A stretch of DNA of 64,000 nt from positions 124,001 through 188,000 of the forward strand of contig JAUJYZ010000403.1 of assembly GCA_033675265.1 (NCBI GenBank), given 5' to 3'. The notes below the pieces were generated by a model that ran no database searches, had not been told where the DNA came from, and was given only the letters and a program-made list of their open reading frames with translations. This DNA comes from Actinostola sp. cb2023 (taxonomy: Eukaryota; Cnidaria; Anthozoa; Actiniaria; Actinostolidae). A program made the position numbers and the translations under genes. Shown here in pieces: positions 1 through 64,000 of the stretch (positions within the stretch are counted from its first letter, which is position 1; every line of letters starts with the position of its first letter).

Positions 1-240
1 AACTATGTGTAGGTTTTAAGAAGACATACTGTATGGCAATTAAATCAGAATTTAGAAAATTTACAAAGCCACAAAACTGCATGATGTACATTATTTAGTC
101 TTTCTCAAATCTGTTGGGAGAAAATTTACTGCATCGTGGCTGGTAATGCTGATACACAACTCTATCATGTCTGAAACATCTATTGCAATTACTCCGGCTG
201 TTTCCTTTCTGACTGGTATGATATGAGGAATTGTTGCTCC
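1..240. repeat. segmental repeat, copy 1
   Basis: This segment recurs in direct orientation at 5571-5779 with small internal deletions and insertions. On the minus strand both copies stay open in one frame from near the 240 end to a TAA at 91-93, reading ATIPHIIPV..KETAGVIAID and ending LPTDLRKTK. Copy 2 replaces the middle of that peptide without losing frame. It could be a duplicated terminal exon of an unrecognised gene, but other frames are also partly open, so coding status is uncertain. Confidence 0.7.
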
Positions 241-1060
241 AGTGATATAACCTTTGCCCGCTGAACATCTGAATGTGTGAGAGGTGTTACTATGGCTAGA
301 TAATAAGGCACTTTACAATCACAAGACTGGCCACAAAACACTGGATTTGGACATTCTCGATAAACCTTATCTATAATAAACCTTACCCTAAAAATTATCT
401 ATAATTATTTATGATGTCTCCATCTGTGTGTTATGAATGAATTGGCAATCTTATATTTATTGCCGCAACATTCATAAACAAAACCTTGATGTTTATCAAC
501 AAAAAAAAACGAACATAGCTCTTCCAGGAAAGATCTTCTTCTTCTTTTTTAGTAAAAGTGCCTTGTACTTTTCTTGCTCGCTTTTGATACCGTTTGCCGG
601 TCCTCTTTAGTAATTTGTTCAAACGTTGGTCCTGAAGGGTTGCTTCCTGTTACACAACAGAAATATAAAATTTAGCTGATGTGCATTTGTTAATCATAGA
701 TTCATTCTCAAATGATCAACTAGTATATCCTATATAGCATCTATGTATGGTATCCTCGTATCTAAAGATGCTACTCGCTAGTGGCAAGGTTGTTGGCGTT
801 CCAATCACTACTCGTATTCTGCCTATATATACAATTTTATGTATTTGTTTATATTTATTTATCTCTTTTTTATTGGGGGGGGGGGGGGGGAGATATCCTC
901 GATAGGGTTAACCTCTGGTATCTCCTTTCATTGTATTAATGTATTTAATATTAATGAATAAAACCATCATTATACGACAAGGATAATGGGATTTTTATGA
1001 CGTGGCAGTTTAGTTCTTAGCTTGCCATGTTCCCAACTATCTGATGTAATTGTAAGAGAG
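241..1060. other. no gene recognised; 16-G run
   Basis: No supported gene. Minus-strand 241-375 can be read as a Cys-rich peptide (ECPNPVFCGQSCDC) between AG and GT dinucleotides, which is only suggestive. A run of 16 G occupies 875-890. Confidence 0.5.
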
Positions 1061-1079
1061 AGGTATGGGAGGGAACCTG

Positions 1080-1140
1080 CTGATTGGCCAAACCAATCAC
1101 GTGAGATTAGAACATGTGGAACTCGGTTTATATAAGGGCT
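1080..1140 (+). promoter_or_regulatory. candidate TATA promoter with CCAAT and E-box
   Basis: A GATTGGCCAAACCAATCACGTG-type stretch holds inverted CCAAT boxes and a CACGTG E-box at about 1081-1101. A canonical TTTATATAAG lies at 1127-1136. The spacing fits a focused Pol II promoter on the plus strand, with initiation expected near 1160. The only downstream ATG (1228) gives a seven-residue peptide before a stop, so the transcript is not identified. Confidence 0.45.
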
Positions 1141-1243
1141 GTCGTATCAATCGCACGTCCCTTTCCTCGTTCACATTGGTACATCAAGTATATGAATTCT
1201 TCACTGAAAAGAAACTATTGTCATCAATGATACAGGCAAGTAC

Positions 1244-1246
<3 letters not shown>

Positions 1247-1285
<39 letters not shown>

Positions 1286-1286
1286 G
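1247..1286. repeat. (TAA)n microsatellite
   Basis: About 13 uninterrupted TAA units. Confidence 0.95.
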
Positions 1287-2382
1287 GTATTTGGAGCATA
1301 ATACTATTGTCTCTATGCTCTTACAAAACTGTCTAACGACATTAATCAAATCAAATAAAGATCGAATGTAATAAACTATAAAAATTAATATAAAAAGTGT
1401 TCATTTAGTGTTTATAGTGTTTATAACTAAGGCAAATATTTCTTATAAAGATATGTCTTAACTAAACCTTTAAAATTACTTAATGTATTTAATAAACGGA
1501 TGCTGCTAGGCATCGAGTTCCATAATTTTGGTGCAGCTGTTTGGAAAGCTCTGTCCAGTCTTTGTTTTATAGGACAGTGTACTCGCGAGTATCCTGTATC
1601 ATATTACATATTACTTATTCCCCTGTTTTCAATTTTGCTTTTGCTGTTCCTCTCTATGAATAGTTTGGCACAAACAAGCAATTGTAACTCCGGATGAATC
1701 GTGCAAAAGGCGTACGAATTCTTAGAATATAAACCCAACGTTCCAAGGCGTGTGGTCGGCGAGGTCGTTTGTACCGATCGAGTTGTACATTGCAACGTCG
1801 GATCTGAAGGGTTCTGCCTCATGTAAATCATGCAGAATGGGTTTTATTTATGGCTTGATCAGGAATGTTCATGTTCCAATCTGAAGAGTTGTTCAGTTTG
1901 GTAAATTGATTTAATCGACGGATAAAGGAATGATCAAGAAGCAATACACGTGGAGGTGCCATAACTGTTCATAAAGGGAGTCATCGAAGCCGTTTAGTCG
2001 TAAACAAGAAAGTTGATAGTCAACTAAGTACCTCAAAGTAGTTGTGGGGTCATAGGGGTTTTTGGAAATCGCCACACAATGTCTGCACACGTGGTGCATG
2101 GCGTGCATTTGAACAACTTGGGACAACTAAAGTTTTGCCGTAGTCTCAGTAAAAGGGCTCTTACAGTTAATTTGCAATCTCCTACCATAGTAGTTACACC
2201 TGCAATTGTACCATCAGACAAACAATATTGTTGATATGAAATGTTATCACAATTTTAGATAATGAAGAACAGGTTAGATGTAAGTAATGTAGTTCGTAAG
2301 GTTTCGTCAAGCGTAAAAAGACTTGGAAAAATACTGAGCTCAGACGGGAATTGAACATGCATTTTTAATCAATTTAATTGTA
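1287..2382. other. no gene recognised
   Basis: AT-rich sequence with only short unrelated open frames on both strands. No splice-flanked coding stretch or repeat structure was seen. Confidence 0.5.
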
Positions 2383-2574
2383 CATACACCTGTTTTCAAA
2401 AACGTTGTCCATTTACACAATACAAAATAGTAAACAGTAGAAAGGAATTAATTAGAGAAACAATGAGCCAGAGTTCAGCTTGAGTGCATTTCTTTTGTTT
2501 CTCTAATTAATTCATTTCTACTATTAACTATTTTGTATTTTGTAAATGGACACGTTTTTGAAAACAGGTGTATG
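2383..2574. repeat. foldback MITE-like hairpin
   Basis: CATACACCTGTTTTCAAAAA at the left end is matched by TTTTTGAAAACAGGTGTATG at the right. The arms run about 80 bp around a short loop near 2470-2500. No coding capacity. Confidence 0.85.
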
Positions 2575-2580
2575 TATATT

Positions 2581-2802
2581 TTCTAGTGTAGTAAGTGTGA
2601 AGCATTACACAGGCTTATCCAACATATATAGAGGATATTACATGGGCGTGCGGAGATATGAATTTTATGTTCGAGTGTCGCTGCGCTCACTCGTGAGAGA
2701 TATTCATCACGAGAAGATAAAATTCGTATCTCCAAGCGACCATGTAATATCCTCTATATATGTTGGATAAGCCTGTAATGCTTCAGACTTACTACACTAG
2801 AA
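2581..2802. repeat. second foldback element, abutting the first
   Basis: TTCTAGTGTAGTAAGT at 2581 pairs with ACTTACTACACTAGAA ending at 2802. Arms of roughly 100 bp, including ATATAGAGGATATTACATGG, are inverted around a GTGTCGCTGCGCTCAC loop. The open frame through it is a by-product of the palindrome. Confidence 0.85.
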
Positions 2803-3318
2803 TCGCACGACTCTTACGCTTCTCTCGTGCTTAGTAGCCTCCCGCGTGCATCCATAACTCGATGGACGCACGCTGAACATTGACTATTCCTTCATTCGAG
2901 ACCCTGATGAATGCTTCCAGCAATGATAAAGTTGTATTTGACATGATAAATTTGTAGAAAACGAACACTTACCTTGAATCGATGCAAAATACGAGGGAAA
3001 TGACAAGACTCAACAAAATAAATAAATATTTAATTAATTAATTAAATATTTTACTCAGTAGATCCACAAAGTGGCTATTCTTCTACTGGCACTCACTACC
3101 ACTACATTCAATATTTTATACCAACAGGCCAAACAGGGTACTTGAGCAAATCTCTTTCCTTATAGGAAAATGAAGAACCATAGCAAATCCATTTCAATTC
3201 ACTTGCAGCAATTCATTTTCTATCAGAAACTACTAGTTAAATTTGTTGAGAGACGTGACATTTACTGTAGTGTTAATCTCTGTTTAGCTGGACAACGTTA
3301 ATGACATTCACTGTATAT
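2803..3318. other. no gene; 3' flank of the methyltransferase-like gene
   Basis: AT-rich, with a TAATTAATTAAT stretch near 3030. No ORF or structure of note. It would contain the 3' UTR of the minus-strand gene ending at 3319. Confidence 0.45.
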
Positions 3319-3508
3319 TTATATAATATCTGGCTCATTTTCTGAATCCATAATCAGGCTCAGCTCTGCATCATCTACTTCCTCCTCATTGTCTCTGTAA
3401 CACGGTGTGGCCAGTAGTTTTTTTGGATATTCGATACTTTTTCTCCAATATCTTCTGCAACCATGACGCAGTGGCGCTTACTCATAAGACTTTCAATCAT
3501 AGTATTTT
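3319..3508 (-). CDS. methyltransferase-like gene, terminal exon
   Basis: Minus-strand exon after a TATTTAG acceptor. It reads TMIESLMSKRHCVMVAEDIG then EKVSNIQK. This matches the stretch that follows motif I in beta-class N4/N6 DNA methyltransferases, where a Gly-Thr-Thr helix is followed by an R-x-C-V-x-V strand and an acidic residue. After a run of seven T (plus strand, about 3418-3424) the frame must shift by one to continue into an acidic tail, CYRDNEEEVDDAELSLIMDS, ending at TAA 3319-3321. The tail codes well to its stop, so the run is probably miscounted or truly mutated. Joined by inference to the exon at 4078-4266. Confidence 0.6.
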
Positions 3509-3680
3509 CTAAATATTATGAAATTAAAATTTTATCAATACATAATTGTTTTTAAATAAATAAAATACTCGGGACACAGCGCCGGTGAAAAGCGAGTGCC
3601 ACCCTGTATTTAATACGAATATTCAGAGAAAATAAAAGTGGTAGTCCAATCACATAAAAGTAGAATAACATAAACAACCC

Positions 3681-4078
3681 TGCATTTAAATTTGCATTTT
3701 TGCATATTATAATTTTTTTGCAAAATCTGTTCATAAGTAAGACTGCATATCTTTCTACTGAAAAGGACCATTCAAGTTTTTGTTTATAGGCTAAAACACA
3801 TACATTTATGTGTCCTGAGATATAAATGTACTATATGTGTAGGCTAAAACACATAAATGTATGTGTCCCGAGATATATATCAAAAAATGTGCTATTTGTC
3901 TGCAAGATTGAATAAATGAAAAACTACAAAACAGTAATTTTGAACATTTGTACAAGATGGAAATTAAACTCCAAATAATGAAATTGCCCTTTTTGAATGA
4001 GCAGACCTTCTAAATTCTATAAACATGTGCAATATGGAAATAATTTTAGCAAAATGCAAAAATGCAAATTTAAATGCA
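3681..4078. mobile_element. MITE-like insertion with TGCATTTAAATTTGCA ends
   Basis: TGCATTTAAATTTGCATTTT at 3681 is inverted at 4055-4078. The right arm begins exactly where the methyltransferase motif I exon stops being recognisable (DADCGN), so it may have inserted into that exon or lie at its splice edge. Confidence 0.55.
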
Positions 4079-4266
4079 TTCCCACAATCAGCATCAAACA
4101 TTGTGTCTCCCTCAGCGCTCAGATGATTGATCAGGAAACGCACTAGCTTCCTTGGTAGTCTCAAACAATTTTCATTTGCGTAGGAAAACACATTTGAAGC
4201 ATCTTCCTCTTTTTGGAATTGTATATTTTCTTGGGTTACAATCCCTCTTTTATTCCAGTGACAGAT
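4078..4266 (-). CDS. beta-class N4/N6 DNA methyltransferase exon (motifs X and I)
   Basis: A 189-nt open exon on the minus strand with a pyrimidine-rich acceptor (CCTCTTTAG). It reads ICHWNKRGIVTQEN, then NVFSYANENCLRLPRKLVRF and LINHLSAEGDTMFDADCGN. P-R-K-L-V-x-F-L-I followed by E-G-D-x-M-F-D-A-D-C-G is the order seen in beta-class amino-methyltransferases. There a Q-K-P helix precedes the AdoMet-binding motif I, usually V-L-D-P-F-x-G-S-G. The first acidic residue and the Gly are present; the Pro-Phe is replaced by Ala-Asp. The catalytic D/S/N-P-P-Y/W/F motif IV should lie upstream, between 4266 and 6490, and I did not find it. Likely the same gene as the ParB-like exons. Confidence 0.6.
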
Positions 4267-5570
4267 CTAAAGAGGCTGGATTGACTGGCATAGTTTGTAG
4301 CCTAAAAAAGGAAAATTTCAACTGAACCACTGCACAGGTATATAGTTCCGATCGAAACTAACCTCCAACGCGAAGTTATAAACATATGTTAATGAAAAGC
4401 AAACACCGGCGTGCGATTGGAGATAACGCAAAACAAACGCATAGCAAACCCTGCAGATTTTTTGCGTTTTTTTTAGTAGCGTTTACTAAATGAACGCAAA
4501 GCAAGCCCAAAGCAAACTGTTCTATTCTATTCTAAACTCTAATGGATTTCATGTTCGAAAGCATTCAACATCGTTATTAAATTCAGTACTTCAAGTTTAC
4601 CGTAAATGTACAAAATAATGCACACACAAAATACACAAAATGAAACACACTTCAGCAAACTGAAAGCGAGCAAAATTAGCCAAAACTAAAAGCGATTTCT
4701 GTGTCGAAATCTCATTGCCAGAGGACAGACTAGACACTTGACGCTGAGATCTGTCACGTTACGTCACACAAGGAAACCGCTAATCAGATGACAAGGGAGT
4801 AATGGTGGATCGTAGTGATGGCTTCGCAAAGTTTGCTCTTCAAAGTCCGAAAAGTTAAATATACCAGTCGAAGATCTATAAAATATTTACATAATTGAGA
4901 AATTGCAATCTAATCCATCCAAATATATAAATATGACAATTCAGAACCAGAAATTTACCTTTGTAATCTACATATTCATTTCCGTTCGTTCGACCTTTGA
5001 CTCGGGGTTTGTTTACTTTGTTCTTCTCGAGCGCGCGTTTGTTCCAAAACAACACAACTACTCATTATGTAAAATGAACTCATTAATACATTGTCAGTGT
5101 AGTTCATTAGGAAAAAAAACCCTTGACAGCTGTTCTAAATCTGATACAAAATAGCCTGCATAGCCAGGCTCTTGGCTAGATACAACATAACTACATGATA
5201 TAATGCACACTGCATATTCTGCATGCTCTATGAGAGTACACAGCACGCACGCGCAGATAGTCAAACATTTTTGAAACGAACATAATTGAAAACTTGCCTT
5301 GAAATTATAATTGTATTTTATAAAAGAAATAGAAAACTCTGCAGCTGTGCTCTATCGAGTTCACATGCAGTCCCATGCTCCATTTTTATAATAATTTATA
5401 AATGCAATTGAAGGTGTCATTCCATGTTCTCCTCATAATGATTCAATTTCAAAGAGAAATTTGGGAGTTGATCAAATATCACTTACCTGTACTTTCTTCT
5501 TTACACAGACCAATCCAATGAAAGACAATTGTGATCAATGAAGCTTTAATTTTTGCTCATAAAACAGAAA
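4267..5570. other. intron or intergenic; no gene recognised
   Basis: On the minus strand this lies between the ParB-like and methyltransferase-like exons. It includes a dispersed repeat near 5150-5260 that resembles 10620-10710 (CTCTATGAGAG..ACAGCACGC type). I found no methyltransferase motif IV here. Confidence 0.45.
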
Positions 5571-5779
5571 AACTATGTGTAGGTTTTAAGAAGACATACT
5601 GTATGGAAAATTTACAAAGCCACAAAACTGCATGATGTACATTATTTAGTCTTTCTCAAATCTGTTGGGAGAAAGACACAAAATTTACTACATCGTGGCT
5701 CTATTATGTCTGAAACATCTATTGCAATTACTCCGGCTGTTTCCTTTTCGACTGGTATGATATGAGGAATTGTTGCTCC
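5571..5779. repeat. segmental repeat, copy 2
   Basis: Direct, slightly rearranged copy of 1-240. It lacks the TAAATCAGAATT and GGTAATGCTGATACACA stretches of copy 1 and carries an extra GACACA. The minus-strand frame ending LPTDLRKTK is kept. Confidence 0.75.
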
Positions 5780-6490
5780 AAAATAATTGCTGTATAAAAA
5801 ATGCAGTGTGTAGATATTTTATTACTTTTTCAATTGATTTATTCTTAGACGTTTATCAATGATGCAAAGTGAAACAGCGAACAGATTGCTTTAAATATCC
5901 ATTGGTATATTCACTGGTATATGCCAATTTTGTTCCTACATGTTATCCCTCTTTTCTGTTTCCTTCCCTTTTCTTGGCTTTCTTTTTATTGTATCTGTTG
6001 TTGTTGGTGGTGGTGGTTTTGTGTGTGTGTACTTTCAAATTGTTTCTGATCTTCTCTCTTCTGTTTTCAAGTTACAAAACAAAAGGAAAATTTGGAATAA
6101 CAAAACAAGCTACTCCTGAATGCGAGGCTAAGTTCAATTTTATGTATTTTTTAAGATCGGTCAATTGCAGGATGCCGAGACAAAAGTATGCCAACACACA
6201 TTCAGTAACGGCTGTCATTTCATTTTACATTTTGCTATTTTCTATTCACAATATTTGGACAACGTTTATGAAAATAGAAAAGATTGAGTAGAAAAAATAT
6301 AAATATCAAATTGTTCGGCGGGCTTTGATAAGCGTGATCGATCATGATAAGATCCGTGTCGATGCTTTCCATGATAATCGTTATGGAAAAGTGATTGCAA
6401 TGCGAGTGATGAAACAAACTGATTTATAGAAAGACGAAATACCAGAATGTGCCACGGATTTGTCGTGTGGCGAAACGAAAAATATTTAAC
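5780..6490. other. no gene recognised on either strand
   Basis: The plus-strand open frame at 5869-6291 is driven by a T/G-rich tract at 5950-6060 and looks non-coding. Any continuation of the ParB-like gene should cross this interval on the minus strand. An acceptor-like CTATAAATCAG ending near 6420 (minus) is followed by a short open frame I cannot identify. Confidence 0.4.
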
Positions 6491-8571
6491 TTGTCTTTGG
6501 ATACGTACATCGTCTGGCAGGCTATCTTCCATGCCTGTGTTGATGGAGGCGTGTCATCTAGGATGATGTTCTTCCCTAAGTAAGTGTAGAGCCACTCTCT
6601 ACATGAGTGGACTCTGGTCATCCAGGGTGTGTTCATGCTTCCCACGTTGAAAACGTTATGCATGGCCGCCAATCTCCTGATTTCCTGGTCCGAGAGCTGG
6701 TTGTCATAAATAATTACCCAGACCTTTTCCAATTCTTGTTTGTGTACATCGCTGATCATCCTTACCTGAGAGAGATAAATCGTTCATTGAATAAAACATT
6801 CTGCAGTCGTGGGGCTGAATTATTATTTTTCAATTATTATTACGTGTTGAGATAATTTTAAATGCATAAATGTATATAATAATTCGAAACTATATCCACA
6901 ATGACAAAATTTGCAGCATGGTGGATGAATCAATTCTTAAACCTGTTCGTCTTTATTTTTGGTAGTAAGTGGATTCTGTTATGCCTTAGGTTATAAGTGC
7001 ATGTGGCACGTGCTTGTAAAGAGATTCGAAAATGTGTGCCGGTTGTTACTGGCCACAATCTGATTGATTAACTTTTAACACAGATTTTCTCGTCTTTCAA
7101 ACAAAGTTCCTATGTCTAGAATTAAAATGTTTGATGAGATTTAGCAGAGAAATCAGGATCATATCAATGTCGGAACAAACTCCTATGACAAAACTTGGGC
7201 TGCGATGCAGGCTAATGGACAAGTGTGATCTCACTTTTATAATTACCTTTTTGTAGGCAGCTTGTCGGTGACACCCACCAATTATCGTGATTCTGCAGCC
7301 TTTCAGAATTTGCCGGCGAGATGTTATGTCTTCTTTGCTGACATCAGCTATGCCGACCCACGCTTGGAGAGTCTTTGCTAGAGTTGGAGTTTTCTCCAGA
7401 GTTTCAGCGATTTCATTGACGTGGTCAGGATTCACTTCCCTGTCCAGCCACGCTTCTGGGCATACGTCAGCCAGAGAGTCTACACTGAGGTGGAGCTGGC
7501 CTAAAGAAATCATACAGAGAGAAGAACTTTCAATGATCACTGATATTTTATAGTTTATAGTTTATTTATAATTATATGGCCATCGTTAAACAATAATTTT
7601 ATAAAACTTTTATGAAACTTTTATGAAATCTGTAAATTGAAATATTAATACGTAATTAATAAAAGCTTTGCAAAAAAAGAAACACTGAGAAACACTATAC
7701 TTGATTTTATCGGCGATCAGTTTATTGCAACCACAAATCGCCTGTGTAAACTAAGCGGCGATAAAATTGCAGCCAAATCGCTGCAATTTCGAACATGCTC
7801 GAAATTTTGGCATATACATAGCAGAAATTGACAATTCAAAGCACTGGAGTTTGTAGGTCCAGATCTCAAGCAGCGTCGAGGAGCGCTGGTGCAAGTTGTG
7901 TGTATTCTACTTACCAATATAGTGACTGTCGATTTTTTCGTCGATGTCAGTTGGTCTTTTCTTGTCGTTTTTATTCGGCGATGGCAAGTCAACTGCATCG
8001 ACCTTAAGCTTGCTCCATCCTGCGGAGGCTCTCTTCAACTTGGTCTTCATGGCTGAAGCCTGGCTGACTGGGGATGTCCATGGCAGTTCAGGTTCTGGTG
8101 CGACGTCGCTGCCTGCGGCTGCCGGTTTCATCAAGTTCTTGAGCGCTACACAGAATTCCGCAGCAGACAACGCTAGTGGACAGCACAGCTTTAAAGAATG
8201 TCATTTCAAGGTCCAGCTTCGCGAGATCAAAGCGTATAGCCTTTTTCCACTTGGGGCATTTGGAACGTCGAAGGTAATCTGTGTGGTAGAATGTATTATT
8301 CACTTAATTATTGTTATAGTTCCACCGAGATAATGGCCTCCAATAGATAAACGATTAGTTGAACTTAAATATTATAAAGAACGTTACTTACCAGAACACA
8401 ACCTTGGTAAGACTTCATTGAATACGGTTTGACGTCCTCTACGTTTTGGGTTAAATACTCGTTCCTCGTTTTAAATCTCATATCTTTCATCTTAACAAAG
8501 ACGGCTTCTTCCGATTCCACGTGCTTGAAGCACCACTGCCCCTCTGGAGCAACCTCGACAGACTTTGCCAT
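6491..8571 (-). CDS. ParB-like domain protein, multi-exon, N-terminal part
   Basis: Four exons: 8392-8571 (60 codons from MAKSVEVAPEGQW), 7915-8278, 7247-7500 and about 6491-6765. Donors are GTAAGT, GTAAGT and GTAATT; acceptors are CACACAG, TTCTTTAG and TCTCTCAG. Phases 0, 1 and 0 agree at the three junctions. Exons 3-4 read ADVCPEAWLDREVNPDHVNE, ITIIGGCHRQAAYKK, then VWVIIYDNQLSDQEIRRLAA. This is the ParB/Srx fold order: a VNPDHVxEIAE helix, a GG-x-HR-x-AA box (GHxR in bacterial ParB) and LSDxE followed by LAAxHN. Known members bind or cleave DNA or hydrolyse nucleotides, and phage versions are fused to DNA methylases. Exon 2 has one in-frame TGA after WTLK; the frame is otherwise consistent, so CGA-to-TGA decay or an error is possible. 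The final donor is uncertain. Confidence 0.75.
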
Positions 8572-8659
8572 TAATTGAAAATTGAACGTATGTAAGGAGT
8601 TTGATGTGATTCGATGTAGCCGATTCGATACAGTATGATTGCATACTGAAAAACCCTTG

Positions 8660-8668
8660 CTTTTATAG
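8660..8668 (-). promoter_or_regulatory. TATA box of the ParB-like gene
   Basis: The minus strand reads GGCTATAAAAGCAAGG about 90 nt upstream of the chosen ATG at 8571. A focused start near 8630 would leave a 5' UTR of about 60 nt. This supports 8571 as the start rather than upstream in-frame ATGs. Confidence 0.6.
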
Positions 8669-8945
8669 CCGAAGTTCAGCTGAAACGATGATGTCGTTTC
8701 CGATAAAAAACTATCGGTGACAAACCACTGCGTGATGATTCTAAAAACGATAGGACTACAGCTTGTAAAATTCATCCAGGGTACTTTCCTTTTCCCTTCC
8801 CCAGAGCCACTACACAGGCTAGTAAAATTTCGAACAGCAATTTTTAAAAGATCATTTCTAGTATTTATCCCAAATACAGTGTATGATATTGTTCTTCCGG
8901 TTTCAAATCTCGAATTTACACTCGGTCACGATGCCAGTATGACTG
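8669..8945. other. upstream region of the ParB-like gene
   Basis: No gene. Contains palindromic ATCGTTTTTAGAATC-like and GATGATGTCGTTTCC stretches but no clear element. Confidence 0.4.
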
Positions 8946-9128
8946 GATCATACGTCATGATCGACTATTGTTAGGCTCAGGAATACGTATGACCAACTCT
9001 TACAGACTGGGTCATACGTCATGAACGACTATTGTTAGGCTCAGGAATACGTATGACCCAGTGTCAATGTAGGTCATACGTCACGATCGACTACAGTTAG
9101 AATCTGTCAGCAGTTTCGTATGACTGTA
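8946..9128. repeat. 63-bp tandem repeat, three copies
   Basis: GGTCATACGTCATGAtCGAC recurs at 8949, 9013 and 9075, each followed by ATTGTTAGGCTCAGGAATAC or a diverged form and CGTATGAC. Each unit holds TACGTCA, a CRE-like half palindrome. Confidence 0.85.
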
Positions 9129-9637
9129 CTGGATTACCGGTGTATTGCAATTTGAGAAACAGTAGTCACACTGAAAGGTCAAAGCAGCACGGTTTAGTTG
9201 GAAGTACTGTATGATAAATCGCCAAGACGTTCAAAGGGACTTTCTTCTTCATTCCTGGCAAATGTGCGAACAAAATGAAGTCTTCAATGCTCAAAGGCTT
9301 TGCTTATTCGAGTTTTAAAGCTTGGGAACGAATGTTCGACTTCAATATGGACAGAAGCCCGGACAGAAGTCGTAAACAATAATTTTGGCGCCAAATCAGT
9401 CATAGAAGACCGATCGATAGCACCGAAGAAAACCAAGAAATCCTGGATCAATTGTCCACTAAAAGTGAGTATAATTTAAAGCTTCTTGTATGTACTCTAT
9501 TTGTAACCACTGAATCAACTGCTGAATACGTTGAAGAAGTTTTAATGACTAAACCAGAATTCACATTTGGCGCCGACTGCCGGCGATTCATGTTTATATT
9601 CGCTTGAGAATTATTGTTTTTAAATAAATGAATTATC
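9129..9637. other. no gene recognised
   Basis: No credible ORF, RNA gene or repeat. Confidence 0.45.
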
Positions 9638-10115
9638 AAATCTGCAAGTATCATAACGTTATTAAATCAGTTTGCAAGTATCATAACGTTATGAATCTGC
9701 AAGTATCTTAACGTTATGAAATGTGCAAGTATCATAACGTTATGAAATCTGCAAGTATCATAACGTTATGAAATCTGCTAGTATCATAACGTTATGAAAT
9801 CTGCTAGTATCATAACGTTATGAAATCTATCTGCAAGTATCATAACGTTATGAAATCTGCTAGTCTCATAACGTTATGAAATCTGCTATCTCATAACGTT
9901 ATGAAATCTGTAAGTATCATAACGTTATGAAATCTATCTGCAAGTATCATAAAGTTATGAAATCTGCTAGTCTCATAACGTTATGAAATCTGCAAGTACA
10001 GTATCATAACGTTATGAAATCTGCAAGTATCATAACGTTATGAAATCTGTAAGTATCATAACGTTATGAAATCTGTTTGCAAGTATCATAACGTTATGAA
10101 ATCAGTCTGGAAGTC
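9638..10115. repeat. 26-bp minisatellite with palindromic CATAACGTTATG core
   Basis: About 18 copies of CTGCAAGTATCATAACGTTA plus TGAAAT. Copies vary at C/T of the CTGCAAG/CTGCTAG segment, but CATAACGTTATG is almost invariant. Confidence 0.95.
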
Positions 10116-11452
10116 TCATTTATGGAGCTTTTCAAGGAATTGAATTAGTGTTGTTTGAAAAAAAGCAAAATATGGTTATTTTGTATTGTATTGACTACCA
10201 TAATGAAATAAAAAACATATTTTTACCAAATTCAACAATATTTTTTTTATTCATATTTATCAGAATTTTCAATATTTCAAAAAGAACTTTAAGTAATGAT
10301 TTTTTCTGTTTTTCATTGATAATGTAATCATATTTGGACACTTTTGGGATAGTGCAAAAATGCAAAAATAGACTGAGACTTGTTTTAGCTTAGTACTATG
10401 TTTTTAAAATTACACAGGTGATTAGCAAAACGCACGCTCTGATTGGTCAATAATTAGGTCTTATTAACCGAGCGGGATGTCTGTACAGGAAAATCTTGAC
10501 AGAGGTCGTGAAAGTACAGACCGAAAGTATAGCGCTCGCGCGCGCTCTGAAATCAATCGGAATTTCAAATTGTTTTATTTGAATTTGCAGTGACTATGTT
10601 ATAAAAGAATTATAAAATAACTATGATATAACGCGCGCTCTGATTGGCCAAATTAAAGGATGTGTATTCCGCGTGCACTATGAGAGCAAACAGCACACCT
10701 GCAGATATTAAATGTAAATTAGAATAATGTTACTCTTTTATGCTGTCACTACCTGCATGAAATATAACATACCTAAAAAACTATTCCCAAGGTTTGCTCA
10801 GTTTGCTGGGACGGAATTGAACACGACACGCTATGTGTTGGATAAAATATTTTGGCTATGTGCCTGGACACACAGCCGCTTTAATAATCATAAAATTAAT
10901 GATTAAACTTTACAATGAAAATAGAAATAATGGCCCTTCCCAGCAAAGGTGAGGGCAATAATCCGCTAACAAAAGGAAGTTATACAAATGAGGAGGCTAC
11001 AAAGAATCAATGTAAGGGAGGCGGTGGGTAACATTGGACAGTGTAGAAACCTGGTTTGTGCTGTATGGACGTTAGGACCAAAAGCACATGGTGTGCCAAT
11101 GCCTAGAGGGTTAACACTATATCCTAATTCACCACACCCCCTATTGATTATCTTTGATATGACGTAATCAATTCAGAATTAAACATTACCGGAAGAACAA
11201 CATAAAACCTTTATTGACTAGTCAATAATCCCTTTAAATGTCTCTGTGCAATTTTACTAAAACAATTATTTGCGAATTATTTTAATTGTTAAATATTAAA
11301 GTCATTTGTAATATGCATGTCTTACTGTACACCGGCCTGTCCACTTGTTTGTTTTGGAGGACCTTCTTAAAACCTGATACAGCAATTTTTTGTTCAAGCA
11401 CTAACTTTGAACAAGCTGATTGTTGTTTTGGGTGATCTAAACTGTAACTGCA
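10116..11452. other. dispersed-repeat rich, no gene
   Basis: 10420-10560 carries CGCACGCTCTGATTGGTCAA with GTCTGTACAGGAAAATCTTG, which looks like a dispersed non-coding repeat. 10625-10710 repeats the 5150-5260 family. No ORF of note. Confidence 0.55.
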
Positions 11453-11650
11453 TGTAATAGTCCGGCAGAATCGTGAATATTTTCATAAGAATTGTGGGTT
11501 TTATGATAAAAGCACCAAATTTTGTACAGAGTTAGTAAATAAGCTACCTATCAATATTGGATATGGACCCCATCGCCGTTCATATCCTAAGTTACGATAT
11601 TAGCCGTTAAGTTATGGTAGGTCTAATATCAGCATGGAAACGAGGCTGTA
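11453..11650 (+). repeat. candidate left inverted terminal repeat of the nested element
   Basis: GTAATAGTCCGGCAG, TTATGATAAAAGCACCAAAT and ATCAATATTGGATATGGACC, ending near CATGGAAACGAGGCTG, recur in reverse orientation at 25938-26120. The two copies flank the four-piece gene at 12.2-25.4 kb. Confidence 0.65.
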
Positions 11651-12266
11651 AAAAAGATCATCGTTATCCAGTGCAATTTTGAACAAGATAAGATCAAACA
11701 ATTAACCCTAAACACATAAATATAAAATGTGTTGATACAAGTACTTTCTTCAATATCATGTGATAGGTCACGTGACCTTAAATATATTGATTATGGCAAA
11801 TTAATATTCATATAGTTTGCTGTAAAAACGTGGCAGTTTTAAAGAGTGCAATATTTTAGCTACAATCTGCAAATTTGAATAATAACTTTAAGAAAATAAA
11901 ACAAAATTCAATTCACAAATTATCTTTTAATAAAACTTTAAAAAGTCTCCATTGGAAGTAGGTCTTTGGACTGAAAGGCCAGGTTACCTTTGCCATGCAC
12001 CTGTAATCCTTTCAGTTTTGGTATAATTATTAGTTTATATCTTCAACTTGTGCTGCTTTTTAACAACTTAAAATCATTATGGAGGTAAGACTATCATTCT
12101 CTTGATATATTTTTTAGCTTTTCTGTTTGATTTGTATGAAGTAATATTCATATTTTGTTATTTTGTATTGATTTTATTCAGTTGGATGAAACATGATAGT
12201 CGTTCTTTTAAAAGTATTACTTATTCTCGTTTCTCAAGGCATCACACGTGTCCCGCACTAGACATG
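11651..12266. other. 5' flank of the split repetitive gene
   Basis: Contains TATGGAG|GTAAGACT near 12084 and several pyrimidine tracts, so a short upstream exon is possible. None can be proved. AT-rich. Confidence 0.35.
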
Positions 12267-13105
12267 CAGGTGACTGCTTGTGCTCTTTATATCTTAATGC
12301 AGCGCGCTTACCTACACTACAAGGAAAACGTTCCTGCACATGAAGAAAGTCTCACCTTCAGTGTTTGGCAAGAGATGCAAGAGGTTGAACACCCACAATT
12401 CCATTAATGGTTGCTCACCTTACGATTTCAATTGACCATTCTTATTTTCTTAAGGTCATTACGCGAAGGTAACTTCCAGCTTTACAAAGAGGCTTGCACG
12501 TCACTTGCTCCATATGGTTTTTCTCTTTAAATCACCCGAATTACGCAAGATGGCTTCCGATCCATATCCGTGATATGGAAGGTCTCGAGAAGGTTGCCCC
12601 GTCAGTTGCCACAGAATTCAAGAAAGGTAATTTTGTGGTGCAGAAATCTCACCGTCAATTCTCTGCCATTCCGATCGATCAACCACATGAGCAGAACAAT
12701 AAAATCATCAAAGGGGACGGAGGAGCCATTGTCCTGACGAAAAATTCATCTCAATTGTTACGATGGATGGTTTCTGGTCCAGAAATATCCAGAGTTGTCC
12801 TCGAGTCCTCACAGGAAATTTTCACCCAATTTCCAAGAGGTCCGGAAACTCGTCACCACGAACAGGCAAGGTCGACTCAAGAGAGATTTCACAAGCAAGT
12901 GAAAGCTCTCTGTAGCACAATTGAAGAAATGGGAAACCCATTATTCCTAGAGCCCAGCAAGGTTTTGCTGGTGCTTGACTCTCGTGATATTGCTGATCCA
13001 GGCGTCACTCAAACTGTGAGAACTGTAGAGAAAATAGGGAAGCAGCAGTACGAAGAATTTGTGAAAGAGCGCCTTGACAAGCGTTCAACGCCTCTCATGC
13101 AGTGA
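12267..13105 (+). pseudogene. repetitive-gene piece 1 (N-terminal part)
   Basis: Reads VTACALYILMQRAYLHYKEN, then after a TAA at about 12404 continues as LTLRFQLTILIFLRSLREGN and FQLYKEACTSLAPYG. A frameshift at a T/C run near 12520 leads into FFSLNHPNYARWLPIHIRDM, IDQPHEQNNKIIKGDGGAIV and VLDSRDIADPGVTQTVRTVE. I recognise the architecture (NYARWLPxHxRDM, DQxHEQNN, KGDGGAxxL) from a high-copy family of uncharacterised genes in aquatic invertebrates. It ends within LDKRSTP at the insertion of the TIR transposon. Function unknown; the stop and shift show decay or error. Confidence 0.75.
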
Positions 13106-13301
13106 ACCGATTAATAATAATAATAATAAAGCCTGTATTTTACGAGGGTAGCACTAAATAGCTAATAAAGCTAATGAACTTGTGGCCCTCAAAGAAACTC
13201 AGGTATATTAAGGCCTGGGTCAAATCCTCAAAATTACCCCCAACGATGTTCGTGTCATGATATCGAGGCTCCTTATTTGCATATTGATTTTGAGTATAAA
13301 C

Positions 13302-13811
13302 ATGGCGGCCGATGCGAGAAGGGTTTTAGCAGATTATGTGGAATTTCCTCGCCAGTTTGGTGTGTTTCATGGATGGAATAATGTGAATTCGATGAGAAGG
13401 TGAGTTATAATATAATACATAGTTCATGTGGGGCTTTGATTCAGTAGATGTATGTTAATAAATCGTTCTTTTATCGCTCGGATGCATGCTTGTTTACATT
13501 ATTTTGTACACTCGCAAATAATTTGAAGGATGAATTCAACAGTTTTAAATCTTATTTTAATGTTATTAATTAATACGTTGGGTATATATACAACTTAATA
13601 TGATATAGATATGATTGTACTTGAATACATTTCAATTATATTTACATTGCATTTGCCGTGTTTAATAACGCAAAATATGAATTTACAGTGATGGGAATCT
13701 TTGTAAAATATCAAATGATTAACTATATACAGAGAGAGTACATTTGAGATCTACAGTCTGATTTTCCATTCCTTGAGTAGAGTTCCAACGTATTTTAATT
13801 TTTTCATATAA
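13302..13811 (+). CDS. possible two-exon small protein at the transposon's left end
   Basis: ATG at 13302 in AAACATGGCGG context opens 98 nt (MAADARRVLADYVEFPRQFG) to a strong AAG|GTGAGT donor at 13399. The next acceptor, TATATACAG at 13732, continues in phase to a TAA at 13811, for about 58 residues. Exon 2 lies antisense to the 3' end of the transposon's main gene, which makes it doubtful; exon 1 alone is convincing as a start exon. Function unknown. Confidence 0.35.
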
Positions 13812-16800
13812 CCAGAGGCCACATGGCTGTTTTTCAATTCAACCAGTGTAATCATTTTAAAGTCGTTGTTGATGTAGTGATCTGTTTCCCAGTCGTTTAG
13901 TTTTTTTTTCAGAATAGTTTTCTCAGCTAGAATTCTTGTTTGAATCACTGCCAATTTTTCATTGTAAATTTTCACAAGATCTACCCGGCGTGGGGTCTGT
14001 TTTAATGTGTGACGAGCCAAGTCAAATTGTCTAACTTCTTCAGTACATCCAAGGACAAATTCAACTGTTTTTCCTAGGCGGGTCTTTAGGACATTTAAAT
14101 TGTTTTCATGGATTTTGGAGGTTTCTGGAATTGTTTCTTGAGGAAGGGAGGTTGTTGGCGTGATATTGTTGAGCAAGGCTTGGCTTTCTGGTAAAGTGTT
14201 ATTGTGTACTTGTACAGTAGGTGTTGTACATGTAGCTGTTGGAATAGGGTCGTCTAACAGAGCTTCAGGACTTGCAAAGTCAAGTTGAACATCATCAATT
14301 TCGTCTACCAAATTTACATCTATTACTTGTTCATCATCATCTTCATCGCATTCAGTGTCATTCTCTATATGTATTTGCTGCTCAGTGTGGGTAGTGTGGG
14401 TAGAGGGAGGTTCTGCTTGATCAAGAGTTGAAGGGAAAAGGTCATTAATGTCTGTTACATTACTGCCATGTTGCCTTTGACAATTGGTTAGAAATCTTTC
14501 AACTTTGCCATTTGCAGAATTTGTGAGGTAGATATATTGTGCAGGGAGCTTGACTTGTGACTCAATGCACTTGTCCCAACAACAGGACAGATATTTTTCT
14601 TCTTTTTTAAGATTACTTGATCTGAAGTGATGTAATACTGGGCCCTGATCCCTTGTGTTTGGCTCTGTAACAGAATCAAAGAACTCTATCGTTTCCCCAT
14701 CACTTTTTCCACCAAACTCCTTCTCCGGGCAAAAGGAAATCGCTAATTCTTTCTAAATGGGCCTGATACCATTTGGAATACTTAGGGCTCTCTAAGATAT
14801 ACATAGGAAATACTGAATTAGGGAACTTGGGCGTAGCAGCTGAAAGCTTGGACACATCATTGGACTGCCTTGATGTTGTTGAAGAGTCGTCAAAGTTGCC
14901 AATTTTTTCTTCGGCTTGCATTCTGATGAATATATTTCCAATGATGTGTCCTGGTCTGTTACATGATGTTATTTGTGTAATGCTTTTTATTGTACTAAAC
15001 ATTCTTTCTTCGTCTTCAGCATTTGTAGATGGCCCTGAAATAAGACGAAGCTGAAGTGGTGCATGAGAGACAAGATTGTGTAAGTACTTCCCATAGAGTT
15101 TTCTAGAATTTAACGTGATTGGAGAGGAACCAAACTGAATATTACACATTACAAAATGAAGAAAGCTAACATTATGGTAGCGGAGAATGAGTCGAGGGCA
15201 TCGCTTGATATCATTAGAGTAGAGGATAGCTTGCATTTCTGATAGAGTGTCTAGAAGAGATTGTAGTGTTTCTGAAACATGGCCTCTTAGTTGGTTTGAA
15301 AATATAACAAGGGCAGCTCTGTGATCTGTTGCTCTTTTGACTTCTTTGTCACCAAGAGTAAGCTGGAGAATCTCATTAAACTTATTTTTTTGTTCTTTTG
15401 TAAGATGGCTTGGTATTTCTTCTAGGATATTGCCAATATGATTAGAAATATCATGCATTGGCTCACATGGGAGAGCTTCATATGATGCAATGTTTAGATT
15501 GGCCATTTTCTCTGTGGGATTAAGGAAGAGTAATGCAGGGACCCTCTGTACACCCTTTAGCTCACTTTTAAGCTCTTTTTCGTAGTCTGCTTTGTTGTTG
15601 GTTTCATTGAAGAGAAGTTTTCTTGCTCTCAATTCTGCTTGTATGTCCTTTTTCTTGAGATGCTCAAATGGTTTTGGCATGTGTTTCTTAGACCCTGATC
15701 TTCCTTGAGGCCCATTTAATACAAGATTTTGTCGGTCAGATAGGGATACATGTTTACATCTAAAGAAGTGATCCAGATCATCACTTAAGATAGCATGCAT
15801 CCCACATGCTGAACAGAAATAGTGACCACCCTTCTGTTGTCCAACTTCAAAAGCAACAGCAGGGCCATCACCTTTAAAGAATCGCATGGTATCAGTTATT
15901 GTAATTCCAGGGCTGATTTCTATGCTGTTATGTAGATCTTGTAAACATTCACACCTGGTCTCACAATATGCCAACTGTTCAACATCTGTACTCCTACATC
16001 TACCAACAATGTAGATTTCAGGCCTCTCTACCTCTGCCTGGACATCAATAGTGAAGCCAGTTAATCTGTGGTACTCATCCGGGGTTAAGTATAGGGCAGG
16101 GTCATACACAGCAGACACCATAAACACCAGATGGCCATGGTTTGCCACTGTTGAGTGATCATGCCAAACAAGTAAATTTCGTGACCTTTCAAATGCCTTT
16201 AACTTCTTACGCATTAATGTGAGGCCCTCCTCATCTTCAAATTCTCCTAGCTCTTCAAGCCTTTGTGCAACTTGAATTCTTTGCATTTCATCATAATAGT
16301 TATCTTCATGTTGTCTCATGTAATTCCTATGTTTTTCTATCATCCGTTTCCTGATTTCTTCAAGAGGTTGCTTTCTTCCCTCAACAACAAATTCTGTCTT
16401 AACAATGTTTCCCTTCTTCTTTATCTATAACCAGCTTTTCATATTTTCTGGGAACAACCAGCTCACCAACCGTGTATTCACCCCTCTGTATTTTCAACTT
16501 GAGCATATCATTAAGGATGTTTTTTGTTGGTTTGTGGAACTGGTATAGATATCTCACCTAAAAAAATATATGAGAAATTATTTTTATTACAGTATGTTTA
16601 TTTAGTTAGCACTTTTTCATGGATATATTGTATACACTCTAGCTACTATCTCATTGTACATAATTAATCACTAATTTATTTTGTAAACATTTAAGCATAA
16701 ATTATTACTGAATTTTAATTTTAAACATACCTCCCATTCCACGCAGTTTTTTCCTTCTGATTCTTTTCCCTTCCTTTCCGGGACGTTTGTAAAAGCGGTG

Positions 16801-18336
16801 GAAATTAAGTCCCTCGTTGACCACAAATTCTTGAGCAATTTGGCCTCCATTCTTGGCAATCTGTCCAGCTTTGTTTGTTATTTTGTACTTTTTTGCCAAA
16901 GCACTCCAATTAACCTTCATTCCATCTTCATATCCTTCTACTTCCTCTCTAAGTCCTATTTTGTCCCAATTCATGTTTCCAAAAGCTCCAGCATGATTCC
17001 TTTTATTGTTAGTTGAGGCTCTGTCTTTTGCTGATTGCTTTGTTTCAAAGCCAGAAGCAATTCTGTCTCGTTGTCTTGCTGAAAAAGACTGTCTAGATCC
17101 TAAGCATCTGTGTAGAATAATGTATAAAATTACATTGAGTTCACTACTGGTCACAAATAGCAGGGGGTTAGCTGGGGCTTCATATTAGTATATATAGAAA
17201 TTTAATTATATTAGTAATTGAATAATAATACTAATAATACTCTAATTAGTATTTATAGGAATTATTTATATAGCATTTAGAATTTTATATACATAGTTTT
17301 AGTTTTAGTTTCATTGCTTTGTACACGACCCCACAAGCTTTTCAGCTTTAATTTTAATTGTGTATAAATAAAGTTATTGTATTGTATTGTATGAACAATA
17401 GAACATTCTGTACTTAGCTTGCCCATGTGTGTGACTCTTATCATTTAGGAGCTCAAACCATAATAAAGGTCCTCCACCCCCACCCCCTGTTAAAGTTTTG
17501 ATCACCTTTTTATTATTTTCCTCAAGTTATATTCTACTGTACTAATTTATAAATGTATATATGTAGCATAAAAATAGTATATGGATTCATACCTTTCTAC
17601 AGATGATTTTATCCATTCAGTCTCTATATTTTCTTTATTTTTTCTCAGAATATCTCTGCGTGCTGTCTTTTTTTCATTTTTGCTTTCTCTTATTTGTAGA
17701 TTTGTCTCTGTGACTCCAGCCAGTGCTTCACCAAAGGATACTCCACATATGGTTTGAAAAGCTGGATCAATCTTATTGTAAAGCTCTTTGACAGTCTGTC
17801 TGATCGCAGTTTTATTGGGGGCTTGTAATACTTGACTGGCGGCTAATTTTGAACTGTCATTTGCTACTGTGAAAGGATTGTCTTTAGATCGTTTCTTAAG
17901 AAGTGGTGACCTCACTGGAAAAAGTGATTGCACTTTAGAATAACTTTGATGGCATCCCTTGCAATCAAATAGAGTGTGCTCTCTTCTCTTGGCATTTGAT
18001 AAATTAGCCCAATTTTGAGCAGAAAATTTATCAAAATACTCCTTCATCTCCAAGCTTTTCCTTCCACATTTACTCCATTTGATAACATGCATGTGAAGTG
18101 CTGGATGCTTCTTGTTGAATTCGCTTAAGGGCAATTTGCAATTTGAAGCTTTCATTGTCCACTGGGGAATGGAACATTTCTTGAAATATGCTATACCGGT
18201 ACTGCATCAATCGAGCGCCAAACTTCGCATTGCTTTCATTACCATCTTTCTTTAGAAGTTTGGATTGTCTTCCAGCGTGAATAGCTCCCATTTTGCCAAA
18301 CCCACAGGTCTTAGGATCGAGGAAAGTTCGATACAT
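13751..18336 (-). CDS. large multi-exon protein of the TIR transposon (putative transposase)
   Basis: Exons: 17593-18336 (needs a small shift or intron near 18160), 16731-17107, and 13751-16557. The 17593/17107 junction is clean (ACAG acceptor, GTATGA donor, phase 2). The protein begins MYRTFLDPKTCGFGKMGAIH. It carries VNWSALAKKYKITNKAGQIA, an HYFCSACGMH..DHFFRCKH zinc-knuckle-like stretch, KPFEHLKKKDIQAELRARKL, a YEALPCEPMHDISNHIGNIL block, and NAEDEERMFSTIKSIT..NR. An acidic, Ser/Thr-rich C-terminus ends in a basic coiled-coil-like tail (EWKIRL). Three one-base shifts sit in homopolymers at about 16520-16525, 16408-16425 and 14704-14708. Each side continues as good protein. I recall similar uncharacterised proteins from cnidarians and sponges; the superfamily is not recognised. 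Confidence 0.7.
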
Positions 18337-18640
18337 TGTAATAAATGGTTATATTAACAGAGTCATCAAACGATTGCTTGCAGTTCGATCTAATAAAGCT
18401 TGAATATTGCGCCAAAATGTGAAATATGATAATACTGTGTTATTTGTAAAGGATCGAATGTCAGTCTTTATTCAGTAGGAAATTGTACGAAGACAGAATA
18501 CTGAATAATAATTGATTCGAACAATAAAAATGCCACAACTCAAGAGAAATGTAGAATATATTCCACTCTCTTTATTAATTATAAACACTAAATACAGCGT
18601 ATGACTAACATGTCTAATGTAATAGTATACTCAAACCATA

Positions 18641-18721
18641 TTATCCAAAGATTCTTGAAGATTTGATGTAGAAAACAGAATGTAAGTCTTCGATTCTCTC
18701 TTCTTCAACTTCGTCCGCCAT
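18641..18721 (-). CDS. possible first exon of the transposon gene
   Basis: The minus strand has AAAGATGGCGGACG, a good start context, opening MADEVEEERIEDLHSVFYIK before a TAA 27 codons on. A donor is not obvious before the stop. It could instead be an upstream ORF. Confidence 0.3.
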   Translation of the reverse strand: MADEVEEERIEDLHSVFYIKSSRIFG

Positions 18722-18768
18722 CTTTGCTGTTTAATATGCTTTGCCTTCTGATTGGTTAAAGTGTGTGG

Positions 18769-18780
18769 CATTTTATATAG
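18769..18780 (-). promoter_or_regulatory. TATA box of the transposon gene
   Basis: The minus strand reads ACTATATAAAATGCC, 50-60 nt upstream of the ATG at 18721. A CCAAT motif lies between them. Confidence 0.5.
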
Positions 18781-19496
18781 TATCCGCTGTACTTATTGAA
18801 TATTGCAGGCTCGTTTGTAATGGCGCTCATAATAATAAAGAATGAGTGTGGCGCCAAAGATCGTTTATGGAGAATAGGATATATAACAAAATAAGGAGTA
18901 TAAATAACTGTTTAACCACCTTTAATGTTCCTGCATAACAGAAGTAACTAGAAACGTGGACATTTGTGCTCAAATATATCTTAAATTATCAACGAAACGG
19001 TAAAAATCGCTAAAAATCGTATATTTGTCCTCCTCGACCTTCAAGTAAGTCCTAAATTCAGAGTTTCTAGTTGGATATGAACTGATATTGGTTATTTCCA
19101 AAGAAATACTCCTAAAACTAGAGTAATATAATTCATTAGACATCTCTCCCGCGGCTTCAAAGTTTATTACAATTTTAGCGCCAATTTTTTTACACAGACA
19201 TAAATTACGGAAAACCAAAATTATACCTCAAATTATGATCTTTAGTCTCTGACAAAACTTGCCTCGAGGTTTGGTCCACGAATAACGTTTATCTGATTTA
19301 CTATGAATTTTTATTTTTATTTTTGGGGAATTTTTTTACTTGACCCAGGCCTTTTTATTTTTGGAAACAAAACAAAATCCAATGATAATTTCACTCAAAG
19401 ATGATTGTTCCCTCTTTTCCCGTCTTTTCCCAAGTCTGGGCTATCAAAGATTTACGTGACTTTGACCAACTTGACCCAGGCCTTAATATACCTGAG

Positions 19497-20748
19497 AACA
19501 AGTCAGTAACACTCTTCAGCACTTATTCACAAAAGAAACAAAACAAATCCAATGACAAAATGAAGATAATTTCACTCAAAGATGATTGTTCCCTCTTTTC
19601 CCGTCTTTACATTTCATATCAAGTTCGGGATGGCAACTTGGATGAATTTTTGCCCATTAGAACCAGGGGTGTCCGCCATCTTTATCCCATTTTGGGAAAC
19701 TCAGGTCAGGTACAAAATCAGATCTGTTGTCATGCTTAGAAAATGTGACGGAATCACAAGCAGAAATGCCACCTGTTCAAGTTTCAATGTTTGACGGAGC
19801 GGCTTTGGTTAACATGATAAAGCCAGGAGCTTCAAAAACATTTGCAAATTACAGCGATGATGTATTTCTTACCTACGTAAAAGGCCAGCTTCGTAGTGTA
19901 CAAAGAATAGATGTTGTGTGGGACATGTACCTCCCAAACAGCCTAAAAGCCACTACTCGATAAAAGAGAGGAAGCGGAGTGCGCAGACGTGTCAAGCCTG
20001 ACACAATAATTCCTGGAAATTGGACAGAATTCTTACGAAATGATGACAACAAAGACGAACTGTTTAACTTCCTTGCTGAAGAGTTGATGACAATTGCTCC
20101 TGAATATGCAGAAATTATCTCGACGAAAGGTGAGGTAGTGCTCTGCAACAAGTCCCGAGAAGACATCAGTCAAGTCTTTCCCCATGCAAACAAGAGGAAG
20201 CTGACACGAGGCTCAACTGCACGCTGCCGATGATGCTAAGTGTGGATTCACAAAGGCGATGATTCGTACAGTGGACACTGACGTTGTTGTTATAGCAATT
20301 TCATTTTTTGCACAACTTCGGCTGTCAGAACTTTGGATATCATTTGGTGTCGGTAAATATCTACGATATTTGCCAATCCATCGTATATCAAGAGAGATTG
20401 GTCAAGATAAGTCGAAGGCGTTGCTTGCATTTCATGCATTTACTGGCTGTGACCAAACATCTACATTTGCAAGTAAAGGCAAGAAAACAGCCTGGGACGT
20501 TTGGAGTACACTCAACGAGTTAACACCTATGTTTAAAGACTTAGGCAATTGTCCAACATTGTCTACTGTGAACGATTCCATGGCCATGCTTGAACGCTAT
20601 GTCATTCTTATGTACGACCGTGCTAGTACATCCTCAAGCGTAAATGAAGCACGCAAAGTTCTCTTTACACGGAAAGGAAGACTGATCGACAATATACCAC
20701 CTCCTGCTGATGCATTACTCCAGCATACAAAAAGAGCTGCCTATCATG
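19497..20748 (+). pseudogene. repetitive-gene piece 2 (DTDVVV domain)
   Basis: Continues piece 1: ENKSVTLFSTYSQKKQNKSN, DDCSLFSRLYISYQVRDGNL, then after a shift LENVTESQAEMPPVQVSMFD, GAALVNMIKPGASKTFANYS and VQRIDVVWDMYLPNSLK. An in-frame TAA at about 19961 precedes GVRRRVKPDTIIPGNWTEFL. Shifts near 20190 and 20250 precede MIRTVDTDVVVIAISFFAQL, LWISFGVGKYLRYLPIHRIS, LLAFHAFTGCDQTSTFASKG and ERYVILMYDRASTSSSVNEA. The V-D-T-D-V-V-V strand and F-H-A-F-T-G-C-D motif suggest a PIN/FEN-like acidic nuclease core, but that is inference. Broken by stops and shifts. Confidence 0.75.
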
Positions 20749-21414
20749 TTAAGGCTTGACCAGATTCATTATATTAGACCCCCCGCGTGGATTTCAGGTT
20801 TTCTATTATAAGTCAGGAAGTATGTATCGCTTTTTGATAAAAACTTTTGGGTGAAACAAAATGTATGTCCTTCATAAATTAGTATGCATAATTACACGAT
20901 CACGTGATCAATGACGTCACAATAAAGGAAAAAATGACCAAAAAAAAAACGCGCCGCTCATAATTAGCTAGAAGCTGAAACTAAATATGGGTAATTGGTT
21001 GCCATAGGATGCGAATAAAGCCCACGTTTCGATTGGATGGTTTCAATGAGTGGTTAAGGCTATATTAAGATGGGTTTGTAGTCAAGTGACCTGTTTTAGG
21101 CAATATCGCCTTACCAATAAAAATATGTCAACCAAATGAGACGGATTATTGTTAGAGACAATGATACAAATACATTAAATGTGATAAATATTATACGCCA
21201 TTGAAACTCGTCAGCGCATTTCCAGAAAACCATTTTTGGCCATAATCTACAAAATCTGATCACGTGACATGACAATCCCAAAATACACAGTTGAATATTC
21301 TTCCTTTTACTGAACTCTACTGATGGACCGAATTTGAAGAAATTCTACCAAGGTTTCAGCGAGAAAAGCTAAAAAATGAATTTGACTAATATTTGGCCAA
21401 ATGCCAAGCCTTAA
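20749..21414. mobile_element. 666-bp MITE with TTAAGGCTTG ends, CATG duplication
   Basis: TTAAGGCTTG at 20749 and CAAGCCTTAA ending at 21414 are inverted. CATG flanks both sides (20745-20748 and 21415-21418). Host coding sequence resumes immediately afterwards in piece 3. The interior is non-coding and holds ATCACGTGATC-type palindromes. Confidence 0.8.
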
Positions 21415-21520
21415 CATGCTTGAGGGGGACGGCCTTGATTCCTTCTAGTGAAGTTCCTTGTCCAAGCGAATGGGGATGGGCGAGAAGTAACAAAGATTCA
21501 TCATGGGAACCGCTATGGAA
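21415..21520 (+). pseudogene. repetitive-gene piece 3
   Basis: Reads LIPSSEVPCPSEWGWARSNK and DSSWEPLWNI, the expected continuation after the AAYHV end of piece 2. It is cut off at 21520 by the 3' tail of the LINE. Confidence 0.7.
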
Positions 21521-21763
21521 TATCAATCAATCAATCAATCAATTTATTTATTCCATTTCAATTAAAATATAATAATTACAAATGATTATTAAAAGGAAAA
21601 GGAAGACTAAACAAACCCAAAAGGGCTTTTACAAGTAGTCTCCCTTTTTAAATTAAAATATCACTAATAAATATAAAACGTATCAGGGATCAGTGTTTGT
21701 AAATAGGTATGGCATATATACAAATTTTGTAAATTGATAATATTTTAATTAACATTTCATATA

Positions 21764-23666
21764 TTATTTAATCAACGAGTCAGCGATTAATAATTTTTTC
21801 ATTCTGCTTTTAAACATATTTTTTGAAGCAGAGGTTCTTATTTGAACTGAAAGATTATTCCAAATTGAAGTTCCTTTTGATTTAATAAAAAATCGACCAT
21901 AGTTAGTTCTGTATCTAATCATGTGTAGGTTTTTTGATGCTCTAGTATTATGATGATATAAATTTACATTTGTTTGGAAGAAATTGCTAAACATAGAAGG
22001 TAAATTATTTGAATGATAATCATACATAAATAAACTTGAAACAAAGTCATTAATTTGAAAGATATTGAGTAGCTTTAGATTTTGAAATAATGGTAATGAC
22101 GAAGCTCTATAATTGGCAAAATTGATGAATCTTACTGCTTTTTTTTTGTAATTTAAAAATTTGTTCTAATCTAGAAGGATAATTACAACCCCAAACGAGG
22201 TTTCCATAATATAGATAAGGGTAAATCAGGGAATTATATAGAATTACCAGAGTGTTTTTGTTGACAAAATATCGAGCTTTGCATAAAATGCCTATGCTTT
22301 TAGCAACTTTATTACTAACGTAATTTATATGATGTTTCCATGTTAAGTTTTGATCCAGTATGATACCTAAGAATTTGGTGGTTTTAACGTTTGAAACTTG
22401 ATGGGATTGCAAACTAATGTTCATATTTTTACTTGTTGGTTTATGTTTTGATTTAAAAACCATATAATTTGTCTTTTTTAAGTTTAGGGTTAACTGATTA
22501 TACTCAAGCCACGTTGCAATGTTTGATAATTCATTTTTGATGAGGGATTCAAGTTCATTTAAATCCTTTCCCGAATAAAACAAGTTAGTATCATCTGCAA
22601 AAAGAATAAATGAAGTCTTTGAGCTGCTTGTGCAAATATCGTTTATGTATAGCAGGAATAAAAGTGGACCTAGTATAGAGCCCTGAGGTACTCCGCATTT
22701 TATAGTTAATTCATCTGATGTAGTATCATTAATTTTTACTATTTGTTTTCGATTGCTTAAATAGCTTTCAAACCATTTTTGAGAATTACCTCTTATTCCA
22801 TAGTGATATAATTTATTTAGTAAAATGTTATGGTTAACAGTATCAAATGCTTTTGATAGATCCAAAAAAATTCCCACTGCATATTTATTGTGTTCAATAG
22901 AATCTACGATTTTTTCTGTTAGATCAACAATTGCATGAATAGTTGATCTATTCTTTCTAAATCCATATTGATGACTGGTTAAGATGTGTAATTTGTCAAT
23001 ATATTTTATTAGTCTATTATACATTAATTTTTCTAGAATTTTAGAAAAACATGGTAAAACTGAAATAGGTCTGTAATTAGTTAGGTCATTAACATCCCCT
23101 GCTTTAAAAACAGGTGTTACAATTGCTATTTTAAGTTTGTCAGGTACAATACCAGTTGTAAATGAAAGGTTAAATATATAAGATAATACCGAGCTTATTT
23201 TTGAAGCAGCGTGTTTAATAACTTTAGGATGAATTTGATCAATACCACTACTTTTGTTTACGTTTATTTTTCCCAACTCTTTTTCTACTTCACTTGGTGT
23301 GATTTCACTTAAAAACATGGAATTTAAGTAATCACCAGTTAAATAATTATTGTACATATCGTTACTCTTATCAAATTTTTCCGCAAGTTTAGGACCTATG
23401 TTTACAAAAAAATCATTGAAATTGTTTGCTATGTCACTAGGGTCAGTCAGTTCTTTTTGGTCAACTACAAATTTTGACGGAAAAGAGTGCGTATTATTTT
23501 TTCGGTTCAGCAATTCATTTAGAGTCCGCCATGTTTCTTTTGTATTACCTTGGTCACTTGTCAGTTTTTTATGAAAATACAGTTTCTTGGCAATTCGAAT
23601 TGTATGATTCAATTTATTCCGATATATTTTATATTTCGATTCATTGGTTTGCGTAGGTTTACTCAA
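21764..23666 (-). pseudogene. LINE reverse transcriptase and C-terminal region
   Basis: RT motifs in order: YRPISVLPCFSKILEKLMYN, HQYGFRKNRSTIHAIVDLTE, FLDLSKAFDTVNHNILL, GVPQGSILGPLLFLLYINDI and the catalytic FADDTNLF box. TKFLGIILDQNLTWKHH and LYYGNLVWGCNY follow. The frame breaks at a nine-T run (plus strand 22139-22147). The downstream frame (21764-22110) resumes at once with the usual LINE tail, NLHMIRYRTNYGRFFIKSKG and SIWNNLS. RT copies the element's RNA at the nicked target. Confidence 0.92.
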
Positions 23667-23688
23667 AAATTTCTTATATAATCTGTGC

Positions 23689-24774
23689 TTATTTCTTTAT
23701 AGATTTTACGATTCCGTTAGAAATCCATGGATTATCCGACCTATTCAAATGTGCCTTACTTACTTTCTTTAGTGGGAAGTGTTTATCATATAAATGAGTG
23801 AAGATTTTTAGGAATTCGTTATATAGTTCATTAGGGTCATTAAACTTTTTTAAATTGTTCCAATTCACTTTATCAAGAGCTTCCGAAAAAGCTTTTAAAT
23901 TGTCTTCAGTGATTCTTCTTCGTAATGTAACGTTGTTATCATTCTTAACTTTAATTGGGTTATTGTGGTCGATCAAGAATATTGGTAAGTGATCAGATAA
24001 GTCATTCAATAGAATTCCACTAAAATAATTAGTGGGTTTGTTAGTAAAAATATTGTCTATCAAAGTGGCTGAAGTATTTGTTATTCTTGTTGGCCTATTT
24101 ATCGTGGGTACTAACATCGAAGATATCATTTGATTAAGAAAATTACTTGAATTATTACAGTGTTTATATTTTAGTAAGTCAATATTAAAATCACCCAGAA
24201 GATAACAAATTTTGCCTTCCTTGTCAATAGCAGTTAACAGATCCGTTAATTTACTATCAAACTCATCGTATTTGTTATTTGGTGCTCTGTAGATCACTCC
24301 AGTAAGTGAATTTTTAGAGTTGGAATTAATGATTTCAATAAAAAGACATTCAGCAATACTAGAATCCATAGTTAAATCGTTTCTCAATTTAAAATCTATA
24401 TTATTTCTTACATACATACAGACACCTCCACCAAGTCTTCCATCTCTATTGACCGTAATCAGTTTATATCCTGGTATGGCATAGTATTCAGTATCATTAT
24501 TGTTAAGCCATGTTTCAGTAAGAGCTATGATTGAGAAGGGATAGTTAAGGAGATTTATGTAATCCAAAAATGAGTCAAATTTGTTTCGCAAACTGCGAAT
24601 GTTGACATGTAATAAAGACATGTTTCCTTTTGATGCTAACCTGTCAACATGATATGTAAATTCATTGCTTAAGTAATATTTGTTTGCTGAAATTTTTACA
24701 GTTGTTAAAGTAATTAGCATCCGGATCATGTTGCATAGTATTATTATTCTTGGTATCATACTGGAACAAATCAA
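23689..24774 (-). pseudogene. LINE APE endonuclease domain
   Basis: Exonuclease-endonuclease-phosphatase fold: LLHVNIRSLRNKFDSFLDYI, a catalytic IIALTETWLNN, GGGVCMYVRN, the central LLGDFNIDLL and a final LSDHLPIFL with the catalytic Asp-His. The frame is lost by one base near 23691, just before the RT part (SIKK / KFLSKPTQ), so endonuclease and RT were one ORF2. It nicks target DNA to prime reverse transcription. Confidence 0.92.
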
Positions 24775-24900
24775 GGATTGAATTTTCAGAAATCATTGCT
24801 AATCATATCAAAACTAGTTCAAAAATTACTATTATTGGTTAATTTAAGAAAAAAAGACTTTAAAGTTATAATTAAGTACATGTTCATTTGTACGTGCTGT

Positions 24901-25305
24901 TTAAGGACGATAAAGTTGGCCAGAAATGTATAACTTATCTTTTGATAATACTGCCTTTTTGCCTTCTTGCTTTGCTTTCTTGAAGATAGGATAAAGTTTT
25001 TTACGTACTTCATTTATTTCTTTTGGGAACTGCTCACTTATGGCAAATGATGTTCCCTTGAGTTGATGAGCATTCTTCCTTGCCATCTCCTTGTCTTGGT
25101 ACTTTAGGAATTTCGCCACGAGTGGTCGAGGTTGAGATGAACCGCGTCGGAACGCCCCCAATCTATGTGCTCTATCGATCTCAATACTGTGAGCGGAGTC
25201 TTCAATCTTTAAATAATTTTCCAAGAAATTATGGACAACCTCAATTGGATTCTCTTCTGGCTTTTCCGGAACATTAAAGAATAATAAATTGTTCCGCATC
25301 GAGCG
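24901..25305 (-). pseudogene. LINE ORF1-like RNA-binding protein, truncated
   Basis: Reads RSMRNNLLFFNVPEKPEENP, IEIDRAHRLGAFRRG, PLVAKFLKYQDKEMARKNAH, FPKEINEVRKKLYPIFKKAK, ending SGQLYRP. This is the RRM-like core of LINE ORF1 proteins (L1 ORF1p-like RNP component). The N-terminal coiled coil is missing because the element is 5' truncated at about 25305, where host sequence begins. Confidence 0.8.
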
Positions 25306-25415
25306 CGCTTCAGAAAGCTGTCGGCAGCTGCTAAAGTGCGGATGCAAGATGTGTCCGTGCTGAAATGCTTTGTACAGCATTGTGCAACTGTGGAGGTCTT
25401 TGTGATAGAGGCTAA
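25303..25415 (+). pseudogene. repetitive-gene piece 4 (Cys-rich C-terminus)
   Basis: Reads ASESCRQLLKCGCKMCPC, then a TGA or frameshift, then AEMLCTALCNCGGLCDRG and TAA at 25413-25415. Clustered CxC and CxxC pairs form the expected cysteine-rich end of the same gene as pieces 1-3. The LINE/host border falls within GCTTCAGAAAG, which fits both. Confidence 0.65.
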
Positions 25416-25937
25416 TTTATTACTTCTCAGTTATTTACTCGATTTAGCGCCTTGTGAATTTGAACCGTTCGAGTTATACTCAGTTACTACTGTATATTAG
25501 TGTTATATTAATGTTTCAGTTGCACTTCATATACATATTATGTAGACCAAAAAAGTACTTGCATGTTGAGCTTAGATACCATAGTCAAAGAACAGAGGAT
25601 ATCCATACGACTTTGCCATTATCATGTAATTTAGCTATTGATAAAAAAATATTAAATATGCATTATAGCTAAAGTATATTAACCATAAGCATCACGTTAG
25701 TATATATCGTAAGATATACAAATGAGTGTTTACTAAAATATTATATTAAATAGGCTTGTGCGACTACTGAATTTTAACCCTTACTTTGAACCCTTCTACA
25801 ATCACGTGATGGACCACGTTACCGTTTTAAGACACGCTCAGAAATGCCTAAGCACTGTAGATTGTGAAAGATATAACTATTGATCATTATATTGAAGAAT
25901 GACGTGAATACTAATTGTTATTAGAAAAAATAGATTT
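25416..25937. other. no gene; 3' flank of the split gene
   Basis: AT-rich, includes ATCACGTGAT palindromes near 25802. No ORF of note. Confidence 0.4.
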
Positions 25938-26120
25938 CAGCCTCGTTTTCATGTTGTCGATTTTCACTCAATATTTAAATCGAGTATAGCCGTCTTCCAT
26001 GGAAAGATCTCGATGGGGTCCATATCCAATATTGATTAGTAGGTATCAAGCTATCTTTCTGCCACATTTGGTGCTTTTATCATAAAACCCACGATTGTTT
26101 CACCAATCTGCCGGACTATA
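25938..26120 (-). repeat. candidate right inverted terminal repeat of the nested element
   Basis: Inverted counterpart of 11453-11650, running from CAGCCTCGTTTTCATG to CTGCCGGACTATA. The copies are diverged and carry small indels. Confidence 0.65.
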
Positions 26121-26339
26121 ACTGTCAATCTTAAATGAAACGGCCCAATAACAGAAGGCGCTTAATTGCCAATGTCTCATCCGATTTAAACCTCACACAA
26201 GTTATTTATAATTAACACTCCAACTAGAATCACAGACACCTGTCATTGATGTTATTCTAGTTTCATCACCTTCTCTTGTGTCAAGAGTGACAGTAAATGC
26301 TCCACACTGCCATCTGTCACTTGTGTACATGTTGGCTAA

Positions 26340-27977
26340 TTGATAATTATGCTGCACACACATAGAGATCAGTTTTATTTTAGGCTTCACATTAATGTAT
26401 GATCAATTAATGAATTGATAATTATGCTGCACACACATAGAGATCAGTTTTATTTTAGGCTTCACATTAACGCATGATCAATTAATTAATTGATAATTAT
26501 GCTGCACACACATAGAGATCTGTTCTTTTTTAGGCTTCACATTAATGTATGATCAATTAATTAATTGATTGATAATTATGCTGCACACACATAGAGATCA
26601 GTTCTATTTTAGGCTTCACATTAATGTATGATTAATTGATAATTATGCTGCACACACATAGAGATCAGTTTTATTTTAGGCTTCACATTAACGCATGATC
26701 AATTAATTAATTGATAATTATGCTGCACACACATAGAGATCAGTTTTATTTTAGGCTTCACATTAATGCATGATCAATTAATTAATTGATAATTATGCTG
26801 CATACACATAGAGATCAGTTTTATTTTAGGCTTCACATTAATGCATGATCAATTAATTAATTGATAATTATGCTGCACACACATAGAGATCAGTTTTATT
26901 TTAGGCTTCACCTTAATGTATGATAATTATGCTGCACACACATAGAGATCAGTTTTATTTTAGGCTTCACCTTAATGTATGACAATTAATTAATTGATAA
27001 TTATGCTGCACACACATAGAGATCAGTTTTATTTTAGGCTTCACATTAATGTATGATCAATTAATTAATTGATAAATATGATGCACACACATAGAGATCA
27101 GTTTTATTTTAGGCTTCACCTTAATGTATGATCAATTAATTAATTGATAATTATGCTGCACACACATAGAGATCAGTTTTATTTTATCAGTTCTATTTTA
27201 GGCTTCACATTAATGTATGATCAATTAATTAATTGATCATTATGCTGCACACACATAGAGATCAGTTTTATTTTAGGCTTCACCTTAATGTATGATCAAT
27301 TAATTAATTGATCATTATGCTGCACACACATAGAGATCAGTTTTATTTTAGGCTTCACCTTAATGTATGATCAATTAATTAATTGATAATTATGCTGCAC
27401 ACACATAGAGATCAGTTTTATTTTAGGCTTCACATTAATGTATGATCAATTAATTAATTGATCATTATGCTGCACACACATAGAGATCAGTTTTATTTTA
27501 GGCTTCACATTAATGTATGATCAATTAATTAATTGATAATTATGCTGCACACACATAGAGATCAGTTTTATTTTATCAGTTTTATTTTAGGCTTCACCTT
27601 AATGTATGATCAATTAATTAATTGATCATTATGCTGCACACACATAGAGATCAGTTTTATTTTAGGCTTCACCTTAATGTATGATCAATTAATTAATTAA
27701 TTGATCATTATGCTGCACACACATAGAGATCAGTTTTATTTTAGGCTTCACCTTAATGTATGATCAATTAATTAATTGATAATTATGCTGCACACACATA
27801 GAGATCAGTTTTATTTTAGGCTTCACATTAATGTATGATCAATTAATTAATTGATCATTATGCTGCACACACATAGAGATCAGTTTTATTTTAGGCTTCA
27901 CCTTAATGTATGATCAATTAATTAATTGATAATTATGCTGCACACACATAGAGATCAGTTTTATTTTAGGCTTCACA
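26340..27977. repeat. 75-bp satellite, about 22 copies
   Basis: Unit TTGATAATTATGCTGCACAC..ATAGAGATCAG..TTTTAGGCTTCAC..TAATGTATGATCAATTAATTAA. Subvariants: CATTAA versus CCTTAA, and GATAAT versus GATCAT. The TGATCAATTAATTAATTGATCA junction is a palindrome. Confidence 0.95.
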
Positions 27978-28054
27978 TTAAAGGAGCCTCTCACAGGTAA
28001 TGCATTTTGCGCCGTATTATTGGTAAGTAGAAATCTGCGAGAGTGCTCCTTTAA
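27978..28054. mobile_element. 69-bp mini-MITE with TTAA target duplication
   Basis: TTAA at 27978-27981 and 28051-28054 flank an insert beginning AGGAGCCTCTC and ending GAGAGTGCTCCT. It splits the satellite unit CACATTAATGCATGATC exactly. TTAA duplication is typical of piggyBac-type elements. Confidence 0.8.
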
Positions 28055-28166
28055 TGCATGATCAATTAATTAATTAATTAAATTATAAGTAACATGCATT
28101 TTTTTGTGTGCTCTTATTAATTGCTGCATGAATAATAATTTTGTCACCCTCTTCATATTTCTACAG

Positions 28167-28650
28167 ATGAAAGAGCTCATACCTGGCTCACAGGTATACA
28201 TGTATCAATCTCAAATAGATGATGCAAGGAAGAAAAAGACAGGGACGGCGACAGCCAGACACCTGCTAAGCTGTTGTTACACTGCCAGTGAGCTTATGGA
28301 GGCTGGCAACTTAACCGGCAGAAATAACAAGAAGGGGCTCGATGATGAAATCATTGAGGCCATAGTGGGTATGTGAAATGCAAACGGATATTAATAATTA
28401 ATTATATAATTTATTAATTGTAATTTATTATTAATATGTATATATAATTATTCCATAATTCATAATATCAAAGTTAACTGCTGAGTGACAATATTTTATG
28501 TTTTTACTTAACCAGTTTATTTCTATATTTAATACAGCTTATGCTTGCAAGAAAGATCCCTCATGTAGCCCGTCAGGCATCCGCATTGCCTTGAGGTGCA
28601 AAGTTGCTGGCCTCCTAAGCTCGCACAGATCCGCCCATGTTGATAAGTAG
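28167..28650 (+). CDS. BEN-domain protein, last two exons
   Basis: Exon 28167-28368 follows TTTCTACAG and ends GTGG|GTATGT. Exon 28538-28650 follows TTTAATACAG, and phase 1 matches. Reads MKELIPGSQVYMYQSQIDDA, ATARHLLSCCYTASELMEAG, NKKGLDDEIIEAIVAYACKK and GIRIALRCKVAGLLSSHRS, ending HVDK. The alternating hydrophobic helices, the A-R-x-L-L-x-x-x-Y-T/F-x-x-E-L motif and L-D-x-x-x-x-x-A-I are hallmarks of the BEN domain, a DNA- and chromatin-binding fold of transcriptional regulators and some DNA viruses and transposons. Upstream exons are not visible before the satellite. C-terminal position and intact splicing suggest a working gene. Confidence 0.75.
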
Positions 28651-29121
28651 ACATTGAATGTATTAATTGCCCTATACCATTATGACGTAACGGCTTTATT
28701 TATGAGGGGGACAGAATCATGAAGAACAATAGAAATTTGAACTATTAATTTGCTCTGCTGAGGTTCGCTTGATTTCAAATTGGCTAGTTTCCAGATATTA
28801 TGTTCATCGATACTTTTCCCACAATATTTACTGTGTTTGGTGACTTTTATCGCTTTCAGACCATCTGTAAAATACATTTATTTGGGAAATACTTTGTGTT
28901 GTTGCTGTTTTGTCCCCCTCTAGCGACCATGATCCTTAGCATTAACCAATAGATTGTTTTGATGTGATGTCATAGTGAAATAGGGCAATTATTTGTTTTA
29001 AACATTCATGCGATCATTTTTTATCTTTCTATACTGCATGTATATTTAGGGTGCGTTCGATTGACCCTATTCCAGAATAGGAATACTGAAAAAAGTCAAA
29101 ATCAGATATACATGTAAGATA
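28651..29121. other. no gene recognised
   Basis: 3' flank of the BEN gene. No coding or structural signal seen. Confidence 0.45.
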
Positions 29122-29206
29122 TAAATTGAAGATATACTTTTGTCTCTGACTTTATCTTTTTTTATTCAGACGTTTCGATTGTAAATCAAAAAAAAAAAAG
29201 CTGGCC

Positions 29207-29560
29207 AATGTGTTCCCACGTCCAAAAGACCCACAAGACAAGAGTTCAAGAACTGGCATAGTATACAAGATCAAATGTGACGATTGTGATTTTGTATACT
29301 ATGGTCAGACTGAATGATCTCTGAAGACGAGAACAACAGAACACAAGAGAGCCATTTCTCATAATTACAGCAATTCAAAGATCGCACAACATGCTAACAA
29401 CACAGGCCACACTTTTGACTTTAACAACACTGAAATCGTGGCGAGTGAAAGTAATTATCACAGGAGGATTTTCTTGGAAGCGTGGTACTCGGCGCACGAT
29501 CGCACGATCGCAACGCTGGAAATGACTACATTAGCATTCCAGATGTTTACCGCGCGATAG
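29207..29560 (+). pseudogene. GIY-YIG endonuclease domain of the Penelope-like element
   Basis: Reads RPKDPQDKSSRTGIVYKIKC, DDCDFVYYGQTE then TGA (29315-29317), SLKTRTTEHKRA, NSKIAQHANNTGHTFDFNNT, ESNYHRRIFLEAWYS. I-V-Y-K-I-x-C..F-V-Y-Y-G-Q-T matches the GIY..YIG box with the CxxC-type linker of Penelope endonucleases. R/K-S-L-x-x-R-x-x-E-H and the later Glu match the catalytic Arg and Glu. The TGA replaces the usual Lys/Arg after QT-, consistent with a C-to-T change. Reverse transcriptase is absent. Confidence 0.85.
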
Positions 29561-29636
29561 AACTGAACACTGGCACGAGCACGCGCTCTCATAGTATTTT
29601 TTGAAATATATCCGCGCGCAGTTTCTTACTACCCAA

Positions 29637-29670
29637 CTGATGAAGACTGTTGATTTACAGTCGAAACGTC
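29637..29670 (+). ncRNA. hammerhead-like ribozyme core
   Basis: CTGATGA, then a GACTG..CAGTC hairpin, then GAAAC and GTC, following the hammerhead catalytic core order CUGAUGA-stem II-GAAA. Helix III is minimal or missing, so activity is doubtful. Hammerhead motifs are known in the terminal repeats of Penelope-like elements. Confidence 0.5.
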
Positions 29671-29731
29671 TGAATAAAATAAAAATAAATAAAAAGCTAA
29701 AGTGAGAGACAAAAAGTATATCTTCAATTTA

Positions 29732-31875
29732 AAACATGAATCCTGACTGCAAGTTCAACATTTTTAAAATGTAAGATATATTTCGGATATATTTCAGATA
29801 TCTCTAAAATATATCTGGATATATCTTGGATATATTTTTAGGGTTCTAAAAGTACTGTATCTTAGATACACTCAATTGCAGAAAGGTTGTAGTATACATT
29901 TTGTACAAATATCTAATGAGATACAAGATATCTAATGAGATACAAAGTGCGAAACATCACTTATTTTCTTCTAATATATCAGAATCATCAATTTTAGATT
30001 AGTATCACATCCAGCAAGGCTAAAACAATACTTTTCAGCACTATTTTGTGCTTAAACAGTTGTATTTTAGCATTTCTAACATTTTCCATCTCATTAGATA
30101 TTTGTATAAATGTATAAATGTATACTACAACGTTTCTGCAATTGAGTGTACATCTAAAATATATTTTAGATATATCATTTGGATTCATTTTAGATATATA
30201 TTTTAGATACAAACTAGATATCTCTAAAATGTATCTCAATTATGTAAGGGCTGACACATTAATAAAGTTTATGTATGTAACAAAACCAAAAATATACATA
30301 TACATTGATTATTAAAGAATAAAAGCAAATATACACATAGGTAAACATTGTAAGTGTCAAGTGATTTAAAGAACTCGGAAGATGGTACATTGTCATACAT
30401 TGTAATTTTTATTTTATTTTATACATGTGCATTTCATTGTATTACAGTTTGACATACTTGAGCTTTATAAAGTCAATCACTAGAGTGCAATTTAGAAAAG
30501 TGTGAAATAGTACTAATTTTAAATAGTACTAAATAGTGTTATCTCTATTGTTTTCTAGAGTGCAATTTAGAAAAGCGTGAAATAGTACTAACTTTAAATA
30601 GTACTAAATATAGGTATTTCTATTGTTTCATTAGTGCTATTTAGTACTAATTAGTGATTTAGTTTTCAAGCTTTTCTAAATTGCACTCTATTGTTTCATT
30701 AGTGCCATTTAGTACTATTTAGTTTTCAAGCTTTTCTAAATGGCACTCTAATTTATAACTTGGAAGATAAAAAGTACACACATTTAATATAATGTAACAC
30801 TTTTTTGATATGTTGTGAGGCAAGAAACTATGAGCAAATTGAGCACATTTATAGTGTTATGCTTGCAGCTGTGGGCTTATATTATTACAAGGTAAAACAT
30901 GAAGTCACACAGCGAATGGTCTTCATAAATACTTCAAACACGAGAAATGGTCTAAATTGACTAAAATCATCGTCCTTGGCTGTCGATGTAATCATGCAGA
31001 CCTAATATTGTACAATAATATCCCTGGCATCCTTCATCTATTATTTTTTTCAAGGATCATGGTGGCATTGATCAGAGATATTTTCCACAAATAAAATGAT
31101 AGAAAGTGAAGAGTATGGGAGGTTTTATGGAATCTTTTTCTGACGTCAAAATCTGTCGCGAGTGGCCGTCAAACCGTCATTTTCAGACTTGCTCAAACTT
31201 CAATTTTAGATCGGTGAAGTCTAAATATCTGTCAAATATACCAAATATAAGTTACTTATAGACAAACAAACAAATGTCATCTAGTTGCTTGAAGAAAAAC
31301 TAACAGACTTTGAAAGTTAGGCTCGAACATTTTGTGGATCTTGGCGGCCACTACGTCACACGTAAAACCTCCCATATCCACCATCTTGTTTTTGGAAAAA
31401 GCGCATGTACGGCGGTTTATAGAGAGACCAAACTCAAACAGAACAAGCTCCAAATACACTGAACATTTTGTATCTTGTAGAATGGCTAATCGTAAACAAA
31501 ATATCAAAGTGTTGAGCTTATCCTTATGATTGAAACAAAAAACAAGTGTGATTTTCAAAATTGTGTTCTCAAAATTTGGCTGTGTTCAAAAGTGAGATCG
31601 TTTATTAAACCAATAAGGATGTCGATCTTCCTCAACACAACAGCAACACTTCGTCCACTACTCATCCGTTCTTGTGCTTGCTATCGATCTGATCAATTGA
31701 CTGTAATAAATCCCTAGGAGCTTTTCAAAGTCAACTGCCGAAAAGATCTAAATCGTCCACCATTTTGTTTTTAGAACTTTCGCGCATGCGCATCCGTTTT
31801 TAAGCCGTGTCCGCGAGGCCCCACACGGGATACAGAGGAATTCACGTAGAAATAGTAACGGCGCCCCAAAACGGT
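29732..31875. other. foldback-rich, no gene
   Basis: 29790-30240 is an AT-rich inverted repeat region (CTCAATTGCAGAAA..TTTCTGCAATTGAG; multiple AGATATATC). 30480-30760 is a set of direct and inverted TAGAGTGCAATTTAGAAAAG copies. 31326-31400 and 31745-31790 share CCACCATCTTGTTTTT-type and CGCATGCGC sequence. No supported gene. Confidence 0.55.
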
Positions 31876-32062
31876 ATCGCTTCTCGGCCTTTTGGCTAAG
31901 ATCAAGTGTAGTATCTGTTCTTATCAGCTTAATATCTGATACGCTGCTCATTGAGTAGCTCATATATTAAACTGATTTTTGGAACTGGGCTGTGGAAAAG
32001 AGGCTTGCCTCGTCCCAGCCACGGGTTGTCTCGGTATTGCACTACCTCCGAGCACGGCCCAC
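31876..32062 (+). ncRNA. U2: U2 snRNA
   Basis: Begins ATCGCTTCTCGGCCTTTTGG, contains the branch-point-pairing GTGTAGTATCTG, TTATCAGCTTAATATCTGAT, and the Sm site GATTTTTGG at about 31971-31980. It ends in GGTATTGCACTACCTCCGAG. Length of about 187 nt and all landmarks match metazoan U2, which pairs with the intron branch site. The 3' hairpin GGTATTGCACTACC shows compensatory change. Probably functional. Confidence 0.96.
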
Positions 32063-33692
32063 TTCCTTCGGGAAGATAAACTTTCAATAAAACAAGACGC
32101 TCGGGCTTATGACAAGGACAATGTCAGTTGCGTGAGGAGAGACCAGACAATGACTGGCGCCATGAATATGCAACCTCAAGTGACCTCGAGTACGTTTATA
32201 CGTACCTCGAACAGTCGGAGATCTTTATCGATGCTCATCGATACAAATAATCTCTCTCGTCACGCAAAGCGAGATTCGCTATCAAAACAAATTCTACTGG
32301 AAAATCAAAACCTCGCTCTCTAGCTTGTTGACTTCGATTGTATTTTTGCCGTTCACTGACCTGTTTTGAGCGTGGAAATTCGGTTTTTAAAAAGCGCTAC
32401 GCAACGGTTCTAAAATTAGGTCGCGTAATAGATGTATGACTCAGATAAGGATCACTTTACAACTGTCATCTTACTGAAAAGAACACGGATTTTCGAACAT
32501 TGACCTTGCTCGATCGCCTTTGCTTTGATGTAGTTTTGAAGTACGATTTTTACGATTCCTTTTCCTTCTGAATTTCTCAAACATGGAATAAAATAAACAT
32601 CCATCATGAGTTACTGAAAATAACTCGACTGTTTGCAGTGACTTCTGTACATATAGCTTTCTGTCAATAGATGTACGGTTACATCGCTGGTTGAAACTCG
32701 ATACGATTAAATACGTCGCATACTTTCTTCATTCTTTGACCGAACAAAACTACTACTACCGAAAAACCCATTTTATAACTCGGGCTTCCTTCGGAAGGGC
32801 CCGAGTAAAAAAGTAACTAGACGCTCTTCTAGCGTGAAGTCGGACTTCTAAATGAAATGTAACCTATTTGAACTAAATATAGATATCTTATAGTGCGATT
32901 GAAACAGTTTTTGGTTGCTCGTCGTTGCGTGACTCGAGCTCGATAGAACATGCTTTCCTTGCAATTTCAGTACTGCGAACTTTACAGTATATACTTCACG
33001 CTACTAGAGCGTCCTGTTTCAATCTAAATTTAGATTTAGACGAGAAAAGACTTATATTTTGGCCCCTTGACCTCCGGTGCTTTCCCTGATTGGTTTGTGC
33101 TTTCTAATCTTTCTTGGCCAGACTTCATGTCTCCTTCGGCTTTAGCTCGACGTTGACGCGTACGGAGAAAAATAATAAAAAACAAGACGACATACTAGTA
33201 ACCTTCCTCCAACTGACAAGGTTTGTGAAGAAACCATGTTGTTACAGCCTTGGGTGATTATGCATGACTCGGTAGAACATGCTTTCTTTGTAAAATCGAC
33301 TTCACAAACTCAGCGAATCATAGAAATGACAATAGTTTATTTGGTGCCATAAATATATCCATACCAAATACAAATATAAGCTTAAACAAGACGACATATT
33401 AACCTTCCTTCGACAAGGTTTCTGAAGAAAGAGAACGATGTGCGATGTCTCGTGTTGATATATAAGATCATGTTGTTGGTCGGTGATTATCTTAGCGGCC
33501 GACAGGGCGCATGCGTGCTTTTTGGGGTCGACGACGAACGCTTCTCATTTCTAGAGTCGGGTCTTCCACAGGAAGCCCGACTAATAATAAAACGGCAATA
33601 AGAATAACACTGCAAGGACTGCAGTAAGTAATCGAAGGAACAGCTTCCTGGGATCATACGTCACACACTGGTCCGCAGAGCCTTTTCATGTC
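32063..33692. other. left arm of the snRNA-region inverted repeat and spacer
   Basis: 32085-32800 recurs inverted, in dispersed blocks, at 34630-36420 (for example CGGGCTTATGACAAGGACAA; TGACCTGTTTTGAGCGTGGA; CGATACGATTAAATACGTCG). Inner direct repeats occur at 32930/33258 (TAGAACATGCTTTC) and 33183/33388 (ACAAGACGACATA). No protein gene. Confidence 0.65.
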
Positions 33693-33782
33693 ATACTTAC
33701 CTGACGCGGGAGGCAATTGTGATCAAGAAGGCAGTCCTCTCAGGGTGAGGCCCTTTCATTGCACTTCGATTGGGTTAACCCC

Positions 33783-33814
<32 letters not shown>

Positions 33815-33859
33815 TGTATAATTTCTGTTAGTGGGGACCTGCGTTCGCGCTCATGCCCG
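33693..33859 (+). ncRNA. U1: U1 snRNA
   Basis: Starts ATACTTACCTG, the exact 5' splice-site-pairing sequence. It continues with TTGCACTTCGATTGGGTTAA (stem-loop II, U1A site) and CCCCAAATGTGGGTAACTCG, the Sm-like AATTTCTGT, and GGGGACCTGCGTTCGCGCTC. About 167 nt, full length for animal U1. Confidence 0.96.
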
Positions 33860-34509
33860 AAAATCCCAATTCAAAAAGAGCCACAGCAGCACACTCTGTC
33901 GAACCTTGCGGAATTTAAAAACTAGACGCTGGGGTTCCTGTGTTGGTTGGTTGGCGGTTCCTGTGGTGAGTTCTGTTCGCTAAACCATGTGAATTTGCCG
34001 TTTTTAGGTTGAAATGTTCAAGAGTTTTCAGGAGGTTTTAGTTTCCAATAAAGTGTCAAAACAAACTTTATTCATCCTTCTTTTCAGCTGTGTGTCGTTT
34101 CTTCGTACGAGGTGTTTTTAAGCGAGTTATTTGACATTTCCTGATGGTGGGTTTCACGTGCATCGTGTAGGTAAATTTACATGCAAAACGCTACATCGGT
34201 CCATATTCTCGCCAAAATTCACCATTTTTCAAGGCTTTTACACATCTACTTCGCCTGGCCAAATTTGAGGGCGAATCAGGCAAAATAAGTGGTGGGCAAA
34301 AAAATACGAAATTTTATTTTAGCTTTTTCCCAGGGATCTGCACAAAGTGTTGTCACCTGGGAATGTCAATAATGCATTTTCCTGTCGAAATCGCCCCTGG
34401 CCTACACCGTAGGGAACATTTTGCTCCAAGGAATGTTCACGAGAAAAATATTCCCCATGGCACGATTAAAAAGAGGCAAGCACAACTATAAAGCACAACA
34501 ATTTTGAAT
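33860..34509. other. spacer between U1 and 5S
   Basis: No gene. CAATTCAAAAAGAG just after U1 resembles a vertebrate-type 3' box but cannot be confirmed. Confidence 0.4.
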
Positions 34510-34516
34510 AAAAAAA
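34510..34516 (-). terminator. Pol III T-run after 5S rRNA
   Basis: On the minus strand GTAGAC is followed directly by TTTTTTT, as expected for Pol III termination. Confidence 0.7.
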
Positions 34517-34612
34517 GTCTACAGCACCAGGTATTCCCAGGCGGTCACCCATCCAAGTACTAACCTAGCCCTACCGGGCTTGACTGCGGTGATCGGACGG
34601 TGATCGGACGAG
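34517..34612 (-). rRNA. 5S rRNA, 5'-truncated
   Basis: The minus strand ends AGTACTTGGATGGGTGACCG, CCTGGGAATACCTGGTGCTG, TAGAC, the conserved 3' two-thirds of 5S including the internal control region. The first 35-40 nt are missing, and TCCGATCACCG is tandemly duplicated where helix III begins. The 5' break joins sequence of the inverted-repeat arm. A pseudogene or 5S-derived retro-sequence rather than a working gene. Confidence 0.85.
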
Positions 34613-34629
34613 AAGCGGTTTTGTGCGTT

Positions 34630-36420
34630 TTTACTAGCGCCATTCCGAAGGAAGCCCGAGTTATAAAATGGGCTTTCTTGTTCGGTAGTTTTAGTAGTTT
34701 TTGTTTGGTCAAAGAATGAAGAAAGTATGCGACGTATTTAATCGTATCGAGTTTCAAGATTACTCAGCAGATAAGGGAAAACAAACGACACACAGGACTC
34801 AAGTAGATTTGAATCTTAGTTTTGAAAGCAGCTGTAGATCTTCAAGCTATTAAAGGTCAGGACCCGGTTGTTCGAAAGCAGGTTAACGCTAACCCAGGGT
34901 TAAATATAGCCTCTCATCCAATCAAATAACCAGAATAGCTATATTTAACCCTGGGTTAGCGTTAACCCACTTTCGAACAACCGGGCCCAGGATTCTAGTT
35001 CATCGTTCGACGATGAAGCTAAGGCGCGTTTGTTTTTGTTATAATTGAAACGACATCTTTCAGAGTGGGCCCACACGAATCGGCGTATGCTTTTGTCTGT
35101 GAAATCGGAGCGTGTTTAAAGCCCGTATTTTATCGGCTGTTGTACGACGTCGTTCCTCGAACTCGTCAAAAAATGAATTGAAAAGCAAATGAAATGAACT
35201 CAAAAAGTATCATGACCTCGCTATGTTGTCATGTTTGTTGCTAATTGTAATAGTACGTGTACAGCTATGTCCTTGAGTATTTATAATTAAACTCACGACC
35301 AGCGATGTAACCGTACATCTAATGACAAAAAGCTATATGTACAGAAGTCATGCAAAAGTAACTCATGATGGATGTTTATTTTATTCCACGTTTGCAAAGG
35401 GTTTTTTTTTTATAGCCAAGCAGCTTCGTCGAGCTTCGCCAGATCATAGTCTGAATCGTCTGGATGTTCTATTATTGTCTCTGAAGCTAGAGAGCGAGGG
35501 TTTGATTTTCGAGTAGATTTTGTTTTAATAGCTAATCTCGCTTTGCTTGCTGCCTGACTGTCGTCACGCGCCGTGAAAAACCGTTTAAAAAGTATCCGAC
35601 AGTAAAACGAAACACATTTCTCAGATATATAATGAAGGATGTTTATTTTTTTCAGTAACTCACGATGGATGTTTATTTTATTCCGCGTTTGAAAAAATTC
35701 AGTACGATTACAGTTGTGTGATCCTTGTGTGAGTCATACATCTATTACACGGATTTTAGAACTGCCGCGTAGCGCTATTTAGAACAGAATTTCCACGCTC
35801 AAAACAGGTCAGTGAACGGCAAAAATACAATCGAAATCAAAACGTCCTTAGATTTTAGGGATCTATTACAGAAGAAGACGCTCAGTGACGAGGAAGACTA
35901 TTTGTGTCGGCCGGTGACTCATAGATAAAGATCTCCGACTCTTCAAGGTACGCTGTCGTACGTCTTTACTGAACGTATTTGAGGTCACTTGAGGTCACAT
36001 CTTAAATCTAACAGAAGCAGCTTTTGATTTTTAATCGATAATTCCTTTCTGATTTCGAGATAAATCGAACAAGATCTTTCAATGTATAGGCAGAGACAGC
36101 AGATTGGTCGAGCTTTGTCACATCATACCGTAGTCTGAGTCAACTGGATGTTTCAAAGATGAGAAGTTCGACTTTCCTCTGCGATAACGAAGAAACCAAA
36201 GACGTTATCAGAACCGTCTGACCATGAATATGAACCTCAACTGGACGTTCCAAGTACGTGCTACGGAAATACGATTCGGAGATTTTTATCTATGCTCACC
36301 GACACATATATACATAGTTTCCCTCGTCACGCAACTGTCAGTCATTGTCAGGTCCCTTCCTCACGCAACTGACATTGTCCTTGTCATAAGCCCGAGTGTA
36401 CGCTCATTGAGCGTCTTGTT
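34630..36420. repeat. right arm of the snRNA-region inverted repeat
   Basis: Inverted blocks of 32085-32800 occur at about 34640-34755, 35290-35420, 35470-35560, 35730-35850, 35900-36000 and 36230-36420. It is expanded relative to the left arm and partly duplicated (two copies of the GGTCACTTGAGGTCAC / GGAGATTTTTATC block). Open frames here are not supported as genes. Confidence 0.7.
34860..34987. mobile_element. foldback MITE, 50-bp arms
   Basis: GACCCGGTTGTTCGAAAGCA..GGTTAACGCTAACCCAGGGT and its inverse ACCCTGGGTTAGCGTTAACC..TTTCGAACAACCGGGCC surround a 25-bp loop. Confidence 0.9.
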
Positions 36421-36689
36421 TCTTGTAAAATCCATACAGTACTTGAAAAGGTTCGAGTGGACTGTCAAAATAGGCAGGCTCACATTACGAATGGCAAAGT
36501 ACACCACATCCACCAAGGTCGTCAGGCTACATCCAACAAAAGACGACGAGATTTCAACCCTAGACGTGCTACAAAAAAAAGATACGATTTGTTGCATTGC
36601 CATGTACTGTCATGTTGCCAAGTTTCATTTTGATTCGATTAAAACTGTAGAAGTTGAATGACTGGTGCCGATTTCGGGGCCTTTTTTTC
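36421..36689. other. no gene supported
   Basis: An open plus-strand frame crosses this interval (to 36661), but it begins in the inverted-repeat arm and has no recognisable domain. Confidence 0.35.
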
Positions 36690-37800
36690 CCGACGTGATA
36701 TATGGTGTAGTGTGTGTATGGTAGGAATAATGTGGGTAGGTATTGGGGTACTAGTATGTAATGGAGGAGGGTGTTGTGAGGGGTTGGTGTGAGTGCAGGC
36801 ACGTGGTAAACAGATATATGGTGTAGCGTGTGTATTGTATGTATGGTAGGAATAATGTGGGTAGGTATTGGGGTACTAGTATGTAATGGAGGAGGGTGTT
36901 GTGAGGGGTTGGTGTGAGTGCAGGCACGTGGTAAACAGATATATGGTGTAGTGTGTGTATTGTATGTATGTTAGGAATAATGTGGGTAGGTATTGGGGTA
37001 CTAGTATGTAATGGAGGAGGGTGTTGTGAGGGGTTGGTGTGAGTGCAGGCACATGGTAAACAGATATATGGTGTAGTGTGTGTATTGTATGTATGTTAGG
37101 AATAATGTGGGTAGGTATTGGGGTACTAGTATGTAATGGAGGAGGGTGTTGTGAGGGGTTGGTGTGAGTGCAGGCACATGGTAAACAGATATATGGGTGT
37201 AGCGTGTGTATTGTATGTATGGTAGGAATAATGTGGGTAGGTATTGGGGTACTAGTATGTAATGGAGGAAGGAGATGTGAGGGGTTGGTGTGAGTGCTGG
37301 CACGTGGTAAACAGATATATGGTGTAGCGTGTGTATTGTATGTATGGTAGGAATAATGTGGGTAGGTATTGGGGTACTAGTATGTAATGGAGGAAGGAGA
37401 TGTGAGGGGTTGGTGTGAGTGCTGGCACGTGGTAAACAGATATATGGTGTAGTGTAGTGTGTGTATTGTATGTATGGTAGGAATAATGTGGGTAGGTATG
37501 GGGGTACTAGTATGCAATGGAGGAAGGAGATGTGAGGGGTTGGTGTGAGTGCTGGGACGTGGTAAACAGATATATGGTGTAGTGTGTGTATTGTATGTAT
37601 GGTAGGAATAATATGGGTAGGTATGGTGGTACTAGTATGTAATGGAGGAGGGTGTTGTGAGGGGTTGGTGTGAGTGCTGGCACGTGGTAAACAGATATAT
37701 GGTGTAGTGTGTGTATTGTATGTATGGTAGGAATAATGTGGGTAGGTATGGGGGTACTAGTATGTAATGGAGGAGGGAGTTGGTGTGAGTGCAGGCACCC
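36690..37800. repeat. 125-bp satellite, about 9 copies
   Basis: Unit holds GTGGTAAACAGATATATGG, GTGTGTATTGTATGTATGGT, GGTACTAGTATGTAATGGAG and GGGGTTGGTGTGAGTGCAGG. Period 125 was measured at 36797, 36922 and 37047. A diverged single copy lies at 48350-48475. Open frames are repeat artefacts. Confidence 0.93.
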
Positions 37801-37839
37801 TTTCTATATGCCAGCTCTACTGAGGGTTGTCCAATACAC

Positions 37840-37891
37840 ACGACCTGATACGGGCCGTAATAGTAGGTTTACGGCCCGTATCAGGTCGTGA
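37840..37891. repeat. perfect hairpin of the left end
   Basis: CACGACCTGATACGGGCCGT and ACGGCCCGTATCAGGTCGTG around a nine-base loop. The matching hairpin is at about 45826-45880. Confidence 0.92.
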
Positions 37892-39001
37892 AGTTATTAA
37901 TATGCACAATATATGCATGTCATTATATTCAGCGCATATATTAGTATAAGTAAGAAGACTTAGTAAAAAGTTGAGTCAAACATTTTTTGCTCACAGTGGG
38001 GTCACGAGCCGTAGCGGCCCGTACGGCCCGTAACGGGTCGTGAGCATATACTAGTATAACTAAGAAGACTTAGTAAAAAGTGGAGTCAAAATTTTTTTGC
38101 TCACAGTGGGATCACGAGCCGTAGCGGCCCGTACGGCCCGTAACGGGTCGTGAGCATTTGAGGGGCTATGTTACAAGGCAGGTTGAAAATATGTTAATAA
38201 TGCTTGATTTAGCCCAGGGTACCAAACTCAGACTCACGGGATTTTTATAACGTGACAGTTCGTGAATTGGGTGCCCTGTGTCAAAGAACGAATATATTAC
38301 CAGCCTTGCCTTCAAGAGGGGCCCTGAAATGTTGACGGGCCGATACAGGCCGTACCGCCGGTAAAGACCTTTTACCGGCCGTGCATCTCATTTGCAGGTC
38401 GTGAATTGGGTACCCTGTGTCAAAACACGACGAACTAAACCGAAGTTGTAGTCAGCAATGAAGTTTATTTACCTTTCCTTTTCTACCTAAAATCCCTTGA
38501 AATGAAAGACGCGCGATTACAAAGTTAAAGTACGCGGTCGTGCGATTTGTAATTGCAAGTAGTTTGATTTCAGACCAAAATTGCACGACACGAAGTTCAA
38601 TTACCACTTAATTATATCCATTTTGAAATTTACACTCATTCCCGATACCGTATAAACAATGATTTAAAATATTTATTGCAAAATGTCACGTGACGGGTAG
38701 TGCGCAATGAACGATTGAGCACATGCAAAGTCAGTTGAACGTACAATCTACTCGACACTTGGTACAACAGTCCTTCTTTATTCTCTTTCTCGTCGTCAGA
38801 ATCAAAGACAAAAGCCCAACATCGCTTTTTTACCGTTGCTGGTTGTTCTTTTGAGTAGTAATTGAACGTACAGCCGGTGTAGTTTCGGGATCACTTGACC
38901 TGCTATCGTAAGGAATTGAACAGTGTTGAGGATTTGCCGCTAGCCGTGAAATTCCCTCATTGGATATTTACAGTAAATACTATGCTCACAGGATAATGAT
39001 T
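37892..39001. repeat. left-end GC-rich palindrome repeats
   Basis: Two tandem copies of about 110 bp (38003 and 38112: CACGAGCCGTAGCGGCCCGT). A longer motif at 38331-38420 is inverted at 45545-45625. No gene. Confidence 0.75.
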
Positions 39002-39345
39002 CTACTTCAAACGATGCTCAATGGCACTCTGCATAATTCTTAGTGATTGTGGCTCATTGTCTTCGCTGTCCTTGCGTTTGACTTCTGCATAGAACTGATC
39101 GAGTGAGAGTCTTGTCGAAGTCAACACAGCAACAGACGCCATTTTGTTGTCAATGTTGATTTCATTGTCAAGATTGTTGGACGTCTTGCACCAGTTTTCA
39201 AACACAGAAAGCCTCAAGATCTTCGCTTGTGTAGAATTACTAGAAACACGAACTGTTTTTCCAATCGCAAATTCAGGAATGGACTCGCTACGACTAGGAG
39301 TTACCGGAGCTAGTTTGCTTGTTTTGGACCAGTTTTGGTAGTTAA
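39002..39345 (-). pseudogene. KIAA1958/Crypton-like recombinase N-terminal fragment
   Basis: Open minus-strand frame: KILRLSVFENWCKTSNN, LSLDQFYAEVKRKDSEDNEP, QSLRIMQSAIEHRLK then stop. F-x-x-W-C..L-x-x-F-Y-x-E-V-x-x-K-D..E-P-x-S-L-R-x-M-x-x-A-I-x-x-x-L-K is the conserved SAM-like N-terminal module before the tyrosine-recombinase domain in KIAA1958-like and Crypton proteins. No catalytic Arg-His-Arg-Tyr part is present nearby. It may be one exon (HRLK/GTAG) or a relic. Confidence 0.6.
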
Positions 39346-39756
39346 TTCAGCATTTTCTGAATTCAAATGGATGTCAAATGACGGATAATATTATTCACAT
39401 TCAGTGCCTCTTCAGCTTGAAAGAGGGAATAGTCAACAATAAAAAACTGTAAGTTGAAAAAGACATCCTCTGTTTTGTAAAATATGAAACATTTGTTGTA
39501 GTAAAATCCAAAGTATTTCCTGTTCATTTATTTGCCTGCTTTTTTTCCCTGTGTTCTGATTGCCTGTTTTATGTTGTTCCTGTAATTTCATTGGATGTTC
39601 AAATTGGTGCGATTTAGAGCTCAAAAAGGTGCGATTTGGGAATTAATTGCACCATTTTTTAACCAATCAGATTACAGGAAATGCTAGTGATTTCAATATG
39701 GATATAATTAATAGAGTAAGTGTTTATATGTTAGCAACACATTTTGTTTACATGTA

Positions 39757-40390
39757 AAGTGAGAACACAATTATAATCAGGTAAATAAATGCTGCCATGG
39801 CCATTGACACTGCAAATGTACCACTCTTTAATTATGACCTTGAATGAACTTGACATGATAAATATATTATCTGCAGCAGATCGACTTGTAATAGATATAT
39901 CCTGTCAAGTTCACATGCTATCAAGAATTAACTGCATGCTCTCAGCGAATCAGATCCAAGATAGTGAGTAAAATGTTTAATAATAAGCAATTATTGGATG
40001 AGGTTGAGCATGATATCGTAAATTATCAAGACCGAGGTCTGCTGTTATCTGCCAAAGCCGTAGGCTGAGGCAGATCCAAAGCCGTAGGCTGAGGCAGATA
40101 ACACAGACCCGAGGTCTTGATAATTTACGATATCATGTGAAAACCGAATACAATAATTGTTTTATTAAACATTTTGTATATGTGAGAACACAATTATAAT
40201 CAGGTCAATAAATGCTGCCATGGCTTGCATTGACACTGCAAACCTACCGCTCTTTATGACATTGAATCCCGCCTTGAATGAACTTGACAGGATAAATCTA
40301 TTATCTGTAGCAGATAATAGATTTATCCTGTCAAGTTCACATGCTATCGAGAATTAACTACATGCTCTCAGCCAATCAGATGCGAGATAA
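39757..40390. repeat. duplicated repeat with foldback at 40015-40137
   Basis: 39757-39975 and 40187-40390 are direct copies (GTGAGAACACAATTATAATC; AATGCTGCCATGGC). Between them, 40015-40137 is a hairpin with CATGATATCGTAAATTATCA arms. In the second copy AACTTGACAGGATAAATCTA is inverted around TAG. Confidence 0.85.
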
Positions 40391-40489
40391 CCTATCGGCG
40401 GGTGTGTAATAATTTTGTTCAGATTTGCATGTGACTTCAAATAATTTGACTCTTACTTGGTATTGCATTTAAGGCACCAAACCTAACCT

Positions 40490-40955
40490 AGCCTGCGAAT
40501 ACAGCCGCTTTTTTACGCTCGCCACAGGGGTCTCCCGAAAGAAGCGTCTGCGGAGTGAGGCCCAAATTCCTGTACTGTGACCTCTGAGGTCATGACAGCT
40601 CGTGTTGTAAATCTGATACAACACTCATGTTGCTCATGTTGTGAACACTAATTCCAAACGGCCTGAGTTTGTTGATTCGGCAATCAAAATTATTGTAGAA
40701 CATGATTTTATTCATCTGTGCATATGATAAGTCCGATACAATCGCCCACGGCTCAACATTTGTAATATTTTGTTCAGGTCGTTGAGTTTAATTTATGCAA
40801 ATAATGCGATTACCAGCAAGCTGACCAATCAGCTTCTTTGACCAGAATCGGGTCCAAAATGACGTCACAGTACAGGAATTTGGGCCTCACTCCGCAGACG
40901 CTTCTTTCGGGAGACCCCTGTGGCGAGCGTAAAAAAGCGGCTGTATTCGCAGGCT
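40490..40955. mobile_element. 466-bp MITE with about 90-bp termini, MULE-like
   Basis: AGCCTGCGAATACAGCCGCT at 40490 is inverted at 40955, with arms of about 90 bp (GGGTCTCCCGAAAGAAGCGT). It is flanked by AAACCTAACC on both sides, a 9-11 bp target duplication. The inverted relative at 43170-43190 lacks it (AAACCTGAACC), giving an empty site. Confidence 0.88.
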
Positions 40956-41088
40956 AAACCTAACCCTGCTTGATCTACATTCACATAACTGCAGCACCAA
41001 ACCTGTTCTTGCTATCTTAACATCCACACCGGCTTGTATGGCACCAAACATATCCTCTCTTTAAAGACATTATTTAATAATTCACATT

Positions 41089-41983
41089 GACCCTATGCAA
41101 AACGAGTGAAGACTGGGAACAAGCACCATGAAATATAAATTATTTCAAAAAAATATTTCCATTACAAGAAAGACCATGTCGATTGATTGATTGATTGATT
41201 GATTGATAAGTAACTTGGTACATTTATGAAGTTGCATGTTACATTAGTGCAGAGTTATAAGCATTTGAAATGTACCATAAACATGAAAACGAGGCTGGCC
41301 AGGCCTTGGCTCTCTTTTCCATACAAATCTTTCTAATTTCAAATAGCTGTAGCTTTTTAGCTTTTTATCTTACAACACTAAGATTTGGCAATATCACTAG
41401 CTTGGGTACGCTCTTTCAAATGATGGTAATGATGTCTTCTATAAGTGAAGAACTAAGGGATCTTCTTTGCCACACCTTTTTGCATAGGGTCTATAACATA
41501 CACTAAATGTAGGTAGGTAGGTAGTAATGATGTCTTCTATAAGTGATGAACTAAGGGATCTCCTTTGCCACACCTTTTTGCATAGGGTCTATAACATACA
41601 CTAAATGTAGGTAGGTAGGTAGTAATGATGTCTTCTATAAGTGAAGAACTAAGGGATCTCCTTTGCCACACCTTTTTGCATAGGGTCTATAACATACACT
41701 AAATGTAGGTAGGTAGGTAGTAATGATGTCTTCTATAAGTGAAGAACTAAGGGATCTCCTTTGCCACACCTTTTTGCATAGGGTCTATAACATACACTAA
41801 ATGTAGGTAGGTATAGGTAGTAATGATGTCTTCTATAAGTGAAGAACTAAGGGATCTCCTTTGCCACACCTTGTTGCATAGGGTCTATAACATACACTAA
41901 ATGTAGGTAGGTAGGTAGCAATGATGTCTTCTATAAGTGAAGAACTAAGGGATCTCCTTTGCCACACCTTTTTGCATAGGGTC
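41089..41983. mobile_element. insert with GACCCTATGCAAAA ends and 98-bp array
   Basis: GACCCTATGCAAAA at 41089 is inverted at 41970-41983. The interior carries six copies of a 98-bp unit (41425-41985: GATGTCTTCTATAAGTGAAG..ATAACATACACTAAATG(TAGG)n). The inverted relative near 43055-43070 passes directly from ATTCACAT to AGATGACATC without it. Confidence 0.75.
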
Positions 41984-42147
41984 TATAGATGACATCTTTT
42001 TTATTGTAAGTTTTTGAGGACACACTATATACTTCTCTCAGTATCTTGACTCTGAATCTACCGACCCGGGACAGTATGTTAGGTGTCCCAGTGACCCGGT
42101 GTCCCACTTGGTAAAACAGACTGATATACATGTAACTGTGCTAAGTA

Positions 42148-42634
42148 CAGTGGAACCCCGCCTAACGGACACCCCGGTATAACGGACACCTCGGTATAAC
42201 GGACAGTTTTATAGGTCCCGGCGGAAAGGTGATACATTTTATGTTAAAAAGACCCCGTTATAATGGACACCCGCTATAACGGACAACGGACACTTTTTTA
42301 CAGCCCGAACAGCAAAATTTAATACAAAATCAACCCCGTTATAACGGACAGTTGAGTACAATCTTTCGTCACACCATTGTTCGTGAAGATTTATTCCTGA
42401 TTAGAGACGAATGGAACTGAATATTTGCAAGAGGATAAGCATTTTGTTAGAAAAAGAACAAAGTTTCAATTGCATGTATTATCAAGGTTTCGTGTTTTGT
42501 TTTCATTTGAGTATCAAATGTTGTGTTATTAAGAGTGATGTAATCTTTAAGAAACCCCATTATAACGGACAACCCCCGTTATAACGGACACTTTCTCTGG
42601 TCCCTTCGGTGTCCGTTATAACGGGGTTCCACTG
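42148..42634. mobile_element. pogo/Tigger-like MITE, TA duplication
   Basis: CAGTGGAACCCCG and CGGGGTTCCACTG termini flanked by TA. Subterminal copies of TATAACGGACA recur in both orientations. Non-autonomous. Confidence 0.85.
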
Positions 42635-42639
42635 TACAA

Positions 42640-43215
42640 TGTATATGGAGGTGTCCCGGGTCGGTCCGGCGTGGACAGGACAGTATGTTAGGTGACCCAG
42701 TGACCCGGTGTTCCATTTGGTATAACAGACTGAGATATACATGTAAGTGTGCTAAGGTGCTAATTACAATGTATATGGAGGTGTCCCGGGTTGGTCCGGC
42801 AGGGACAGTACAGTATGTTAGGTGTCCCAGTGACCCGGTGTCCCATTTGGTATAATAGACTGAGATATACATGTAAGTGTGCTAAGTACAATGTATGTAG
42901 AGGTGTCCCGGGACAGTGGGACAGCTTACGTATGTTTGGCGTCCCAGTGACCCGGTGCCGCTGCGTGTCCCACTTGGTATAACAGATTGAGAGTCAAGAT
43001 ACTGAGAGAAGTATATAGTGTGTCCTCAAAAACTTTCAATAAAAAAAGATGTCATCTATGTGAATATAGGTCTTTAAAATGAGGATATGTTTGGTGCCAT
43101 ACAAGCCGGTGTGGATGTACCAGATAGCAAGAATAGGTTTGGTGCCAGTTATGTAAATGTAGATCAAGCAGGTTCAGGTTTGGTGCCTTGCAACACCAAG
43201 TAAGAGCCAATAATT
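42640..43215. repeat. right arm of 40.4-43.2 kb inverted repeat
   Basis: Three tandem-like copies of GGTGTCCCGGGtcGGTCCGG..GTGACCCGGTGTCCCA. Then 42985-43215 is the inverse of 41985-42060 and 40445-41065 (GAGGATATGTTTGGTGCCAT; AGATCAAGCAGG). Confidence 0.8.
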
Positions 43216-43925
43216 TAGCAATCATTTTTATGTCAGCAAGCATTGAATCCTAGCTAAGGGACCATTGATAATATATCTACTGGGTGGGGGGAGGGAGGGG
43301 GCATTTATGTTGATTATGAGGGGGGCAACCATTTCCCCTAGAAGCAGAGGGGGGAAACATATCACAAGCACATTGGGCGCATGCTTGCACAATGTACCAA
43401 GTCATGGCAATTTTTTTCCTATGAAATATTGTGGAGAAATAATTTAATAATAATAAATAAAATTTATATAGCGTTTCAATCAATAGATATACAATGGTAC
43501 ACAACTCTTATAAAAATAAACTTATTGTTGTATCCCATTTTGAAATTAATATATTATGTAGTTTGGCAAGTACCAATAATATATTAGTTTGGTCACAGGC
43601 AACCCAAGCATTCTCATAGCTTGTATACACTAGTTTATAGTAGAAGACAGTAAATGTATATGGGTCGAAAATATCGTAAAATTAGTTTGTAAATTCCATG
43701 CTCCATGTAGTACGCGCGTATACGTGCGATCGATGTTTGTTTACATTATTGTTTGTATATCCGTTTCGATTGTAAAAGTAGTTTAACTTCGGCATTGAGA
43801 AGGTCTAGGATCAAGGGGTACTGAGTGACAGTGGAGTGTATCACTATATCAGAAGATTATAGCTACGAAACTCGATTCATATCTAGAGTATCATAGATAT
43901 AGTAACTTTTATATAGAGTCAAAAA
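43216..43925. other. no gene recognised
   Basis: A G-rich patch lies at 43280-43360. No gene. Confidence 0.45.
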
Positions 43926-44490
43926 CGACGCGCAACTATACCAGGATATCGATCGAGGGCTTTGAAAACGACGAAACTCCATTCATAGAGTCTAGCGCGA
44001 ATTTAGCTTGACAGTGTTGGAGATGTTTGTATAAAATCAGGATGATCGATCGAGGGCTTTCAAAACGACGAAACTCCATTCATAGAATCTACCAGTATCG
44101 TTGCATATATATGTTTGTATCTGAAGATATCGATCGAGGGCTTTGAAAACGACGTAGAGTCTAGCGCGAATTTAGCTTGATTGTTGGAGATGTTTGTATA
44201 AAATCAGGATGATCGAACGAGGGCTTTGAAAACGACGAAACTCCATTCATAGATCTAGGTATCAGTGCGAATTTGGAGATGTTTGTTATGATAAGATATG
44301 GTGAAGATTTTAGCAGTTGACGGTTGGAGATGTTTTTATAAAATCACGATATCGAACGAGAGCTTTGAAAACGACGAAACTCCATTCATAGATCTACCAG
44401 TATCACTGCGAATTTGGAGATGTTTGTTATAAGATATCGTTAAGATTTTAGCTTGACGGTTGGTGTATAAAATCAGGATATCGATCGATT
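43926..44490. repeat. imperfect tandem repeat of about 110 bp
   Basis: GGGCTTTGAAAACGACGAAA, CTCCATTCATAGA and TTGGAGATGTTTG recur about five times with variable spacing. Confidence 0.8.
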
Positions 44491-44576
44491 CAGTGGAAGT
44501 GATTATTGTTCGTAAAGAGTGAAATAGATTGCGAATAAATGTCGAATTCACGACATGTTTTGACACAGGGTACCCA

Positions 44577-45546
44577 ATTGACGACCTGTCACCACAGGTA
44601 GCCCAAGCTCAGTATCAGTGGCGTAAATAAATAAATAAATAAAAAATCGTTTGCCTTTATTCGCCTCGTACTTGTTCCTTGTGTTGTCCTTTACCTCTGT
44701 AGGAATTTCTAGGCCATTCCGCTTGAAATTGAGAGAGTTACGGCGGGGAGGGACAGAGGTACAATACAATACAATAGTTTATTTCAACACGTGTCGTCCA
44801 GGAGCGTGAAGCTCGTTCAAAATACGAACGTGCAGTAGTAATAATCTAATCAAGTTGACACTTGAATAAAATTTCGTTCTATCATAGATTACAGTATTTG
44901 TTCTGTCAAATGCTTCTGATTTCAAGGAAAAGGCCTTTGGAGCAAATTCCAAATGTGGTATTGAAAATCAACACGAATTCGAAGAAAAGATTTTGTTATA
45001 ATCTCTGACAAGATATGGTTGCAATCCTCACGGGAGGGTACGGAAATTTTATTCAAATGTCAAATGTACCTCTGTTCCTCCCCGGTGTGTGCATTTTTGT
45101 ACGGCCGTTCAAAATCCGTGTCAGACTTGAAGGTACAGAGGTTCATGTTGCCGATGAAAGCCACAAAAACCTTCCTCTTGGATGCAGATAGCGACGAGTA
45201 AGAGAAGGGAATGGCAGTGTGATTTATCGGACTTGCATTGGACTACAGTTTACCGAAAGAAATTTGGCGTTATGTCTAGTTTCGAGAGATTTACGAGCAT
45301 TTGAGTGGGACCATGTGAGTTCGCTGGCGGCCATGAGTGACCTACCTTCTATATTTTCTTACTGGTAGGGAATTTTTTTCAAACCGCCGTAACTCTCTCA
45401 ATTTCAAGCGGAATGGCCTAGAAATTCCTACAGAGGTAAAGGACAACACAAGGAACAAGTACGAGGCGAATAAAGGCAAACGATTTTTTATTTATTTATT
45501 TATTTACGCCACTGTTACTGAGCTTGGGCTACCTGTGCTGTCACGA
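44577..45546. mobile_element. 970-bp foldback element, about 165-bp arms
   Basis: GTAGCCCAAGCTCAG..GGCGTAAATAAATAAAT..CGCCTCGTACTTGTTCC..GAGAGAGTTACGGCG is inverted at 45385-45546 (CGCCGTAACTCTCTCAATTT..GAGCTTGGGCTAC). The interior, 44760-45380, is unrelated non-coding DNA. It sits inside the right end of the 8-kb element. Confidence 0.88.
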
Positions 45547-46033
45547 CCTGCAAATGAGATGCACGACCCGTAAAAGGTTTTTACCGGCGGTACGGCCCGT
45601 ATCGGCCGGTGAGCAATGTGGCCGACCCTTATAGCCAAATTAATCATGCGACACAGGGTGACCAATTCGTGAGTGACCGAAATGAATATTCGATAACGAA
45701 TGGTATTGTGGGTATGAATCATTTTAAAAATTCATCAATTTTGAATAACTCAAAATAATGACATGCTTTGTTTACGCATATTAATACGATATCGCATATT
45801 AATACGATATATGAATAGTAATTACTTCACGACCTGATACGGGCCGTAAAGGAGCTTTCACGGCCCGTATCAGGTCGTGTGTATTGGACATGTATGGCTC
45901 TACTCCGCCACGTGCCGTCACAGCTCCCTCCCCATACCTATCCACATCATCCCTACCACACATATAAAACTTACATTTATGACATTTCTGGCGTAAGAAT
46001 GTAACGAATTCGACAGAAATGAATATCAATTTA

Positions 46034-46227
46034 CAGTATGGACACTCGAACCGTGAACACTTAGTTTTTTTCTAACACAAATATATAAATTATCGATTGA
46101 GCAAATTGATCAGAAAAATGATTTATTTTGATCACTAAGTGTATTTAAACTCAATGCTCCATTTGAGAGGCTATGAGGTAATAGAAAGAAACTTGAGGTG
46201 TTCACGGTTCGAGTGTCCACACTGTAA
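46034..46227. mobile_element. mariner-type MITE
   Basis: ACAGTATGGACACTCGAACC and GGTTCGAGTGTCCACACTGT termini, TA-flanked. The interior holds a second inverted CACTTAGT/ACTAAGTG pair. Confidence 0.8.
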
Positions 46228-47147
46228 TTTGTATTTCAGTTATAATGACTATAGTTCACAATAAACAGTTTGTTCCTGTCATTGATGAGTAGTGGAGGCA
46301 AAATACATGCTTCATTAAGCCCTCTCCCACCTCAATGCCACCAAACGCTACCTACCCTACCACTTCCACCCTCCCACGTACCAAAAGCATTACACAGCTT
46401 CTTGTTTTCACCACACCTCTCTACCTAACCCCTTCAATTGCCACCTAGGTTCACGCTCACACTTTTATCCCCATGCACCCTTCCTCGATACCTTCCACTA
46501 CCTCCATTCTACACTCTAGACATTTCTTTCACCTTGCTATTTATTTTCTCTCTTATCTTGTTAACTATACATCCATACGAGCTACCTCACAAGTTTTTCT
46601 CCCCCCCCCCCCCCCCCCACCGCCAACAGACCGCACGCTACCCTCACCCACTGTCGCTCCACCGTCCCACCTTAAACACCCGACACTGTACCGCAATCCC
46701 CTTCCGCACACCACAGGTACCCCGTTCTATTTACCCCCGTATACTAGTCTATGCATACAGGTAATCCGCACTTTTCTCTCTACTTTCAGGCTCTTCCTAA
46801 TATTCCCCGATGCAGGCGTACATTCCTTTTCAACTTAATTCGCGCTTCTGCTAGTGACCACCATGACCCACGCAAATTATCCCACAACAGGTACCAAATC
46901 TTTTTAGCTATTACAATGTTCCTCTACTTCTCGCCCACCATCTGTCTCGCTCCATATACCCCGTTTGTATCCTCGCACACATTTACGGCTTGCAGTGGCA
47001 TTTAGCGTCCATATGCGCCACTTCGTCCTGTCCTGTGCCGTACGTAGGGTAAAGCTTCTAGGTCTGAGAATGCATACAGCTATTTCAAAAATATGTTGAA
47101 CACTGAATAGTGTATTCCAAGATCAAAGGGCATTGTGGGTCTCGATA
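46228..47147. other. C-rich low-complexity region; no gene
   Basis: 18-C run at 46601-46618. The surrounding plus-strand frames are Pro/Ser/Thr-rich because of base bias (CCTACC, CCACC), which distantly echoes the complement of the 125-bp satellite. No recognisable protein. Confidence 0.5.
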
Positions 47148-47345
47148 CAGTCGAACCTCTACTATCGGCCACCTCTATAACGACCACCTCTCTATAACGA
47201 CCACCTCTATAACGACCACTTCTATAACGGCCAGGGTTTTCTGTCCCAAACAACAGCCAGCCCATGCATCTATTCGTTTTTCAAACCTCCCCACAACGGC
47301 CACAAAATGTCGTCCCGAAGTGGCCGTTGTGGAGAGGTTCCACTG
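47148..47345. mobile_element. pogo-like MITE (CAGTCGAACCTC)
   Basis: CAGTCGAACCTCTACTATCG at the left, GGAGAGGTTCCACTG at the right, TA-flanked. Internal TATAACGACCACCTC repeats. Confidence 0.8.
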
Positions 47346-47510
47346 TATACTTTTATAACGGGAACTATTTTGTTCGACTTGGCTTGGATCAGAGTTATTA
47401 CTGAATAGATGTTCAGGCTTCAATCTTTAAAGTTTGAACGATAATTTTATACCAGATTTTAATATCAATGTTTCGGCTTTAAATTGACGGGGAATGAGTT
47501 TTGTCATCGG

Positions 47511-47640
47511 CCACAGGAAGCCCAACCATTGCCGTAATAAATAAATATATATTTGTATGCGCGTATCTTTTTATGGGTTTCCTGTGGTAGAGCGCGCGCA
47601 CAATACCTGTTATTTTGGGCTCCCTGTGTGCGTCCCGTTA
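47511..47640. mobile_element. MITE of the CCACAGGAAGCCCAACCATTG family, partial
   Basis: Inverted relative of 52553-52757. Carries TTATGGGTTTCCTGTGG and GGGCTCCCTGTGTGCGTCCC. Confidence 0.7.
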
Positions 47641-47686
47641 GGCGCGCCGCAGAAAGAAATTACAGTCGAAGCTCTCCGTGCCACCA

Positions 47687-48012
47687 CTCTCGTAAGCGAC
47701 CAGCTCTAGTTATAAATTACGACCACCTTTACGAAACCCCGTTTGTATTGTCACTCAAAGTCTGTAATTAAAAGCTCTCGTAAGTGACCAGCTCTAGTTA
47801 CGACCACCTTTACGAAACCCCGTTTGTATTGTCACTCAAAGTCTGTAATTAAAAGCTCTCGTAAGCGACCAGCTCTAGTTACGACCACCTTTACGAAACC
47901 CCGTTTGTATTGTCACTCAAAGTCTGTAATTAAAAGCTCTCGTAAGCGACCAGCTCTAGTTACGACCACCTTTACGAAACCCCGTTTGTATTGTCACTCA
48001 AAGTCTGCATGT
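47687..48012. repeat. 80-bp tandem repeat, four copies
   Basis: CTCTCGTAAGCGACCAGCTC..ACGACCACCTTTACGAAACC..TTGTATTGTCACTCAAAGTC at 47687, 47775, 47855 and 47937. GTAAGCGACCA resembles pogo-like MITE interiors. Confidence 0.9.
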
Positions 48013-48229
48013 AATTATGTATGACCCCCTGTACGCTTCCCCGTATAGGTTCACACGGGCGATTGCTTGTGCCATTTCAGTGACGATTTTAACGGCGATT
48101 TGATGGTAATTTTTTTTGGCAAATTGACGCGAAAACAGAGCTTTTCTCTGCGGTAAAACAGCGGATCAACAAAATGTTCCCTGCGGGGGTCCGACTTAGC
48201 AAAGTTGCCCAAAAACCACCGCCAAATTG

Positions 48230-48278
<49 letters not shown>

Positions 48279-48756
48279 GGGGGGGACTTCTGGGATGATG
48301 GAAGTTGGTAGTAGTCGCGTTTGCGCGTTTGATGGTATTGAGATAATTAGGGAGGGGTGGTGAAGCATGTGTATTGTATATAGGGTAGGGATGGTGTGAA
48401 TAAGTTTGTGAGTACAAGTATGCAATGGAGGAGGGAGATGTGAGTATTGGCACGTGGCAAGGTGGGGGTGCCATGTTCGAATCAGAGGCGACTTAGCAGC
48501 GATTTGGCCGGATTTGCAGTGAAATCGCCAAAAAATCGCTGTTGGAATCGCCATTGCATTTGCACAAAAAATCGCCCGTGTAAACGGGTCTGAATTAAGG
48601 TGCGGTAATACGAGCAACAAAATCGTGCAACTTGTCGCGCAACATTGTTCAGATTTTGTTGCTCGCATTACCGCACCTTTACGACCGTTGAGTCGAAGTC
48701 TTCGCCCGGCTTTAGATAGGTTCCCCGAATACACGAACTTGTAGATTTTGAGCATA
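48013..48756. other. 44-G run and foldback; no gene
   Basis: G-run 48234-48277 on the plus strand, potential G-quadruplex. 48050-48130 and 48490-48590 are inverted relatives (ATTTCAGTGACGATTTTAAC-type, GATTTGCAGTGAAATCGCC). 48598-48680 is a hairpin (AAGGTGCGGTAATACGAGCA). Confidence 0.65.
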
Positions 48757-48919
48757 CTAGTCGAACCTCCCTACAACGGCCACCTTGGGACTAAATTTTG
48801 TGGCCGTTGTATGGAGGTTTTGAAAACGAAGAATTGTATGTGTGGCCGGGACAAAACACCCTGGCCGTTACAGAGAGGTGGCCGTTGTGGAGAGGCGACC
48901 ATTAGTAGAGGTTCGACTG
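48757..48919. mobile_element. pogo-like MITE
   Basis: TAGTCGAACCTCCCTACAAC at the left and AGTAGAGGTTCGACTGTA at the right; CGGCCACCTT interior. Confidence 0.7.
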
Positions 48920-49087
48920 TACTAGATTTCTAGAAAGCCGACATTGGTTTCATGTGGTGGGTGATTTAGGCCGAGAGGGACTAAGTCTAGTTAGAAACAA
49001 GTTTTTTTTACAAACAAAGTTTTATTATTGGAAGCAAAGCAACGAAGAAATGGTTGTACATTTTAACAAGGAATCAAACCTCAGGAT

Positions 49088-52000
49088 TTAATCATCTTCA
49101 TCATCTTGTAAAATTACTTTGCGCATTTTCTTATGATGTACGAGACGTACATCATCATCATCATCATCAACGCTATCAACTGAGTTCTTGTCCGTCTGCT
49201 CTTCAGTTGTTTCTCGTTCAGCGTCGCCTCTGTCGCCATGATGGCGCACACTCTTGAGAGAAGCGAGTGGTACATCGTCGTCATCACTCTGTGGTTCGCG
49301 AGGACGCTTTTTGTTGGACTCCAGGGATGGCAATTCTTCCTGCTCTTTGTCGCTGTCATTGCCATCTTCATCGCTTTCAACAAGACTGCGGAACTTTCTC
49401 TTCTTGGTTGACGTGTCATCGAGTGCTGATTCTGTTGTCCTGGTAGAGTCTATGTACGAATATAGTCATGGTTAACTTGCTGGGTTACGTTGCGTTACGA
49501 GGCTTTCGTGGTACGTTACAGTAAGCTGTCACGTCTTACGATGCTGTCACGTTATTACAACGTAACGTAACATAACGGCTGTTACGTTTCGTTATAGTAA
49601 GCTGCCACGTTGTGTTACCGTGGGTGGTATTTTGTAACAGTAACGTGTCGCTTGCGTTACGGTTCTCTTACATTCGGTAACAGTGCCGTCACGTTATAGT
49701 AAGCTGCCACGTTGTGTTACCGTGGGTGGTATTTTGTAACAGTAACGTGTTGCGCTACGGCTCTCTCACATTTGGTAACAGTGCCGTCACGTTATAGTAA
49801 GCTGCCACGTTCTGTTACCGTGGGTGGTATTTTGTAACAGTAACGTGTCGCGTTACGCTACGGTTCTCACATTTGGTAACAGTGCCGTCACATTACAATA
49901 AGCTGCCACGTTGTGTTACGGTGCAGTAGCGTGCATGGTATTACACGAGACACGTTTTCGTATGAGTGGGAAAGTTACGGTACCGTGCCGTATTGAAATA
50001 ATTTGAATGGATGAGATGCATCTGCAAGCTTTTTGATTGGTTCAGAAAGGAAGCCATTTGAGTGTCACGGTACCGTGTCGTATTGAAAGAGTTTGATTGG
50101 ATGAGATGCATCTGCACGCTTTTTGATTGGTTCAGAAAGGAAGCCATTTGAGTGTCACGGTACCGTAGGTTTCCCACTCATACGAAAACGACATGTATTA
50201 CGTTACACTACAGTGAGAATGCAAAACAAAATTGCTCGAGTTTCTTACCAGTCACGCTGCCTTCTACTGGTTCTGCACTGATTTCGTTGGCTAGATTTGC
50301 TGTTTCATCTTCATCACTATCACTGAAAGCCCGTACGCGTCGTTTGGTCTTCTGGGATGTTGGGCTAACGATCTCGTCGTTGGATTCCCTGTGACTAGTG
50401 GTTGGGTTGTCGTCCCTGTGAGAATATAAGGTTGAGTGTGATTAATTGTAGCATTGCGAATCTATAAATATCACAGTAAGGAAAACAAAAGCTGGTTGTC
50501 GATTCAGAAGCTTGTTGATCGATTATACTTGTGCGACCAAGTTGATGACAAAATGTTCTTCAACTGGAAATTTGATTCACTCAAAAGAAAGGAAGAGGGT
50601 AGGAAGAGAAGGGTAGCAAAGGTAGGAAGGAAAGGAGAAAAGAAGGAAATGAGAGAGGAAAGGGAGGAAGGATAGGAGAAAGGAAAGGGAAGAAGGAGAG
50701 GGAAGGGAGGAAGGATAGGAGAGAGGGAAGGGAGGAAGGATAGGAAAGAGGGAGTAGGAAGGAAGGATAGGAAAGAGGGAGTAGGAAGGAATTGAGAGAG
50801 GAAAAGGAGGAAGGATAGGAGAGAGGAAAGGGAAGAAGGATAGAAGAGAGGAAAGGGAGGAAGGATAAGAGAGAGGAAAGGGAGGAAGGATAGGAGAGAG
50901 GAAAGGGAGGAAGGATAAGAGCGAGCAAGACCATCGTTTCCAAACATACCTATCCTCATCACTAGACGAGTCAACATCGTTACCAATGTTCATTCTCCAA
51001 GTCTTCCCCTTCGATGCCGACGAACTCTCTTTTCTTTTCATTCTATCTTGCCTCTCTTTCCTCTTCCTTGCACTTGGGTTGGTTTCTTTACGAGAAGCAG
51101 CAAGAGCTGCCAGCATATTCTTTCGCTGGTTTGATTTCGACGCATTAGCAGAGGGCGAAGTGAATCCATTTTCTGGAAAACAAAATCGAAAAACATTAAT
51201 AATAATTCAAGGAGGGGTCATAATTTCACTTCAGTATGACGTGTTTCTACAGTGAGTGGGCTACCTGTGGTGAGATTTTGACCGAGGGGGGTTAAGTCGA
51301 GAGGATGGTACCACAGGTAACCCACTCGCCCCAAAACCGTTTCCACGGATAAGAAGCCATACGTGAAGCTAAAAGTAGCGTTTTGCGGCCTACCTGGTTG
51401 ATCATTAGTATCAATAGTACTGGTGCCGTCCAGGTCATCAGCTGATTTACGTAACTGCTCGGGTTTAAGATTACGAGGGATACGCCAGAATGTTTCCTAT
51501 AGAAAGCAATAGCTTAGATAATCATCATCGTTATCACTACCAATACGTCATTTCCGGTCTCGTGAGGATTTTTCCGTCAGCTGAATTGCAACTTTCCAAT
51601 ATAATATTCTCGGCTTGATAGCACATGGAGGGCAGCTGATTTAAACCCAGCAATATCATCGCCAATACTGCCATTCAAATCAGAAACACCACTACCATCA
51701 TCATCCACTATTATGGTCCCACAATCATCGCTATCACAACCGCCATGTTCAACAACATTATAATTTTTACAATCATTACAACTATTCTAACCAAAACTAC
51801 TTCCTCATCATAACCACAACCAGTACCACCACACACCGCGGTCAAACGTTTGCGCATGCGCGAGCTTCCTGCATCAACAATAAGAAAGAATGCAAAAATA
51901 GTCAACCATTTTGGCTCGCCAAACATAACTACAAACTCCAATAACTTTTTTGATCAATAAAAAAGTAAAAAGGTAAACTCGTAGTTTATAGTTCGTAGTA

Positions 52001-55000
52001 CATCTTTATATCATCATCACCACCACTATTATCATCATCGCTATCACACGTCCGTCTCTATCGTCATCCCCTATCTCTTTACCTGTTCACTAGCTGGTGG
52101 AACGAACCCAATTTTCTTCAACATTTGAGTGAATTCACGATCACCAAGTGCTTCCTCGTTTTCTTCAGTGATGGTAACCAAGGGCAACGGTTGCCAGTTA
52201 TCTACAAGAATAATTCCACGTTAAAAGTATTATAACATCATCATCATCATTTTTTTTTAAATATATAATCCACTAGTTTCTAGTTCTTTTTCTTATTGTA
52301 AAGTGCATCGAGGTTCCAGGATGCGCTATATAAATACTCTATTATTATTATTATTATTATCATCCCACCCTCTCCCCCTCGTGTCATTCCCTGCCCCCAG
52401 TGGGTAGTGAATGGGAATCTAGAGATTGTTTAAACTATGCCTAGCAATGCTTTACCATCATCTTCTCTATCGTCTGCTGTGTTTCTGAGTTTCGTCTGAA
52501 TCCATTTTAGCTGCTCGCCTAATCCTATTAAATAAAAGTATGTTAATGTACAGGCAGCCCAACCATTGCTTCTGAATATTTCAATATGCAATCTCTGCGG
52601 GCGCGTGACGCGTTTTACGGGACGCACACAGGGAGCCCAATATAATACGCATTCCGCTCGCGCGCTCTACCACAGGAAACCCATAAAAAAGACGCAAATA
52701 TCATTTTATTTGATTATTTAGTAGCCTCAAAAACAATGGTTGGGCTTCCTGTGGTTAATGTACAAATATGCAGACTAAGAATATCCTTGTCAATGAATTT
52801 AAATACTCCAATTTCGAGTTGTTTAGACACCGCTGTACTCATTTTCAAAAGACGCATTTGCTCAGGCTTAGCCTCGATCCAGTGTAAACAAGCGCATGCG
52901 CTGTAGAACCCAGTTGGTGATTTGGGGTCGAAGAAGATGAATGGCCTGCATTTTTAGAGTCGGGCCTTCCACAGGAAGCCAGGCCAATTATTGTGAAAAA
53001 AAGTTGATATTGGATGTGTATTATTCCACAGGTTATAATTCTCTGAATTGAAACTAAGGCTGAGCAAACGCGTCTTCTGTCAAGGAGTACAGCGGTGTCT
53101 AGACTAGTTGAAACAAAGGTATTGCTTGATTTCAATAGACGTCATTTCCGGTCTCGTGAGGAATTTTCATCAGCTGAATTGCAACATTTGAATATAATTT
53201 TCTCTGCTTGATAGCACATGGAGGGCAGTGTTTGCCCGTCAACTGAAGGCAAATGATGAGATTCAAGGACTTTTAACAGCTGATTGAAACCAAGAAAATT
53301 CCTCAAGGTTTTAAAGTGAAACTGAAACGAAATATTTCATTGCATTTTATATTATAGATTATTGAAAAAAATAATGGTATCATAAATATGTTTTTGTGAA
53401 ATGGTTGATTTCTAAGATATTCAAGATAAACATGTTGCAGAGTGTGACGTCACAAGGTTTGTAAAGTACTTTGTTTCACTCAAATCCTCTAAATGTCTTT
53501 TGACTTTTACACTGGAAAAAGTAAAAATCAAAATACAATTGAGTGAAAGAAAGTATTTCACAAACCTTGTGACGTCACACTCCGCAACATGTTTGTCTTG
53601 AATATCTTAGAAATCAACCATTTTACAAAAATATCTTTATGATAACATTATATTTTTCAATAATCTATAATATCAAATGCAATGAAATATTACCTTTGTC
53701 TTTGATCTTGGTGACAAGTGACGTCATGGGGACAAAGAGATACGAGTCGTCATCATCGGAATCACTCTCTGATGAACTCTGGCCACTGTCAATGTCTTCT
53801 TCGCTGCTCTTTCCACTCTCTGTTATGAATAGAATAAAGATATCATCATCATATTTTCAATAACAAAAATTGCATAAACTATTACTGAAGATATGACAAA
53901 CGGACAGTTAAAGAAGCAATTTAGAGTCGTTTTTGTATGAGTGGGAAACCTACGGCACGGAGTTACGGTCACGGTACGGAATCGAAGACATTGTATTCAA
54001 CCAATCACAGCGCGTAAAATCATTGCTCAACTAATCAGAATGCTTGGATACGGCGTGGTCACCGCACAGTACGAACTGTACCGTAACTACCTCCCACTCA
54101 TACAAAAACGACTCTAAATACAGAACAAGCGTAACTGCTTAGTTAGCCTTCTCCACTTCCGGGATCCCTTCCCTTCGTTCCAGTTCTACCCGTTCAATAC
54201 ACAACAGGAAGCCCAAATAGGATAAAAAACAGAGAGGCTTCAATACCTTCATGTTCTTCTTCAAACTCTTGGACCTGGGTAAAGAAATGGATAGAAATTA
54301 TAAAACATGCAGAATCGAACACGACACTCGTTATCTGTGTCGTTTTTCTCTCTCACAGTTGTCCGTCTGTCTGTCTGTGTCCGTCCGTCTGTCTGTGTCT
54401 GTTCATTTCATCAGCAATGCAACCAGCCTTCCATAACAGGCGTGAAAAAAGGGGAAGAATATGGTGGTTCACTCAGGGTCCAGGCGCGGACTAGTAAAAA
54501 GCGCGGGGAAAATATCGATCTTTATAAGTCTATTTTGAGAGATAAATGATTTTATGAGACTGTTGATCACATTGGGAGGGGTGGGGTGGGTATTTAGGTG
54601 AGGCAATTACCTAGTTTTGCTATTACAGTCGAACCTCCCGTAAGCGACCACCCAAAATGTCAAGTTTTGTGGTCGCTTACGAGAGGCTCCAACTGCGATT
54701 TGACTTTTGGTATTTTGGAAAACTGGTCGCATAAGGAGAGATGGTCGCTTACGAGAGTGGTCGCAACCGGAGGTTCAACTGTATGTAACTACGGCGTATC
54801 TTAGCTATCTATTGACAAGTTCAGTAGAACCCCGCTAACTCGAACCATTTTCCCTATCCCTTGAGAGTTCGAGTTAGCCTACTGTAATGGTAAAGTACAA
54901 ATACCTGCTGGGAATTCTTTTTCCTTTGCTTCTTCTCTCCTGGTTTTCTCTTTTTTCGTAGAGATTTGCGATCTTCCACGAGACCCGTTTTTACCAATTG

Positions 55001-55915
55001 ATTCACAACCTGGGTGACGAAGCAGAAAAACATATTCTTTATTGAACTCTAAAAAAATGAACTAACAACGCATTTAAACCAACAATTTTCCTAAGAGAAA
55101 GTAAAGCAGGGTTCTTATCGTACAACGCGCAATACTCCAGTTTCGAGTTGTTTAGACACCGCTGTACTCCTTGACAAAAGACGCATTTGCTCAGGCTTAG
55201 CCTCAGTTCAGTGTAAATTATTCACAAATACAGTACCAACGATAATGCGAAAAGTGTTGACATTCAAACCTTTGTTAATTTCATGGATTACTCTCTGGAT
55301 CGAGGATAAGCCTGAGCAAATACGTTTTCTGTCAAGGAGTACAGCGGTGCGTAAACTACTCAAAAAATTTGCCTTTACCGAATTGAGTAATAAGAATAAG
55401 AAGACACGATTCGAATCGTAGCCGCAAAGCATCTATAGATTGTTTGGATGGACAGAATCAACCATCCTTCATGATCAAATTCACATTATTTTCTCCGTGA
55501 TTTTCATTGGTCGAGACGACTACGTCACTGCAGATAACTTCCTACGAATAAGTGTTTTCGTTCTCCTCGACAATGGCAGCTCAATTTGTGAATGATAAAA
55601 CAATTGTAATAATCATAAGCGGCCATGATGCTTGGCCTCACTCTAAAGCCGAATCTACACAAGCAAATTTTCCTTGACAAGTTTTCCTTGACAAGGAAGA
55701 CTTGCTTGTGTAGACGACAAAAACATCGCCAATTTTTCCTTGTCAAGGAAAACTTGTTCGTGTATAGATGACCAAAATTGTCATTTTTTCCTTGTCAAGG
55801 AAAATTTGTCAAGGAAAACTTGTTCGTGTAGATGCGGCTTAAATCTTTGTACAACTCACTTGTCTTCTTGATCTTGAAGTGTTTGTCAAATGCTCCAAGA
55901 TTTTCTCTACAATTC
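49088..55915 (-). CDS. TIMELESS: TIMELESS (Tof1-like) replication fork protection protein, C-terminal ten exons
   Basis: Exons: 55860-55915, 54905-55009, 54247-54274, 53694-53819, 52456-52524, 52083-52201, 51394-51496, 50950-51172, 50249-50415, 49088-49449. All junctions are GT-AG and in phase, giving about 452 residues. Landmarks: GIVEKILEHLTNTSRSRRQV, VNQLVKTGLVEDRKSL, an acidic stretch, LKWIQTKLRNTADDREDD, LPLVTITEENEEALGDREFT, MLKKIGFVPPASEQETFWRI, PRNLKPEQLRKSA and MLAALAASRKE. An acidic/basic tail ends QDDEDD. This matches animal TIMELESS, whose end is ETFWRIP..EDDEDD. TIMELESS with TIPIN stabilises stalled forks and couples checkpoint signalling in the nucleus. The N-terminal armadillo half is not in the 8 kb upstream; it must lie beyond the 73-bp satellite, or the gene is broken. 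Confidence 0.93.
49500..49950. repeat. 100-bp tandem repeat in a TIMELESS intron
   Basis: About four copies of GTTATAGTAAGCTGCCACGT..GTGGGTGGTATTTTGTAACA, at 49601, 49703, 49801 and 49902. TTACGTTGCGTTACG-type half-palindromes abound. Confidence 0.9.
49951..50191. mobile_element. MITE with CGTTTTCGTATGAGTGGGAA ends
   Basis: Termini inverted (TTCCCACTCATACGAAAACG). Inside, a 110-bp block (GGATGAGATGCATCTGCA..GGAAGCCATTTGAGTG) is duplicated. Relative of 53926-54117. Confidence 0.85.
50590..50935. repeat. purine-rich GGAAGGATAGGAGAGAGGAA array
   Basis: About 14 degenerate units of 20-26 bp, all purine apart from T in GGATAGG. The Ser/Pro/Leu-rich reverse frames are artefacts; TIMELESS coding begins at 50950. 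Confidence 0.9.
51173..51393. other. TIMELESS intron with small foldback
   Basis: GTGGGCTACCTGTGGT at 51247 and ACCACAGGTAACCCAC near 51310 are inverted, a short MITE of the CCACAGG type. Confidence 0.6.
51540..52050. other. TIMELESS intron with dispersed repeat and (ATC)n tracts
   Basis: 51540-51640 recurs directly at 53143-53235 (GTCATTTCCGGTCTCGTGAG; TTGATAGCACATGGAGGGCA). ATCATC-rich DNA fills the rest. Confidence 0.7.
52553..52757. mobile_element. MITE (CCCAACCATTG ends) in a TIMELESS intron
   Basis: CAGGCAGCCCAACCATTG at the left is inverted as CAATGGTTGGGCTTCCTGTG at the right. The interior CGCACACAGGGAGCCCAAT and CCACAGGAAACCCAT match 47511-47640 inverted. Confidence 0.85.
52812..53112. 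mobile_element. MITE (TAGACACCGCTGTACTC) copy 1
   Basis: TCGAGTTGTTTAGACACCGC..AAGACGCATTTGCTCAGGCT is inverted at 53050-53112. A copy at 55136-55365 has the same layout. Confidence 0.85.
53331..53691. mobile_element. 361-bp near-perfect palindromic MITE abutting a TIMELESS splice donor
   Basis: AATATTTCATTGCATTTTAT..CTCCGCAACATGTTTGTCTTG-type arms of about 150 bp are inverted to ATGCAATGAAATATT ending at 53691. The exon at 53694-53819 ends with donor GT at 53692-53693 (minus), so intron bases from +3 on are MITE. Confidence 0.9.
53926..54117. mobile_element. MITE (GTATGAGTGGGAAAC) copy 2
   Basis: GAGTCGTTTTTGTATGAGTG and CACTCATACAAAAACGACTC ends. Interior GGTCACGGTACGG with CCGTAACTACC inverse. 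Confidence 0.85.
54626..54781. mobile_element. pogo-like MITE in a TIMELESS intron
   Basis: CAGTCGAACCTCCCGTAAGC and CCGGAGGTTCAACTG, TA-flanked. A second, one-ended CAGTAGAACCCCGCTAACTC lies at 54832. Confidence 0.8.
55136..55365. mobile_element. MITE (TAGACACCGCTGTACTC) copy 2
   Basis: CAGTTTCGAGTTGTTTAGAC at the left, AAGGAGTACAGCGGTGCGTA at the right. Same family as 52812-53112. Confidence 0.85.
55640..55850. mobile_element. foldback with TTTTCCTTGACAAGG cores
   Basis: AAGCCGAATCTACACAAGCA at the left and GTGTAGATGCGGCTT at the right. Several copies of the palindrome CCTTGTCAAGG lie between. Confidence 0.85.
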
Positions 55916-55989
55916 CTGCAGATCAAAATAGACAGAGATTAGAAGACTTACCAGCATTCTTCGACCATGGATTTCACTAGCGCATAAAA

Positions 55990-56190
55990 AAGTGATGTCA
56001 AATATATAATTGACGACAGAAATAATCACAAACTGAATAAATCATCGTTTTGTTGACAACACAATGCGCAATGAAACTATAATTGACGACAGAAATAATC
56101 ACAAACTGAATAAATCATCGTTTTATTGACAACACAATGCGCAATGAAACTATAATTGACGACAGAAATAATCAGACTGAATAAATCATT
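55990..56190. repeat. 73-bp satellite, small proximal array
   Basis: About 2.5 units of the large array sit between a half copy (ATAAAAAAGTGATGTCAAAT) and the full hairpin MITE, in the TIMELESS intron region. Confidence 0.9.
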
Positions 56191-56194
56191 ATAT

Positions 56195-56386
56195 ATTTGA
56201 CATCACTTTTTTATGCGTCTGTCCTCTTATTGACGATAAATTTCGTCATAACATTGTCAAAGGATCCTCAAAGTAGTGTGGATCCACGAGGCGACAGCCG
56301 AGTGGATCCGCATACTACTTTGACAATGTTATGACGAAATTTATCGTCAATAAGAGGACAGACGCATAAAAAAGTGATGTCAAATT
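56195..56386. mobile_element. hairpin MITE, about 70-bp arms
   Basis: TTTGACATCACTTTTTTATG..CTGTCCTCTTATTGACGATA..GTCATAACATTGTCAAA at the left, all inverted at the right. GGATCC..GGATCC lies in the centre. Confidence 0.92.
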
Positions 56387-56406
56387 TTTTTTTACAATAA
56401 CAAAAA

Positions 56407-56670
56407 TTATTCAAACATGTTTACACACCATCTTGTATTTCTCGATCTTACGAATTTCTTGACTATTTCGTGCAGTTCGTAGTCATTTAGTGTCGCAAAG
56501 CGAACGCTATCATTTACTTTCTGTTCGGACTCAACTTCCTCCAGAGACAAGCATAGTTTTTCATCTGAAATTTCCTCAAGAAATTCAACTTGGAACGAAG
56601 GAAAATCGTCCATTGATGAAATTTTTCTCCATCGATCTTCAGCTTTGTACGCGCCATTTTGTTTTTATCT
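56407..56670 (-). pseudogene. KIAA1958/Crypton-like fragment (extreme N-terminus)
   Basis: The minus strand reads FPSFQVEFLEEISDEKLCLS, VNDSVRFATLNDYELHEIVK and SRNTRWCVNMFE, then stop. R-F-A-x-L-x-x-x-E-L-x-x-I-V..N-T-R-W-x-V-x-x-F-E is the leader of the same domain class as 39002-39345. A competing frame begins MARTKLKIDGEKFHQW at about 56658. The nearby CTGTCCTCTTATTGATGATGA matches the hairpin MITE, so the MITE may derive from this element. Confidence 0.5.
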
Positions 56671-56689
56671 GTCTGTCCTCTTATTGATG

Positions 56690-57960
56690 ATGAAAATTAA
56701 CCAATCAGCGCGCGAGAAATTTGTAAGTTATTGTAAAACGTTTTATTGACAACACAATGCGCAATGAAACTATAATTGAATGGCTCCGTGGAAAAACGTG
56801 CTAGGTGACTATTAGATGATTTTTTCAACTTCTGTCATTGGTCTAGATTTCTGCTTGAACACGCTCATATTTACCTAAATCTATGTTTGGATGGGTTTTT
56901 TTTAGCGATCAGAATTGAAAAAACCTTGAATTCTTCCCATAGAAACGGCCTCGCTTTGCTTGACAACGGACCTGGATTTGCTAATCTGCATATCTTGATT
57001 GTGTGCGGTTTTATAATGAATCGAATTACTGTTTTAATAACTCCCAAGAGTGCGATACGGCACTCACGCGTAACATCAGTGAATTTAGTCTTCAAATTTT
57101 AATCTCAGCGAAGTAAACTGACTTACATTGTACATGAGCTTCAAGTTGGTTTTTGGAAAATGAGCGACATTTGACTTCGATTTTCTGTCCAAAATACATC
57201 ATTGTGAAACAAAACGCCACTTTCTCAGCGTACTTACATCTCTCTTCTTGACATACTCGTGAATTTTTTCGTCTCTCTTCCATTACTCGCCGAGATTCGA
57301 CTACTTTAGCAACTCCATCTGTTGACTTCCAACGTACGACCGCAAAGTATTATGGGTAATTCTGGATAAAAGTGTGCGCGGAACTACAGCCCTTCTGCTA
57401 TTATATATATTTTATACAGTCTTTTATCACCCCGACCTACAGGCAAAACATTGCACCGATTGCATTCTTTACAAGTCGAAAGTCACCAAAAACCGCCTTG
57501 TAGGTCCTCGTACCCAACACAGACTGACCAGATCAGATACGATTTCACCTGGGATTGAAATAGCATCTTTTACTCCTGGGTTCTTTCAGGAGAACGGCCT
57601 TACCACGCCAGACACGCTTAATGATGCTCTGCTGGGGGCTTCTGTGCTGAATAAAGGTGATAAAAGACTCTAAATCATGGCAAAATACACCAATCCTCCT
57701 GAACTGCAAGTCGATCTGTACGAACTACATCGTATCACGTGATAACTTGAGCCCGCGATGTTTTAGTACTGCCAAGGTTTCCATGGAAACTCTTAATAGA
57801 AAATCGCTAAAAATCACTAAAAACCTCAAATTTTTTTCAAAAATTAAAGGATAACGGTTTTGTAAAGCATGTTGTGTTTTAAATCAGAAATTTAGACCAT
57901 TTTGAGAGAAGTTGAAAAAATCATCTAATAGTCACCTAGCACGTTTTTCCACCAAGCCCT
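56690..57960. other. no gene proved; divergent start-like region
   Basis: 56735-56780 is a stray satellite piece. Minus-strand 57240-57283 reads MEERRKNSRVCQEER before GTAAGTAC. Plus-strand 57374-57673 is open, with a hydrophobic start (MRGTTALLLLYIFYTVF). Neither has a recognisable family. Confidence 0.35.
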
Positions 57961-60900
57961 TCAATTGACGACAGAAATAATCACAAACTGAATAAATCAT
58001 CGTTTTATTGACAACACAATGCGCAATGAAACTATAATTGACGACACAAATAATCACAAACTGAATAAATCATCGTTTTATTGACAACACAATGCGCAAT
58101 GGAACTATAATTGACGACACAAATAATCACAAACTGAATAAAGTATCGTTTTGTCGACAACACAATGCGCAATGGAACTATAATTGACGACACAAATAAT
58201 CACAAACTGAATAAAGTATCGTTTTGTCGACAACACAATGGGCAATGAAACTATAATTGACGACAGAAATAATCACAAACTGAATAAATCATCGTTTTAT
58301 TGACAACACAATGCGCAATGGAACTATAATTGACGACAGAAATAATCACAAACTGAATAAAGTATCGTTTTGTCGACAACACAATGCGCAATGAAACTAT
58401 AATTGACGACAGAAATAATCACAAACTGAATAAATCATCGTTTTGTTGACAACACAATGCGCAATGGAACTATAATTGACGACAGAAATAATCACAAACT
58501 GAATAAAGTATCGTTTTGTCGACAACACAATGCGCAATGAAACTATAATTGACGACACAAATAATCACAAACTGAATAAAGTATCGTTTTATTGACAACA
58601 CAATGCGCAATGAAACTATAATTGACGACACAAATAATCACAAACTGAATAAATGTTCGTTTTGTTGACAACACAATGCGCAATGAAACTATAATTGACG
58701 ACAGAAAGAATCACAAACTGAATAAATCATCGTTTTGTTGACAACACAATGCGCAATGAAACTATAATTGACGGCAGAAAGAATCACAAACTGAATAAAT
58801 CATCGTTTTGTTGACAACACAATGCGCAATGAAACTATAATTGACGACAGAAAGAATCACAAACTGAATAAATCATCGTTTTGTTGACAACACAATGCGC
58901 AATGAAACTATAATTGACGACAGAAATAATCACAAACTGAATAAATCATCGTTTTATTGACAACACAATGCGCAATGAAACTATAATTGACGACAGAAAT
59001 AATCACAAACTGAATAAATTATCGTTTTATTGACAACACAATGCGCAATGAAAAACTATAATTGATGACAGAAATAATCACAAATTGAATAAATCATCGT
59101 TTTATTCACAACACAATGCGCAATGAAACTATAATTGACGACACAAATAATCTCAAACTGAATAAATCATCGTTTTATTGACAACACAATGCGCAATGAA
59201 GCTATAATTGACGACAGAAATAATCACAAACTGAATAAATCATCGTTTTGTTGACAACACAATGCGCAATGAAACTATAATTGACGACAGAAAGAATCAC
59301 AAACTGAATAAATCATCGTTTTGTTGACAACACAATGCGCAATGAAACTATAATTGACGACAGAAATAATCACAAACTGAATAAATCATCGTTTTATTGA
59401 TAACACAATGCGCAATGAAACTATAATTGACGACACAAATAATCTCAAACTGAATAAATCATCGTTTTATTGATAACACAATGCGCAATGAAACTATAAT
59501 TGACGACACAAATAATCTCAAACTGAATAAATCATCGTTTTATTGACAACACAATGCGCAATGAAGCTATAATTGACGACAGAAATAATCACAAACTGAA
59601 TAAATCATCGTTTTGTTGACAACACAATGCGCAATGAAACTATAATTGACGACAGAAAGAATCACAAACTGAATAAATCATCGTTTTGTTGACAACACAA
59701 TGCGCAATGAAACTATAATTGACGACAGAAATAATCACAAACTGAATAAATCATCGTTTTATTGACAACACAATGCGCAATGAAACTATAATTGACGACA
59801 GAAATAATCACAAACTGAATAAATTATCGTTTTATTGACAACACAATGCGCAATGAAACTATAATTGACGACAGAAATAATCACAAACTGAATAAATCAT
59901 CGTTTTATTGACAACACAATGCGCAATGAAACTATAATTGACGACAGAAAGAATCACAAACTGAATAAATGTTCGTTTTGTTGACAACACAATGCGCAAT
60001 GAAACTATAATTGATGACAGAAATAATCACAAATTGAATAAATCATCGTTTTATTCACAACACAATGCGCAATGAAACTATAATTGACGACAGAAAGAAT
60101 CACAAACTGAATAAATCATCGTTTTGTTGACAACACAATGCGCAATGAAACTATAATTGACGACAGAAAGAATCACAAACTGAATAAATCATCGTTTTGT
60201 TGACAACACAATGCGCAATGAAACTATAATTGACGACAGAAATAATCACAAACTGAATAAATCATCGTTTTGTTGACAACACAATGCGCAATGAAACTAT
60301 AATTGACGACAGAAAGAATCACAAACTGAATAAATCATCGTTTTATTGACAACACAATGCGCAATGAAACTATAATTGACGACAGAAAGAATCACAAACT
60401 GAATAAATCATCGTTTTGTTGACAACACAATGCGCAATGAAACTATAATTGACGACACAAATAATCACAAACTGAATAAAGTATCGTTTTGTCGACAACA
60501 CAATGCGCAATGGAACTATAATTGACGACACAAATAATCACAAACTGAATAAAGTATCGTTTTGTCGACAACACAATGCGCAATGAAACTATAATTGACG
60601 ACAGAAATAATCACAAACTGAATAAATCATCGTTTTATTGACAACACAATGCGCAATGGAACTATAATTGACGACAGAAATAATCACAAACTGAATAAAG
60701 TATCGTTTTGTCGACAACACAATGCGCAATGAAACTATAATTGACGACAGAAATAATCACAAACTGAATAAATCATCGTTTTATTGACAACACAATGCGC
60801 AATGGAACTATAATTGACGACAGAAATAATCACAAACTGAATAAAGTATCGTTTTGTCGACAACACAATGCGCAATGAAACTATAATTGACGACACAAAT

Positions 60901-63900
60901 AATCACAAACTGAATAAAGTATCGTTTTATTGACAACACAATGCGCAATGAAACTATAATTGACGACACAAATAATCACAAACTGAATAAATGTTCGTTT
61001 TGTTGACAACACAATGCGCAATGAAACTATAATTGACGACAGAAAGAATCACAAACTGAATAAATCATCGTTTTGTTGACAACACAATGCGCAATGAAAC
61101 TATAATTGACGGCAGAAAGAATCACAAACTGAATAAATCATCGTTTTGTTGACAACACAATGCGCAATGAAACTATAATTGACGACAGAAAGAATCACAA
61201 ACTGAATAAATCATCGTTTTGTTGACAACACAATGCGCAATGAAACTATAATTGACGACAGAAATAATCACAAACTGAATAAATCATCGTTTTATTGACA
61301 ACACAATGCGCAATGAAACTATAATTGACGACAGAAATAATCACAAACTGAATAAATTATCGTTTTATTGACAACACAATGCGCAATGAAACTATAATTG
61401 ATGACAGAAATAATCACAAATTGAATAAATCATCGTTTTATTCACAACACAATGCGCAATGAAACTATAATTGACGACACAAATAATCTCAAACTGAATA
61501 AATCATCGTTTTATTGACAACACAATGCGCAATGAAGCTATAATTGACGACAGAAATAATCACAAACTGAATAAATCATCGTTTTGTTGACAACACAATG
61601 CGCAATGAAACTATAATTGACGACAGAAAGAATCACAAACTGAATAAATCATCGTTTTGTTGACAACACAATGCGCAATGAAACTATAATTGACGACAGA
61701 AATAATCACAAACTGAATAAATCATCGTTTTATTGATAACACAATGCGCAATGAAACTATAATTGACGACACAAATAATCTCAAACTGAATAAATCATCG
61801 TTTTATTGATAACACAATGCGCAATGAAACTATAATTGACGACACAAATAATCTCAAACTGAATAAATCATCGTTTTATTGACAACACAATGCGCAATGA
61901 AGCTATAATTGACGACAGAAATAATCACAAACTGAATAAATCATCGTTTTGTTGACAACACAATGCGCAATGAAACTATAATTGACGACAGAAAGAATCA
62001 CAAACTGAATAAATCATCGTTTTGTTGACAACACAATGCGCAATGAAACTATAATTGACGACAGAAATAATCACAAACTGAATAAATCATCGTTTTATTG
62101 ACAACACAATGCGCAATGAAACTATAATTGACGACAGAAATAATCACAAACTGAATAAATTATCGTTTTATTGACAACACAATGCGCAATGAAACTATAA
62201 TTGACGACAGAAATAATCACAAACTGAATAAATCATCGTTTTATTGACAACACAATGCGCAATGAAACTATAATTGACGACAGAAAGAATCACAAACTGA
62301 ATAAATGTTCGTTTTGTTGACAACACAATGCGCAATGAAACTATAATTGATGACAGAAATAATCACAAATTGAATAAATCATCGTTTTATTCACAACACA
62401 ATGCGCAATGAAACTATAATTGACGACAGAAAGAATCACAAACTGAATAAATCATCGTTTTGTTGACAACACAATGCGCAATGAAACTATAATTGATGAC
62501 AGAAAGAATCACAAACTGAATAAATCATCGTTTTGTTGACAACACAATGCGCAATGAAACTATAATTGACGACAGAAATAATCACAAACTGAATAAATCA
62601 TCGTTTTGTTGACAACACAATGCGCAATGAAACTATAATTGACGACAGAAAGAATCACAAACTGAATAAATCATCGTTTTATTGACAACACAATGCGCAA
62701 TGAAACTATAATTGACGACAGAAAGAATCACAAACTGAATAAATCATCGTTTTGTTGACAACACAATGCGCAATGAAACTATAATTGACGACAGAAATAA
62801 TCACAAACTGAATAAATCATCGTTTTGTTGACAACACAATGCGCAATGAAACTATAATTGACGACAGAAAGAATCACAAACTGAATAAATCATCGTTTTG
62901 TTGACAACACAATGCGCAATGAAACTATAATTGACGACAGAAATAATCACAAACTGAATAAATCATCGTTTTATTGACAACACAATGCGCAATGAAACTA
63001 TAATTGACGACAGAAATAATCACAAACTGAATAAATTATCGTTTTATTGACAACACAATGCGCAATGAAACTATAATTGATGACAGAAATAATCACAAAT
63101 TGAATAAATCATCGTTTTATTCACAACACAATGCGCAATGAAACTATAATTGACGACAGAAAGAATCACAAACTGAATAAATCATCGTTTTGTTGACAAC
63201 ACAATGCGCAATGAAACTATAATTGACGACAGAAAGAATCACAAACTGAATAAATCATCGTTTTGTTGACAACACAATGCGCAATGAAACTATAATTGAC
63301 GACAGAAATAATCACAAACTGAATAAATCATCGTTTTGTTGACAACACAATGCGCAATGAAACTATAATTGACGACAGAAAGAATCACAAACTGAATAAA
63401 TCATCGTTTTATTGACAACACAATGCGCAATGAAACTATAATTGACGACAGAAAGAATCACAAACTGAATAAATGATCGTTTTGTTGACAACACAATGCG
63501 CAATGAAACTATAATTGACGACAGAAATAATCACAAACTGAATAAATTATCGTTTATCGTTTTGTTGACAACACAATGCGCAATGAAACTATAATTGACG
63601 ACAGAAATATTCACAAACTGAATAAATCATCGTTTTGTTGACAACACAATGCGCAATGAAACTATAATTGACGACAGAAATAATCACAAACTGAATAAAT
63701 CATCGTTTTGTTGACAACACAATGCGCAAATGAAACTATAATTGACGACACAAATAATCACAAACTGAATAAATCATCGTTTTATTCACAACACAATGCG
63801 CAATGAAACTATAATTGACGACAGAAATAATCACAAACTGAATAAATCATCGTTTTGTTGACAACACAATGCGCAATGAAACTATAATTGACGACACAAA

Positions 63901-64000
63901 TAATCACAAACTGAATAAATGATCGTTTTGTTGACAACACAATGCGCAATGAAACTATAATTGACGACAGAAATAATCACAAACTGTATAAATCATCGTT
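57961..64000. repeat. 73-bp satellite, more than 80 copies, runs off the window
   Basis: Unit TTGACGACAGAAATAATCAC AAACTGAATAAATCATCGTT TTATTGACAACACAATGCGC AATGAAACTATAA. Variants: ACAG/ACAC, AATAATC/AAGAATC, TCATCG/GTATCG/GTTCG, ATTGAC/GTTGAC/GTCGAC, TGAAAC/TGGAAC. The variant order from about 58100 to 60438 repeats 2336 bp (32 units) later. No ORF. Confidence 0.97.

Follow-up and report, generated by a model that had tools for sequence, protein, structure and literature searches.

The ParB-like and methylase-like exons found in a stretch of 64,000 nucleotides from the sea anemone Actinostola sp. cb2023, which we call the window, are by their sequence a mosaic pseudogene, in which the 5' half of one paralogue has been joined around repeat sequence to the 3' end of a second. 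Its parent family probably derives from a ParB-methylase fusion and now carries what seems to be a dead methylase. The original prediction had read both groups of exons as one spliced gene. The peptides which it named are found on the minus strand where it placed them, in open frames. They exceed chance, since the Exaiptasia protein P0001 matches the window at 6801–6490 (tblastn, 2e-34) and at 4329–4093 (2e-7). It was also exact in the limits of exon 3 (7500–7247, with AG/GT borders) and in the start of exon 4 at 6765, after an AG. The single gene itself does not stand: the two groups match two different paralogues. The features of the locus are collected in Table 1.

Table 1. Features of the mosaic locus, in window coordinates
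Feature	Position	Strand	Evidence
Exon 1 (MAKSVEV...), N-terminal module	8392..8571	-	Open frame; GTAAGT donor; P0003 aligns
Exon 2	7915..8278	-	Frame shifted with respect to P0003 and C1316; P0003 alignment split between two frames
Exon 3, block A, first half of ParB-like part, with GGCHRQAAY	7247..7500	-	AG/GT borders
Exon 4, block B, second half of ParB-like part	6490..6765	-	Starts after AG; splice donor lost; P0001 aligns
Block from C1316-type paralogue (5' half, introns, upstream stretch, 26-bp array)	6065..10251	-	blastn to L035
Filler separating the two halves	5083..5780	.	86% to contig C430
Interspersed repeat, about 710 bp	4336..5050	-	85% to C1019; adjoins tail exon of C1019 too
Methylase-like exon G, spanning the motif-X-like region up to the beginning of motif I	4077..4342	-	In-frame TAG; 81% to C1019
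MITE-like repeat at end of exon G	3673..4078	.	28-nt inverted arms, 96%
Methylase-like exon H (TMIESLMSKRHCVMV), 3' end; acidic tail read in a different frame	3273..3672	-	93.5% to C1019

The ParB-like exons (8571–6490) are a copy of the 5' half of the paralogue on contig C1316, with 87–94% DNA identity including the introns. The methylase-like tail (4342–3273) is a copy of the 3' end of the C1019 paralogue, with 81–94% identity. Altogether 3273–5050 matches C1019 and 6065–10251 matches C1316; the identity to L035, the C1316 locus, is 87–94% over 6065–9638 and 85% over 9633–10251 (blastn). The fetched regions of the two paralogues have no common alignment of 80 bases or more. The protein of exons A and B is 92% identical to C1316 and 40% to C1019. 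For the tail pieces 3273–3672 and 4077–4342 only C1019 gave matches, among 40 scored out of 1185 candidates. At the level of DNA we find the two separate genes which the original prediction had named as its own refutation.

We call the copy a pseudogene because middle exons are missing, the frame changes, a splice donor is lost, and there are a stop and a MITE. Residues 150–420 of P0001, the middle of the protein, have no credible match in the window. The frame changes in exon 2, and the C1316 counterpart of that exon is open over its full length; for these two reasons we reject a recoded codon as a reading of its in-frame TGA. Exon 4 encodes a protein 90% identical to C1316, and the loss of its donor is seen by comparison of the donors. 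The stop is a TAG within 4329–4093. The MITE-like element, with 28-nt terminal inverted repeats at 3681–4078, lies inside the tail; it is found in at least 24 further places at 80–94% among the matches scored. It is absent from the C1019 site, where the flanking matches in L032 almost abut (7052 and 7057). The repeat of about 710 bp has at least 14 further places at 78–89% among the matches scored. A TATAAA is found about 95 bases upstream of exon 1, and the JGI protein P0002 has 98% identity across 8916–8368. The NEEEVDD tail of P0004 aligns at 3390–3358 (E 1.7). PF01555 reaches only E 0.019–0.08 on the tail pieces, below its cut-off. An open frame with intact splice sites across all exons is not present in the window copy.

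One functional but unusual gene, which splices exon 4 to the tail over 2 kb, would explain that both groups of exons are on the same strand and in the right order, and that exons A and B are constrained against C1316. We consider it highly improbable: its halves come from two paralogues and every defect described above stands against it. On the two-paralogue origin and the lost donor of exon 4 we reject the model originally proposed.

The family to which the mosaic pseudogene belongs comprises 57 matches on 23 Actinostola contigs and three Exaiptasia proteins; it has been found so far in these two sea anemones. In the fuller members a single multi-exon gene carries the ParB-like, the middle and the methylase-like part. 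All eight exon blocks A–H are present in four of the 20 fetched loci (L033, L035, L037 and L041), and in L035 every block is open and has GT/AG borders. The ParB-like part comes first and is followed by the methylase-like part in one polypeptide, both in the gene model of P0001 and in the C1316 exon series, which was joined by homology. The predicted union of both parts in one multi-exon animal gene is therefore true of the family, but not of the window copy. The paralogues are constrained as proteins, with dN/dS of 0.11–0.29 across eight comparisons: for example 0.21 (0.09–0.42) for A+B of the window against C1316 and 0.24 (0.12–0.57) for E–G of C1518 against C903. Among literature titles on ParB in cnidarians, Aiptasia, sea anemones, eukaryotes or metazoans we found none on such a family; papers which pair ParB with cnidarian or Aiptasia are, in the passages concerned, chance matches of words.

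The methylase homology of the end of the family appears well supported. PF01555 matches seven of the nine members of alignment A9, but neither P0004 nor P0005. The tail of C1019 with its corrected splice gives 2.4e-5 and 24.8 bits, just below the cut-off of 26.7; another join of the exons gave 2.7e-6, above the cut-off, and was dropped in favour of this likelier splice. The best four PDB profile rows for this end are all beta methylases (E 0.24–0.58). In hhalign it scores 33.9 against two phage fusions, with 15 shuffled controls at 21.5 or less. A comparison of family and fusions over their full lengths scores 35.8 (eight controls, 18.8 or less), which counts for the methylase end only, because the ParB halves are out of register. 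In scans of PHROG and NCBIfam, methylase families were matched at E 0.0056 and 0.1, a chlorophyll-pathway methyltransferase was matched at 0.0019, and all other matches were unrelated.

The active site of the methylase seems to be lost in the members examined. The catalytic motif [DNS]PP[YFW] is found in none of the eight A9 members which contain the stretch, and the window copy does not have the stretch. Since no PPY, PPF or PPW occurs in these eight sequences, the suggestion that the gene could write base methylation is unlikely to hold. The SAM-binding motif I (DPFxGxG) was not found intact near the C-terminus. It is degenerate in the six of nine A9 members which span the site: DxxxSKDSG in four, LTNNAIVG in C1518 and DADCGNE, with the first G kept, in C1019 after splicing. 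As for the others, C902 breaks off at DVNTGN, ahead of a probable intron, P0005 stops earlier and the window copy is interrupted there. A GNG detected by regex in C902 and C1019 was discarded as motif I, as it reads into or across an intron border. A six-frame search of the genome with PF01555 gave no match at E 0.1 (three candidates scored); it is compatible with an intact methylase in the genome, because the family's own split exons were missed too.

The ParB homology of the family is supported but not proven by sequence and model comparisons. The motif GGxHRxxA[YF] is present in 11 of the 12 rows of A8. PF02195 matches none of these 12 members, nor three segments and one consensus. In hhalign the score to phage ParB is 30.6 (six shuffled controls, 9.0–15.9; probability 28%), and the ParB half scores 26.8 against the phage fusions (15 shuffled controls, 14.8 or less; probability 15%). 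These alignments keep to the expected register over some 100 columns; at the profile level they include GxxR..A and the next strand and helix. The best Foldseek match is Spo0J (prob 0.69, E 0.049). ParB, Noc and Spo0J chains are 9 of the 50 VIA rows, aligned to the part after the motif. No methylase occurs among the VIA rows: for model part 527–660 they give carboxylase, STAS and further folds, in six cases ahead of the best ParB row, and for the part that matches ParB they give designed helical repeats. Searching PDB with the first alignment of the family gave two unrelated rows, and the structure model of P0004 alone has a pLDDT of 35.6. The lack of a profile hit to either family had been named as a ground for giving up the prediction: for the methylase there are weak PF01555 matches, while ParB is missed by the plain Pfam search and recovered by profile-profile comparison. 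The proposed phage or bacterial ancestry is retained for the family, which profile comparison relates to phage ParB and ParB-methylase proteins.

It might be argued that the ParB likeness is a convergence on the short GGxHRxxAY motif and that only the methylase homology is real. The absence of PF02195 matches and the low hhalign probabilities agree with this; so do the best PDB profile rows, which are abscisic acid receptors sharing about 40 residues around GGxHR (E 0.14). We find it rather unlikely, as the hhalign scores are well above all shuffled controls over those 100 columns, the top Foldseek match is Spo0J, the VIA matches to ParB proteins cover the part following the motif, and the order of ParB and methylase is that of the phage fusions. 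Spread as an accessory gene of a DNA transposon is somewhat less likely still. The family has pieces on 23 contigs and near-identical copies on different contigs, which may however be two haplotypes. In one Exaiptasia model a DUF7869 domain is fused to ParB-like pieces, but DUF7869 matches none of the 20 fetched loci, and we reject that element as the carrier. L044 contains a relative of 12473–13102, and L048 a stretch resembling reverse transcriptase; with five window proteins as queries, two matched one of the 20 fetched loci each outside the window. There is thus little evidence for the suggested membership of a mobile element; the copies keep the order of their blocks with introns, and the C1316 homology continues into the upstream DNA and the tandem array. 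That the sequence is a bacterial or phage contaminant, or a prophage-type gene transferred not long ago, is extremely improbable, although the order of domains recalls phage proteins: the structure is multi-exonic, interspersed repeats of this genome surround the gene, and two genera of anemones hold relatives. Among prokaryotes and viruses no close relative was found: none was confirmed with two peptide patterns per scan, and tblastn of P0005 against phages gave two weak matches (E 0.1–0.2).

We return to the descent from a ParB-methylase fusion of phage or bacterial type, which is supported but not proven by the sequences. The family would have acquired introns together with an N-terminal module, lost the catalytic motif of its methylase and multiplied. 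We infer that the intact members most likely act as DNA-binding proteins without catalysis. Their ParB-like and helical parts could be what binds DNA, while the dead methylase fold would contact DNA further or read its modification; we give this mode of binding slightly less than an even chance. More tentatively, an ancestor of sea anemones may have taken up the fusion, and the family, with some 20 or more copies, may have kept the dead methylase as a selected, still folded DNA-contacting part behind a ParB-like clamp. If true, a prokaryotic DNA-modification protein would have supplied the material for a DNA-binding or genome-guarding system in an animal. An animal family that has expanded and combines ParB-methylase order, introns, a dead methylase and constraint on the protein would mean that such a protein has turned into a non-catalytic animal DNA-binder. 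The window shows how such a family decays through mosaic joining of paralogues. Exaiptasia is a laboratory anemone, so direct tests are feasible.

ParB-like domains fused to methylases occur in phages and bacteria. Two phage examples are PSYG_00039 of Psychrobacter phage pOW20-A (404 aa) and Caudoviricetes ctGfd272 (437 aa). As in the family, the ParB-like part comes first and the N6/N4 methylase last in phage and bacterial fusions, with motif I near the C-terminal end. The family differs from the phage fusions by its introns, its N-terminal module, the absence of DPPY and a stretch between the parts that is longer, in P0005 by about 190 residues as estimated from positions. A ParB-methylase of Bacillus cereus is cited as a further example of fusion (PMC5512222). 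The N4CMT of bdelloid rotifers is a bacterial-type N6_N4 methylase in an animal genome (PMC8885841). As described there, it keeps a catalytic SPPY, writes 4mC and carries a chromodomain, whereas our family has no PPY-type motif; ParB is not mentioned in the main text of that paper. Chromosomal and plasmid ParB have a GERR-type motif where the family has GGxHR, and the family does not match PF02195. With ParB, Spo0J and Noc it shares the profile register around GxxR and, by weak fold matches, a helical part.

Read from its sequence, the window copy is broken and the locus in which it lies is a mosaic. The original prediction was of a spliced gene which joins a ParB-like domain to a DNA methylase; the minus-strand peptides it named are found at their positions, and exon 3 (block A, 7500–7247) and the start of exon 4 (block B, 6765) also agree with it. 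The exon joins, here and in the rest of the family, were drawn by homology. Other features are listed in the table.

Features of the window and their coordinates
Feature	Position	Strand	Remarks
Exon 1	8571–8392	minus	upstream of exons 3 and 4
Exon 2	8278–7915	minus	upstream of exons 3 and 4
Exon G, methylase-like	4342–4077	minus	
Exon H, methylase-like	inside 3672–3273	minus	
Self-reverse-complement matches	2381–2576, 2581–2802		86% and 83%; both match contig C430 as well
Interspersed repeat, ~150 bp	5211–5361		dozens of genome copies, ~90%
26-bp array	9633–10119		rich in TAACGTTA; conserved upstream of the window copy and C1316
Open frame	12473–13102	plus	no convincing Pfam match; a relative (44%) adjoins a family copy in locus L044, 5995–6279
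Large open frames (574, 333, 219, 159 aa)	13754–18206	minus	resemble a single gene or element; Pfam search at E 0.1 without a match
Open frame	20205–20756	plus	no convincing Pfam match
Non-LTR retrotransposon-like frames	21767–24792	minus	RVT_1 (4e-39) at 22110–23696; more frames either side
Tandem array, nested periods 75, 150, 389 bp	26337–27981		
Second array, 73-bp period	56005–56189		
73-bp tandem repeat, 82.6 copies	57963–64000		runs past window end

The 5' half is closest to contig C1316 of the same genome, the best match among the fetched loci: 6065–9638 is 87–94% identical, introns and upstream DNA included, and the match runs on to 10251 at 85%, across the 26-bp array. The region 3273–5050 matches a different contig, C1019, at 81–93.5%; the fetched regions of C1316 and C1019 share no aligned stretch as long as 80 bases. 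In protein identity, window exons A and B have 92% with C1316 and 40% with C1019, while exon G has 79% with C1019 (34 residues compared), 49% with C902 and 32% with C1316. Among the 40 of 1185 candidates scored in the genome, 3273–3672 and 4077–4342 match only C1019; 4339–5045 is a repeat with at least 14 further places, and 3673–4078 is a MITE-like repeat with at least 24. The latter is placed at the end of exon G and is missing from the corresponding site of C1019. The filler at 5083–5780 matches C430, which also matches 1–369 and 2145–2680. The copy is broken: exon 2 has a frame change, exon 4 has lost its splice donor, the middle exons of the family are missing, exon G contains a TAG and the acidic tail is in a frame different from that of the preceding exon.

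Three protein searches gave eight homologues: three from Exaiptasia diaphana (Aiptasiidae), four from Actinostola sp. cb2023 (Actinostolidae, also Actiniaria) and a JGI fragment that corresponds almost exactly to window exon 1 together with its flanks. The Actinostola proteins P0003, P0004, P0006 and P0007 are assigned to contigs C906, C1518, C1127 and C391 of the window's genome. No coral or Nematostella homologue was among the proteins returned, which is not proof of absence, since the searches needed shared 5-residue words and two of them scored only the best ~8,000 candidates. Exaiptasia protein P0008 (AIPGENE6470) combines in one gene model a DUF7869 domain (E 5.5e-47) and two ParB-like pieces: it is probably a merged model.

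In the window's own genome Exaiptasia protein P0005 has at least 57 matches on at least 23 contigs (63 of 82 candidates scored). Regions were fetched from 20 of these 23, one being the window itself. Four of the 20 loci have the complete set of blocks A–H (L033, L035, L037, L041). In L035 (on C1316) all blocks are open with GT/AG borders, as is exon 2; L033 has a short block C, then stops. By identity, Exaiptasia protein P0001 is C1316-like and P0005 is C647-like; therefore at least two branches seem to predate the divergence of the two genera, as judged on identities rather than a tree. A mobile-element origin was tested with six protein queries against 20 loci.

Values of dN/dS were counted after removal of codons with stops (bootstrap ranges in brackets). 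The window and C1316 give 0.21 (0.09–0.42) for A+B, and the window and C1019 0.17 (0.04–0.74; 34 codons) for G. Other pairs are C1518/C903, with 0.24 (0.12–0.76) for C+D and 0.24 (0.12–0.57) for E–G; C391/C307, with 0.29 (0.16–0.45) for A+B and 0.11 (0.04–0.30) for E; C627/C1483, with 0.23 (0.10–0.58) for A; and C647/C512, with 0.32 for D+E, range not given. C391/C1127 has too few changes (0.27, 0–1.1). Six further pairs gave no ratio: dS was saturated in five and 0 in one.

At the methylase end, seven of the nine aligned members match PF01555. Six of seven single tails match it (E 1.1e-6 to 0.055), the exception being the C1518 type. The best single-tail value, above the cut-off, came from an exon join judged wrong: when corrected it is 2.4e-5, with 24.8 bits for a cut-off of 26.7. 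P0001 gives 0.1, P0004 and P0005 have no match; the window tail pieces give 0.019 to 0.08 and exon H alone does not match. Against PDB, the best four of 13 rows for the nine-member profile are beta methylases (2zie, M.RsrI twice, M.MboII), with E 0.24–0.58, alone not significant; the remaining nine rows belong to an aminoglycoside kinase (E ~1). An hhalign comparison with two phage ParB-methylase fusions, over their methylase part, scored 33.9 (probability 34%), with 15 shuffled controls at 21.5 or less, and placed a motif-X-like region and then motif I in the same order. None of eight members examined has a PPY-type motif; an FKGFSLVL stretch would occupy the expected DPPY place.

Intact members would most likely bind DNA through their ParB-like and helical parts, the methylase fold most likely being kept for contact or recognition. 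N4CMT is described as a methylase that came from bacteria and is active in an animal (PMC8885841); the anemone family differs from it, as described there, in lacking a PPY-type motif. On the ParB side, nicking or NTPase activity is reported for several ParB domains, including the Bacillus cereus ParB-methylase (PMC5512222), and a DGHHR motif is linked to the predicted ParB active site (PMC3482391). The family motif is GGxHR, with H and R retained, so some ParB-type activity is possible.
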